Assembly (NCBI RefSeq): GCF_947623445.1
Contig: NC_135242.1
Location: 4,650,001-4,714,000 of the forward strand
Source of the DNA: Clavelina lepadiformis
Lineage: Eukaryota; Chordata; Ascidiacea; Aplousobranchia; Clavelinidae
Length of the DNA stretch: 64,000 nucleotides
Direction: 5' to 3'
The translations under genes were made by a program, and so were the position numbers. A model generated the notes under the pieces. The model was given only the letters and a program-made list of their open reading frames with translations, searched no databases and had not been told where the DNA came from. The stretch's first letter is position 1, and the number at the start of each line of letters is the position of its first letter. Shown here one piece after another: positions 1-64,000 of the stretch.

Positions 1-1670
1 ATTTTCTTCTGTTTACCTTCATTCGCAAAAGATTTGTTGCAACTACAGTTCCTGATACTTTCAAGTCAAAATTTAACGCAAAGTGCCGATGTCGATGAAG
101 GTTGTGCCGCCGACGGGGCGTCATTAACTTTGGAAGGTCGGCTGCTCAGCAAGACAGCCATTGCTGGGACCAGTTTCGCTTTTATTTCCAGAGAAAATCG
201 TTTTACATCAGATTAATTGTTAGAGGATGCCTTAAGTTAAAAACAAAGAACTTAACTGTATAAGGTGGACGTTAGTGCTGGTGATTGTCCAAAATCCCAA
301 ACAATAAAGCGTCAATTGGACGAATGTTTACGGATAGGCCTACATACGATCGTGTGACTTATAGGGAACTTTTCCATTCTTTATTGGCTCGAGCTGGCAA
401 CATGGCCGCAAGTATCGAATTTCACTCAAAACAAGTTATGCTGTTTGTTTGCTGCTACTCTTTCATCATAATTGCTTTACTCATCTGCTGTTAGTTGCCT
501 TTAGAAGCACATAAAAATCGCGTCCGTTTCTCACTTAGTCTAATGCATCTTTAGTCTAGTCGTCACATAAACTAATGCAACATATCCCTTGTGTATAATG
601 GTACTACAAGGTATTCGCACGTCAAGACAAATTAGATTTCGTGTCATTAAGTGCTGTGCGGACGGACGATTCCAAACCATACTTTACAAAGGACAAGCAA
701 CGGTTGTTTTGTAACTGTGCTCGTGGCCCAATTGTCGTCAATACCGTCTTACGCTGTAAAGTTTATTAAATAACACAGTTAAATATGTCATTGCATGCTT
801 AAACGGATCTTATGGTAAATTAGTATCGCCGCTTTTCTTGAAAAAGGTAACACACAACTATAAGTTTGACAATAAAAAAAATAGTATCTATGCACGCAAT
901 TATGAATAACGGGTTTTAAAACATCTTTTAATGACTCATTAGTTCATCAGTTACAGTCTCGCTACCATGGAAAGCCAGTAAATAAACCAAGCCGAAATTT
1001 GCGTACATTGAAAGAAGACATTGTTATTTTTTCCAGGCTAAACGTTGTTTGCCACTGACGTTGTGTTTAACGTCAAAGTATTGAGACTAAGCAAACACTA
1101 ATATTTTGACTGGAGCCAAGTTGAAAAGCTTGTGGCGCAATCCTTCGCACGGTTATCTTTATGTATTATATAAGTAGCATCAAATGTTCTGCGATACGCT
1201 TGTTCTTGATAAAACAAAACACAAAAATATATCACCCCAGCTCCAGGGGTGAGGGAGAAGGGGCATGGATTCAATATCACACAAAAATATGACCATAAAA
1301 TCAAAAAACGTCCAAAAACAGGAAGCAGAACCCTATAAGGAGGTTGTGTTTTGATTCGGTTGATAAGGAAAACGCAAAATATTTTTACATGCCACGTGAG
1401 CGTAACACCTTCACTTTACACCGATTTAAGTGGTTACATTCATACTAACCTTTGTTCCGTGTTTTGCCAGATGCCGACTAAAGGATAAAAAGCGTTATTC
1501 CGGTGTGTTAATCCGCAACGATGGGAGAAAGTTCTAATGTTTACAGGAAATTTGTATCGATTTTCGGCGATGAAGAACCAAAGCAAATATAATAAACTTA
1601 TAAATAAATCCATTCTACCTTGTGTGTAATTGTCGAGTGAATAAAAAAGATTAAGCCTAAAATCGTGACT
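1..1670. other. No gene supported
   Basis: I see no complete gene here. A GC-richer stretch at about 70-210 is open on both strands and could be an exon of something that continues left of the window, but no convincing splice sites frame it. The rest is AT-rich with only short random frames. Confidence 0.4.
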
Positions 1671-1946
1671 CTAAACCGCGATTTTGGAAACCGATTTTCT
1701 TACGTCATCTAAATAAAGATTGTTCCACTCCTGGTACGTAAATCTCAAGGTTATGTTCTCATATCCGGTCACGAGTTTCACCTCAACCAATAGCGTACGA
1801 GTTTCATTGACAAGCCATATAGGGATTGAGGTGGTTTTAAAAAGACTTCTGCGTTCAATTAGAGTAATATCAGTGAGACCATATTTTACTAAAAGATCTA
1901 GAAGTGTCTGTTTGTTAGGATGTATTTGTGAAATTTTCCTCTTCAT
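1671..1946 (-). CDS. Unrecognised 91-aa open frame
   Basis: A 91-codon frame beginning with a genuine ATG and ending in TAG. I do not recognise the family. The product is mixed hydrophilic/hydrophobic with no signal peptide or membrane segment; it is rich in Leu, Ile, Thr and Lys and has an aromatic FTYQEW stretch near residue 69. The frame stays open about 19 codons upstream of the ATG, so it could also be an internal exon. A TATAAATA sequence lies on the same strand at 2007-2014, some 60 bases upstream of the ATG, a plausible core promoter distance. The opposite strand is also open for 81 codons here, so one of the two is a shadow. It may be a small host gene, an exon, or a fragment of a mobile element. 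Confidence 0.3.
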   Translation of the reverse strand: MKRKISQIHPNKQTLLDLLVKYGLTDITLIERRSLFKTTSIPIWLVNETRTLLVEVKLVTGYENITLRFTYQEWNNLYLDDVRKSVSKIAV

Positions 1947-2006
1947 ATCTGCATATTGTCGGTAACTTAACCCAAATAAACCGGTAATGGAATCTCCAGA
2001 TTAAAC

Positions 2007-2014
2007 TATTTATA
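2007..2014 (-). promoter_or_regulatory. TATA-like box upstream of the 91-aa frame
   Basis: Perfect TATAAATA on the minus strand, about 60 bases 5' of the ATG at 1946. Function is inferred only from spacing; AT-rich sequence makes chance matches common. Confidence 0.25.
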
Positions 2015-3050
2015 AGTTTTTTGACAAATCCCCTTGACCTACACCCATGGAGTTGCACGTAACTCATATTTCACCCACTCGCTGTACTGTACTTATTGCG
2101 AGTGCCAATAGACACACACATAGCATTCCGCCACAGCTGTATACAGATTTAAGGCCGACTTGGAATCGTTCATTTAGGTCAACTTGAGATCATAAAGAAT
2201 TACACAGCACATCTTTCGAAAGGGAAGAATAACGTTCAATATTGCAAAACGCAAATACACCTTTGATCGTGGTTGGGTTGGTTGGTTTCAGCTTCCTGTG
2301 AATAGTTTTCCCCTGGTATTGAGAAAATATGGTTTATTGACAGAGGATGGCTCGGAATTGTTCGTGTTTTACAACAATCGTTAACGAACGGTTTTTACCG
2401 ATTCACAAACAGCACGTAAAATTCAGAACGTTTTATGCTCTGCAGTTAAACTGGTGCTAACATTAGCAGGACTGTTGAAATGTTTACCGTCCCATAAGTC
2501 CTCTGACGTGACATTCGGCTGCTTAGAAACTAAAAAAATAGGTTCTCAAAAACTCAAAACTTGCAAAGAAAGTATTCAACAGAAACCCACAACCACAGGC
2601 CGAGAATTTCCCACAAGAACGTTTAATCGTATCGTTCCAAATTCGACAAAATAACGGAAAACAGATTGGTTAATGCACAAGCCAAGTGAGCAATTTAAAG
2701 CACAAGATTTTCCGTACTCAGACACGAATCCGAAATACCGGGGCAATAAAAAGGATGTTGCCAAAATTTACAGAGAATGTTGCCGTAAAATTTACCTAAG
2801 TATAACATGCAACAAATTTTCCTTTACACTTGACTTGCCGAGCACAAGCGCCACGTTTGAAAAATCTCAGCAAACATTCTTTGGAGGAATATTTCGACGT
2901 TGCAGACATAATTGGTTTTGCACAATAGCATAGTTGCGGTGTATGTTTGCGTATGTGTTGAGTTTGCTTATGCAAACGTATATAGGGATATTGCATTCAT
3001 TACGATAAATTGCAATGTTTGAATGAAATTGCGTAAACATGCGAATTCAA

Positions 3051-3220
3051 TGCCACAAACAGTTTGCCAAACACGTGTGGCCTGCTATAGATGTGGTCAC
3101 TCTGATTCCAGTTTTAATTGATATTTCAAGTCCCCTTGAATTCAGTTCGTGCACATTTGGAACGGAAATAAACAAAAAACAACGACCAATAAGGTTCTCT
3201 GATTTCGATACGACAACGTC
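3051..3220 (+). repeat. Direct repeat, copy 1
   Basis: About 170 bases that recur at 3527-3692 with good identity. Shared blocks include TGCCACAAACAGTTTGCC, GGCCTGCTATAGAT and CTCTGATTCCAGTTT, then TTGAATTCAGTTCG and GGAACGGAAATAAAC. The start is sharp, and similarity fades after CTCTGATTTCGAT. No ORF is shared, so it looks like a noncoding repeat or local duplication. Confidence 0.8.
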
Positions 3221-3526
3221 AATTATTAACCCTCATTATCAGGGTGGGCAACATAATGATTTGTTAATGTGTCAAATAAATCAAAAATGAATTGTAAAGA
3301 ATCCGTGAAAATTGAAACAGTGAAGAAAAGCGAAGAAGGCAACGAATGTGGTAAATGATTGCAGGAGAAACGAGATAGGGTTCAATAAATAACGCACAGG
3401 CCATGTCCTGAGATCTTATCGTTTCTTTGCTAAGAGCCATAGAAATCTATTTTTAGCTGCCATCCTTTATCAAACAAAACGTATTATAGCGTATAGCGCT
3501 TTTCCTCTTCCGTTTTGCAAGTTTTA

Positions 3527-3692
3527 TGCCACAAACAGTTTGCCCAGCACGTGCGGCCTGCTATAGATATGGTCACTCTGATTCCAGTTTAAATAACATT
3601 TCAAGGCCCCTTGAATTCAGTTCGAGCGCATTTGGAACGGAAATAAACAAAAAATCAACGACAAAAAAGTTTCTCTAATTTCGATCTCGTCA
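3527..3692 (+). repeat. Direct repeat, copy 2
   Basis: Second copy of the 3051-3220 sequence, 476 bases downstream in the same orientation, with scattered substitutions and small indels. No terminal inverted repeats or target-site duplication were seen around either copy. Confidence 0.8.
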
Positions 3693-4479
3693 TTTGAAAC
3701 ACATTGGGTTAAAGCTACACAGGAGTAGAACACGACGCCTAATTGAAATACGCAAGCTCATTAAATATTACTGAGATAAGGTACGACCTTCAAGATGGCT
3801 TTGGATAAATTCCTAGTGCGTTTCTTAATGGGTAAAGTTACTCAGCAGAAAGTTATAAGTGGAAAAGAAAATGGACACGAGTCCTAAATAAAGTAAATGC
3901 ACGTGGCTTCAATAACGACAATTTTATGGAGAAAGTGCACCCAAAGACGGGCGAGCGGCTTATAAAATATTAATCTGTATTATCAGTGGCTACAGCAGTA
4001 AAGGTCTTGGCTACGTTTACCACGCATTTGTATTCTCTTTCAAACTTATTTATTTAACAGAACCTCGCGGGTCGAATTTTTCTAAAGATAATAATTTGTC
4101 CAAGGCGTGATTAAACGGAAATTTTCTGACTAATTTACATCTCGTGATATTAGACCGTGACACCCATTTTTCCAGACCTTTGAAAAGAAAACTTTGCTTC
4201 ATAAAGCAATATTTTAAACAGGGGCAGAAATTGTCAAAACACTGTCAATGAGTACGGTGCTATGCTACACTGAGCTTAGTGTTACCGCACACGACATAAT
4301 TTTGCTTTAGATTACAGGGCGGCGATACCCCCATAGGGTTGTATCATGAAGAATCGCACGCGCAACCTATTGACCTCGGTGTTACCTAAAACACCCCACC
4401 AACCGCCATACGCTTTTGTTACACACAATCTAAGACTAAGAGATACAAATATCAAGTTTTTGTTTATTCGTAAACATAC

Positions 4480-5172
4480 CTTTGTGACGTAGGCGTTTAC
4501 GTTAAAAGGCATCATAGTGGTTGCAGTCAAGAAATCGATGACGCAGAGATTGGCGATGAAGATGTGAAAGGGTTTGTGGAGCTTCTTGTTGCTGAGGATG
4601 GCAATGATGGTGAGAAGATTACCGACCGATCCCACACAGATGTCGAAGATCCCGATGATAATCCCAAACGTCCGGACTAGGGATCTGTCTAGCGGTACAT
4701 CGCTGAAATTTGCTGGAAAGGTTGTATTTGACATCCAATGACCCGCGTAATTGTTAGGATAAGTGCTGATAGCTTCGGTTTTAGCGTCATAAGGCGTTAA
4801 GTCGATCATGCTTGTCGAGTAATTTGCGCTGTTTTGACTTGAAAAGTTCTCGCTGAAGCCAGAAGCGTCCTCATATATTCCAAGGCTCGTGCTGAACACA
4901 ACGCTCTCCTCTGTTTGTGAAACGAAAGTACTCCCTGTAGTTTGCAAGGAGTTATCTGTAGCAAGAAACTCTCCGCTGCCGCTGGCTAAGGCTTCATCTG
5001 GATAATAAGTCGTGGTGAAATGCCTAGTTTCCGCCACAAGCTGATCACGTGACATTCCTGTCGTGCCTTTTTCGCGTCCTGATGACGACGTACTATCTTC
5101 CAGGTCGAGTCGTTTTACGTCGTGGATAGAGGACCGGATCTGGTTAATGGCGTCCACGCTTTGTATCAGCAT
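4480..5172 (-). CDS. Class A GPCR, first coding exon (N-terminus to TM2)
   Basis: The exon begins at ATG 5172 and ends at a strong donor (AAG|GTATGT) after base 4480, giving 231 codons in phase 0. The first ~165 residues are a long Ser/Thr-rich extracellular tail with several N-x-S/T sites and no obvious signal peptide. TM1 follows (TFGIIIGIFDICVGSVGNLL, containing the conserved GN), then the intracellular loop SNKKLHKPFH and TM2 with ANLCVIDFLTATTMMPF, holding the conserved Asp of rhodopsin-family receptors. TM3-7, including the DRY region, are not in this exon and I could not find them in the remaining 4.4 kb to the window edge. The ligand class cannot be judged from TM1-2 alone; a peptide- or amine-type receptor is possible. 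An earlier in-frame GTG at 5211 was not used as the start. Confidence 0.75.
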
Positions 5173-5211
5173 TAATTTATTATTTAGGAACAATGCAGAA
5201 ATTTTAGACAC

Positions 5212-8200
5212 TGATTTCTACCAGATATGCAGTGGACAGGCTACTTGTTGTGCTGAAAATTAAGCGCCGAAGGATGCCAGCCTGACGTCACTGAGATAAA
5301 CAAACAAATTATTGGTTATGTGATAAAGACTGCTTCCAAGAATCAAACATAACAAAACCATATAAATAGCTAAACCAGTTACAAATCTTTACGAGAAAAA
5401 CAGAAGTCCTAACTAAGGCAAGTCTCAAGTTTCCGCTCGATTAAGGTTTAATGTTAGAATGAGTCAAAATAAAGTTGAGAAGATTAAGTAAACTTTATGG
5501 CGCAATTAAACGCCATTGATGCGCGTATGACGTCATATCGCAAACAATTTATCCGATTAAGCAGTACGATGTGGAAGCTGGTGGACTTGAAGTATAATCG
5601 TTTTTGTTGGAGCTTTTAATTGGAAACGGAAATAACTTTACCGAAACGACTTACGCTTTGAAAATAATAATATTTCCCGACCTTTTTTTTAAATTTAATG
5701 TAATGAGTAGCCCCGATACATACTTAATCGAATGGTCAGTAAAGCATTAAATTTCATCAGCTTATTTTGAACTTTTATGTTTGTTTCTTTTGGTAAATTA
5801 TGTTTGAATTTAACCGAGTAAGTATGCTTTAACTTTCTGCCGCGCAAACTCACACTGACGGCAATTCTACACAGATATATTCTGCTTTTTTTGGTCGATA
5901 TTTATTGAATCATTTCACGCAATAAGCTCGCTTGTCTGCTTAGACTGGCTGTGTGCTCGCTTAACTGCATTCTGATCTAAAATATGCCATTTTCGATGAA
6001 CTCTCTGAATCCCTAAAAGCCAAGTTGTGTTAATCAATTTTTAAACCGCGATATAAAACACAAAACTTTCTTTAAAAAGTCACTTTTGTCTCTTTAGCCT
6101 GGTAAGTCCTTTCTGTTTTTTTGGATTGGCATCAACTACAAGCCAGGCCTAAACAATTTAATGAAGTATTTTATTCTGAAAAACAACTCGTATTCAACAG
6201 TTCCTGTATAAGCAAGCCATGCCGCAACATGCCCAGATTCCGAAATTGAAAGAAAACAGCTTGAACAATGAAATACCCGACAAAAACTTCACTTTGCTTT
6301 CAGGCACCAGGTCTTGAGTAAGACGAAATTCACTGGTAAACAACTAACTTTTACGCACTTAAGCAACATCTACTTAAAATTTAGTGAAACGTATCGGGAA
6401 ATCCCCAAGCATAGCCCGAGACGGCGGTAGTTTATGATGTATGAAACGTGACCAGTTAACATCGTCCGTGATACGCTGTAGTCACGAAAGTGCATTTTTC
6501 TGGATTTTCGGTCAATAGTGTCTGCGTATGCTGTGTTACTTGCTCTGTGATGTATACTTAAATTGTGAGTTTTTTACTCCAACGTATCGCTTAAAACGCG
6601 GAATACACAAAATCACGGTCCTTATCACGGTGCTTATCACGGTCCTTATCACGGTCATGATTTGTCATAATTGGTTCATGATCATCACAACGCAACTGAA
6701 TTACTGACGTTGTTTTACCAAACTAAGGAAAACTCTTTTTCAAGAAAACAAACTTTTCTGAACGCTAACAAACTCTGTTTTAGTATAGGCCTATTTAAAT
6801 AAATTAAATGCTCTTCACGAATCTGCAAATTTTTGTGATGAAAATACGAATCCACAAACCAAAATTACTTGCAGATATCCAAAAAGTTTTGACACACTTA
6901 TTTGATCACCATAATAACATACAAGCATAACTTTGTCTAGAAACATGAACGGAAAAATGGTAGAATTTAGGGAAAAAACTTTAAAACGCTTCTCTGAAAA
7001 AATCACAATAATGCAACGTTCGTGAGAATGGCAGAGGGTCAATTGTTACGTAAAACTTTAATACATGTGACACTGTTTGCAGCATTAATCTTATTTTGCG
7101 CGATGATTCATAGAAAACTTTTATGTAACGTTTAAATAAGTTTTAATACGTTAGTTAAGTTATGTTCGGTTTTGCGGTGATACTAGGAATAATATCTCAA
7201 CCAGCACGTAATACAACAAATATACGAAACACATAGTAATCCTCTAACTATATGCGGGAAAACTACTGCTTTGAAATACCTTAAAATCGAAAGTATACTT
7301 CCTATCTGTTGAAGACAGTTATGACGTCTTTTCAGTGACCTATATACCTAAGGGTCATTTAGCAAAATACTCTGTTATCGCAAAATTACGGGGCTGCGTA
7401 TTGCGGAAATAAATAATCCGACTTGACGGAATTCTCAAAACATTTCCAAGAATGCAAAGAGTAGTTGATATTGTGGTCACCGTTCGATAAATCGATGCAA
7501 ACTGTAAGCTTGTAAGTTGTGTTGACGAAAATGAACAAAATTATAGTATAATAAATTGCAAATTACCGTCAAGTATGTCAAAGTAATTGACTAAAATGTA
7601 TTGCTTTCGTCTGACTGCTGGATCACAAGCCAATATAGTAGATGAAGGAAAATAGCATTTCGTTTTGACAGATTTTTCGTACAAGTTTACACAGACAAAA
7701 TTATTTTCGATTAAAGCAAAATTTCTTGAACTTCATCCCATGTAAGTCCTGGACCTTCAGTCGGATTTCTCTGACATGGCCACAAATATTAATCGACAAA
7801 TTTCTAATGATTTCCGAATTTCTGTTTCATTTGCAGTAATTAATGGAAAGAAAATATACACCTGAACAATAGTATGCAACCAAGATACAAAGCTTAGCTT
7901 AAAGCTTTTCCAACTGTGCTAATTATATAATTGCCATTGTTTGTTGATCGTGTAGCACTGTAGCTCATATTTAGCCAGGGTGGGTCTGAGTAAGCACGTT
8001 TGTGGTATTTTTTTCATTGAGTTGAAATTATATTAACTTTTTTATGATAGGTATCTATAAAGGAATTAACTACAGTCAGTTTGGGAATAAAACTGTAACT
8101 TTTAACTCCATAACTTTGTTTGCACAATTTTATCGGTGTTTAGACATAAAGTTTAATTTCAAGTTTACCGTTTCGCGGTCTACAGGTTTCGCGTATACCA

Positions 8201-10719
8201 TATAGTTAATTCCATACCGATTTTTCATATAAATAATTACGCAACATAGTAGAAATTTTCACGAGGAAAAAATACAAGCCCAAGGCCTGTTTCGGATAAC
8301 CCCTTGACAGAGCACGTCAGCTAAATGCTTAATGCTGAATGCTGCTAAATCGTTGAGTTCATCCAAAATACAAAAATAGTTATCAAGCGATTTTCGATAA
8401 AAAAACGTTTCTGTCTTTCTCTCATAAATTTTCTTATAATTTTGAAAGCCGAGTTAGCGCTAAATCTAATCGAAACTATATGCTCGCTGAATCGCCATGA
8501 TGCAAACCACAAAACGCCAAATTAAGCCCCGCAGTGCTTTCCAGACGCATCACTTTTCAAAACAACCACATCGCAAACATACCAAACTCATGTTGGCCAA
8601 TAACAACGTTGAAAGATTACCTATAGGTTCTCACTACAGTTTATTCATTGCCAATGCCTAATGTTGTTTAATGACCGGTAAGTGTCTGATGAATTACGTT
8701 GCGGCTTAGGACTGGCTAAAACTGGATAAACTTGGCTCCACTAAACAAAAGTAATGACTTGAAAAGCGTTGGTTACTTCCGTTGTCTGTGTATCTACGGC
8801 GCCTCTCCTGTAAACATAGTTTTTGATGATCTTAAACACGTTTTACCACTATAGGTGTGGGGATACACGTCTGCCTTGGTGAAGAAGTTAACGGGTTTAA
8901 TGTGTAGGTCAAACCTGATTGAGAAAAGTGGATCTCAAACCAGTGTTTCTAAAGTGCCTTTGGTAATTGCGTCATAATACCCTCTATATCGGCCTGAAGT
9001 TGTAGTCTAGATTCCTAGAAGACGTAAACAATTAGTAAGGCATATTTTTAGTCAGCAATTCGTATGAAACTAATTGCTACACTACATCTATTCTCACTGA
9101 TGTGTTTGGCTACTTCTTCCCTAATAAGTACTTTCTGTACTTATTCTAATCTAAATCTTCTGCGTAAGCTTAATACATTGTTGTAAATATTTCACCCTTA
9201 ATTTCTATTGTAGCCAATGTTCAATCAGAAAATTTCGCAAAGTACGTTTCGGGTTAATTTGTCTCATGCACCGCCAGAATTTTGCCCTGACTCCTTACCC
9301 CCGAGATTAGATTAATTTACAGAATAATTCAGCGTAAATTGGCCCAGCGTCAAACAAGTTTTTCATTTCTTTCAAAAACCAAACTTGATAAACTCACTCA
9401 CTCGATACATATAGACATAACCTTTTGCATACAAAACAGGTAATATAAGTTTGAGTCTTCCGCTTTACAGTAAGCTAGGTCCAACGATAAGAACTTAATC
9501 TTACAACAGTCCAGTAACACAGAACATGTCCACAAATGACTGCTTGGCCTAATTTCCATTCGTGTCCATCACTCAGGTGTACATAAACGGACTGAATTAT
9601 TTACGTAAGTTTCAGCACATGGTGATTTAGGCTAACATGACCAGTCGTCGCACATACCGGTAAAATATCTCGTGATGTTTCTGTTCTCACTTTCTGCTTA
9701 CGAAAAAATATGCGTAGGCCGGAATATTTTACCCGAAGGCAAACATAGTTTTCGGAATTTGCCGCTATTTCTTGCATGAACTAGAGCAATTAATTCTGTG
9801 GTTATGTCATGCTACGAGCCGCTCGAAAGCCATGTGTCTTACTTTTGATCTTATCGATGTTGATTTATAGGAAACTTCCTCGTTAACTAATTTTGAGCAA
9901 TTGTAGTATAAAGATGAGTTTGGTAGGTAGTGGTATCGGAATTGAACATTTAATCTTGAGTTTATTCTATTTTATGAAAAATGCTTTAACTTTACAAACA
10001 AGAGCGGCAAAAGTGTTGTTGAAAATGAGCATATGTTTGGGCGAATAGCATTCCGGTATCATAACAGCTGATTTTATTCACCAAGATTACAATTGCGTGC
10101 AAAAATCAAATAACTAATCAAACATCAACTACATCCTGTAAAATGTTGCCAAATATACAAAAACACTTAAGGAAACGTCTTAAGCACCCAATTTCGCAAC
10201 AAACTCAATTCACAAGTTGTACACAGGAATTTTTATTCCATACCATCCCTGCCCTTGCATTGGGTTCTCCAGTTTATTGATAGAAAATAGTAAATACATT
10301 ATGTCTTATGCCCAACCCTTGTAGGACTAATACCAACACCAACATCTATGCGCGTGTCATGATTAACAGATCAGAATATTCCTAATATCTAACGCTTGAG
10401 CTTCGTAGTTTACGATGTAAGTAAAATTAAACCTTCCTTATAAATGCGGATAAAGAAGAAGACAAATAAAGTCATTACTAATTTTTTTTTGGTTAAATTA
10501 TTCTATTATTATTATCACAACTCAGTATATTAAAAAAATGTCCATGAAACATGGGACAAACCTCACGTTCGCCATCCCATGGGATATCCTGTCAATCCGC
10601 AAGCAAGATGAAAAGAAAGCTCATAAATGTAATCTGCGACTATATCTAGTTGAAATTCATCAAAACTGTTAAAGGTATTTGGGGCAAAGTAGCAGGAAAT
10701 GAGGATTCCCGTTTGCAGA
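5212..10719. other. Long intergenic stretch, no gene seen
   Basis: Five and a half kilobases of AT-rich sequence with only short frames that lack codon bias, splice sites in phase or recognisable motifs. It contains a small 12-bp tandem repeat (6612-6659) and two TGACGTCA octamers (5283, 5528). Upstream exons or the promoter of the GPCR may lie in the first part. Confidence 0.5.
6612..6659 (+). repeat. 12-bp minisatellite, four units
   Basis: Four head-to-tail units of ATCACGGTCCTT, the second and fourth with small changes. A short tandem repeat with no coding frame. Confidence 0.85.
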
Positions 10720-10923
10720 TGACGTCATTGGCGGGCGGGCAAACTTCGTCTAAAACCCGTCTTTCAGGTAGCATACGTCATAAAGATTCGACGTTGACGT
10801 CACTGGATTCATCTCCATCTTAATCCACGGATTCTTAACGGAGGTGGATGTTTTCCTCCTCTGATGATAAAAAAAGGTCAAAGGTCATTGATAGGAGGCA
10901 TAGGTCATTTGTGAAGGAGGTCA
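10720..10923 (+). promoter_or_regulatory. Candidate cis-regulatory cluster: CRE and AGGTCA half-sites
   Basis: Two perfect CRE octamers TGACGTCA (10720-10727 and 10795-10802) lie about 75 bases upstream of four same-strand AGGTCA half-sites at 10875, 10882, 10902 and 10918. The first two form a perfect DR1 (AGGTCAAAGGTCA), the classic binding site of RXR/HNF4/COUP-TF-type nuclear receptors. The stretch is less AT-rich than its surroundings. The nearest genes are the JmjC gene (3' end ~1.3 kb away) and the distant GPCR. Function as an enhancer is inference. Confidence 0.45.
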
Positions 10924-12074
10924 ACCGTGTTATTATGCCTTACCCGCTGAACTCTGGTAGTTTTTCCAAATTTAAGTAAGTTTTTATGGTGTCCACCAAA
11001 GTGTTTATGTGGTTCTCTGACGCCTCCTCGTGGAATTGTTTCAGCAAAAGATATTCCACACAAATTGGGAGGCGTTCAAGAGTCCTTTGAAAGGAAGAAT
11101 AAGAACGATTCTGCAACAAGAGAAGGTGACATTTAAAAAGTTATGCGGCATCTCACTACCTAATACTAAATGCAAACATTACACTCAATCATTCGACAAA
11201 ACAACATTTCAGGTAGAGATTTATCGCATTATTACGAGGCAGGAGCACTTTGGGTCAATGAAAGAATAGTTCACTTGATATAAATACTTTGTACCGGAGC
11301 CCAAAAGCTAAGATGGCACCAATGTGACCCTTCAAGAATGTATACAACAAACCAGTCTTCGAGAAACTTTGGGTTATAATTTCAACACGAAAAGCGTGGC
11401 GTTTGCCGCACATGTTTCGAGTATAGGATAATTGCATGCGCTCATTTGTCGTAAAACACCTTACTAGGAAAGTGAAGAGACCTGTTGCCTTATAGCATGA
11501 AACCTCATAGAAGAAAACATTTTTTAGCAAACTTTGTTTGAAAGAAAATTTACAATTTACTACTAGTTTGGAAAGCTGTGCAAAAAATCGTTGTTATGAT
11601 ATAGTTGAAGTGATTATTTGATTTCGGAAGATTGCGTTGTTAAAGATAGGAAAATGAGTACGGAGAAAAACTGTGACGTAAATTTCATCAATAGCGGTTG
11701 GACTGAGGTTCCAGTTAATTTAGGTGGATAGATTATAGTTAATATGTGATAGCTTTCGAGTTAAGTAAACGTTTAAATATGGCAAGAACGTACAGTTTTT
11801 TCTCGAAGAAATAGACTATGTCTATGACAATTAAACCCGAGCTTAAAAAAGGCCGATAAAGCTTCTATAAAGGCTTCAGCGTAGAATATTACTATATTCA
11901 TCACACACGCTCAAAATTCTTGATAGCTCGCCGAACAAAGCCTAAAAATGGAATATTATATGATCTGCAGAAATTAGAAAGTTCGCCTTGTAATTTAACT
12001 TAATTGTAATGCAGATGATAACCTAACCGGCTTAATGGAGAGGGAACATAATGGGTATAACATTTGATACAAGC
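10924..12074. other. Intergenic, no gene supported
   Basis: Short frames at 11030-11269 (+) and 11255-11530 (-) are open, but they show no motif and no supporting splice or promoter signals. Confidence 0.4.
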
Positions 12075-12090
12075 GAAGAAATCTTAAGGT

Positions 12091-12096
12091 TTTATT
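12091..12096 (-). terminator. Polyadenylation signal of the JmjC gene
   Basis: AATAAA on the minus strand about 160 bases beyond the JmjC stop codon at 12255, the first canonical signal after it. This gives a short 3' UTR and supports exon 6 as terminal. Confidence 0.55.
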
Positions 12097-12254
12097 CAGC
12101 TAAAAGTTGTCAATATCAATCAAATAATCTTCCTTGTGTCACGTTGACGTAAGACATTGTCTACTCTACCATGGAACAACCAATAGCAAGCGAAGCAGAC
12201 CAACATAAGGAAAAACGTCCAATGTCACAAAAGGTCATTAAAGAATTGAAAATA

Positions 12255-15200
12255 CTAAGTAGCCGGTACCTGCTCTGTAATATTAAGCAGCCAATAGCGA
12301 AATGCGGGCCATACTGGCTCTTCCATGATGCGACGGATGTAATTGTCTTTTCCTGCATCTCCGAAGAAAGCATTCATTGAGACAGAGTCTGTTAGTGATG
12401 TCACTTGATGCCACCAAAACGCAGGGATTAGCAACCTAAAAGAATATATAAGATGCTTCTCACGACGCTATACATAAAACAAATTTAACACTTATAAATA
12501 CTCTAAAAAATTATGATAACGTGTTTATTTAATGCAGTGGTGTTTGTCAATATTTGCAACGCAAAAATGGTTGGAAAAGAGCTGGACGCAATAGCCACGG
12601 CCAATGTTCCCTCAGCTGTGTACTTGTGCACGCAAGCAGAAAATATGAGATAGAGGGATTAGAAAGAGGTGTATAAATGCTAGTTACATAATTCATTCAG
12701 AAACCAGAAATTTATTAGCTCACATTCTTGATACCAGATCAAAAGCTGCATTGAAGCAGATGTTTGCGCACACAAACACCTAAAGTTTAGATGGAACATT
12801 GAGCCCAAAAACTCTGTTTACCCAAGCATACACTGTTTAACTACTACAATAATCGTGACTGCTTAGTGCTTATGAGGAAAATATATTTGCAATCCTTAGT
12901 TTAACCCAATCTTGACGATCCACATTTAGGTCAAGACTCATGGTTATAAAAACGCTGGCTAAATGCACATCAGAACAAGTTTATACAATCTTACATGTCT
13001 CCAGCGTTTAACACGCAGTGATAACACATTGCTTCACAGAATGTGGGAAATTTTTTCAAGTCGGGGCTATCACAATCCACCTAAAGATGCAATAATGAAA
13101 TATGTAAGCAAGCAAAGTTTTACGAGCATAATGTTGGAAAGAGAGTGTAATATGAAGCAAAAAGACTAGAACCGGAGTAAATGCAAGCATTTTAATTGTG
13201 GATGTTCAAAACAGAAAAGTAAATTTTCATTCTATTATCAAATTGTAATGAAATGTACAGTAGGACAAGATACATAAGTGCCATGGTCAGTTGTTTTAAG
13301 AGGTTATAGACTGTGGAGGATACCTGTGATTGGATGGTTTTGCCCTTAGACCCAAGTGGGTTGGGATAAAGCTTCTCGTGATCTGCACATGAAAACAATC
13401 GGACCTGTTTTCTTCCATCAATCATCATCAAAAGGCTTGCATCTGGATCGTAATGACAGTATTCTGTAAACATTTTAAATAAATGTATTCTTGTTTGACC
13501 AACACTGAAGATGTGATGTGGTGTAAGCGTGCGAAGTCTGAGAATGTGTACAGCTCTGGCAGAACTACGTCTGATTGTGAGTTGACAAAGTAACAAGAAG
13601 TTTAACAGCTTTGAAAAGTAAAAACCACTAATAAATAATTACTTATAGTTCAAAATATGGTACAACAAATGTTTAAATAAAAGAAAATCTATTGATTGAA
13701 TCAAGGCATAAAGTAAACTTAAATTTTGCTCATTACCATAATGTCCTTCACGAGCGACCCATAAAAATGGTCCATTGTGCAACTTCCCAACATAACTGGG
13801 CAACTGACACTCTTCCTAAGCACATTAGGATACAAGGTTGAAAGAAAATATTCATTTCAAAAAAATAACACACCTATACAGTATATATAGGTGTGTGATT
13901 GTCACAACTCCCAACTTATTATTTCTGTTCATTCAAAGCAATGCATAACATGTTGATGGAGCGAGGGGTTCACGCCATTACAACAGAGCACAGTTTTAAC
14001 CTGAAGCTGTGGAAAAACTTTGCTAATATTCTGCACAGCCATGTAAGACGTTTGTCCATTATGATTCCTTGTACGAAGATCATGAATGTAATCCTTAAAC
14101 GTTGTTTCCCTCACTGTATAGGCAACTCCAACCTAAAAAACATGACATTTATTTATCATGGCCTGAAACTGTAAATAAGAGTCAAGATGTAACATACAAC
14201 ATAATTTATTGCAATTTAATTTACTGCTTGATGATGGTCATTGATTTTTTGGCACCAGAGCAACAACAAGTTATGCCGTATGTATAAAATATTTTGATAT
14301 ATTTATGTACAGTAACATTGACATAACATACTACAATTGAACTTGACTATATCAGCTTTGCTAGAAATGATAATTTGCTTATATGGGCACAATGTCTTGG
14401 TCCTAACAGAAATTATGTGTTACACATACATTCTAGTTAGCCTGCAGCATTGCTTTTAGCCCACAAATTATTCTGTTCTTTTATAACCACATTGATGCAC
14501 AGAAGACTTTTCACTTCACACTTCCAGACAATATTTCATGCTGACAATATTTGCAAGTGTGATGTCAAAGTGAATGCTGTATATAACCTGAACCGGAATC
14601 GAAATTTGAAATTAGATGGATGTTTTTGTCATTACAATTCTTGTGGTATAGTGCAATAAGAACTTTCATGGTAAAAGTGTCAAATGTATAGAAAGATCTT
14701 GGAGTAGACAATAAACGTACAGCTTGGTTCTAAATTAAGAAAATACATAAATATGTATTTTATGAAAATTAAGTCGCATCATATTGAGAGGTAAAGCAGT
14801 TCCAAACCTTAGCGTTGAATAAAAGTACATTTTTTCCATAATTAACAATTCAGTTTTGCCTAATCTTACTATATCAGCTGCTAAATTAGAGTAGCCTATG
14901 TAAAATCAATAACAATATGTATACGTTACGAACTGTGTTTCTCATGTATTGTGTTGTTACTCATTATTGTCTAAATGAGTCTGCAGCCTGGTATCAACTA
15001 GCACCTTTTAACATTTGTTTTTATCTAGTTTTATCACTTTGTTGGACACCTTTAATAAATATAAACATTATGTGTGTCTTTTAATGGGTTAGTCAGTATC
15101 TGATGGTGAGCAAATAAATGTGGCTTCAAAACGATGATCAGTTTGTGTCATTAGCATAACAACGCTGCACGGTATATTATTATTCAGAGTAAAGTGTGTT

Positions 15201-15971
15201 GCAGTTTACCGTAAACGTGAAATTAGTATATAACATCCTACATAAAGTATTTCGATCCGCCATATCAGGATCAAGTATTGAGGAATTTTACACCATAATT
15301 TCTTTTTTATAAACCATAATTCATTCCCAATCAGCCCTTCACACAAAAGAGACTTAACATTAATTTGATTACAATAGTGTCAGGCTAGAAGAACAATGTT
15401 TGAAAATTGAGTAAGAAATGGTAAAGTTTTTGAATTTCTTACATGACACATGTGAAAGGGGAAAAAATTAGTAGGCCTTTCTGCTGGTGTAGTTTGGCTG
15501 AGTGTACATTATATACATACAGGCTTGGATAACATAATTTTTGAACCAAAATGTGCACATGTGATTAAACGGAATGGATGGTTACGCAGCCACGATAAAA
15601 TTAATTTCCTATCCAGAACCAGTGTTTGAAGCAAAGTTTAAAGTAAATAAAATCATAAAATAAATAGCATAAATATAGCATATACATAGCATAAAATCCT
15701 CCAAACAAAATATATATAGGCAGATCTAATTTAAAAAACTAACTTTGTAATCATTGGCATTAGTTCTTCCTCTCACAGTTACTTGATTGTCTCCAACTCG
15801 TTTTAGAAGATATTCAATTGACCATTTTGAGCATGGAAGGTTTGATAGATAGTTTTGAATTATCACTGGCCGTCCACATTTAAGATAATTGGACTCAAAG
15901 TTTTCAAGATCAAGATTTGTGCCGTTCACTCTATCCACCAAAACATTTTTAATAGATTCATTGGAAGCCAT
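12255..15971 (-). CDS. JmjC/cupin_8 2-oxoglutarate Fe(II) oxygenase, six exons
   Basis: Exons (high to low): 15971-15744, 14132-14001, 13815-13737, 13463-13324, 13080-12995, 12435-12255. All joins are GT-AG and in phase, giving 846 nt and 281 aa. The N-terminal half has GRPVIIQNY and SKWSIEYLLKRVG, typical of cupin_8 proteins. The catalytic double-stranded beta-helix carries the iron ligands H150-Y-D152 (CHYDPD) and H230 (IPAFWWHQV). GRKQVRLF holds a Lys at the expected 2OG-binding place, SPDLKKFPTF follows, and LNAGDM leads into the second His. It resembles KDM8/TYW5/HSPBAP1-like hydroxylases rather than large histone demethylases; I cannot assign the exact subfamily or substrate (a protein or tRNA are both possible). 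An acceptor-like TTTAATAG sits just 5' of the ATG, compatible with a 5' UTR intron or spliced-leader addition. The frame ends with a stop six codons past a weak potential donor, so a longer isoform is possible. Confidence 0.88.
13869..13897. repeat. Short palindrome in the JmjC intron
   Basis: ACACACCTATA and TATAGGTGTGT form an inverted repeat with 11-bp arms and a short loop between exons 2 and 3 of the JmjC gene. Probably a chance or microsatellite-derived hairpin. Confidence 0.7.
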
Positions 15972-17969
15972 TGTTACTATTAAACAGAATAATAATAACC
16001 CCGCTATTTGCTAATTGTTAATCTGGTTTTACACATCTACAAAATATATTGTTAGGCTTGCCCTAAACATATTTCAAAAATATTTTAAGTGAAACTTTCG
16101 GTTTTAATTTTTTGGAAATAAATACTAATGTAGTATGCGAGAAGGGGATTTCCTTAGTTCAAGATCATAAAAATCTTATTACGATATTCCTTCTCGATTC
16201 CTACCAGGTATGAGTATTTTTTGCGTTTTTTTGTTCCGGTATTTCCGTGCTAATTATGTATACATATTCATTGCACAATAAATTCTACAATTTATTTGCT
16301 TATACTCTCTCCGAAGAAAGATAAATGTTTATGTCCGTAACATGTTAGTTAAATTAACGAAATATAACCAATATAATTCTTGTATTCGTTGCTTCAACTT
16401 CAACCATAAGGTTTTTTAATCGGATTGGATTCTTCCCACATTTATTACGGATCATGCAGGGTAAGCTTTTGCTTTCGCTTCCTAATTATTCATCCAGGTT
16501 ACAGTCTGCGGTTTCTCACCCTTCAATTTTATGTAAAGATTAAATTTGCTGTTGCTTGAATTGTTACTTTTAGCAAAACCTTTGTGTACTGTTTCTTATC
16601 ATTCCAATGGATTATTTTATTCATGTTGAAAAGAGTCACTTTTGGGTATAAAGCAGTTTATTACTTTTCCCATTGGGTATTCCCCTGTTGTCCTACACGT
16701 CGGCACGATTAAATTTTATCTACGGTAAAGGTGATGACAGTGACATAAACAAGTAGAAGAAGAAACATAAAGTAACCCAAAATAGAGAAATTGGCATACT
16801 AACATCGGGTGAATCTAGTGAGACCGAAAACTTTTTCATTCAGTTTTAATAGAAGGCATAGCATTTTAATGAATCCAATGGCAATGACACTGCACATGAG
16901 TCGACAAAAAATTAAGTTTATTCATGTCAACAATGGCGTCGTGAGCGCCATGAACAGTATATGTTCTTGCAAAATTTAGAAGTACTAAAAATATTGATAA
17001 AATAAGATATTATTTACTGAATAAACATTATTTAATAGTGCTCGTTTGTTAAGATGATATACAATAAACAAATCGCTGTGCAATGATGCTCATATATCCA
17101 TTTAATCTATACCAATTTAGAGTCAACTGCAGTCAATTGTATGGAGTCAAAGTGTAGGCTATGTACAATATGCTACATACCAAGCAATTTTGTTAAATAA
17201 TATTTTTGATATCGTCATAGGTCACCAATAAGCCTGTGGCATACTTACGCTTCCATTTAGCTGTAAGTAGCGGTACTGTTGCATTGGATTTTAAATATCA
17301 GTAAAACCGCATAAGTCTTATTTTAAGCTGACGCACCTGGAACACACCCAGATTGTTAATATTTTTACTTATTCGAGTTGTTGCTCGTTCAATCCAATGT
17401 CATCTTTGCCTGGAGCGTTGTTACGTTTATGGTTTACGTTGGTGACCGCAATTTTGCAAGTGCGTTGAGTGCCTGGTACAATAATTGTGTACCGTCTACC
17501 TCCCAAGAAACCACAACAGTAACTGTAAACACAAAACCTAAGAGTTTGATGGTTATCGCTTTTATTAAAAATAATTGTTCTTGTGGTGACTTGTTATTCA
17601 ACTAAAATCTAAATTCACCGGAAAGAAGCGAGAAGTTCTTATAAAAATTCAGCAAATTATGTCAACTTTAATCGATCAAAGAAAATTTATTTTTAAAATT
17701 TTGATTTTGAGTGAAATTTTTTATCACCGTCTCAAGTCAATTATATGTAGAATAAATTATCACAATCATGATGAAAGTTGTGCTTGGGCGTGGCAGTACC
17801 ACAGAAATCCCCAAAACTTTGCGTCATAACCTTATCTTATCAAAATGTTTCTGAGCCGGTGCTTGGTAGATTGTCCCTGACAAATGTATCCGTTCTTGGG
17901 GTTTGTACACGCCAGCACTGGTGCAAAATCTATTACTCAGTCTTCGTAACATATGCCATCGGATCGCTG
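15972..17969. other. Intergenic, no gene supported
   Basis: AT-rich sequence between the JmjC 5' end and the first secreted-protein promoter. The frame at 17378-17605 shows no recognisable features. Regulatory sequence for the two divergent genes is expected here, but I can name no element. Confidence 0.45.
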
Positions 17970-17977
17970 TATATAAG
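17970..17977 (+). promoter_or_regulatory. TATA box of the first secreted-protein gene
   Basis: TATATAAG lies 82-89 bases upstream of the ATG at 18059. It would place transcription initiation near 18000 with a short A-rich 5' UTR. The match and spacing make it a credible core promoter. Confidence 0.65.
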
Positions 17978-18058
17978 ACGGTGGATGTTAGCAAAATGAT
18001 ACAGTTCGAAAAGTTGTAAAGCAAAGAGCAATACGTTGTCAACAAAAGTTCTCCAAAA

Positions 18059-18873
18059 ATGGCGAAATTGTTACTTTTTTCGATCTGCTTGCTCTGTGTC
18101 TTCGGCTTAACACTCAGCCAAGGTGGCTTCAACACCTTTTCGAATGTGAACAACGGCGGTGATCCTGATGCAGAGTTAACTCAAAGGCTCTTCGGTTTGT
18201 TCGATAACAACGACGGTAACTCCACAGGCAACAGCCCACTGTGCATCTTTGCACTCGCATCTCTTGGACAAAACGGACAACTAGGAGGAGGACAGAATCT
18301 TCTGCAACTCCTTTATTACTGGAACTCTTTGACTAAGGGGAATCTGTTCGAAGGAGACGTTATGGAGGTTTTGCTCCCCTTCCTCTTCGGAGGTCAAGGC
18401 GGACTCGGAGGCCAAAATATTTTCCAGCTTCTTCCTTACTTGACCGGCGCGAATGGAGGGGGTTCTTCAAACGTTCTGAGTCTTTTTAGCCTACTAGGTC
18501 CTCAAGGTAGATTCGGCGGGGCACAGAATCCTTTTCAGCTTTTTCAAACCCTGCAGCTGTTTTGCGGAGCAGATAACCAATTGTCTCTCCTTCAAATTCT
18601 TCCTTTGCTGGGAGGAGGTGGCTTTGGGGGCTCGCAAGCGTTCCAACCTTACAACCCGTTCAGTCCGCAAGGAGTGGGTTCGAATCCCAATGTAAACAAC
18701 AATAACAACAATAATGTTATTCCAGGTGAGATATCATTGTTAAACATGTCTTTAATTATTTTTGAATTTGTGTGACGAAATTAGTTTAACGTTTAGCGCA
18801 GTAACTGTTTTAGTTTAAGTTCATATCAACTTTTAAGAAATTTTGTTTTGTTTCAGGGCTATTCGGAAAATGA
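18059..18873 (+). CDS. Secreted Gly/Asn/Gln-rich protein, two exons
   Basis: Exon 1 is 18059-18725 and exon 2 is 18857-18873 (donor CCAG|GTGAG, acceptor TTTCAG), giving 227 aa and a stop just after LFGK. Residues 1-20 form a clear signal peptide ending at LTLSQ. The mature chain has no known domain. It alternates Leu-rich hydrophobic blocks (RLFGLFD, QLLPYLTG, LSLFSLLG, LQILPLLG) with Gly/Gln/Asn linkers, has two isolated Cys, and ends in a PYNPFSPQG segment and a poly-Asn run. The next gene downstream is a paralogue sharing the QLLPYLTG block. Extracellular structural, adhesive or self-assembling roles are plausible but inferred from composition only. A promoter TATA (17970) and AATAAA (19068) bracket it neatly. 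Confidence 0.85.
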
Positions 18874-19067
18874 ATCTATCAACAACAAAGAAGCTTCAGC
18901 ATCATTCTGTAAAACTATCCTGAAACTGAAATGATTGCAACAGAATATTGCAATCTGTGGCAAAGACCGCGCTAACAATCTATTACGTAACGCAAGTTGT
19001 TTTTCTCGAATTGAGCGTTTATTTGTCGTTTTGCTGTTGATGTTTTTTTTTCATTCACCACACTGCT

Positions 19068-19073
19068 AATAAA
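19068..19073 (+). terminator. Polyadenylation signal of the first secreted-protein gene
   Basis: AATAAA about 195 bases after the stop codon at 18873; the first canonical signal downstream. Confidence 0.6.
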
Positions 19074-19796
19074 TCTTGAATGAAGTAGAAGCACCTTTTT
19101 TGTTTATTTTTGTTTTCAGTATAAAGCCTTTCAGGTAAGGTTTTTAGTTTTTATGAAGAAGAAATTGGTTTGTTTCCATGGTTACTACCACCAACGACGT
19201 GGTGGGGATTTTACCCCTCTATAAATTAAAGCCATCTACAAAAGATAGTGGAAGTTTATTTTCAAAGTAGAATACAGTACTGAATGAACGAAAAAGGTTT
19301 CTAAACGGCTTTATCTTTTCTTTGTAATGGTAGCCTAATGTTTCAACGAACTATTCCATTCAAAATTAGTTTACGGCCACCATAGTCACAATACTGAAAA
19401 GTATATTTTCTAGTTTGGAATTGTTTAAATTGCACTTTAGTTTAACTTATAAGTTTTTATTAATTATAAAACTACTCAGCCAAACCCAAATGCGCAAAAC
19501 CCAAGTAAACTAGTGACGTTCTTTTGCCAGCAACCGCTTTGCGCAGCTTCGCGTTTCATTAAAACATTTTAGCCACAATTGCTACTAATACTTCCACTGC
19601 AAACAAGGTCTTCTTAACAGAGGAAATACAACCAGCTAAAGCCATGGAAACTTATATTTAAAAAAAAGAGATCCTATCGCTGCTCGGCCCGTCTAACCAC
19701 AAGCCGTGGTACGCACGGAAACACGCCGTACTTAGGTACTTTTCCAGCCTTGAGAGCACGCCAGTGGCAGAAAAAGAGGTACACTAGTTGGGCGTT

Positions 19797-19823
19797 TGAC
19801 GTCATTATCATCTGAATAAAAAG
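19797..19823 (+). promoter_or_regulatory. CRE plus TATA-like promoter of the second secreted-protein gene
   Basis: A perfect TGACGTCA (19797-19804) sits just upstream of an AATAAAAAG TATA-like element (19815-19823), about 100 bases 5' of the ATG at 19921. The pairing suggests CREB/ATF-type control, as inference. Confidence 0.4.
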
Positions 19824-19920
19824 CGGATAGCTTGGCGAGAATATCATTTTGCTCACCATCGTTCAAAAGAGTGCAGTTGAAGCAGTGCAGTGTTGGTCTT
19901 GTGCATTCATTGGCAGCAAC

Positions 19921-22900
19921 ATGATCAGGGATCTAGCTTTCTACGTTTTGCTTTTAACCGCTGTATCACTAGCATTGGCTCAAGACGACACCAGCACGGG
20001 TGACGTCAGTGACAGTGATGATGGAAACGTTACCTCAAGATTTTTCAATCTCCTAGGACCGTCAAATGGCGGAGGAGGCCTGGGGAACCTCTTTCAGAAC
20101 CCGTACGGCTTGCTCAGCTTATTCCAGGGTGCAGGCGACGAGCAAAATCTATTGTGCTACTACTTGTATACTTTACTCAGTCAATCTTACGGAGGAGGAC
20201 AAGGGCAAACCGGGAGTATACCGTGGCAGCTTTTACCTTACCTCACCGGCACCCAAGGTGGAAATCCTCTAACTGGTGGAAATCCTCTGACTGGAGGAAA
20301 TTCTCTTCTTCATTATTTTTCGCTTTCTGGCTTGACTCAACAAGGAGGAGGTCTAAATAATCTTCTTTTTGTGCTTCCGCTCATTTCTGAAATCTGTGAA
20401 GACGTAAGCTTGCCGTTTTTACCGTTCCTTGGCGGTTTGGGTTCACAATATGGTCAAAACCCCTACTCGCCACCAGGTTACAACCCGGGATACTCAGGTG
20501 GACAGAACCCTTATAGTAAGCATAATAATCATGCACTTACAGTATATAAAGGCTAATAACGAAAATGGTTGCCGGTGTCGTGCCAAATTTGTTTCGGGCA
20601 TTGTGACGTAAGAATGTCAAATGACTCAGCGCAATTCTTTCGAGCTAAAACCTTGTAATCTGGATGAGTTTGTGTTTATTCTCTTGCTGTTTGTAAGTTG
20701 TTCTTGAACTCAAGGGCCATCTACGTTGAGTCGTGCCCAAACTCTACGTCACAATGCGCGGAACAAATTTGGCACGACACCGGCAAATAGATGAATGGAA
20801 TAGAAAATATGATATCTTTGTTGAAATTATCTGCACAAAGCAAATTGTTAAAGGTTTATGAAACTGTTAGGCCTGCTGTAATATATGTTAGCGATAACTT
20901 TTGGACATTAACTTGATCTTGTAACTTTACAAAACAATGCGCACCACATTGGTGCCGCTAACGTCGCCTGTCATTGTAATTACTTACGATGTTACGAATG
21001 TAAATGCATAAAAATCCGTATTTAAATATATTTGTATTAAATAAATATTTTGTCTAAACAAACATAGCAAGAAATCAAAAAATTGTTTTGTAAATTTTGC
21101 AGATGCTTAAATCGATTTTATTGTTTTGCTTAGATCCCTATAACCCTTACAACCCTTACAACCCTTACAACCCATACAACCCACAAGGCGGAAACCACCT
21201 ATTTGCACCTTCTGGACCAGTTGCTAACCCTCACCACCGTAAGTTAAATGAATATAATTGTATAATTACTAATTAGCAAACATTTGCTTTGCACTGCTTT
21301 TCGTTTGGTGACGTCTACGTTATTTAAGTTAAGAGTCGAAAATTGTTGGGTTTGTCAGTGGCGACCCAATGAAGAGTTAAATGCTTGTATTTTCCCAGCT
21401 TGCAGTCAGCCCTGCACCCCGCCCCAAACTTGCCAAGTTAATTCTGTGACCGGGCAGTACCATTGCGCTTGTCCGTATGGCCAGCTCTATTGTGGTAAGA
21501 AGTGCGACCAGTAGATTTGTGGTTAGTGTAACTTACGACGATCACTGGTGTCTTTGTAATGCATTTGTGTCTGAACTTTTCCAGACTTGTTTTAGGATAG
21601 ACACGCACTACGTCGGATATGACAGGACTTGTGCATTTTATTAAAGGCACTTCTAAGGCCATCTTCTCATATAAGCAGCAGCTAAACTACTTTTAAATTT
21701 CAGGTCAAAACAACCAATACCCTCCTCCGTCGCCTCAATGCCCGTTTCCTTGCTTGCCTCCAAAAGTTTGCCAATATAATCAACTCACAGCACAATCCAA
21801 CTGCGTTTGCCCTTACGGCAACCCTACTTGTGGTAAGAAATCGGCAATTATCAAGCTCGATTTTTGAAGGGTGTCTTTAAGATCACCAAGTTGATTTTAC
21901 GCAAAGTGTCTGGTGGAATGCAGACACTTGCATCAGTAACTCATCAAATCAAACTTATCGCTAATGTTCCACCAAACGCTACAATCGGCAATTATAAAGC
22001 TTTAGTAACAAAAATAATTTCAAGAAGCAAATTTTTGTTGCTTCTTGTCTTGTGGTTACTGTTAATTAACTGACGTAGGTTATAACGTTTCGCGCATATG
22101 TCGCAGCGCACGGGTCATTTTACAAACTCTTTTCATGAGATTTTGCGTAGCATGCGCGTAACAGTTTCCATATTATTTTTAAATCTTATTTTTAAGTCGA
22201 AATAATAATCCTCTTTGCTTCTCACTCTTGTCGAGAAAATTTTTATCAATTTTCTCTTTATTTTGACATCAAAACCGCTGCGTAGACCCATTGTTTACAC
22301 CAGTTGTTCCCAAGCTTCTTCAGCTTGTGGCACACTAGAAAGATTATAAAACGCTCGCGGCACACTTACAAGAGAAGAAAAGTTGCTTTAAAAAAATTTA
22401 TTTTCACATGTTAATGCGATGGATGTGCTTATTGGATGGACATGTGCTTTTTTATCAGCTATTGAAGCAGTTAGAGCGCTTTTAAGTCGCATATGCTTGT
22501 CTGCATCATGTCTTATTTTAAATATTTATACAGTTATTTTCCAAAATTTCAAAAAGATTCGCGGCACACAGTTTGGAAATCACTGGTGTACACCCTGCCT
22601 GTACACCCTGCAATCCGCTGTGTAGACCGATCATACCATACACCCTGCTCGCTATTAAAACAACATGTAAAACGGGCTCGTTGCATTAGACTTTAGAGGC
22701 TTTTCAAGCTTTTACCAATCCCCCATTTATAAACCTAATTTGAATTTCAGGTCAATACCAAAATACTTGCATCCAACCTTGTCAATATCCAAAAATTTGC
22801 CAGAATAACCAATGTGTTTGCCCACTCAACAATCCAACATGCGTAAATGGTAAGATATGTTCCAGCTGAAATTTTGCCACAGTTTGAAAATGGTGCTTTG

Positions 22901-23024
22901 AAGTAGTTCAGGAGAAAAATCCTTTTTCCAACATTCTGTCTGTGATAAACCGTTTGGAGGATATGTGGGCTTGTTACTATTCATGTGTCTAACAATACCT
23001 TTGTATGTTTCAGTATACGGATGA
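19921..23024 (+). CDS. Secreted modular protein: Leu/Gly blocks, PYN repeats and three six-Cys modules
   Basis: Seven exons: 19921-20515, 21134-21238, 21399-21494, 21704-21832, 22751-22849, 23014-23024, joining in phase to 344 aa, where the count is six coding exons plus any untranslated ones. ATG 19921 starts a clear signal peptide (cut near LALAQ). The N-terminal ~200 residues resemble the upstream paralogue (RFFNLLG, WQLLPYLTG, a tandem GGNPLTG motif). Exon 2 encodes NPY tandem repeats (PYNPYNPYNPYNP). Exons 3-5 each encode one module of pattern C-x3-C-x5-C-x4/10-C-x-C-x6-C. All are phase 1-1 with lengths of 96, 129 and 99, so each can be duplicated or skipped without breaking the frame. 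The last exon adds only VYG. The family is unknown to me; an extracellular coat, tunic, mucus or adhesive role is inferred. Introns hold two MITEs. Polyadenylation is probably at 23194. Confidence 0.85.
20569..20786. mobile_element. 218-bp palindromic MITE in intron 1 of the second secreted-protein gene
   Basis: The outer 42 bases (20569-20610 and 20745-20786) are inverted repeats with only about two mismatches, beginning TTGCCGGTGTCGTGCC. A second inner similarity (GAGTCGTGCCCAAA) lies near the right arm. There is no coding capacity. A target-site duplication is not clear, so the superfamily is uncertain. It lies wholly within the intron. Confidence 0.8.
22301..22585. mobile_element. hAT-type MITE, 285 bp
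   Basis: Ends CAGTTGTTCCCAA... and (reverse complement) CAGTGATTTCCAAA..., followed on both sides by a GGCACAC motif. The flanking 8-bp sequences GTTTACAC (22293-22300) and GTGTACAC (22586-22593) match at 7 of 8, as expected for an aged hAT target duplication. Noncoding; it lies in the intron before the last Cys-module exon. Confidence 0.75.
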
Positions 23025-23193
23025 GGTTGTAAGTAATATTGAAGATCGGCCGAATCCTGTCAATATCAACATCTGGAGAATGATCTAGCATTCTTTTCTG
23101 TGGATCTCAAAGAACAAGTTTTCGTGTTTTGCAATACGATTTTACTGCCACGTTTCTTTATACCCGTGCTTTTGCACTGCACTATATTGCCAT

Positions 23194-23199
23194 AATAAA
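23194..23199 (+). terminator. Polyadenylation signal of the second secreted-protein gene
   Basis: AATAAA 170 bases after the stop codon at 23024; the first canonical signal downstream. Confidence 0.6.
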
Positions 23200-24253
23200 A
23201 TGCGAACGACTGTATAAGTCGTAAACAACAAAAATAACTTTTATGCTGTTTTCATTGAACGTTTTGTCCTATATATAGAAATTATTTCATCAAATTCCAT
23301 GGCATTAAGTCAAGTTTACCTACAATCTACAAACCTAAAACGCAAATCTAGCTCAGTAGCGCCATTAATGTATAAAGGATAAATTTGATCTTGTTCAACG
23401 ATTAGTCCTTTGAAAAGATATTACCGTTTGAAATGAGGATGTTTCATTTAACTCAAACAAAATTTTAATGTTACCAAGTACAACGTTTACTTTTTAAGTT
23501 GTTGTCATACACGAGATAAAATCGCTTAACGTCAGGTTTCTGCGGCGAATAAAACCCTTTAGTTTTTAAATACGTTTAACTAATGTAGGCTAAACCATAA
23601 GGTTGCTCATAATTATTGACACATAAATGTCTGCTTGATAGGGCACTGCTCCCGAGTCGAAAAACTACCACGAAGTTGTATTGTAGTTGCTGTGAACCAT
23701 ACTGTAGTTTGACGTTTGAAGATAAAGCTGTCCTGTGTCGTGTATTTTATGGTAAGCAATATATGCTCGTTTACAGAAACCATTTTGCGGCTCCTATACG
23801 TTTGAGCAAAACCCTACATTACAGTCAATCCAGAGCAAAAAAAGCAAATTAGGAATAAATTTTTGTCAATGAGTGTTTTGTAAGTTTCTTTGTTTTGAAA
23901 GACTCTGCCAAATTTTTATAAAATACTCCTTATAGTATGGTTAAGAATGAGGGTGAACTTGCAACCAGCATAACAGCTATTTTACGAATTTTGTCGGTGA
24001 GCGCATGCACGCAGCAAAGCAAACCAACATGTACAACCATGAAAAACTTCAAACTAAAATGCTTTGAACAGAGAAGAATCAAAACACAAATTGAACGTAA
24101 ACGCGATTGACAAATGCGTTTATAAAAGCAACTAAGCAACGAGATCATTGAAGCAGTATGAAAGGAATGCAAAACAGAAAACACAGTTACGAAAAACTGC
24201 CAAGTGCCGTGGCGCTAACTGCCAAACATTTATAAACAGTTATCATTTTTAGA
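23200..24253. other. Convergent intergenic space, no gene seen
   Basis: About 1 kb between the 3' ends of the secreted-protein gene (+) and SLC22 gene A (-). Short frames at 23616-23852 and 23930-24184 have no motif. I could not place a canonical polyadenylation signal for gene A here. Confidence 0.45.
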
Positions 24254-27200
24254 CTAGATCTCCATAACTCTGGTTTCTTCATCAACGTTCGCACGGGTTT
24301 TATTCTCCTTGCAACAACAGAATTTCAAACGATACCTAAAATATACAAGCATTTGTATCGGGTCAATACTAGTCAGCAGCCATTACAAAAGATAAGTAAG
24401 GGATTACATACAAAAAAGATGAAGCTGGTCTTATCACTGCAATGTCAAAGACGAAAGTAAAATGTGATATTATTAAGCAAACAAACAGGAAAAAACTGGA
24501 ACTAAGCAGCCATCACCTTTCCAGCATTACTGCGTCACGCATGGTGCTCGGCAAAGGTCTTCCTGAGGTTTCTGGTAAAAGGTAAAAGCAAATAGCTGCC
24601 GCAAACACCACGACCGACATAAGAATAAATGGAAAGATCTCGAAGACATTTTCTCCTTGATAGAAATAAGAAAATATATTACCATAACCATAAAAGACCC
24701 AATTAGAAATTAGCAATAATGGTATATTACAACGAAAATCTTTCTTCACAAGAGCCGTTCACATTGCATCTTACCTAAAAACACAACAAACGGGCTGAAC
24801 AAGCTCCCAAATCTTCCAATGCAATAGCACACCGCAAACGCTTGATTTCGCAAACTCGTTGGGAAAAAGTCGGCAGCGGACACAAGGACAAGAGAATACA
24901 TTATGGTCGAAAACAATTTTCCAAACATGGCACTAACCGCCCCCGCCCATACGTTTACTATAACGCAACCATATAAACAGTAAGTTACCTTACAGGTTTG
25001 TATAAAACACTTGATAATTTACATGCAACGTTAATTATACAGAATTAAATAATTTGCTTATGAAATGCATGTTGTAAAAAAGAACAATATCAAATTTATT
25101 ATCTGCAGCCATATACGAGATATTGACACATAATATACGATAACATGCGACGCAATATATGTAGGATATATAGTACCTTTCTGCAAGCCTGCGGTCAAAA
25201 GAAAAAGTATTCCAGAGGATAATGACACTGTTACAAATGTTTTTACTTTGCCTATTCTGCGCACCATGAAAAAACTAATAACATCACCGGGAACTTCCAT
25301 CAATGCGGACAAACACGCTCCTAAATATCGGGAGATCCCAAGATTGTCCGTATTGAAGCCAAAAGCATAGTAAGCTAGACAAGCTGCAAACCTAGAAATA
25401 AGGTGTTTATATAAACTTTATCTTGTTTCACTTTTAGTGTTTTCAAGTCTTTTCTAATAGTAAGCCTTTTAATTTCTACTCAAGTCTATACTTAAATGTT
25501 GTTGTATTACCACGCAAAGCCAAGCGCTAAAATTCGTTTTCTTAAAATCGGGACTTTTATGAGGTCCAGATATGTATCTGTAAACTTCGATTGAATTTTC
25601 AAATAGTTTGAATTTCTTTCATTTTTTTCCGACTCCTGTAACAAAAGTTTTCATAAATATACAAAAAAATATTGCGTTAGTAATACTTTGTATATAGTTG
25701 TAGGCCTTTTACGTTTTAAAGTTCTCTACAATGAACCATGCAAGATGTTTACGTTTCTTTTCGTTTCCTCTGCATTTATAAGCATCGTCATTACTTGAGT
25801 ATCAGACAAGTCAACTTTATTGATTTCGGCAATTTTTTTCAGCAACTGAAAGGTTTTCTTTGTGCTTTGATTTTCTAATGACCACCTCACTGTTTCCGAA
25901 ACAAATCTAAAATATAAGAACTTTATAAGAAAGTCTTCAAAAAAAGGGTTTAGACTATGATGAAGCCATTGTTGAGTGCAATGTCCTTTTCAGACTCTTT
26001 TATAAATCGAAAAGTTTTACAAAAACGCTCATCTTAATTATTACAACACACTCAAAGTCAGCCAATCCACTTCTTGTCCATATAACACTTACAAAGTTGG
26101 CAATAGCATAAGAGAGGCGAGAACACCGGTCGCAATCGTCATATGCCTCCAATTTGGAAAGAGGAACTGCAATAAAGACATGGTGGCATACCCAAAGGAG
26201 CAACAAGACATTTGAAAAAATGCAAGGAGCATTAGCTCGTGAGCTGGAGTGTATTCGTGGACTGAAAAGAAAATTTAGAGTCAAGAGAGACGAGTCACAA
26301 ACGTCGAGTCATGACTTAGTAATTTGTCATAAACTAGTCGTTGTTATTGTCCAAGCATGGATACTTACGAATGACGACATAAGTTGTCGAAAGTATTGCT
26401 GATGCAAAACCCAGAAAGAAAATAAAGGTCTGTATCCCGTAAATAGACGGCATAATCACCAATAGAAAGTCGGATATAACCAGAATGATAGCAACAGGAA
26501 TAATGGTACGTCGTCTTCCGATTCTAAATATGTGTAAACAACAAAGTTTCAGTTTTCATAGTGATAATTATAATTGATTCATAAGTCAGTAAGATACTAA
26601 TACTAAAGTAGAATAACAAAGAAAAAACAACTCAAAATTACACTATCTAATACAAAATATTTGACTCGTATATGATTTGAGAGAAATCTTTATTGCTATA
26701 GAGTAAAAGTTTTGTTAAAGTTAGTGCCAACAGAAATACCTGTCGGAGATAATTCCACCAAGTAAAGATCCCGCCATCACACCTCCTATTTGAATCGATT
26801 GAATTAGTGGTTTCATCCATGCTCTTTCACACACCAGGCCAAACTACAACACAGAAAAATATGCTGTCGAAAAGGGTAATAACGTCAGCTCTGCGCTATT
26901 CAACTTACAAATAATATCTATATAATTTACATGTTATATCGCTATGCCACATTTTGCTCAGGGTTTCTATGAAAACATGTTATGGGCTGAACGTATGATG
27001 ATAAGTCAGCACTGCAAGGACCAGGATATATGGACCAAGAACACGCTCACTGAAAACGATCATCAAAGAGCGTGCAGTGTTTTTTTCAAAAGGTTGTAAT
27101 GTTTTGACTTTTCCTAGAATTTCCAGCTAATCGACCTTTAATAAAACTTGGTCATGTATTATAGGACGGCGTGGTGTATGAAACTAGTAAACATTAATTA

Positions 27201-28233
27201 TTTTAATTATTAATTAATTAAACAAGGCGTTTTATTCAAGGTTTACTTTTCACGATATTAATGCTATGCGTCAAACTTAATGCCTATTAATTTTTCTCCT
27301 AACTGGTAGAAATTTTGTTATATTTCGACGTGCACTTTTGCATTTAGGGATTAAAACCACGTGTACCGGCTCAGTATATCCTGGTCTAAATCTCGAAACT
27401 GTAACCCTCTGGTCGAAGTATAGGGTTTGTACAGAAATAATCATTTTGTTGCAAATCTTGTACAATAACATACGCTCTTACGGCAGCGTTACCTCTGTGG
27501 CAACTGACGTTATTCCTTTCTCGGTGTTATATTTCCACGTGACTCTGCAACGTTCTTGCGGTTGGTTATAATCTAATTGGAAAAAATGCTGGGTTTGGTC
27601 TAATACGAAACAGTCTATCACCTCGCTTTTAAACTTTACAAATACTTTTTTCTAAAACTACAGCCATAGTTTTCAGCTACATTAAAATTGGAGAAGTTTA
27701 TCACTATCAGACATAAAATATTTATCTTCAAAAACGAGATTAACAAAGTAAAAATATTTTGTTTTGCTGTATTCAAACTTTACGTTGCTTATCTCGCTAT
27801 AGCCCCTTGCCGGCTAAATTTATCTTACCGTGCTTTTTGACGAAATCATCACAATGCAGGTTGCTATTCGAGAAAGTTTTGTTTTCATTGGAACTGTCAA
27901 AGTTACTTTCCATCCTGCAATGAATATCCTACATAAAGCTAAAGCTACAAACCCGAATAATTTTTTGCATCGCCTAGATTCTTAGATTGGCATTTTGGCT
28001 TCTACCACTACATTACTGTAGACATTGAATAGTACTTACTCTAAAATTGAACCATTGCTTGAGAAATTGTTCGCTCCACCAAAGTTGCACTGATGTGGCG
28101 GTGTGTAAAGAATGAAAACGCTATATAATAGGAACAATCCAATAACATAATAGCCCATGCATGTTGCAGCAGCAATAAACTTCTGACAACTTCCGAACTC
28201 TCCAACATGCTTCATCAGTTGTTCGTACATCAT
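24254..28233 (-). CDS. SLC22-type organic ion transporter, gene A, 12 exons
   Basis: Exons: 28233-28040, 27914-27829, 27572-27493, 26843-26740, 26523-26369, 26261-26093, 25906-25753, 25635-25511, 25391-25177, 24957-24775, 24655-24517, 24335-24254; 561 aa, all in phase. Twelve-helix MFS architecture of the organic cation/anion/zwitterion family. It has TM1, then a glycosylated extracellular loop beginning TPPHQC with many N-x-S/T sites. MFS motif A region is SDRIGRRR after TM2, followed by PNWRHMT, SETVRWSLE and DFFPTSLRNQAF. After the last helix comes PETSGRPLPSTM. The last exon adds a cytosolic tail with CCCK and RVMEI; reading through exon 11 instead gives an early stop within two codons. 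The start used is the first of two adjacent ATGs at 28233. It is a tandem paralogue of gene B with nearly identical exon sizes. A substrate cannot be assigned. Confidence 0.9.
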
Positions 28234-29682
28234 TGTCACTTTGCAACAACAGATTTAGAAACTAGACGTTAAATCCTAAGCTTAAGAATATGTGAAAGTT
28301 ATTGCAAAAAAATCTATAAAATAATTACTTCAACTGTAAACATATGACACGTTTTTTTTCTCATAAATGCTCGCTTCGTACACAATGCATGATAAAGCCT
28401 GAGGGCAAAATTCTGTAAAATTATATTATCTATATAACCGTACCGTATAAATCTATATAAATCTATATAATGGCCACATTTTTGCCGTTTGTCTTGAGTT
28501 ATCGTTCAGCCCGCGTTATTGACTAAGCACCTTTTCACTCCCCGCAGTCAAACATCTCAGTAAAAAAGTGGTCAATCCCGCAAGTTTGCTGGCAGTTCAA
28601 GTAGCACAGCATATATAGTTTTACATGTCAATGCTCGTTTTCAAAGGCCACAACTCCAAGCCACGATTTCAAACTACTACGAAAATGCTTACTCGCAAAC
28701 GTAAATTAGACCACTACTTGCGACTAGTTACTATAGATCAACTACAGGCAACTTTTGGTCCACATACATTTGCACGATGCTGATCAGACGTCAGCTGCAT
28801 AAACGGAAAGTGCAAGCGGAAATGCGTTTTGAAGATGACACCTTGTTCGTCAAACTGGCTGATGTCTAGGCAAGTTCTATAGACACGCACCAAAACATGA
28901 AATTGTCACTGAAATTGCGATTACCTTTTGTTAGCTCAGATACGGACATCGTTTATTCACATTAGAAAACGACGTTAAGCTTTTGACGTAGAAGTTATAG
29001 AAATATGCATATCAATAATTAATACATGAGAATTTTAGTTGAAATTTTGTAAACTGAGAAATGTGTTTATGATCGCAAGGCCCAAGCTTCCCTAACCGTT
29101 TCCTGAGAAATATTCTGCAAGCTTATACGTTTTCCTGTTCCATGCAATAATGTGCACGATTTTGATGATATAAGTATAAACATTCATCTGTATCATCCCT
29201 TCCAGTTTAATATGGACTTTCATCTTTCTTGTACTCAAGCCTGTGTCTCGTGATGTTATTCTAGTCTTTAGTGGAATTGGAGTATATTACGATGTCAATG
29301 AAATGAACATTTATGTGGACATACTCTGTCTAGTTGAACGCAAGTTCATTAATATCAGTATTCTGGCTGCGGAAGATCTAACGACCGATAGATAGGAGAT
29401 ATGGCCAGAACAATTCAAGCTATAGCGATGAACCACAAGTGTAACTCAATACCAACCAAAGCAACCTATGATTGCAACAAAAAGATTACAAGTTTGGCTG
29501 TAGCGTCATAATTGCCACTAGAAAACGACGTGAAGTGCTTTGAAATTGATCATTACCTCTACACATCAGGCATTAATTCTTAGTTAACTCAAACCGTCTT
29601 TTCACAGCAATCTACATCTAACATTATGCAGTTGAATCCTAATTGGCTTAGATTGACGTTTTGTACACCCATTTTCCAAACC

Positions 29683-29735
29683 TAACTGCCTCCCTTTAAC
29701 AACGGGTTGCGTAACCAATTACAGTGAAATATTGT
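29683..29735 (+). repeat. Dispersed repeat, copy 1
   Basis: Shares TTTAACAACGGGTTGCGTAA and CAGTGAAATA blocks with copies near 30572-30630 and 31868-31915. Noncoding. Confidence 0.6.
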
Positions 29736-30510
29736 AGTCATCTCGAAATTTTTAGCATTAGCAAAACTTTTACAAGTAAAGATCGCAAATTATTATCTGC
29801 TTTACGTTGCTTCTATCCCGCGGCTACACTCAATTATTCTGCACCAGTGCGCTAAGGTCGCAGTATGAAGCTGTCCAACGTCCACGAAGAGGAAAGCACA
29901 TTGTTAAATAATATGATACATAAATTCAACTGGCCACAACAAAATGGTCCAAGTAACAGTAAAATTGATTTTCTGGCAATAGTTCACGCCCTTCCTTCAT
30001 GATAGCATCGGCTGCTACTTAGCTTTCTGCTGTACGTACATCACATTCAGGGCAGGTCTATTAAGTGTAATCGCGATAACTTAAACATATAGCAAACATA
30101 GTCCTCTAGCACTGTGACAATTGAAACCATGTTACGCGATGCAATGATACAGAGACGTGCAAGGGACGTCTATCCGAACCTTTAAAAAACCGTAATCCCC
30201 GCTATCCCACATGACCCTGTTATAGGAATGTTTTTTCTGATACATTTTATCCCTTTAATTCGGATCTCTCGCTGTTCAACTCTGACACGGCGACTTAGAA
30301 AGGGATATGCCAAATCAATAAAAAAGGGATAATCAAAAAAAGTAAATATAAATAACTAATATAATAAATAAATAAATAAATAATGATAAATCAAAAAAAT
30401 CCATTATTTCACCGGAAAATATCAGGCGTTCACAGGTATTTTTAAAGTTTTTTGTTATCCTTACTTAAATGTTATAACATAGTAACCTAAACCTCACCTA
30501 AATCCACTTT

Positions 30511-30630
30511 TTAATCTAAACCTAACTTCAATAAAACCTTAAATAGCTAAATTTAAAACTTTCTCTTAACATAACTGTCTATCTTTAACAGCGAGCTGCG
30601 TAACCTATGTATACATGCGGTGAAATATTC
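30511..30630 (+). repeat. Dispersed repeat, copy 2 (longest uninterrupted)
   Basis: Begins TTAATCTAAACCTAACTTCA and runs through TAAATAGCTAA to GCGAGCTGCGTAACC and GGTGAAATATTCAC. Its left block recurs at 31328-31367 and its right block at 31868-31915. It therefore represents the state of the third copy before a MITE landed in it. Confidence 0.65.
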
Positions 30631-30823
30631 ACTACCAATAAAAACACCCGTTTATCCGGATTATGACAAATGTTACGTATTTATACGTCAATTTTTCAAA
30701 CTCATCAGTCACTCATCATGCAGTGTGCGGTTTAGGAGCAGTCATTGGTCAATTTTCCAACTCCCTTTACGTGAAATCGGATCTTGCTATTGTTTGACCT
30801 CTTTTTTGATTTTATTTTTGATC

Positions 30824-31079
30824 TAATTTAGCCATGAGATGCGAGAGTTTGGGTTGGAGGGAATTAGTTTTAGGTTAATTTAGACTCTAGAAAAAACAAC
30901 GTGATTTTAAGTTGAAAAATAGCGTTTGTTACAATTCGCAGCCTGGCTTAGTAATTTAATCATGAGAAGTGAGAGTTTGGGTCAGACGGGATTGGTTTTA
31001 GGTTAATTCACACTTCAGAAAAATTAGCACGTCGTTTTAAGTTCAAAATTAGTATATCTTTCAATTCATTGACTAGCGT
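30824..31079 (+). repeat. 128-bp tandem duplication, two units
   Basis: Units 30824-30951 and 30952-31079 begin TAATTTA and share ATGAGA, GAGAGTTTGGGT, GGTTTTAGGTTAATT and TTTTAAGTT at the same offsets, with roughly 75-80% identity. Noncoding. Confidence 0.75.
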
Positions 31080-31101
31080 AATTGTCGTTTACCGTATTCG
31101 T

Positions 31102-31197
31102 AATTGATATTTTCCTACTTCAGTAAACGGTGGCCGGTAAAATAAGTGTCTACTTCACCGGCCGCCGGCCGTTTACCGAAGTAAGAAAACATCAATT
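31102..31197. repeat. Inverted repeat with ~35-bp arms
   Basis: Left arm 31102-31137 and right arm 31165-31197 pair over nearly their full length (AATTGATRTTTTCYTACTTC... and GTAAACGG...GGCCGG). The loop and flanks hold more GCCGGT motifs, for example ACCGGCTAGCCG just downstream. It looks like the remains of a palindromic MITE or a cruciform-forming sequence. Confidence 0.7.
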
Positions 31198-31399
31198 GGT
31201 GAACCGGCTAGCCGTTTACCGAAATAGCTTTTCCAAATTCCGTAACCGGCAGCCGGTTGAATAGACGCTGCCTTATTTTACACGTCTGTATCTATTCTAT
31301 AGTGTAGTCCTAAATGCATGCTACCTTCTAATCTAAATCTAACTTCAATTAAACTCTAAATAGTTAACATCAATTTTTTGCATGACCATTCTTCTAGCT

Positions 31400-31857
31400 C
31401 AGGGATGTCCACCCCGTGGCCCACGGGAAGGTTCCGAGTGGCCCGCGCGGTATTTTTCGAAATGACTTATATTATCAAATGAATCGCCTACGTAATTTAT
31501 GGCGAACTTACATTCCGAGAAATTGGCGTTTATTGTTTGTTTACTAATTTCTGACTTGCCATATGGAAAACTCGCTTCGCATTGCTACATCGTCCATCTC
31601 ACCGAATATTGCCAAACTTGTTAGAGAAAAACAGTGCCAAATTTCACATTGAAATGTCGACGTGTAGTAAAAACTTTGTTGACTTTACTCTATCTTGGTA
31701 TGTTTATTGTTCTTATAATTCTAAAAGAGGATAATACGTATTTCTAAGATTAGAATTTTGATGTGAGGGTTTTAGTTAGAAATTAGCAGTAAACACTCAA
31801 GTGCTCAAGCGCAATCATTCGTAAATCGCATATGGCCCTTTGGCCAAAAAGATTGGA
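31400..31857. mobile_element. Probable hAT-type MITE inserted into a repeat copy
   Basis: Left end CAGGGATGTCCACCCCGTGG with GTGGCCCACGGG; right end, reverse-complemented, starts TCCAATCTTTTTGGCC and has lost the outer bases. Flanks TTCTAGCT and ATCTAGCT match at 7 of 8. The surrounding sequence matches the uninterrupted repeat copy at 30511-30630 on both sides, supporting an insertion here. Noncoding. Confidence 0.55.
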
Positions 31858-34194
31858 ATCTAGCTTATAACCGCTTAACTAACGGGCTGCGTAATCTTCA
31901 GTAAAATAGTCATTCAAATTAAAAAATGTCTGTCGACTCTAATATAGGTCGGAACGAGTAGATTTGGCGATCAAGCAAAAATGGCATGGCCACCTTACTT
32001 TGGTTCATGACCCATAAGTTAACAATGTGTGATCTGTTGTAATTAAACGCTTGGTTGGTTTTGCATAAGTTGCGGTAATTATACTTACTTAGTGTCGACA
32101 AACTAAATTGAATTTATGAGCAAAAAAGTGCCTTATTTTTTATGCACAACTTCGTTAAACTTTAGCCGTACTTTTGTATGACTTCTTGTTTTACAATTGT
32201 GAAGCCTGTTTTAAGTTAACATAAATAGTTTTAGAGCATCAAGCTTACGCAAATCTCACTAATTGTAACAACCTGTATGTAAGTTTTTACTGTAATTTAG
32301 AAAAAGACGTTAGTAGCCTAGCTTTAAACTGAAGAAATAGCTTACACTGGTCGGTCACTAGTCATTACTGGCTACTAAGTAGTAAGAGTCAACACTCTAA
32401 TTTCGGTACCCCTCGCTGTCAAGATCTCAGCAGCGGCTGGTGTATTGCAAGTGTTTGTAATATTCAGAGACCAGATTGTGTGTTGAAAGAATATGTCCAG
32501 ACGATGTCATAATGAAAATTGACATCAAACGACAAGCGTTATTACTTTTTAGGCTACAGAAAACAATGAAAATGTCGCTTTTGCAATGCTTCGTAAAATT
32601 CGGCATGAGAACTCTCACTGCCTTCCTCATTAATAAATTATCAAATTTTGATGTCTATAGAAGCTGTTTGAACTGTGTCTACAAACGTACCATAGGGTTC
32701 AATCTTTGAATTTAAAAGTAATAACGAAAAATCTTATTTCATGATTTAACACAGAAAATATGAGTTTTTATGACTTTATAACTTCTTAAATAGACTCCCT
32801 AACAATTTACTTTTTTCGCTGTTATCGTTTTGACAAATACCATCAAAAAATGTCTTTAATGACTTTTAATGGTCCTGGCCCTACTAATAAACATCGTTTG
32901 CCATCAGACGGAGACGTATCATAAGAATCACAGCATTTAACCAGAGTCGCAGCAAAAACTAAGTTTTACGAATAGGAAGCAAACTGTTCAACATTGGGTG
33001 TGAATTTCAAAATCAAGATGTTAAACTTGACAAATCGCAAACTTTCTTACTAACATGAACAAAGAAAATTAAATTTAAAGAGCCAAAACTTTTTTATTAC
33101 TTTTGAACAGCATTTTACTGTTTCGTTTTATTGCCCAATTCAATTTTTTTTTTCAATTTCAATTTTATCTCATGGGATTCACAATCAATCGTTACAAAAC
33201 TCCTACTGTCGACTGAGGAAGTATTTGCACGACACTCTGCGATGTATATCGGTGTAACATGGTGTATGATATATTATATTCTTCAACACTTGTTTCTTGC
33301 TGGCTTGTTTTTGTGTATTTTCATATGGCTGTTGTCTTAATTTGTTTGTATTAATGTTTGTATTCTTTCTTCAATTGCTACTGCTGCTAATGACCAGAAC
33401 CAGTATTGTTGACGCCTTACGTAAGTCCAATGGCATTGTCTGCAATTGTGCCTGCATAAAATAGTAGACACCAAACTACTTATAGTGCGTTACTTTGGAC
33501 GACCCTATTCTATGAAAGTAAAGAACTACTGTGGAACTTGAAGCGATTGTTTTCAAGGAGTACTTGCTGACTTTAGAAGCCTAGATTAATGCATGCTGCT
33601 GAAATTGCTGATCTTTTACCTTGAGGATTCTTAAGCCACACCACGTAGTGTAAACGTCTTTGGCTTTTTATTTCTTACTTGAATAGCCTATATTAGTTTT
33701 AAACGATAGCACTACAGTGGAGTACTGTAGAGTTTTCGGGAGTAAAAATACTTTTACTTGAGTAAATTGGGTAATTAATGGTCGCTTGACCAACTTTGTA
33801 CGTTTGTTACTCACTCCAGAAAATGTTCAAAAAAGAGGTTGTTCAAGAAATTGAAATATGAGCTTGCAGTTTTGAATTACAGTTTATTGTTTACGAAAAC
33901 TGGTGAATAAGCGATTGACTTAGCAAATCGAAATGTTTAAAGATGCGACTTCAACAAGACGAAAGCGGTAAGATTACATTTTGAAAGTAATGTTGACAGC
34001 TTACACAAGTTCTGCTGTATTAGAGTTGAAATTTGTAATCAGGGCAAAAAACAGCTTGCTGCCTATATAAAAAGCAGACTTATACATACTAACAGCAGTG
34101 ATTTAGAATCCACAATGTTGAAGACTGGAAGATATTCTTTAAAACGAAAACATTGAAAATATGTTCTCAGAAGACCTGATACCAAATAACTTGT

Positions 34195-37100
34195 TCAGCT
34201 CAACGTTTCCTCAATCTGCATAACTCTCAGTTCACCACCATCGTCATCATAAAGATTTCTTTTATCTTTTTTGCAACAGGACACTCTAACGCGATATCTA
34301 AAGTACATAAACAGTTGTCTTTACCGAAAACTTGAATAACTTCGAAGAGTACAGGTTAAATAGATGCAAGATTGATTTCTAAACAAAAGTCAACCCTTGC
34401 GATTATACTTTTCCAACAATTCTGCTTCATGCATGGTGTTGGGCAAAGGTCTTCCCGTTGTTTCTGGCAGAAAAAAAACGCAAACAGCTGCCGCACAGAC
34501 CATAACCGACATAAGAATAAATGGAAAGATCTCGAACACGTTTTCTCCTGCGAAGAAAAAAATAATTGTTAACTTTTGGCTTTCGGAAACAAAACAATTA
34601 CAACATTTTTTATACTTTTTATTTACACATACGTTTAGACTTATTTACCAAGGTATATAACAAAGGGACTTAACATGCCCCCAAGTCTTCCGATGGAAAA
34701 ACAGGCCCCAAACGCTTGATTTCGTAAGCTTGTTGGAAAAAAGTCAGGAGTCGTAACGATCATGAGGGAAATTATTCCTGACGCAAATAATTTCCCCAGC
34801 ATTGCACTTACCATCCCAACCCACACGTTCACTGTAATACACCGACATAGGTAAATTATCCGTGGTATTGCTAATATCGACTTTATGCGTCAGCGAGCCG
34901 CCGTTCCTGTCAGTGTCAATCATATAATGAAGTTACTGTTTATACCTTTTCGAAGACCTGGAGTTAAAAGAAAAAATACTCCAGCCATGGATGACAAAGT
35001 TATAAATGCTTTTCTTTTGCCAATCGTTCGCACCAGTAAGAAGCCAATAATGTTTGACGGGATGTCCATAAGTGCAGCTAAACAAGCTCCTAGATGTCGG
35101 GATACTCCAAGGTTATCGGTGTTGAAACCAAACGCAAAGTAAACCAAGCCTACTGAAAACCTGAGATAAAGGTTGTAATGTAATCATGTCATTAGCATGC
35201 AGGGTAACTGAAGTTTATTGCAAGACTGCAGCGATATGTTGCGAAGAAAGGTTCATATAATGCATTTCATATTTCTCGTGTATAGTTACCATGAAATCCC
35301 CAGGATTATAAAACGTCTTCTTAAAAATGGCAATTTAAAAAGATCCAAAGTTCCCTCCTTAATCTTTGTTTTTATTTGTAACGGTTGTGCACTTTCACAA
35401 TCCGGCGTGATCTACAATACGTAAGTTATTAAAATAAATCTAGAATGTATCTTGAGCAATAACTTCAGCATTTGATAATCCGGCTGCTTTACCTTCCTAT
35501 CGTCTGCTTGTCTCAGTGTTAACTTTACAGATTTTTCCTCAGTGTTGACGCAATTAACTTTTGCAATCGTCTCCAGCAACTTTAGTGTTTCCTTTTCGTT
35601 TTCATTTTCCAAAGACCACCTCACAGTCTCTGGAACAAACCTTGGGCCACATATACCGAAACATTTTATGCTTACCAAACATAAAACTATTTTTTGTTTT
35701 CTTAAAAGAAATCAGTTATACTTTATAGTTTTCCGAAAAAAAAAACACTCACAGTGAAGGCAATAGAACCACGGAAGTGATTATCCCAGTTCCAGTCATA
35801 AGATGTCTCCAGTTTGGAACGAGAAAATCGAAGAGTGACATGAAAGCGTATCCTAAAGATGAAAACGACATCTGAAGAAACCCGAAAAATGCGATCGATT
35901 TAGGTGGTATGTTTTCATGCACTGCAATAAAAAATGAGTGAAAGCCTGACTTTTAATCTTTTAATTCTGGCGTCTGACAATGTAAAACCTACCTCTAAAG
36001 CGTCTGGACACTTATTCTAATACAAACTTACAAATAACAACCGAAGTTGCTGTCGTTGTTGATGAGGCAAAGCCTAAAATAAAACTAAAAACTTCGATTG
36101 CTTCTATGGAAGGCATGTTTCCCAAGAGAAATATACTGGCAATAAGCAAGGCGCCATGAAACAAAAGTGTTCGCCTTCTCCCGTATCTAAAAACGCATCA
36201 ACATAAGCAGTACATTAGATACAAGTCGTTGAACAAAAAATGCATTTCCACTTTAGTCGTGAATTAGGGCTGGGAAAAGTAATCCGGCTATAATAGCCGT
36301 TTAGCGTCCACAGCTGTTAGCAACAAACAACGTTTGCAAGCCAATTAGCCGCAAACAACTTTCATGCTTGAAAGAGTTCTGAGCAAATTTTTTTGTGTAT
36401 CCTTCGCTCGATATAGGATAAGGAAATGCGTTGTACTGGTTATTATCATTTAAAATTTTCAATGCTTACCAATGCTTTTGCAATTTATATCCACCATAAA
36501 CATTGGAGTATGGCACGACATACTATACTAATACAATTTTCTTCCTGATTTTTGTGAATAAACAATTTGCAATCTATAGCCTACTGCCTATAACTTTAGC
36601 ATTTTGCGACTGTGGCAGTAATAGCCGCTAGTAGCTAAACGTTAAAAAACGGTTAAATTTCCAGCCATATTGCGAATGCAAATTATGCGATTGAGTGCAG
36701 AGTTAAACATTCCATAAGCCTACAACATAAATACTTGTCTGAAAGGATTCCACCAAGTATAGAACCAGCCATCACCCCTCCAAGTTGAATGGACTGTATG
36801 AATGGTTTTATCCATGCTTGAGTACATACCAGGTCGAACTAAACAATTCAAGCCAAACTAAGAATTAATTATATTATGTTTATTATATAAAATGCAATTG
36901 GTATTGAACTGGTATAGGCTTGCAGCCTATCACAGCGCCATAGTACGTGAAGTTGGTTTGAATAATATATGCACATTGTTAGGGTAGGTAGTGTTTGTGA
37001 TGCATTAAGCATGATAGCATTAAATGGAGAAACTGAAAACGGTAAATATTTGTTTCAAATTTGAAACGCTGTAAACAACAGACTATCGCATAACACGCTT

Positions 37101-37702
37101 ACTTCCGTTGTAATCGATGTAACGCCTTCCACCGTGTCATATGTCCATCCCGATGTGCAAGCTTGCTGAGTATAATTGTACGCTGATGAAAATAGGGTAA
37201 GCGACAAATTATTGCATTTCAAATTACAACACAATACTACAAACAAATCTTAGCACAGAAATATTGCGGCTAAACTTACCACCGCTTACACCGTAACTGT
37301 AACATTCTCCTGAGCGTAGAGGATTCTCAGTTGCAGTTCCATTGCTCTCATAGATTTCATTTCGGGGTCTAAACACTTTGTTTTATTTGGCTAAGCATTT
37401 AATGCGATATAATACAATATTACGGCCTGCGGAGGCATATTCTAACGTTAACTAAAGTGGTGCAACAATCTATACGCACAAAATTGACGTTCATATTTAC
37501 GTAATTACATTTCGGTCGCATTTGATGTTGTTAAGTTTTCTGTCAGACCCAGCTTGCATTGATGCGGCGGTGTATAAAGGATGAAAACATTATACATTAA
37601 AACCAGACCAATTGCAAAATAATTCAAGCACATGGCTGCAGCAATGAGTTTTTGAAAAATCCCAAACTTTCCGACATGACTCATAAGATCTTCGTATTTC
37701 AT
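34195..37702 (-). CDS. SLC22-type organic ion transporter, gene B, 12 exons
   Basis: Exons: 37702-37509, 37368-37280, 37182-37103, 36838-36735, 36186-36032, 35921-35753, 35640-35493, 35357-35290, 35160-34946, 34831-34649, 34547-34409, 34297-34195; 548 aa, in phase throughout. Same fold and landmarks as gene A: TPPHQC in the first extracellular loop, SDKYGRRR (MFS motif A), VPNWRHLM, VPETVRWSLENEN, DFFPTSLRNQAFG and PETTGRPLPNTM. The C-terminal tail from exon 12 has SCCKKDK, an acidic DDDGG run and LRVMQI. Eight of the twelve exons have exactly the same length as in gene A; exon 8 is shorter (68 versus 125) and exons 2, 7 and 12 differ slightly. The gene lies upstream of A in the same orientation, so a tandem duplication is the simplest origin. 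The intron between exons 4 and 5 hosts a MITE. Membrane location is certain from sequence; the substrate is not. Confidence 0.9.
36265..36669. mobile_element. hAT-type MITE, 405 bp, in an SLC22 gene B intron
   Basis: Ends TAGGGCTGGGAAAAG and (reverse complement) TATGGCTGGAAATTT are imperfect inverted repeats; GTTTAGC recurs near both ends. Flanking octamers TCGTGAAT and TTGCGAAT match at 6 of 8. Internal sequence is noncoding. It lies between exons 4 and 5. Confidence 0.6.
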
Positions 37703-38320
37703 GGCTGTTGTCAAGTGTTAATAAATGTTATAAATCAAAAATTTTTGTCTACTATCCGATTAAAACACGGCAAGTCTTCGAATTTGCTTGCTTAAACCTA
37801 AACAAAATCTGAACAAAGAAATCATCTTTTCTGTTATATTATAATACACAGTATAGTTTTTTCAAAGTTCAATAACGCCAACGAATTAATAAACAGAAAA
37901 ATAAGTACTGTATAAACTTATATCCAAAACGTTATGTCGTTTTATTGTATGTAGCAGATTTCATGCTTCTGTTTATCTCTGTTTACGAACAAAGACTGAT
38001 ATAATCTACCATTATAGCGTCATATATACTTACGCATAATAAAAAATCTGCTTGACTTGTTGATATGAGATACTTACATAGATTATTTACTACAACCATC
38101 AGGTTAACTCTTCTGCTAAATGCTTAGCATTTTAACTTATCGACGTCACGCACATATGAGGTGTACTATTGTGACGATTACGTCACGAGTCACGAGTTGT
38201 TTTCGAGATGTTTGGAATTTAATTTGGGATCTTGTAATTCAGTTGTTTACCAGACTTGAGTTTTCCTTAATGACGTCAGATAAATTTCCTCCATTGAACT
38301 AGTTTGCCACATATATATAA

Positions 38321-38400
38321 CAGTGAGACCTCGTTAATCCGGACCACTTCGTTTCGTCAAAAAATGTCGGTTTAGCGGGGTATCCGGATTATCGGAAAGT
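38321..38400 (+). mobile_element. Single end of a pogo/Tigger-like DNA transposon
   Basis: CAGTGAGACCTCGTTAATCC followed by GGTTTAGCGGGGTATCCGGA resembles the terminal repeats of pogo/Tigger elements. The opposite end was not found within the next kilobase, so this is probably a truncated remnant. Confidence 0.45.
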
Positions 38401-38523
38401 AAAAAATCAATCAATCTTGCAAATGCAGCACCGTGTTCAAAACGCAGTATGCACCTTACTCCAATTCTAAGTACCGACTTTCTGGCTGGACAGCAACTAA
38501 AATAAAATTATATTTTTTGTATG

Positions 38524-38592
38524 ATCCGACCCAGTGTCGAACCCCAGAACCACCGTATTAAAGACGAATGCTCTCCAAGTGACGAACATTCG
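38524..38592 (-). pseudogene. tRNA-like sequence or tRNA-derived SINE head
   Basis: On the minus strand, CACTTGGAGAGC resembles a D-arm/A box and GGGGTTCGACACT a T-arm/B box (consensus GGTTCGANTCC), with a short stem and 7-base loop between. The would-be anticodon UUA reads a stop codon and the anticodon stem has a mispair, so it is not a normal tRNA gene. No SINE body or poly-A tail was evident. Confidence 0.4.
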
Positions 38593-38963
38593 GCCGGTGT
38601 ACTGTTGTAATGTTTACGATCTTCCCTTTTTACCGTTTCACGTGTTACTGAGCGCGATGTAACATTCAGCAAGATTTGCCCGAAGGCAAAAGCCTTTGTG
38701 TTATAATAAATAAAATGGGAACTTTATAATTTAGTAATTTGTATAGACAGAATTTAAGCAACTAACAGCATAGTCACGCCGTCTGAGAAATGAGAACTCA
38801 AACATCGAAGCAGAAGTAAAACAAGTTATCAACCATCAATCGTCCTCGCTCATATTCAAACAATTACCGCCAACATATGCGGTCATTATGACAGATGAGT
38901 TTCTTGTGTAATACTTCACACGAGTAGTGCACAAGCGAACAAAAAATTTGTCATACTATACAG

Positions 38964-40173
38964 CAGAGGTCGGGAACCTATGGCTCGCGAGCCATATATG
39001 GCTCTTTTGATGATGGCATCTGGCTCTCCGATATAATCTAAGCTGGCACTTCTTAATTAGCATCTTAATTATCAATATTGCTGCAACTTTTTTTGTAACT
39101 TTCCATAACGTAACAATCCTTTCGTAACAATTATGCAAAACAATAGATGGATTCGTAACAATTGCGCTAATGCCAGATTGTCAGCCATATTTCGGTAACT
39201 TGAAACCTTGAACTTCTTTAGCAAAGTATTTCAGTAAATCGAGTTGTTTTTTGAGAGATTATTTTATTGAACAGAGTTTTGCTATTGCAGTAGATGAGTT
39301 ATTTATTACGGATATTGAAACAGGTCGTCTGTTACATTTTGAAACATTGAAAGCATTTAAAGATGCATTCATAGTAAGCAACCCTACTCAACAATTTAAT
39401 ATCCAGCAGCTGGTAGGCTTCACAACTAATCTTCTGCAGTCATTCAAAGAACGCTCTGAAGAATTTCGGGAGCGCACTTCTCTTTTTAAGTTCATCACTC
39501 ATCCGCATGAGTGTGCTGTGGACGAAGTCGACTTGAGTTACATCCCTGGTGTTTCCGTCAGAGATTTTGAGTTAGAAGTTGCTGATCTGAAAGCTTCCGA
39601 GATTTGGGTGAACAAGTTCAAGTCACTGAATGATGATTTGGAAAAACTTGCACGACAGCAAGCAGAGCTTGCTAGCAACCACAAGTGGACAGAAATGAAA
39701 AAACTTCAACCCGTAGACCAGTTGATTGTCAAAGTCTGGAATGAGCTGCCTGTCACGTATCACACACTGCAGAGAGTGTGTACTGCTGTAATGACCATGT
39801 TTGGCTCCACGTACGCATGTGAGCAGTCGTTCTCGCACTTAAAAAACATCAAGACCAACCTACGATTTCGTTTAACTGATGGAAGTCTTAACGCTTACAG
39901 TATGAAGCTTAACCTCACCAAGTATCAACCAGACTACAAAGCCATCAGTAATACCATGCAACACCAGAAGACGCATTAACTGTAAAAAGCGAGTTACTGA
40001 AGAATAAAGAGTAAATTCACACTTTTACTGTTGTCTACAATTGTTGGTTTTGCTTTAAAATGTACATGTTAATTGCCTTAAGTTTAGAAAAATATCATAT
40101 GGCTCTCACGGAAATACAATTAAAAATATGTAGCTTTTATGGCTCACTTTAGCCAAAAGGTTCCCGACCCCTG
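38964..40173 (+). mobile_element. hAT transposon, 1.2-kb internal-deletion derivative
   Basis: Terminal inverted repeats CAGAGGTCGGGAACCT (left) and CAGGGGTCGGGAACCT (right, reverse-complemented). Both are followed by GGCTC/GAGCCATA motifs typical of Charlie-like hAT elements. A perfect 8-bp target duplication CTATACAG flanks it (38956-38963 and 40174-40181). It carries only the C-terminal part of a transposase, so it cannot be autonomous. The intact duplication and open frame suggest a fairly recent insertion. Confidence 0.92.
39251..39979 (+). CDS. hAT transposase C-terminal part (GTF2IRD2/ZBED-like)
   Basis: A 242-codon open frame ending at 39979, inside the hAT element; it stays open about 17 codons further upstream and has no ATG at its start. 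The last ~75 residues are the hAT dimerisation domain: MFGSTYACEQSFSHLKNIKT, then LRFRLTDGSLN. Before it come SFKERSEEFRERTSLFKFI and a WNELP segment, as in the GTF2IRD2/ZBED5/FAM200 transposase clade. The N-terminal BED finger and the start of the RNase H-like core are missing, so this is a deletion product and not an active transposase. It has no premature stop, so it is either young or kept open by chance. Confidence 0.85.
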   Translation: MRDYFIEQSFAIAVDELFITDIETGRLLHFETLKAFKDAFIVSNPTQQFNIQQLVGFTTNLLQSFKERSEEFRERTSLFKFITHPHECAVDEVDLSYIPGVSVRDFELEVADLKASEIWVNKFKSLNDDLEKLARQQAELASNHKWTEMKKLQPVDQLIVKVWNELPVTYHTLQRVCTAVMTMFGSTYACEQSFSHLKNIKTNLRFRLTDGSLNAYSMKLNLTKYQPDYKAISNTMQHQKTH

Positions 40174-40181
40174 CTATACAG

Positions 40182-42245
40182 GCTACTAAACATACGCGTA
40201 GGCTAAAACCTGTACCCATTGTGGCGTCACACATTTCACTCTAACTATGGGTTCAAGTCAGTAGAAAACAAGTGCTAGCAAAGTTAGAATATTAAACACT
40301 GGCTTATAGAATATTGAGTCAAATTGAGAATTAAAAGTGAAAGTTTGAATAATGTCTTCAATATAACTGCTTAAGGCCTAACCCTAAGCGGTCAAAAAAA
40401 ACAACAAATAGTTATAAACAGTATTAAACTAACAAACAACTGTATTTTTCCCAGCAGCCAACCGTATTCAAACTGATCACAACTCTTGTGTTGTTAGGAA
40501 GAAGCGCTGAGAACTCAGTCCTTTGAAGAAATGGACAAAGGACAATGACGGACGAAGTGTTCAATATCCAACTGCGCTAGCCGCTAGTCATAACTCCTCC
40601 TTTTTCTGCTGTATCAAAACCATAACTGAATTGTACACGCAAAGCGTTGTCCAAACAGAGCAGCCGTTACGGTTGTACAAAACTACTTTTGTGGCTATTT
40701 TCTGTTACCATGCATTTAAACCTGGCCTTAACCAAAAAAGTTTGCTTGTTTTCAGATTATAGTTAGACAACTGTAATTGCAACCCATAATTTAGTAAGTT
40801 AGACATCTGTCAAACGCCATGAATTTTCTGCTTCGATGAAACCTAATCCTTTTATTGCTTGCTTCAAGTTGCCATTATATTCATAGCCCTGTTGTTATCA
40901 TACCAATCATGTTTATTTAGATTGCACCGTTTTTAACGAACTGCAAAACCATTTTACGCGAAGCATTATTATAGTACTTTGAATTTAAGCTACATTCATA
41001 TTTTTTTGGAAAAAACGCACTACTGCTAGGACAATATTTCCCAATTTCAGCTACATGAGGATAACTGCCAGTTTCTATAAAACGCTTACATACTATGCAA
41101 AATTGACAACACTGTGTGGTATACGCCACGATACAGAATATGCAACGTATACATGTCACACTGAGTTCGAATTGTGATGTTTGTCTTACCAGCATAAGTA
41201 GGTTAGACTAACTCGACTGGCTAGTGCCGATATGTATGGCCTTTATTTTAATAGCACTATTTAAGTTTATCATACAATTGACTGATAACACACTCCACTA
41301 TGGGCCTATATATCTATTCTATATGCAACCATATTTACTGAAGGCTAATTTATTCAACCCAATTCTTTTTCAGTTATAAGTGTTAACCGTATGTCTATGT
41401 TTGCTCAGATAGTTATGTAACCACTAACCAGACCCTTATGTACCCTACAAACTGCAAAGTACTGAAAAGGCAATGTCATCATTGAAAGAGCTACTAAACT
41501 TGAAGAGCGTACTTTTAAACTCGTGTGCACTTTGCAATAGTAAACAAGCGCTCTGTTCGAAGCGGTTTGAGTTTTACAATGTGGAATTCGTCTCCTAAAA
41601 ACGTAACTTTCATCTTAAGGGTCAACTTCATATGGTACCATCTTCATTTTTGCAAACGCGCGACCAATGATGTAGGTTCGGGTTACATGCGACTCCAGTT
41701 TACACAGTTTCATGTTTTGATTTGCAACATCTTGTTGAATGGCTCTTCGTAATCAAAAGCTAATCTTGGAAAAGTTCAGTCAGTCGTGTGTAAATCGTAG
41801 TCTGTTTCGTGTGAACAGCGTTATATGTTTTGACTATGTACAACTGCAAGTAATTTGTCCGACGGAAAGACGCATAGGCAATAGGGGTTGTTGAACAAAT
41901 ATTATGTTATAAGTTTTACTTCTACGGTACTTTCAACCGCAACGACTTTCCCGTTCACAAATTTTGGCCGCCTGGCATGACGGCCCTGCGTTTTTCCGTC
42001 CGATAAAGACTCGCAAATAATAAACAAGAACCTATTTGCGGTCGTACGTCTGCGAAAAATGAAAATGTAAGACCGTATTCGTACTTTTTGAAGCTACCCT
42101 AAAATGATAATTAAGTGAACGTTAACGTTCTATCTGTTTTGACTGCAACCCGCCTATAGATTCCACTTGTTATGGCCATAAGTCACAGGCCGATTCAAGT
42201 TTATATGGTAATGCAACTGACATTTTCAAACGTTTCTATTTTTGA
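40182..42245. other. Intergenic, no gene supported
   Basis: About 2 kb of AT-rich sequence. Short frames at 40523-40762, 40917-41195 and 41525-41752 lack motifs and splice support. Confidence 0.45.
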
Positions 42246-42253
42246 GACAAAAC

Positions 42254-42975
42254 CAGTGTTCCCTCTAAGAAAATTTTACGCTGAGCAAATGTTTGATTTA
42301 GTGAGCATGAGCATTTTAATGCTGAGTTAAAATGAATTACGAACTTTGTGAACCGAGTTTGGGAACCACTCGTCTAGAAGAAGTTTAATAAAAAGCGAAC
42401 AAATTACACATTTACTTCAAATAGCTTCTTGTTTTCGTGGTTTTGCCTTTTGATTTGCGATTTGCCTTTTCCAAAATCACTATTAGGTGCCACTCCATGA
42501 CAAAGTTTGCAGATTATCATGTTGGTTGACGCAGAATAGTCACAGATTTTGGACAGTTTAGCGTTTTGCTGTTTTAGCGTATGATTTCCGGTATCATCAT
42601 TGTAATTTAGTGTCACACACTCTACTGCTGTATTTAAGAAAATGTAATTACTGTAAATACTAAAACTAGTCTTCAGAGTAGAAACTGGAAAATAAACTAT
42701 CTTTTGCAAGCTAAGGAATAAAGTTAGTTGCATCCACGAGTGTGGAGTGTTTGTGAAGCAAAGACAAAGGATTGCGATGTAACAAAAGGGTAGTGTATGC
42801 TCATGTGGTTCAGCACCCGGTATAAATGCGATAAGCGTTCTGTCCAAAAATAATGTTGAAAGTCATTTTACTTTTAAATTTGGAAATTGCAAGTGCGCAA
42901 GAATGAGATTTTACTGCGCAAATAGTCTGGTGGTACTGCGCATTTGCTCAGTTGCGCACCTTAGAGGGAACACTG
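42254..42975. mobile_element. hAT-type nonautonomous element, 722 bp
   Basis: Terminal inverted repeat CAGTGTTCCCTCTAAG is identical at both ends, followed by related TGAGCAAATG motifs. It is flanked by a perfect 8-bp duplication GACAAAAC (42246-42253 and 42976-42983). A 147-codon minus-strand frame inside (42404-42847) has no transposase similarity that I can see. Confidence 0.9.
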
Positions 42976-43171
42976 GACAAAACGTTTCTAGTTTTGACCA
43001 AAAAGTGCAACAGACGTTTACAATAGATTAAACTTTTTCTAACGTAGAATGTCTCATTCGAACCATTTGTTTTTGTGACGGATCGTGTGACTACCAACTC
43101 GTGATTCGTGATAACATTAATAAGTAATTAGTCACAGTAATGTAATCACTGTATAGTTTAATAGTCTATAC

Positions 43172-43474
43172 CAGTGGTTCCCAACCTTTTTTGGTGTCGG
43201 GGCCGAATTTTAAACTTCAGAGTACGTATGGAGCCGCATCAAAAACACTTAAGTAATTATAACGAAATTTTCAAAGCATGAAATCATATACCAACGAATA
43301 GCAACACTAAAAACAAAAATAACACAAATCACACAAATTTTTGACTTTTTTTGACAAGTCAAAAAATAATCGCCCTAATTATTATAAATAGATTTTTTAT
43401 ATTTTTTGTGGGATTTTCAGGGGTCAACGAGAGCCGCAAAAAGGCTAGCTTGGAACCGCGGTTGGGAATCACTG
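43172..43474. mobile_element. hAT-type MITE, 303 bp
   Basis: Left end CAGTGGTTCCCAACC, right end (reverse complement) CAGTGATTCCCAACC. A perfect 8-bp target duplication GTCTATAC lies at 43164-43171 and 43475-43482. Noncoding, AT-rich interior. Confidence 0.92.
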
Positions 43475-43482
43475 GTCTATAC

Positions 43483-44522
43483 CGTATAGTCTACTGAATC
43501 ATGACCACTTTTTTTCAAAACATTCGGACTTTCATGCCTGGCTAAGGTGAAGATTTCCATTCATACAAATTCAAAAATAGTTGTTTTGGTCAGTCAGTTA
43601 TAGTTTAGTGGAGCCTGTATCAATAGCTAGGCTAGCTTATAACAAATCATGCGGCAGATGCCTGGTCAGTCATAGTCCCCAACTTTTCTCATATTCCGAA
43701 AAAAGTTTATTTGACAAAGACCAAATTTTAACTACAAGTTTAATTTCCACTTATTAAGTTCTAACGTTGCCAACACGGCCACTGCCAGATAAAGAAATAA
43801 AAAATCAACTTGCAACGTTGTCATTTTCTCTATTTGAATTGCATACTTTTATATCGTTGTACCAAATGCATACAAGCCAGCCATTCACACTTCACAGCAG
43901 TGCAGCAAAATTTTCACAAACGAGCTGCAAACTGTCTGTGTGCAGCAAACACTCGCGTTTCTAAGCTCAAAAAAGCAACTACTTCTACACTTAAAACCAG
44001 CTAGGTCTGTCGCTTTTTAGATATACCTCGAATGTCCACAAAATGAAAAGCCAATAACTCAACTTTACAGCTCTCTGAAAACAAGTATACGTGAAAAACA
44101 TGGTTTACTGCTGAAATCTAGACTACCACAAAAGTTACCGTATTTACACAAGTCAAACGATACATAACTTAAACTCTTAAATAGTCGATATTAAAAGAAC
44201 GTGTCTCCTTATAACTGATGCGAATGGCGTGTGCTTGAAACTCAAACCTTAATAGATCATTACGGTTTTGATCGCTTTTATTATGTCATAATAGTTTTAT
44301 TATTCTGCATTGTACTTAACTAAATGGTGATCCTACTTTATTGTAGTTTTGATTGCAACAATATTGAATGGTATGAGTTTTGATAACTGAGGGAAGGCTA
44401 TAGAACTAAGTTAGTACTACCATGTTTACGCACAAAATCAAATGAAACGTCTTCCAATCAACCAGTTTATTTTAAGGCCAAATTTCAAGAATTTTTCCGC
44501 AATCCAATCAAACTAGGCTATC
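43483..44522. other. Spacer between MITEs, no gene seen
   Basis: One kilobase between two MITEs. Overlapping frames at 43767-44004 are shadows of one another with no motif. Confidence 0.45.
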
Positions 44523-44530
44523 CTGTAAAT

Positions 44531-44860
44531 CAGGGGTGGGCAACATACGGCCCGCGGGCCGGACCCGGCCCGCGACGGGATTTTGAGCGGCCCGCAGACA
44601 GTTCAGCAGTTCAGTTCAGCAGTTCAGTTTAGCAGTTCAGTTTTGAATTCAGCAGCTATTGAAGTACATTATTTGTTAATAAATTCATTAAATACTGTTT
44701 TTGGTCTCTATGCTTAAAACTTAAAGTTTACATTAAATACGATTTATTCCTTGCATAGGTGGATAAATACACGATTAATGTATCGATTCAGGAATCCGGC
44801 CCGCCAAGTAGTTTATTTTCTCATATCAGGCCCGCCGACCAAAAAAGTTGCCCGCCCCTG
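44531..44860. mobile_element. hAT-type MITE, 330 bp, with GC-rich ends
   Basis: Left end CAGGGGTGGGCAACATACGG with GCCCGCGGGCCGG; right end (reverse complement) CAGGGGCGGGCAACTTTTTT with GGCGGGCC. A perfect 8-bp duplication CTGTAAAT lies at 44523-44530 and 44861-44868. The interior has four or five copies of a TTCAGCAG/TTCAG short tandem motif. The sharp CpG-rich ends contrast with the local base composition. Confidence 0.92.
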
Positions 44861-44868
44861 CTGTAAAT

Positions 44869-47800
44869 GGTACTATATTTTAAAATTTTAATAAGGTGAA
44901 CTTCACTCTCTTGCACCAGCTAACGGAAGTGTTAACAAATAGATTGAGTCGCATGTATGTCGTTGTGTGAAAGAGTATTATTGGCTGTTTGTCCATATGT
45001 CATTGCTCCACAAGTTGTACTCAGTATTAGAGTATAAAGATATTTAATTTCAAGAATTCAAGTTGGTGTTGTAATAACCCTTCGAGTCGACTCAAAACTC
45101 ATTTTCTAGAAATTTGGCTTGACTTGTACTTTAGGAAACAAAAACCAACTGTTTTATGACAAATTACAATTGTCTGAGAAAATTATTAATAAACAAGATT
45201 AAATTGGACAGGGTTTTCATGAACGGCAATTGGCAACCAACTTGACACAACACACAGTGTGACGCCAACAGATTTTATGAAGTTTAACTTACATTAAATT
45301 AATTTGACTCGAGGAATAACTTGCCCTGACTCAGGCCAAAGAGCTATAATTTATAAGTCAAATTGACTTATAACAAAAATTTTCTTGCTTAGAAATTTGA
45401 ACGCAGCATATTCACTTAAATCGAAAGTAGAAGTCTTGGGAATAGTATCGTTTTCCGCGCCTGAATCATTCAGGATGAATGCGCGTATGTTTGGTCACGC
45501 ACTCAACTCGACTAAAGACATTGAAAAATTAACCCCGATAATCTCCACACCGGTTTTACCCACATTTATTCCAATCGAATTGCGTTGTCCCCGGCCCCGG
45601 GTACTGTGGTAAATATAGTTTACCCATGAGCCATACGCTATGATTCTGATTCTTCGGCTGCTGCTATCTGTTCCGTTCGTAAAAATGTGTTGCCTTGTTG
45701 GTAACTTTTTGCAAGCTACCATGCGTGTGAAAGTTTCAGACTTACGATGTGTACGTATAGCCTACATGTTTATTAACAGAACATCAAACACCGGCCATCA
45801 TGGCATAGCAATTTCCATACAAAATCGATGAAGATTTTCAACGCAAGTCGGGCCTAATATATCAGCTGGAATGCAATGTCCTGTACTTGCACAAACACGA
45901 ACAAACGTTAGCACAAGGTTAAAAGAATGTAAGCCATACCATAAGACATCGAATAAATGAAAACGACAGTTAAGGAGTCTCGTAGACCACATATCGTACT
46001 CGATTATAAGTTATTCAACCTTATCAACTTATTTATCGCTAAACTAGACAGAAAAATGAATACAAAAGAAAGCATTATATCACAACCACTACAGCAAACC
46101 TAGTGGGCTATCTAAATGCAAAATAAACGTCTAATCACTTTCTGTTAATGTCAATAGAATGGAAAAACTTTTAAACGTTTCTTAATATTAAAGCTTTTTA
46201 GTCGTTAAGTTATATGCCACTGTACTACTATTGTATCAGTTCCACTAGCCGCCTACTTTAAACAATTAGAAGAAGAATTACTGCTGATTGCACGCTGCTT
46301 CAAATTGGCCATAGTATTACAAATATTCGTTACAGTGTTTCCTCGAAGCGTACATTCAATAAGTCACGGCAGGTGCGTAATGCGCTTAAGCGGAAGTAAG
46401 AACGAGAATGTTTGCCGACGCTAAATGAAAAATATCTTGGATTCATGAAATTTTACCTTTAAATAAACAATTTCTAGCATTGAACGTTATTCCTTCATTA
46501 ATGTTAAAAAAAAGAATTTCCTACAAACTAAAAATTTATTAGCTTGGAAAGTCATATACAGTAGATGATGGTTAATGAGGTCAGCTAAACTAAAGATAAT
46601 TTAGTGGTAAATAAAGGTTTAACAACTTTGGATGCGGTCATTTTTAAACTTTTGATCAGTAACCCGTCAAAATGCACTAAATTTGCAAATTTCAGTCATG
46701 CATGAATGATGTTCGCAAGGCAACAAAACCAAACTACGCAGTTTGAGAAACACAGAAGATCATTGGTTTTCATACCAAACTTGACTATAATGTGATATAT
46801 CAGGGGTATGCTACCCGTACTGTTTCAAAAGTGGGCCGATCGGTATTCGTATTCGTTTTTTTTTTTTGCGATTGAATATGGGGGCGAAAAATATGGTAGG
46901 CTAGCTTAATCACAATTGTGATTGTACATGCAGTTGTAGGTTAGGCCGTAACATTAATTAAGTTGCAGTTTTTGAGGAAGTGGCAGAATGGGTTGGCTAA
47001 GCCTACTTTTATGTGCTATGGTTTAAAACATCTGAACGTTGTCAAGAAAAATATCAAAGTTACTAACGCGTGTTTCTAATTCTTGTTAGTTTGCTGCACG
47101 GCATTTGCAATTTCCATTTATAAAGTGTTTTGGTCGTTTGATATGTAGAGTAGAACGTTATCTGGTTATGTCATACTACCAGCGATAGTTTCTTCATTGG
47201 CTAATGTAAATTTTAAACGTACGTTCGATATGTTGTGTAAGCACTGTTATAGGCTAAGGTTGTGTTATTATGTTGTATCAGTGCCAAAAACGAAACGTCA
47301 GACACGACACATACTTGTTTTTCTATTTAGGTTTTGTTTGGTAATAAATAACGACGCGCACGAAGCTAGTTTTCCCTTTTGTTTTGTTTCACTCATTGAT
47401 AAAGTTTCATGGGTGACTGACAATGTGGAGTAGTGTAACCGGGCTCATTCTGAAGCTTGCTATTTTAATTCAATTAAACTCAATAACTTTGTAACTCTTG
47501 AGGATTCCCATTAACAAAAGGACTTATTTTCAGCAGGCATTTGTTTTGCTTGATATGTTGGAATTTGTTAACTGACTTTTGAACAGCATTAAGCAATACT
47601 TTAACTGACAAAGAATTAATCTGAAAAGTAAGCAGTTTTTTCTCTGGTGTGTATATGGTTTTTTTTCGCACTAGTGTTAGACTTACTAGCCTGTGATATA
47701 AGTTTGATGAAAATCAAGTTCGACAGCATATATTATAAAGTTGCCTAACATTTAGTGTTAGTAGTTAATTGCTATTATGCTTTGACAGCTGCCATTTCAC

Positions 47801-49087
47801 TTTGCAAAGCATGATTACAGGTTTTTGTAGTTGTTTATTGCTGTAAGTTTATCATGTTTTGTTAAAACTTCACATCAGCAGTTATCAGGCTTTCAAGCTT
47901 AAATCTTGCAATATACATAGATAGAAGAATTCAGTTCACCATTGAGTGTATTCATGCATTTAATTGTTGGATCATAATAGTGTCCAAAAACAAAAAAGAT
48001 ATTGTTTCAAATAAAGTCCTGCATAGTAAGCCATGTTGGAAACGTTTTCTCAAGTTCAAAGAAGATCAATGGTGGCACAATAGTCATTTACAGATTTCAT
48101 GTATGTTTCTTTATATGGTACGTAAAAGGTTATCCTTTCAGACAGACTTGCGGCAGTGTAGTAATGTATAACCATCTTCATAATGAATGTATTTTTGGTT
48201 CTTGAATATTTGTCCTAAGTTTTCACAATGTATAACAGTTTGATCATGTCACAAAGTTTTTTGTTTACATCATTTGTATGCCACTTTGGAGCGGTTTAAA
48301 TAGTAATAATAGTAGAAGTTTATCACGCCACACGATCAGAAAAATTTTTACTCAGACTAAAGACGGTGATTAAAGAAACAATCTGAAGAAACTGAACTTG
48401 TAACATCAGGAATGTTTTTACATGTTAATTTTTGTTGAGCGTTTTGACTTGTTATGCGGTTTATTTAATATTGTAAGCAGTTATTCTAATCATGATTATG
48501 TGGTGAGGATAATTTTTAGATATAACTGGTCTTAGGCTATATACCTTTGTTGCGTCTGTCCAAGTTTTTCTCACTAATTAAATTTTAAGTGGAGTCATGA
48601 AATAAAACTTGACAATAGCTCGAAAAAGCAGGTGTTTTCTGTTGTAAACAGGATGTCATGTAATTTCATAATTATCATGTGACAGTATATTCTTACCTAG
48701 GAGTCATATAAGAGTGAAGCAAATCTATTGTCCTGATGTCTTTATAGCAGCTACTATCCTCAGGTTTCTTATTGTTTGCAATTGAGGTTTGAAGCCACAG
48801 CGAGTCACGGAAATCTGGTACGGCTGGTGCTCTTATTAGCAGTCGACCGAAACAGGCCTAATTGAAATCATTCCATTGTTGGTCACCTATTTTTTGTTAC
48901 TTAATTTCTTGTCTTAATTCATGTCAGATAGTGTGACCAGCTTATTGACTAGGGTGTTGTTTCTTTCAATCGACCAAGTTTTCAAGGACGACATTATTAT
49001 TTGCAGTAGTTAGGTGAGACATAACTTCGAGATCTGTTCTGACAAGTCGTTTGTAATTTTCTGTTGAATACAGAGCCCAGCCACATA
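44869..49087. other. Upstream region of the cyclase-LIM gene
   Basis: Four kilobases without a supported coding exon. Because a splice acceptor (GAATACAG) lies just before the start codon of the next gene, a 5' untranslated exon or spliced-leader addition is expected, but I cannot locate a promoter. Short frames at 45385-45722, 47197-47433 and 47980-48205 look random. Confidence 0.45.
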
Positions 49088-52000
49088 ATGACTGGTGAAA
49101 ATGGGTAAGTCTTGCAGGTGCACATAGTTTCAATATATGAGAACTCAGTGGCATTGAACTTAATAACACCATATTGCTTATAATATTATTCTAAACAAGG
49201 TTACTATTGTTAGAAATACAGCTTTCACTTTGTCAGTCAATATTACTTGTAATTTATTCATATACAGTAAGGACAAAATTTTTTTTTCACTTTTTTGTAG
49301 AAATAGTTATTCAAATGGAGATGTGAAAGATGCGGCCAAGGAAAAGATAATGAACAGCAGTGCCCCATTAAGTATCCTTCCATCAGAAACCAAGGTAAAC
49401 AATCGTGTGCTTATGAATTGTTTGTTTGAATTCTTTCTTCATTAAGGCTCGTCATCTCTTGACTAGTTTGCATAAACCTTCACTGCATATGTTCAATTGT
49501 TCATTTTCAGCATGTAAGCTGTATATGCCTCATATTTGTAATCTATTCTTTTCTTCATACCTGAAGATTGCATTATGCAGCGTCAGTTTATGTACGGCTG
49601 ATTTTTTGTTGTTCAGATTGTTTTATCACCATTAATAACAAAAGGTCGAGGCCCCAGTGGTGTTGTGACCATCGTATCTCTACGCATGTGTGGTCTGGAT
49701 GAATTGTGGCATAAATGCTCACAAACTGTAGTGTCCAGGTGTGTAAATCTTATCTTGTGATATCACAATCATATCACACGTATCGATATTAATTCTGTGG
49801 TATTGATTAATTTGCACTTTTATTTCTCCATTTTTTAAGTGTTTTACTGGAATACCGTGAAATAGTTGATCGATGCGTAAAAGATTTTCATGGCTTTGAA
49901 GTGTCATCCTACGAAGATCAATTCCTCATCGTCTTTCAGAAGCCCTGGGATGCTCTAAACTGGTCTGTGGAGTTAAACAAATATATTTTTAACTCAAGTC
50001 GTAGTTTTATACCACGTAAAAGCCGTTAAAACTTATGTTTCTAAAAATAAGTTCTTTAGAAGTGCAAAGAATTTTTGTTCTCATTATTTCACCAGAGATT
50101 AAAGGGATTTCATTGCACATTTTTTTGTTGACTTGCTTCTCATAAAATTGTCACTTTCTTTCACGTTTCAGTTGTCTGACCATGCAGTCCGCCCTAGCAC
50201 AGACAGTGTGGCCAAACGACGTCCTAGCCTGCCAGTCTTGTGTCAAAGTAGAAGAGAAAAATGTCCATGCCGGAAGGACAGTTGTATTTAACGGTCCAAG
50301 AGTCCAAGTCGGCGTTACGAGGTAATTGGACGCAATCCACAGACGTTGTCTGACTTAGTTTTCTTGTTCGAACTTCCGAAACGCACAGTTTAGAATTTGT
50401 GGTCAAATTAGGCCCTAGTAATGGAGTATAGAATTTTTCGTAAGCAAATCTTTCGAGTTTTTCTATGTGTGGCGTTATCCGGTCCTAACCCTTCGCTAAT
50501 CTATGTAAATATTTACTCTTGCCTGGACGTTCTGTTTAAATGTCTATGAAGCAAGAGGTTTTAATCAATGTTCATCCGCCCGAACAAATCATCAATATCA
50601 CTTTAATTTCCATCTATGTACAGAGGAAAAGTTCACTCGGAGTACGAATACTCGAGCGGTAACACCAAGTACAGTGGAACCGAGCTTGACCTCGCCGTTG
50701 GTATTGCCCGGATTGCAAAAGGTACGTCTAAATTCTAAATGTTAACCCGTGGCTGATGCTGCCAGAGTTGTAGCAAGTTTGTTCCCGTGTATTGCTTGCC
50801 GGTAAATTTTTTATTCCATTTTAGCTCGAATTTATGAAAACCTTTTTTTCCATTTTCCCCAAAACCCGACATGGAAAATTTTAAACATTTTTCAATGGTT
50901 GATGATTTTAACCGTTTTCCGCATTTTATCCCTTGTCGGGCGAAAGCGACGATGGTATCGTCGTCAGAGGCTTCTATTGATTTGGAGAAGTCGTGTATTT
51001 AACCAGCGTGCTCTTCACCTTTTGCCTCGTATTTGCTTAGGTGGACAGATTTTAGTAAATACCACAGCCTGGACAGAGATACAAAGATCTCAATTGACGC
51101 CGTGTATTCACAACGATACGGGCAGACAGAAAGTGGATGGCAGCGAAAAACGAGTCCGGCTTGTCGAAGTGAGTAAACTTAAACACCTCCCATCTTTAAT
51201 ATGACGATTGATTTTATGATAATTTCCCGATAAACGACCAAACTGGGCTGTCTAGTCGGATTGGCGCAAACGGAGAGCTTTTTTGATCCAGTTTGACATT
51301 TCATGAAATAATGACATATAAATGTATAACGTATAAACAAAGTTGAAAGGTAATGCGTGGGAGAAAGTAACACCATGCGGAATCGATTTTGTGCGAGCTT
51401 TCTTATGTCGTCATTTTAACACGGCATATCCATCACTCTTAATTATACGCGCGAAAGCGAGGCGCCGTTTTAATCTAGTGGGCTTAGCGATGGCGTTTTC
51501 TCAGCGGGGAGTATGGCGATGGTGCCCAAAGTTTTAAAAGTATGGGTGACATTTAGCTATTCTAGTGCCTTAAAATTTCTGGTTAAAAACCTTGCCTTAT
51601 CGTATATTTGCTGTGTTATTTATTTCCTGGCTTTTTTGACAGTTCGAGCTTGGAAACTTGATTGAACTAAGCGCCAACCGTTTCACACGATGGTCGCAAA
51701 AACCTTTCGAGTTGGGCAGGCCTGGTCTAGAACTTGGCGAAAAAACTGTCCGAAACATTGCTCGTTGCCACATTACAGAAAAACGTTTCGCAAACTTATT
51801 ACATCACGCATTAACGGAGGGTAAATTCAAATCGTTCGCAGTTTTGCAATCTTTTACTACGCTATAAATTTTGCGAAGGGGTTCTCCAAAAACCGTATAA
51901 AATCTTTCTCGTGCTATTCTACACGTTGTTATTAGCGTTGCCATATATGGGCAGTTTTAATGACCTAGTGTTGATGCTTTATTCAGCTTCTACCAGCCGC

Positions 52001-54620
52001 CTTGTCCGAGAGGTCGAAATGGTTTGGAACCTGCTGTAGCAACTGCGGAGATAGAATTCGCCCAGACCAAGGCTACATTAAGGTAAAGTATGTTTTTATA
52101 CAGCTGTTAATAATGGTTGGCTTAAGTGGGTTGGCATTATGGGTCATAATGAGACAATACCTGATGTGGTTTTTTGAAAAATGGCGAACTTAATGGCGCA
52201 ATTTCACAATACAATACACAATATCACTGTCATTATGTCACTTATAAATGCAAGCAGGCAATGAGCCGTACACGTAATTTCAAATTTATGACTAGCGTTT
52301 TCGTTTGTACCGGATTCGGGAGCATATTTTATGGGCAGGGAACGTTTCCCTGAAACACGTAAACCTGTCAATTTTTTACCAAAAACGGAAATACAGAAAC
52401 GTTGCGTGTGATTGATGATTGAATTTCACAAATGATAGGATGCCATTTCAGTCCATTGTTGGTTAGATTAGTTTCTGAGGAATAGAATAACAATACATTA
52501 TCTTTACAAGGCAGACGTTTATACCTATAGATCATAAACGTATGACGTTATTTTCTGTGAGAAATCACTGTCGTTTGCGTAAATCGAGCGCCCGCTTTAT
52601 CAAAACTCTAAAATTATCTCCAATCTAGCTTCTTCGAAATTATCTTCGATTTTTCACGATAAGTGGTCAGGTATTATTGCGAGATGACGAAAATAGGTAT
52701 TCAAGTAATTGAAAACGTTTACGTTTATAGTCAATTTTAATGGAGCAAAATTGTCACTTTAGTAACTCAGGCGGGCTTGATATAAAAGCCTAGAGGTTAC
52801 CAGTAATCGCTTGTTATTTATGACTACATATTACGCAATCCAGTTGTTTATGAGAAAAGATGAACCGTTAATTGGAGACAAGATTAATTAGTCCTTTAAT
52901 CTCAATTTGATTTAACGTTGAAAAAGACCTTGATCTTGTTATGTTTTTTAGGCGCTTGGTCGACACTGGCACTTGAAGCACTTCAGGTTAGTCACGTGTA
53001 TAGATTACTTGATGCATTTCTTCTTACTCCATCTTCAGTTTTTTTTGATCTTCTTAGGAATACACCTTTGTGGCAATATCCGCAAATTAGAATGATTTCG
53101 CATATATCTGATATACAGTCTATCCTACTGTATATGTATCTTCTATGTTACTTCGATTGCTTTAAACCAGGCGTAGTTCATGTGATTTCCCCTGCTGATT
53201 AATTCTAATCGGAATCGAAGTTTGTGTAACAACCGTTACAATGCTTTACCATTTACAACCTATAAGTATCTCTTAATACGATCTTTGCATCTTCATACAG
53301 ATGTTGCCATTGCAATAATCCGTTAATGGACTCGTATATCGTAAAGGACGGAATGCCTTATTGCCTAGGTAAGCTTGGTTTGCGACAATCCCACAAACGA
53401 GATCTTCGGCTGTGCTTTTGTTTTCTCAACTTCTCAAATTTGAACCCAAACAAAGTGTCGGTTTTGGTAGATTAGCAGATGGACAAAATTATTGCTTTTA
53501 GTGACCGTGTTCATTTGGTTTAAAGCGCAAGATAAATGCCAGCACCATTTTGATGAACCTTATCAAATGCCGGCGAAAGTCCATAACTGATTTATTAAAT
53601 GTCGCCTTTGATCCATCCAGTGACCTTAGCCAGTGGTTATTATTTTTACCTCACAGACGACTTCTTCACTCTTCACGCGAGAACCTGTCACGGATGCGAC
53701 ACCATCATCACTGGTTCCTACATCGAAGCTATGTCCAACTACTGGCACCCTGATTGCTTTGTATGTCAGGTACGGTATCGATTAACTGGGACTACACTTA
53801 AGTGACGGAGTTTTTAAGATTGCTGTTACAAAGGTTTGCTATTTGTTTGTCAAACCACGATTAATATGAAGTCTTATTAAAAGTTTGAGCTCAACATCTT
53901 ATCGGTTGGAAATTCGTTGAAAGCGTTAGTTGGAGCAGGGCAAAGTTAAGGCTTTTTATTTTTTGCCTACGCTATGGCGAACGAAATTTTCCGGAATGAT
54001 TCATCTCCATTATTAGCTCGCTCTATAATAGTCAGCTTTTTGCAGACACTTTTGGGCTAAATAAATAGGTTAGTGTACAAGCTAAGGGGCTGAGTAATGT
54101 TTCCCGATGCTGGATGTTTTCGAAAGAGCTAAGTGAATTGGATTAAGTGGCTTAAAATGCAATCATTCAAATCATGTTTTGTTTCAATGACAAAAATAAC
54201 AAAGATTAATTTTTCCAGAAATGCAGACGACCACCTGAAGGTAGTGAGAATATATACGAGTTTAACGCTTTGCCCTTCTGTCTAAAGGTGGGTGCGTGTT
54301 GATATAGCATTTAGGGATATTTTTATAGATGGTATCACAGCCTAATAAAGTTAATGTGAAAATAATGATTTACACACATCAATTTTCAATATCAACAGGC
54401 TTTTTAGTAGTGGCATTTATTTCTTCCTAACTACCAGCAGATTTGGGAGCACTAATATTCCGTTCATTTTATCCTATTTAGTTTAGTAATTTGTCTCCTT
54501 AACAATACACAGTGCTACCATGAAGTAGCGAGCACAATGAACAGCGCCCGCACCAAATCCCAGAACAAAGTTATGAGAAGCGATGACATCCCGAAGCACC
54601 ACGCGGTGGTAAAATCGTAA
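49088..54620 (+). CDS. Class III cyclase-like domain fused to two LIM domains, 14 exons
   Basis: Exons: 49088-49104, 49301-49394, 49617-49738, 49840-49971, 50172-50321, 50624-50721, 51041-51168, 51643-51820, 51997-52082, 52952-52986, 53301-53368, 53657-53769, 54219-54287, 54513-54620. All junctions are GT-AG and in phase; total 1,398 nt, 465 aa. Residues ~47-215 follow the order of a class III nucleotidyl cyclase: GPSGVVTIV, HGFEVSSYEDQFLIVF, GPRVQVGVTRGK, then YSGTELDLAVGIARIAKGGQ. Key changes: the first metal Asp is Arg60, the transition-state Asn is Asp194 and the Arg is Gly198; the second metal Asp (Asp104) remains. Residues ~216-310 are an unassigned linker. LIM1 ligands are C320/C323/H342/H345 and C348/C351/C368/D371; LIM2 ligands are C380/C383/H400/C403 and C406/C409/C428/C431. 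No signal peptide or membrane span, so cytosolic. Probably a catalytically dead cyclase on a LIM adaptor. A misjoin of two genes is unlikely given continuous phase, one start and one stop. Confidence 0.85.
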
Positions 54621-54834
54621 TTTATTCTCCGTTAGATGGTGTAAATCACACCCAACCATTTCCAGTCTTGCACTATTTTGTCCGCTTGTGCGCAAATAGT
54701 TTCAGCTGATACGTCTTGTTCTTTTTGGTGATGACAATATCATTTTTGTTTCGTAACATTATCATAATTTATGTCTGATTATGTTTGTGTGGATGCTATT
54801 CTGAACAATCAAAAACGAACGTAATCATCGTAAG

Positions 54835-54840
54835 AATAAA
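54835..54840 (+). terminator. Polyadenylation signal of the cyclase-LIM gene
   Basis: AATAAA 215 bases after the stop codon at 54620, followed by mixed AT-rich sequence. Confidence 0.5.
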
Positions 54841-57800
54841 ACATGATTTGCCGGACTTACGCATGTGTTCAAATCTATGCCGATTTGACTAAAATGTCAA
54901 TCAATATCATGTTGTTCCACCGTTTTACTTCTACCCTGAATTTATCGCAACCTTAGTTTTCTGTGTTTCTTTTGTGCTTATTCAATCTGGCTTATTATAG
55001 TGCTTCCAACACTCAGTATACTCGTGCTTTCAAAAAGATTTTACATGATTTTGTTTAGACTGTAGTGGCTAAGTATTTGTAATTCCAAATCACAGTTTTG
55101 GATTGGTAAATTTTTAGTCTTGTGTTAAGTATTCTTCTGAAGAATGACTTAAAACTGTTTCCTCTGTGAAGTGTTAATTTCCCGTGCCTGTTAATGTAAG
55201 AATTTTTATGCACAGCGTACGCTTTTTCTTTTGGCAAAAAAATATCGGTTATTCTGTTCTATTTATTACAACCGTTGTGTCACTTGTGAGCTTTTTAACC
55301 TTTCCACAGTGTTTCTGTTGTCGATTTATGCTTCAATCATCATTTCTTTCGAACCTAAATCAACGTCCAGCCATACAAAGCATAATATACTATAGTACCA
55401 GACGCTTGTGTTGTGTCGTCATACAAATACAATAGCCTGGTTCTCGATCTGTTGTTGATTAAATGATTGATTTTTTTTTAATTATATCGGAGGAGTTCCC
55501 AATTTTTTTAATCTTTGTATTTTTCTTCGCTTCTTGGTTGCTTTTTTGTTCTTATTCCACATTTTGAAATAAATATATCGTGTGATTAAACTTGTGGGCT
55601 ATAAATGTATTAAGACGACAAAGAATAACTGCATTAATATGTTTAATTAGTACCCTGCGATTGATAATAATTTAAACAAAAGTAACAGCTATTGCAACCT
55701 TTTGCGTAGTTAATATGCAAAGTTTGTTATTCAAAAATGATTTGGACATTTTCAGTTTTTGATTTGGCAAGCTCTTGACATGGAAAATGTTGCTATACAG
55801 TATAATATGTAAAAAGTCAACTCAAAGACGTTTGTTTGCGGAAAATCATGCGTTGGTTAAATATGATTTTTAAAATTATTTAACTTATAACTACAGTACA
55901 ACTAGTTATACCTGTGATCGTGAATCAGTGTTGTTGAAAAAAAGGAAGTAAAAGCTGGTGGCATTGCGGCACGCCACACCACGTGCCGCTGCAGTGATGC
56001 GTGGCATCTGTTATCTTGGTTTTGCTGGACTTTGTTTTCACAGCAAATCACAAATGCCAACTACATGCAGAAAGGAATGGTGGCTTCAGACTGAAACGTC
56101 CGTCTATGCAGGAATTGTCGACGGGGAGGGGGTGGGGAGAAGGGAGGGGTCATTTAATACCTTCAGCAAAACATTAAAAGTTTATCAAAGGAATAGCGGA
56201 AGAAAAACACCGAAGTAGAATGTGACATAGCAGGCGCGGTCAAGTTCAAAATTACTCAAAATTCAAAATTAATTAAAATAATATCCCGCAGGTGGCGGTA
56301 GAGTGTAAAAAAAGCATTGGCACAACCAAGCCAATCAATAAAGAAATAAAGCCAAATCAGGATTAAACCTGTATTGCTGGGGCAGCTTCAAATGTACCAA
56401 TTACCAATCTAACTAAAGTATCAATGATATGAATGCCATTTCTTGAAAGGCATTTGATTTTGATTTTTATGACATTTGGTTTAATTCTTAACGTATTTGG
56501 TTCAATTCCTACGTTGAGTTCATTGCAACTTTGGGTTTTCGGTGTTTGCAGTACAGGAAAAGTTTTAAAAATGCAAATAAAAGAGCTGGAAATGTGCGTA
56601 TATTTTAAAGAATAAGGAAGCTGTCCATTTTTGTGTTATCACTAGAAATATTGTACATATTATTGGAAAACATTTTTATGAATTTTTTGCCAATCCTCTA
56701 TAGACCATATATAATTGCGTGCTGACACCTCCTGTTCAACTGTTATCATAATCGTGACGTCACTAAGGTTCAACAAGAAACAAACAATGCTGTATAACCA
56801 AACTAGTCAAAGAATGATCTCAGGGTTAATTAACGAAACCACTTCCTTATTGGAAGCCCTTTATCTCCCTTTTCGAAGCAATCTTGATAAATTAATGAAT
56901 TTGCACAGCTGTGTTGTTGTCCGTAACCCTGGTTTTTGCATGGTAAGCTTCACATATTCGTAAGAACGTTTTATCCCGGTGGCTCTTGAAGTTTTCATGC
57001 TTAAGGATTGTAAATAGTAGAAGAAACGTTATACCGATCGGTAGCATAATTTTGTGCTTCGTGTATATATCTACAACAAACATAAAGGTTACGGAGTTAG
57101 AATTACATGCCAGCACTACATGTATTAGAATTTTGCATCTGGTAGGTTTGCTTAAAGTCTAACTTTAACTCCCCGGGAATTATTGCATCGTTATTCACTG
57201 TGCAACAAATGCACATAGAAATGTTAAAAACTCACCTCCTGTTAAAATCAATATTTCAGCAGTGGCCTCTCGTCTACGGTGCAATTCGAGCCAAAAAGAT
57301 GTGTAGAGAGATAAATAGTAAAACTAAATTGATCACAAGGAAATTGACGATTTCTGAACCTTAACACTAGAAACGTTGGATTGGTTGATGCTATCTCCGC
57401 TTTCTCTGGATACTGGTGATTTGAAGTTGTGTCTGGCGTTGAAACAAGACTTTACAATCTTTGAAAGTTGCCTCGTTTTTATTCAACAGTGTTTTACGTG
57501 ATCCAGTTGTTTCGATTTTGATAATGACGTCACTGTATAACATTTGGCTAAAGAGGGATGACTTGAACCCGGTCACATTAAATGCAAATTGTGACGTCAT
57601 ATTGAAAACTCGAACACGAAATTGACGATTACTTTCAGGTTTCTCCATTCTATTGCTTTGCACGACGCCATTGACATGAAAGGACTCAAAATCATTGTAT
57701 TAAAACATAATTTGTTATGGCATAGACTTTACAACTGTGGGATAAAAAGCAAAAGTAACTTGTTGGGGGACCTGCAAAAAAGTTAACACGGCCTGGAAAT

Positions 57801-60493
57801 GGAAAAACACTGTAGCAGTCAACAGGGTGCTAAGACACCTAAAGAGATGCGTTTAAACATAACGCTTGCAAATAATATTAACAAGTAAGTAATTTTATTA
57901 TTATAAAAATCGACATGGTGGTTGTCATTATTTACGATGGTATACGCACATATGATATATGCGGCCGCTTTGAGTTATAAACGGTATAAAGTGACATCAG
58001 ATATCGGTAAAAATAGATATAAGAATACCGGTAAGTCAAAGATACAAATACTGTACAATTACTAAAACTAAATATATGCTTTAGATTTTAGAATATGCAG
58101 CAAAGGAAGCTTCTATAGTACGTTATAGCTCAGTCGAATATAAGGGACAACATATGCGCAGTGACGCAACACGTAGTTGTTAAAAGCACCGAAAAAAAAC
58201 AATTTAACAAGTTGGGCCTAAATTTGGGCTGGGGATGCAGTAACCCGTCAAGCGCTTTTCTCCCAAACATTTTTCGCTGCTTTGCACTTCCCCCTTATGC
58301 GTGTAGACATGACGTCATGACGGGGGAAGTACTGCCTCTGATAGAGTTCCCGACTATTGATTTCGATTGAAATCAAATTGTTTTCGTCTTCCTGGTTTCC
58401 AAGTAACTGTGTCACATCCCCAACCCGTAGCAATTCTGCTATGATCTTTCGTAATCATCGTGTGACGTCATCAAAAGCTGACGTAATACTTCCGTTTCAA
58501 TTGTTTTCGACTTTCGGATTTCGAAACGACATCCTTTGACATCATTCCAGAAGTTTCCATTTTACGTACACAAACAAAGTTATTTTTGTGACTTGAATTG
58601 AACCACCATATTGAAATTAATATTTATCGCCGACACGTGCACGTTCGTCTATCGGTCTATCCTATCAGTTATATCAATGACGCAAGTTAGACGCCCAGGA
58701 AAACGCGCGTATTTACCAAACTTATTTACCCACAATATAACTGCCGCAGTTGTGTCGCGGAAATGGATCTGTTTTAAGTATATAAGAAAACTTTAACAAC
58801 TTTTGAAGACGTCTTTGTAAAACTACAAGCTACCCATTGTGCAGTGCTTAAGTGTCCCGAAGTGGCAAGTGTTCGTGTTAACAGCTAACACTCAGCGGTT
58901 GTCCAATGTACGCTTATTCGCAAATCCACGTGAAGCCGAAAAGGTAAGAAAGCAACGCCACGGTCAATTAGAAACGCTTTTGTGGTTCGGTCAGTTCTTT
59001 CTCTCGCGCTGAGCTGGGGTTAGTTTTGTGGTTGGTTATGTGCTAAGCATAGGATTTTACGGGAACATTAATCAGGCCAGGCCATACGCAATAAACCAGT
59101 GTTGGAACAAACGTCTGGAAACCCGCCTCTGCCGTCTGCGTATAATAGGCCATGGTATCATGTTGGCCCGTTCTTGAAAGCTGTAGTGATTGAATATTAC
59201 ACTGAGTTGTCATACCACATGAGTAATATATCGGATTTAGCACAAAATAATCGCCAATACAACTTTATGTCAATGGCATTAATCTAATTTTCAAATTTAG
59301 ACCCTCAGTGGTATATGAACGCTACTCTTGGGTGCATGAGTAATGTAAAAATGAAGAGTAAGCATGTATTTATAGCTCTGCATAAAATTATCATGTCCCA
59401 AATGTATAAGCGCTTGTAAAAAACGTTAAGTCAGTCTGAGAGGTTGCTGACCTTTTAGGTTCGAGAGTTTTCTTTTTTCCGATATTTTCGTTTAAAAGCG
59501 GAATAAGGTCTATGGATCTCAGCAATAGAAACTTGACGTGGATTTATAAAGGAAGGATTTCCGAAGTTTGTAAAAGGCTTTTCAAGAAACCCTTTCGTAT
59601 CATTGAGAAAAGAACGCGTAAAATTACCTATCGTATTAAATTATTGAAAGTACGTAGGTATTGTGGTATTTCACAAAAAAATAGTTTTGAGGTCAACAGA
59701 GCCAAAAATTAAGGACGCAAAAGCGTTGTGATAAAATCCAAGGCGCACGTAGTAATAACAAAGATGAAGAAAAACGTAACGAAACGAAGCAATCGACAAC
59801 GAATCATGTCGGATTTCAAAAAAATTGTCTGGAAGCGTCGGATCAAGGCAGGAAAGGAGTCGGCCTTGTTTTCCTTTATTGCAAGTTATTCTAAGACTTG
59901 TGCTCGATTTTTGACGCTAGCCAGATTTAGCTACATAGCACGTGACGACAGCTGGACGAATACGGTCTTTGTACTTTTCAGAGAAAGGGATAAATATTTT
60001 GGGACGTAGAGGCACGGAAATCAACATCGACAAACATTATCCAGGTTATGTGTCAAACAGAAGCTTCGATCAAGTATTTTACGGTTAAAGACGTCTAGCT
60101 AAAACTTTGCATTCGTGTAATTGCATGTGCAGCTTCATATGGAGCGGCATAGAAAGACGTGTGGTCGTGATCATGGGCAATTAATTGATTATATCACAAC
60201 ATTTTAGCACAACCTGAGTTGTTCCTTTGTTTCTGATTTAGCGGTAGCGTTTCCAAAACATGCCAGCGATAAGGTTAGGAGGTATTTTGCGATACCAGTA
60301 TAACGCAGAGTTACGTCAATATCGAAACGCACTTGATATTTGCACAAAAGGTTAGTCGTGGCTGATAGAAAAGCCTCATTATCAACAATTACTGATTCCA
60401 GTTTTTATTCATCAGGTTTAGTAATGACTAATATTTAATTGAAGTGAGACGTTTAAAACGAAGATCGACAGAAGGACAATTTTGAAATCAAAG
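54841..60493. other. Intergenic, no gene supported
   Basis: Over 5 kb between the cyclase-LIM gene and the matrix-protein gene. Open frames (for example 56715-56963, 57391-57663, 59512-59712 and 59728-60009) lack recognisable domains; the last two are merely Lys/Arg-rich. The stretch contains five TGACGTCA octamers (56755, 57525, 57592, 58310, 58463). Confidence 0.5.
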
Positions 60494-63400
60494 ATGTTAT
60501 TCCGAAAATTTCTGTTTTTCATCAGCCTGTTTGAATATTCATTGATTGCATACGCTCAAGGTAGGTGTAACTCAATTAAGTCATTATGAACAAATTATAA
60601 GTATCCTCACTGCTGTGATTTAAGCCGGTGAGTTTCTTTCAAAACAAGGCTTCACAAGCTGATTAACCAAAAAACAGCTTTAATTGTAAAAGTGGATTTT
60701 ATTATTGAGTAAATGTCGGTGTAAATTTGGATCAGTCAGAGTACACATGCCTCAGTTTTACTCACGCGCCTACAAATATGTCTAAAATGTCGAACAAGGA
60801 CTTGGTCTATGTCTCCATCTGCTGTTTATACAACAAAGAAACAAGCGCCGGTAATCACTGACCTTTAGCCTTTATGCGCCGTCGATTAGAAGATTATCAT
60901 AATGAGGCAATACAGCTCTTCAACCTTGACGACTAACAATACTATGCCTATGTATGTGCCAATGAAGTGAGATATAAAATTCAACCCTATTTCTTGTCGT
61001 AACAAATTCTAATTGTTCGATTTTGAAGTGGTATTTTCTATTATCAGACAGGATTAGAATTTGCCAATAACACAAAATACAGAACCGTTTGAAAAAAGGC
61101 TTTCTTTAAGTATAACTTTTAGATATACAGTAGACGACATAAACCGTGCCTAATATAGTATAACTTATTCTAAATTTAAACCCCTGGGCAAAATTTGTAA
61201 ACTTAAAGACTTTTTGTAGCACAGTTCTTGTAAACTTATCGTTTTTTAGCATGTAGGTAACGAAAAAAAAACGCTATAACTAAAACCCTTACGTTTATTT
61301 AGAAGCTCTCGCCTTTTAAAAGTTCTTCCAATTACGGAAGGTTTCTTGTTGTATTGATTCTTCAAAAGTTCTCGTACAGCGTTCTTGACTCGACTACAGC
61401 GAACAGGTGTTTGGGGTTTTGGAAATGCGTTACCGGCTCTTCAAAATTCAATACAAAATATGCCGATCCGCAGCAACTAAAGCCTACTACTCGGAAACCG
61501 ATAACCCGTCAAGGAAGTGCATTACGTCTGACGGAAACTGAAAACCTTTAAGATGGGACACATATCATGTTCTCGCTAGGGGTTGCTTCGTGATGAGATT
61601 ATTTGTCAATGGTTTGGGCATTTTGATGACACTCTACGTCGCCTGACAAAGCCTTGACATTTATGGTGTGAGAATTCGCAAAGATATTGTCCAATTTCGG
61701 GTCACATCTTTATTTAAATGCTTCATTACGTCATGTTCTGTGCAGATATGTGTCGGCAGCGGCCAATAGATGTCGTGTTTTTGTTGGATGGTTCCCGGAG
61801 TGTTAGAAGCAAGAATTTTCAAGTAATTAAAGATTATGTGAAAAACTTTACCAACATCTTCCAAAATATCGGTCCGAGTGACGCACAAGTTGGCATAGTA
61901 AGTTAAGATTGTATTTTGAACATAAATACGTTGCAAAGGATTTGTAACAGTTTGCCATGTTGTTAGCGCAAAAACATCCAGCTGTTATTGAATTGATTGA
62001 TCTGTAAACTGTTCTCTTCAGGTTCAGTTTGGGAGCGTAGTCCGTGAAGAAATCCGTCTCGATGAGCATATGGACAGACTAAATCTGTTTGGTGCAATAG
62101 ATAACATTGATTACATGGAAACGGGTAAGCTACACCTCCATAAAGGAAGCTGTGAAAGCCTGTAACAAATGCATATCCATAACAGATTGTTGTTTTTTGC
62201 AGGTACTATGACTGGTGAAGCTTTAAAATATCTTGTGACACAAGCTCTATCTGCTTCACACGGCGCGCGCATCGATAATCCTCTTGTCCACAAGGTGGCC
62301 GTGATAATCACGGATGGGAAGTCACAAGATTACCACCGCGGCACAGTGACCAAGTGGCAAAGAAAAGCAAAGGTTCGTTTAACTACAAAGAGGGCGTTTA
62401 CAAACAGCAAAACCAAGAGCATGTAGGTGCTGGCTAAGAATAGTATTACGAGAATAACCAAATTGGAAAATCCAAAAGAAAGCACGACGTCATAACGCGC
62501 AACAGCCACATACTACTCTAAGAATATTCTTATAATGAATACTTATGTAATAATAATAATGATAATAATAGTAATAGCAATAGTATTAATGAATAGAATA
62601 AGTTTCACGGCAACTTTTGTAAGTTATCGAGTTATTTAATATTTGTTTATTTTGTGACAAGTTGTAGGCCTACAGAGGTCTCGAAATAACATGGAATACC
62701 TTAATGTCCTTAATCTGTAATTACTTTTGTTGTTTAACGAAGAATATTTTCCAGGAAGCTGGAGTAGAATTGTATGCGATTGGCATCGGTAGAAAAACAA
62801 AGGACGCAGAACTTCTCGAAATCGCGTCCGAACCAAAAATAAAGCATAAATTCCACACGAGGAACTTTGAAGGAATACAACAAGTCCAGCTTTCTCTGGA
62901 CCACTTGGAACTTTGCGGTACGGCATGCGCTGGTCAATACTCGAACTGGCCAACACATGGTGCAGAGTAATTGAGTAGGAAACAGGATAATCTTCGTTTT
63001 GATTGAGTGTTAAGATTTTTCAGATGATAACGAGTGTGAAGATGACGACAAAAATGATTGCGAGCAGATTTGCGTCAACACAGAAGGCTCTTACACTTGC
63101 GAATGTCGCGATGGCTTCACTCTTCAGGAGGATGGGAGAAGTTGCATCAGTAAGCAAGAAAAGAGGAGCCAATAAAATGAGCTCCCAATGCACATGTACT
63201 CTTTATGCGTAAATGATATCATGTTTTTATTGCCAAGGCAACGATCCGTGCATCTTAGCTCCGTGCTCACATCGGTGTTTCGATCTTGGAGAAGGGAGGT
63301 ACGAATGCAGATGTCCTTCTGACATGATCCTGGATGAAAGTCAAATTAACTGCCAAGGTTAATCGCGTTCTCTGTACATTCAACTCCTTTTTCAAGTTAA

Positions 63401-64000
63401 ACTGTAGCCTACAGTGAAATCTGTTTCTTTATGCTGTTTACAGACATCCCACCGCCAGTACTGGACAACTTACGCTTCGGCAACATCACACACACGGGAG
63501 TTAGAGTGTTTTGGGTTGTTGAGACCCTTAACGTCGATCTAATTGAGAATTATTCACTCGTCTACGTCAGATCCGACGGAAAAGGAGAACCGGTTTCCAC
63601 TAAAGTTTTCGGTTTGTTTTAAAGCGTATTGTCAGTTTCATAATTTTTGTCTTCAAAAGGTGTAACATGAGCACTTATGGGTGATTGTTTTGTTACTTTA
63701 TGTCTTACAGGGGGGCGAAACACAAACGTGCTTTTGTTAAATTTGGAGCCTGAAACAAAGTATGACGTTTCAGTAACTGCATTCACCGCAAATGACAAGT
63801 CCGATTCACTCGAGGGAAGCTTCACCACATGTATGCTGACACTAATATAATCCATTGCTTTGAAATAAGACCAGCTTTGCATGTTATAAGCCGCGTGCTC
63901 ATGTTTTGAACAGTATCGTTAGGAGAAACTCTTCTTACTCTTGATAACCCCACTCTGAGCAGCCTGACCGCTAGCTGGACAGCGGCAGGTGGCCACGGCC
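60494..64000 (+). CDS. Secreted vWA-EGF-EGF-FN3 matrix protein, matrilin-like, 3' end off window
   Basis: Exons: 60494-60560, 61746-61897, 62022-62124, 62203-62372, 62755-62917, 63024-63149, 63238-63357, 63444-63611, 63711-63830, 63914 to the window edge; all in phase. Exon 1 is a signal peptide ([13 protein letters not shown]... ending AYAQ). Exons 2-5 encode one vWA domain with a complete MIDAS: DGSRS, the GTMTGEAL threonine and [10 protein letters not shown]. Exon 6 is a calcium-binding EGF (DDNEC start, then GSYTCEC), and exon 7 a second EGF-like module. Exons 8-9 form an FN3 domain ([11 protein letters not shown] ... [11 protein letters not shown]) and exon 10 opens another FN3. Modules from the first EGF onward sit in phase 1-1 exons, the usual arrangement for shuffled extracellular domains. 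It is likely an extracellular matrix or cell-adhesion protein; the total length and any transmembrane end are unknown. Confidence 0.9.
62549..62593 (+). repeat. Imperfect ATA/AAT microsatellite
   Basis: Run of ATAATAATAATGATAATAAT-type triplets in the intron between the last two vWA exons. Confidence 0.8.

What the first reader, a model, noticed from the sequence alone, without database searches (positions are those of the whole stretch)
49088..54620. A cyclase-LIM fusion protein that appears undescribed
Fourteen exons join in perfect phase into one 465-aa chain with a class III nucleotidyl cyclase-like domain followed by two canonical LIM domains. Class III cyclases are known fused to receptors, kinase-homology, BLUF, LRR or TPR modules; I recall none with LIM domains. 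LIM domains usually dock to actin-associated or transcription scaffolds, so this would bring a cyclic-nucleotide-type fold to such a complex.
Basis: partly seen in the sequence, partly recalled or inferred. Interest (0 to 1): 0.92.

Follow-up and report, generated by a model that had tools for sequence, protein, structure and literature searches.

The report
Sea-squirt dead-cyclase LIM adaptor gene
A sea-squirt gene appears to join a cyclase-like domain that has lost most of its catalytic residues to two paxillin-like LIM adaptor domains, which would make it an unusual scaffold protein rather than an enzyme, pending transcript proof.

Summary
Fourteen exons at 49088-54620, split by 13 GT-AG introns, join into one stop-free chain, 462 aa in my model. 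Pfam finds Guanylate_cyc at aa 52-216 (E 6.9e-5, above its cut-off) and two LIM domains (1e-22). The genome is Clavelina lepadiformis, an ascidian. The cyclase domain looks dead: against trypanosome GRESAG4.3, five of six catalytic positions are replaced and only D104 remains. It is detected by GRESAG cyclases but not by the first domain of the animal's own soluble adenylyl cyclase. The LIM pair is closest to paxillin. Tunicate operons often create false fusions in gene models, but here the LIM half has no in-frame ATG ahead of LIM1, so a simple two-gene reading fails. No transcript evidence was available, and the linker exons have no independent support. A tandem acceptor 10 bases upstream would give a LIM-less protein. 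I read it as one gene for a pseudocyclase-LIM adaptor. Its presence in other animals could not be tested; limited paper searches listed no such protein.

The parts
49088..49104 (+). exon 1 (ATG at 49088-49090)
   Evidence: GT donor, in phase; an acceptor-like ACAG ends at 49073 just upstream, compatible with a 5' UTR intron or spliced-leader trans-splicing (read)
49301..49394 (+). exon 2
   Evidence: AG/GT borders, in phase
49617..49738 (+). exon 3, start of cyclase homology domain; R60 at the place of the first metal Asp
49840..49962 (+). exon 4, cyclase homology domain; S100 at the place of the base Lys; D104 retained; unusual donor GTCTGT
50172..50321 (+). exon 5, cyclase homology domain
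50624..50721 (+). exon 6, cyclase homology domain; K184, D191, G195 at the places of catalytic D, N, R
51041..51168 (+). exon 7, end of the Pfam-matched cyclase region (to aa 216) and following residues
51643..51820 (+). exon 8, linker (no Pfam match in the stretch from aa 217 to the start of LIM1)
   Evidence: if not spliced, stop codon starting at 51865
51985..51996 (+). tandem acceptors, AG at 51985-51986 and 51995-51996; only the second keeps the LIM frame
51997..52082 (+). exon 9, first zinc ligands of LIM1 (C317, C320); no in-frame ATG
52952..52986 (+). exon 10, LIM1
53301..53368 (+). exon 11, LIM1
53657..53769 (+). exon 12, end of LIM1 and first half of LIM2; its 3' border lies at the same codon and phase as an intron of the animal's paxillin gene
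   Evidence: read by eye
54219..54287 (+). exon 13, LIM2
54513..54620 (+). exon 14, end of LIM2, basic tail, stop TAA 54618-54620
54835..54840 (+). AATAAA poly(A) signal
   Evidence: the only AATAAA/ATTAAA in 54622-55200 searched; in 51821-52000 the call found two TATAAA variants and no AATAAA or ATTAAA

Best explanation
One gene encodes a 462-aa intracellular adaptor. Its N-terminal half is a class III cyclase fold that has lost five of the six metal, base and transition-state residues needed for catalysis (a pseudocyclase). I infer that it now works as a dimerisation or nucleotide-sensing module, because class III cyclase folds pair head to tail (recalled knowledge). Its C-terminal half is a tandem LIM unit of paxillin LIM2-LIM3 type, which I infer docks the protein at integrin-actin adhesions or a similar scaffold; in paxillin, LIM2 is named the major determinant of docking (section heading, PMC8007706). 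The protein would thus join two LIM pairs in one dimer, or bring a nucleotide-responsive switch to an adhesion complex. Shown: gene structure, domain matches, residue losses, LIM affinity. Inferred: single transcript, dimerisation, location, function.
For: In-phase 14-exon chain with 13 GT-AG introns. Both domains above Pfam cut-offs. GRESAG4.3 match 3.4e-6 in PDB, 30.0 bits against a best shuffle of 7.9. Five of six catalytic positions replaced (the roles of these positions are recalled). Both LIM domains fit the zinc-ligand pattern. Best PDB LIM match is a paxillin chain, 7qb0, 5.7e-20; best LIM match elsewhere in the genome is the animal's paxillin gene, 43% over aa 331-404, E 4.6e-13. The LIM frame has no Met between aa 123 and aa 353, which lies inside LIM1, and no ATG in its open stretch 51975-52082; the only ATG-bearing, phase-compatible exon in the 176-base gap would be 7 bases long with donor GTTTTA and a 43-base intron. 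No AATAAA or ATTAAA in 51821-52000, one AATAAA at 54835.
Against: No transcript, no orthologue, no structure. The linker has no Pfam match, and codon usage does not support exons 8 and 9. Two TATAAA poly(A)-signal variants lie in the gap. The upstream AG of the tandem acceptor would give a LIM-less protein. Five possible alternative first coding exons (up to 300 bases, GTRAG donor, right phase) lie in 46001-51820, one of them overlapping exon 1, so a LIM-only transcript cannot be excluded. Adhesion docking is carried over from paxillin on 43% similarity only, and the protein has two LIM domains, not four.
Confidence: 0.6

Rival explanations
1. Two adjacent genes, a cyclase-like one and a LIM one, perhaps in an operon or linked by rare read-through, falsely joined in the model.
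For: About 20% of Ciona genes lie in operons, whose genes abut and are often wrongly predicted as fused (PMC2760879, passages). The Botryllus fuhc locus was first described as one gene and proved to be two, 227 bp apart, with rare joining transcripts (PMC3691228, passages). The break would fall in a 176-base gap here. Two TATAAA variants lie in that gap. The linker has no independent support.
Against: Exon 9 already holds the first LIM1 zinc ligands but no in-frame ATG; a trans-spliced mRNA starting at 51987 or 51997 could not make an intact LIM1 from an ATG. No plausible start exon in the gap. No AATAAA or ATTAAA in 51821-52000.
Confidence: 0.15
2. One gene with two products: alternative use of the acceptors at 51986 and 51996 (or read-through to the stop at 51865) gives a LIM-less cyclase-like protein and a full-length one.
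For: Tandem AGs 10 bases apart; the first gives a frame ending after 'MVWNLL'; read-through of exon 8 ends at the stop at 51865.
Against: No expression data; a frameshifted RNA may simply be decayed.
Confidence: 0.2
3. An active cyclase recruited to LIM-dependent sites.
For: PF00211 above cut-off; D104 retained.
Against: Five of six catalytic positions replaced, with neither a complete metal pair nor the N/R pair, so it fits neither half of a two-domain enzyme (roles recalled).
Confidence: 0.03

Closest known systems
Class III nucleotidyl cyclases, trypanosome GRESAG4.1/4.3 type (PDB 1fx2, 1fx4)
   Same: Best solved-structure sequence match, aa 48-217 (E 3.4e-6 for 1fx4); 37 of 168 aligned residues identical in a MAFFT alignment
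   Different: Five of six catalytic positions replaced; no receptor part found; LIM tail
Paxillin (PXN class), LIM2-LIM3
   Same: Best LIM match in PDB (7qb0, 5.7e-20) and in the own genome (43%); that own-genome stretch is LIM2-LIM3 by its place in the four-LIM gene (read); one shared intron position and phase
   Different: Two LIM domains instead of four; no LD motif seen in the chain by eye; N-terminal cyclase fold; the other four introns of the LIM region do not coincide
Soluble adenylyl cyclase ADCY10 (own copy in L036; human-type structure hit 1e-43)
   Same: Class III fold in a soluble animal protein
   Different: The own ADCY10 first domain as query does not detect this domain (-1.0 bits, below the best shuffle 5.4)

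Membership tests
Class III cyclase homology domain (PF00211) | Profile match above curated cut-off | tested here: met
   23.0 bits whole chain, 25.5 bits region alone, cut-off 21.9
Active class III nucleotidyl cyclase | Two metal-binding Asp (recalled) | tested here: not met
   R60 and D104
Active class III nucleotidyl cyclase | Transition-state Asn and Arg, base-recognising Lys and Asp (recalled) | tested here: not met
   D191, G195, S100, K184
Active class III nucleotidyl cyclase | cAMP or cGMP synthesis | not testable with these tools
   needs an enzyme assay
LIM domain (PF00412) | Eight zinc ligands with canonical spacing, profile match | tested here: met
   two stretches, E 1e-22; both fit the ligand pattern
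PXN class (paxillin) | Four LIM domains after LD motifs (recalled) | tested here: not met
   two LIM domains; no LDxLLxxL in the chain, read by eye
Known animal cyclases: ADCY10 | Close relationship of the cyclase domain | tested here: not met
   own ADCY10 C1 as query -1.0 bits
Known animal cyclases: transmembrane adenylyl cyclases, receptor and soluble guanylyl cyclases | Close relationship of the cyclase domain | tested here: inconclusive
   no such chain among 8 PDB matches up to E 10 and no cyclase locus among 25 own-genome matches, but the latter search is exon by exon and no tree was built
Fused single gene | One transcript across exons 8 and 9 | not tested
   no RNA data at hand

The most novel reading that the evidence does not exclude
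A cyclase fold of the trypanosome (and, by recall only, fungal) kind, of which no second copy was seen in this genome by an exon-by-exon search, survives in a tunicate as a dead domain captured by a paxillin-type LIM pair: a new class of LIM adaptor with a pseudocyclase switch at adhesion sites.
Probability: 0.25. Interest if true: 0.65.

Novelty: new variant of a known kind. Interest (0 to 1): 0.45.

Why it matters
If one transcript is confirmed, it adds a domain pairing to the LIM proteins and a pseudocyclase to a chordate. It would raise a testable question: whether a dead cyclase fold can serve as a dimerising or nucleotide-sensing part of an adhesion scaffold. If the transcript evidence shows two genes, it becomes another example of tunicate gene organisation misleading gene models.

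Tried and rejected
Active cyclase: rejected on catalytic residues. Simple two-gene operon: made unlikely by the missing start codon. Recent copy of another cyclase of the animal: no cyclase locus among 25 own-genome matches to the full protein; 13 lie in this gene and 12 match only the LIM half. That search is exon by exon, so distant copies could be missed. Another cyclase-LIM gene in the same genome: none seen; apart from this gene, the nearest pair among 44 PF00211 and 40 PF00412 matches is about 308 kb apart on C8 (both lists are lower bounds). One search did not list this gene's own cyclase exons, so a second degenerate copy could escape. Prokaryotic relatives: 13 pattern matches, none confirmed. 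Viral contigs: none. NCBIfam: one weak match, 13.7 bits against a cut-off of 800. Codon usage: little power, 5 training ORFs and 1267 codons, not all certain to be coding throughout; LIM exons 9-13, whose coding nature is not in doubt, scored from -1.4 to -0.1. Shared intron positions with paxillin as proof of descent: by eye one of the five introns in the LIM region coincides, so not used as proof.
Full report
What is there. The window lies at C3:4650001-4714000 of a genome of 209,060,895 bases in 95 contigs. Contig C8 is 19,509,797 bases, exactly the N90 scaffold length of the published Clavelina lepadiformis assembly (PMC10884593, parts 1 and 2 of 3 read). The five contigs whose length I saw (C1, C2, C3, C8, C9) fit its chromosomes 1, 2, 3, 8 and 9 within about 0.01 Mb. 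The totals differ a little (210,089,204 bases in 102 scaffolds in the paper), and C1 is 5,500 bases shorter than the paper's longest scaffold. I take the host to be this colonial ascidian. At 49088-54620 fourteen exons with 13 GT-AG introns join in one frame to a 462-aa chain. A first model with exon 9 starting at 51987 broke the frame; the finding's 51997 is the start that works. The finding says 465 aa; I did not find the source of the difference.

Domains. Pfam places Guanylate_cyc at aa 52-216 (23.0 bits, cut-off 21.9, E 6.9e-5) and two LIM domains (E 1e-22); the cyclase region alone scores 25.5 bits. Against solved structures the first 304 residues find GRESAG4.3 (3.4e-6) and GRESAG4.1 (4.6e-4), then weak matches to Ma1120 cyclase entries and 3mr7. 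Eight sequences passed E 10 in all, one of them unrelated (a photosystem subunit), and none is named as an animal adenylyl or guanylyl cyclase. As a control for the search, the animal's own soluble adenylyl cyclase domain (L036) finds adenylate cyclase type 10 at 1e-43. With GRESAG4.3 as query the real region scores 30.0 bits, the best of 2000 shuffles 7.9 (1245 reported), the reversed sequence 2.8. With GRESAG4.1 the real region scores 23.5 against 8.7 for the best shuffle. With the own ADCY10 domain as query the real region scores -1.0, below the best shuffle of 5.4. The domain is thus a real but remote class III fold, nearer to the trypanosome type than to this animal's ADCY10. The animal's other cyclases were not compared one by one.

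Catalysis. In a MAFFT alignment with GRESAG4.3, 37 of 168 aligned residues are identical. The first metal Asp is R60, the base Lys S100, the second metal Asp is kept as D104, the base Asp is K184, the transition-state Asn D191 and Arg G195 (the roles of these positions are recalled from work on mammalian adenylyl cyclase). Neither half-site of a two-domain cyclase is complete, so I call it a pseudocyclase.

LIM half. Both LIM domains fit the zinc-ligand pattern. The best solved match is a paxillin chain (7qb0, 5.7e-20), then 'LIM and senescent cell antigen-like' (PINCH) chains. The best match elsewhere in the genome is C1:22298158-22298382 (43% over aa 331-404, E 4.6e-13), which is the animal's paxillin (8e-40 to 7qb0); by its place in the four-LIM gene it is the end of LIM2 and the start of LIM3 (read). 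The intron after 'CFVCQ' here and 'CFVCR' there has the same place and phase; the other four introns of the LIM region do not coincide (by eye). A section heading of PMC8007706 states that LIM2 is the major determinant of paxillin docking to focal adhesions (abstract and outline seen); LIM1 of this protein aligns with paxillin LIM2.

One gene or two. This is the main risk. Satou et al. [quoted passage not shown] The Botryllus fuhc locus was first taken as one gene and proved to be two, 227 bp apart, with rare joining transcripts (PMC3691228, passages). Gene-prediction errors are also reported to create false domain architectures more widely (PMC3927609, passages). Here the possible break is the 176-base gap 51821-51996. 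The LIM frame is open upstream only to 51975 and holds no ATG from there through exon 9; the first in-frame Met after aa 123 is residue 353, inside LIM1. The only phase-compatible ATG exon in the gap would be 7 bases long with donor GTTTTA and a 43-base intron. No AATAAA or ATTAAA lies in 51821-52000, but two TATAAA variants do; AATAAA lies at 54835 behind the LIM half. A distant alternative first exon is not excluded: five candidates (up to 300 bases, GTRAG donor) were found in 46001-51820, one overlapping exon 1. Codon usage was uninformative, even for the LIM exons. I put one gene, with or without alternative splicing, at about 0.8 and the two-gene case at about 0.15.

Uniqueness. In this genome no other locus pairs the two domains among the matches scored, with the limits named under Tried and rejected. 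No eukaryote proteome was at hand, so distribution in tunicates or beyond is unknown. Prokaryote and viral scans gave no relative. Of ten paper searches, six were aimed at a cyclase-LIM protein or cyclase architectures. I saw only the listings, which show a small part of the papers found (15 of 205, 12 of 22, 12 of 1573, 12 of 1163), and none listed named such a protein. Koch et al., who sort 265 LIM proteins from nine proteomes into 14 classes with 59 left unclassified, do not use the word cyclase in their main text (PMC3305314, passages); their tables were not read. A likeness to fungal adenylyl cyclase is recalled only and was not tested.

How it may work. The best-supported reading is an intracellular adaptor in which a dead cyclase fold dimerises or senses a nucleotide and a paxillin-type LIM pair docks the dimer, perhaps at integrin-actin adhesions. 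The gene structure, domain matches and residue losses are shown; the rest is inference. The tandem acceptor offers a possible switch between forms with and without LIM domains, untested.

Noticed in passing
window 39212-39976 (+): 255-aa open frame with a hAT transposase dimerisation domain (PF05699, 26.3 bits, which scanned 10 of the 27 frames of 95 aa or more listed).
   Followed up: no
window 18020-18772 and 19831-20553 (+): Two neighbouring open frames of 251 and 241 aa with signal-peptide-like starts and Gly/Gln/Asn-rich bodies, no Pfam match; by eye they look like a tandem pair of secreted proteins, not aligned.
   Followed up: no
window 4315-5217 (-): Open frame with the start of a rhodopsin-type 7TM receptor (PF00001, 33.5 bits).
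   Followed up: no
window 62668-62967 (+): Exon-like frame with the end of a VWA domain (PF00092, 24.1 bits).
   Followed up: no
L036 919-2175 (-), C2 7.76 Mb: A single 418-aa open frame carries the first catalytic domain of soluble adenylyl cyclase (ADCY10) without an intron.
   Followed up: partly
window 51985-51996: Tandem splice acceptors 10 bases apart; the upstream one would end the protein before the LIM domains.
   Followed up: partly
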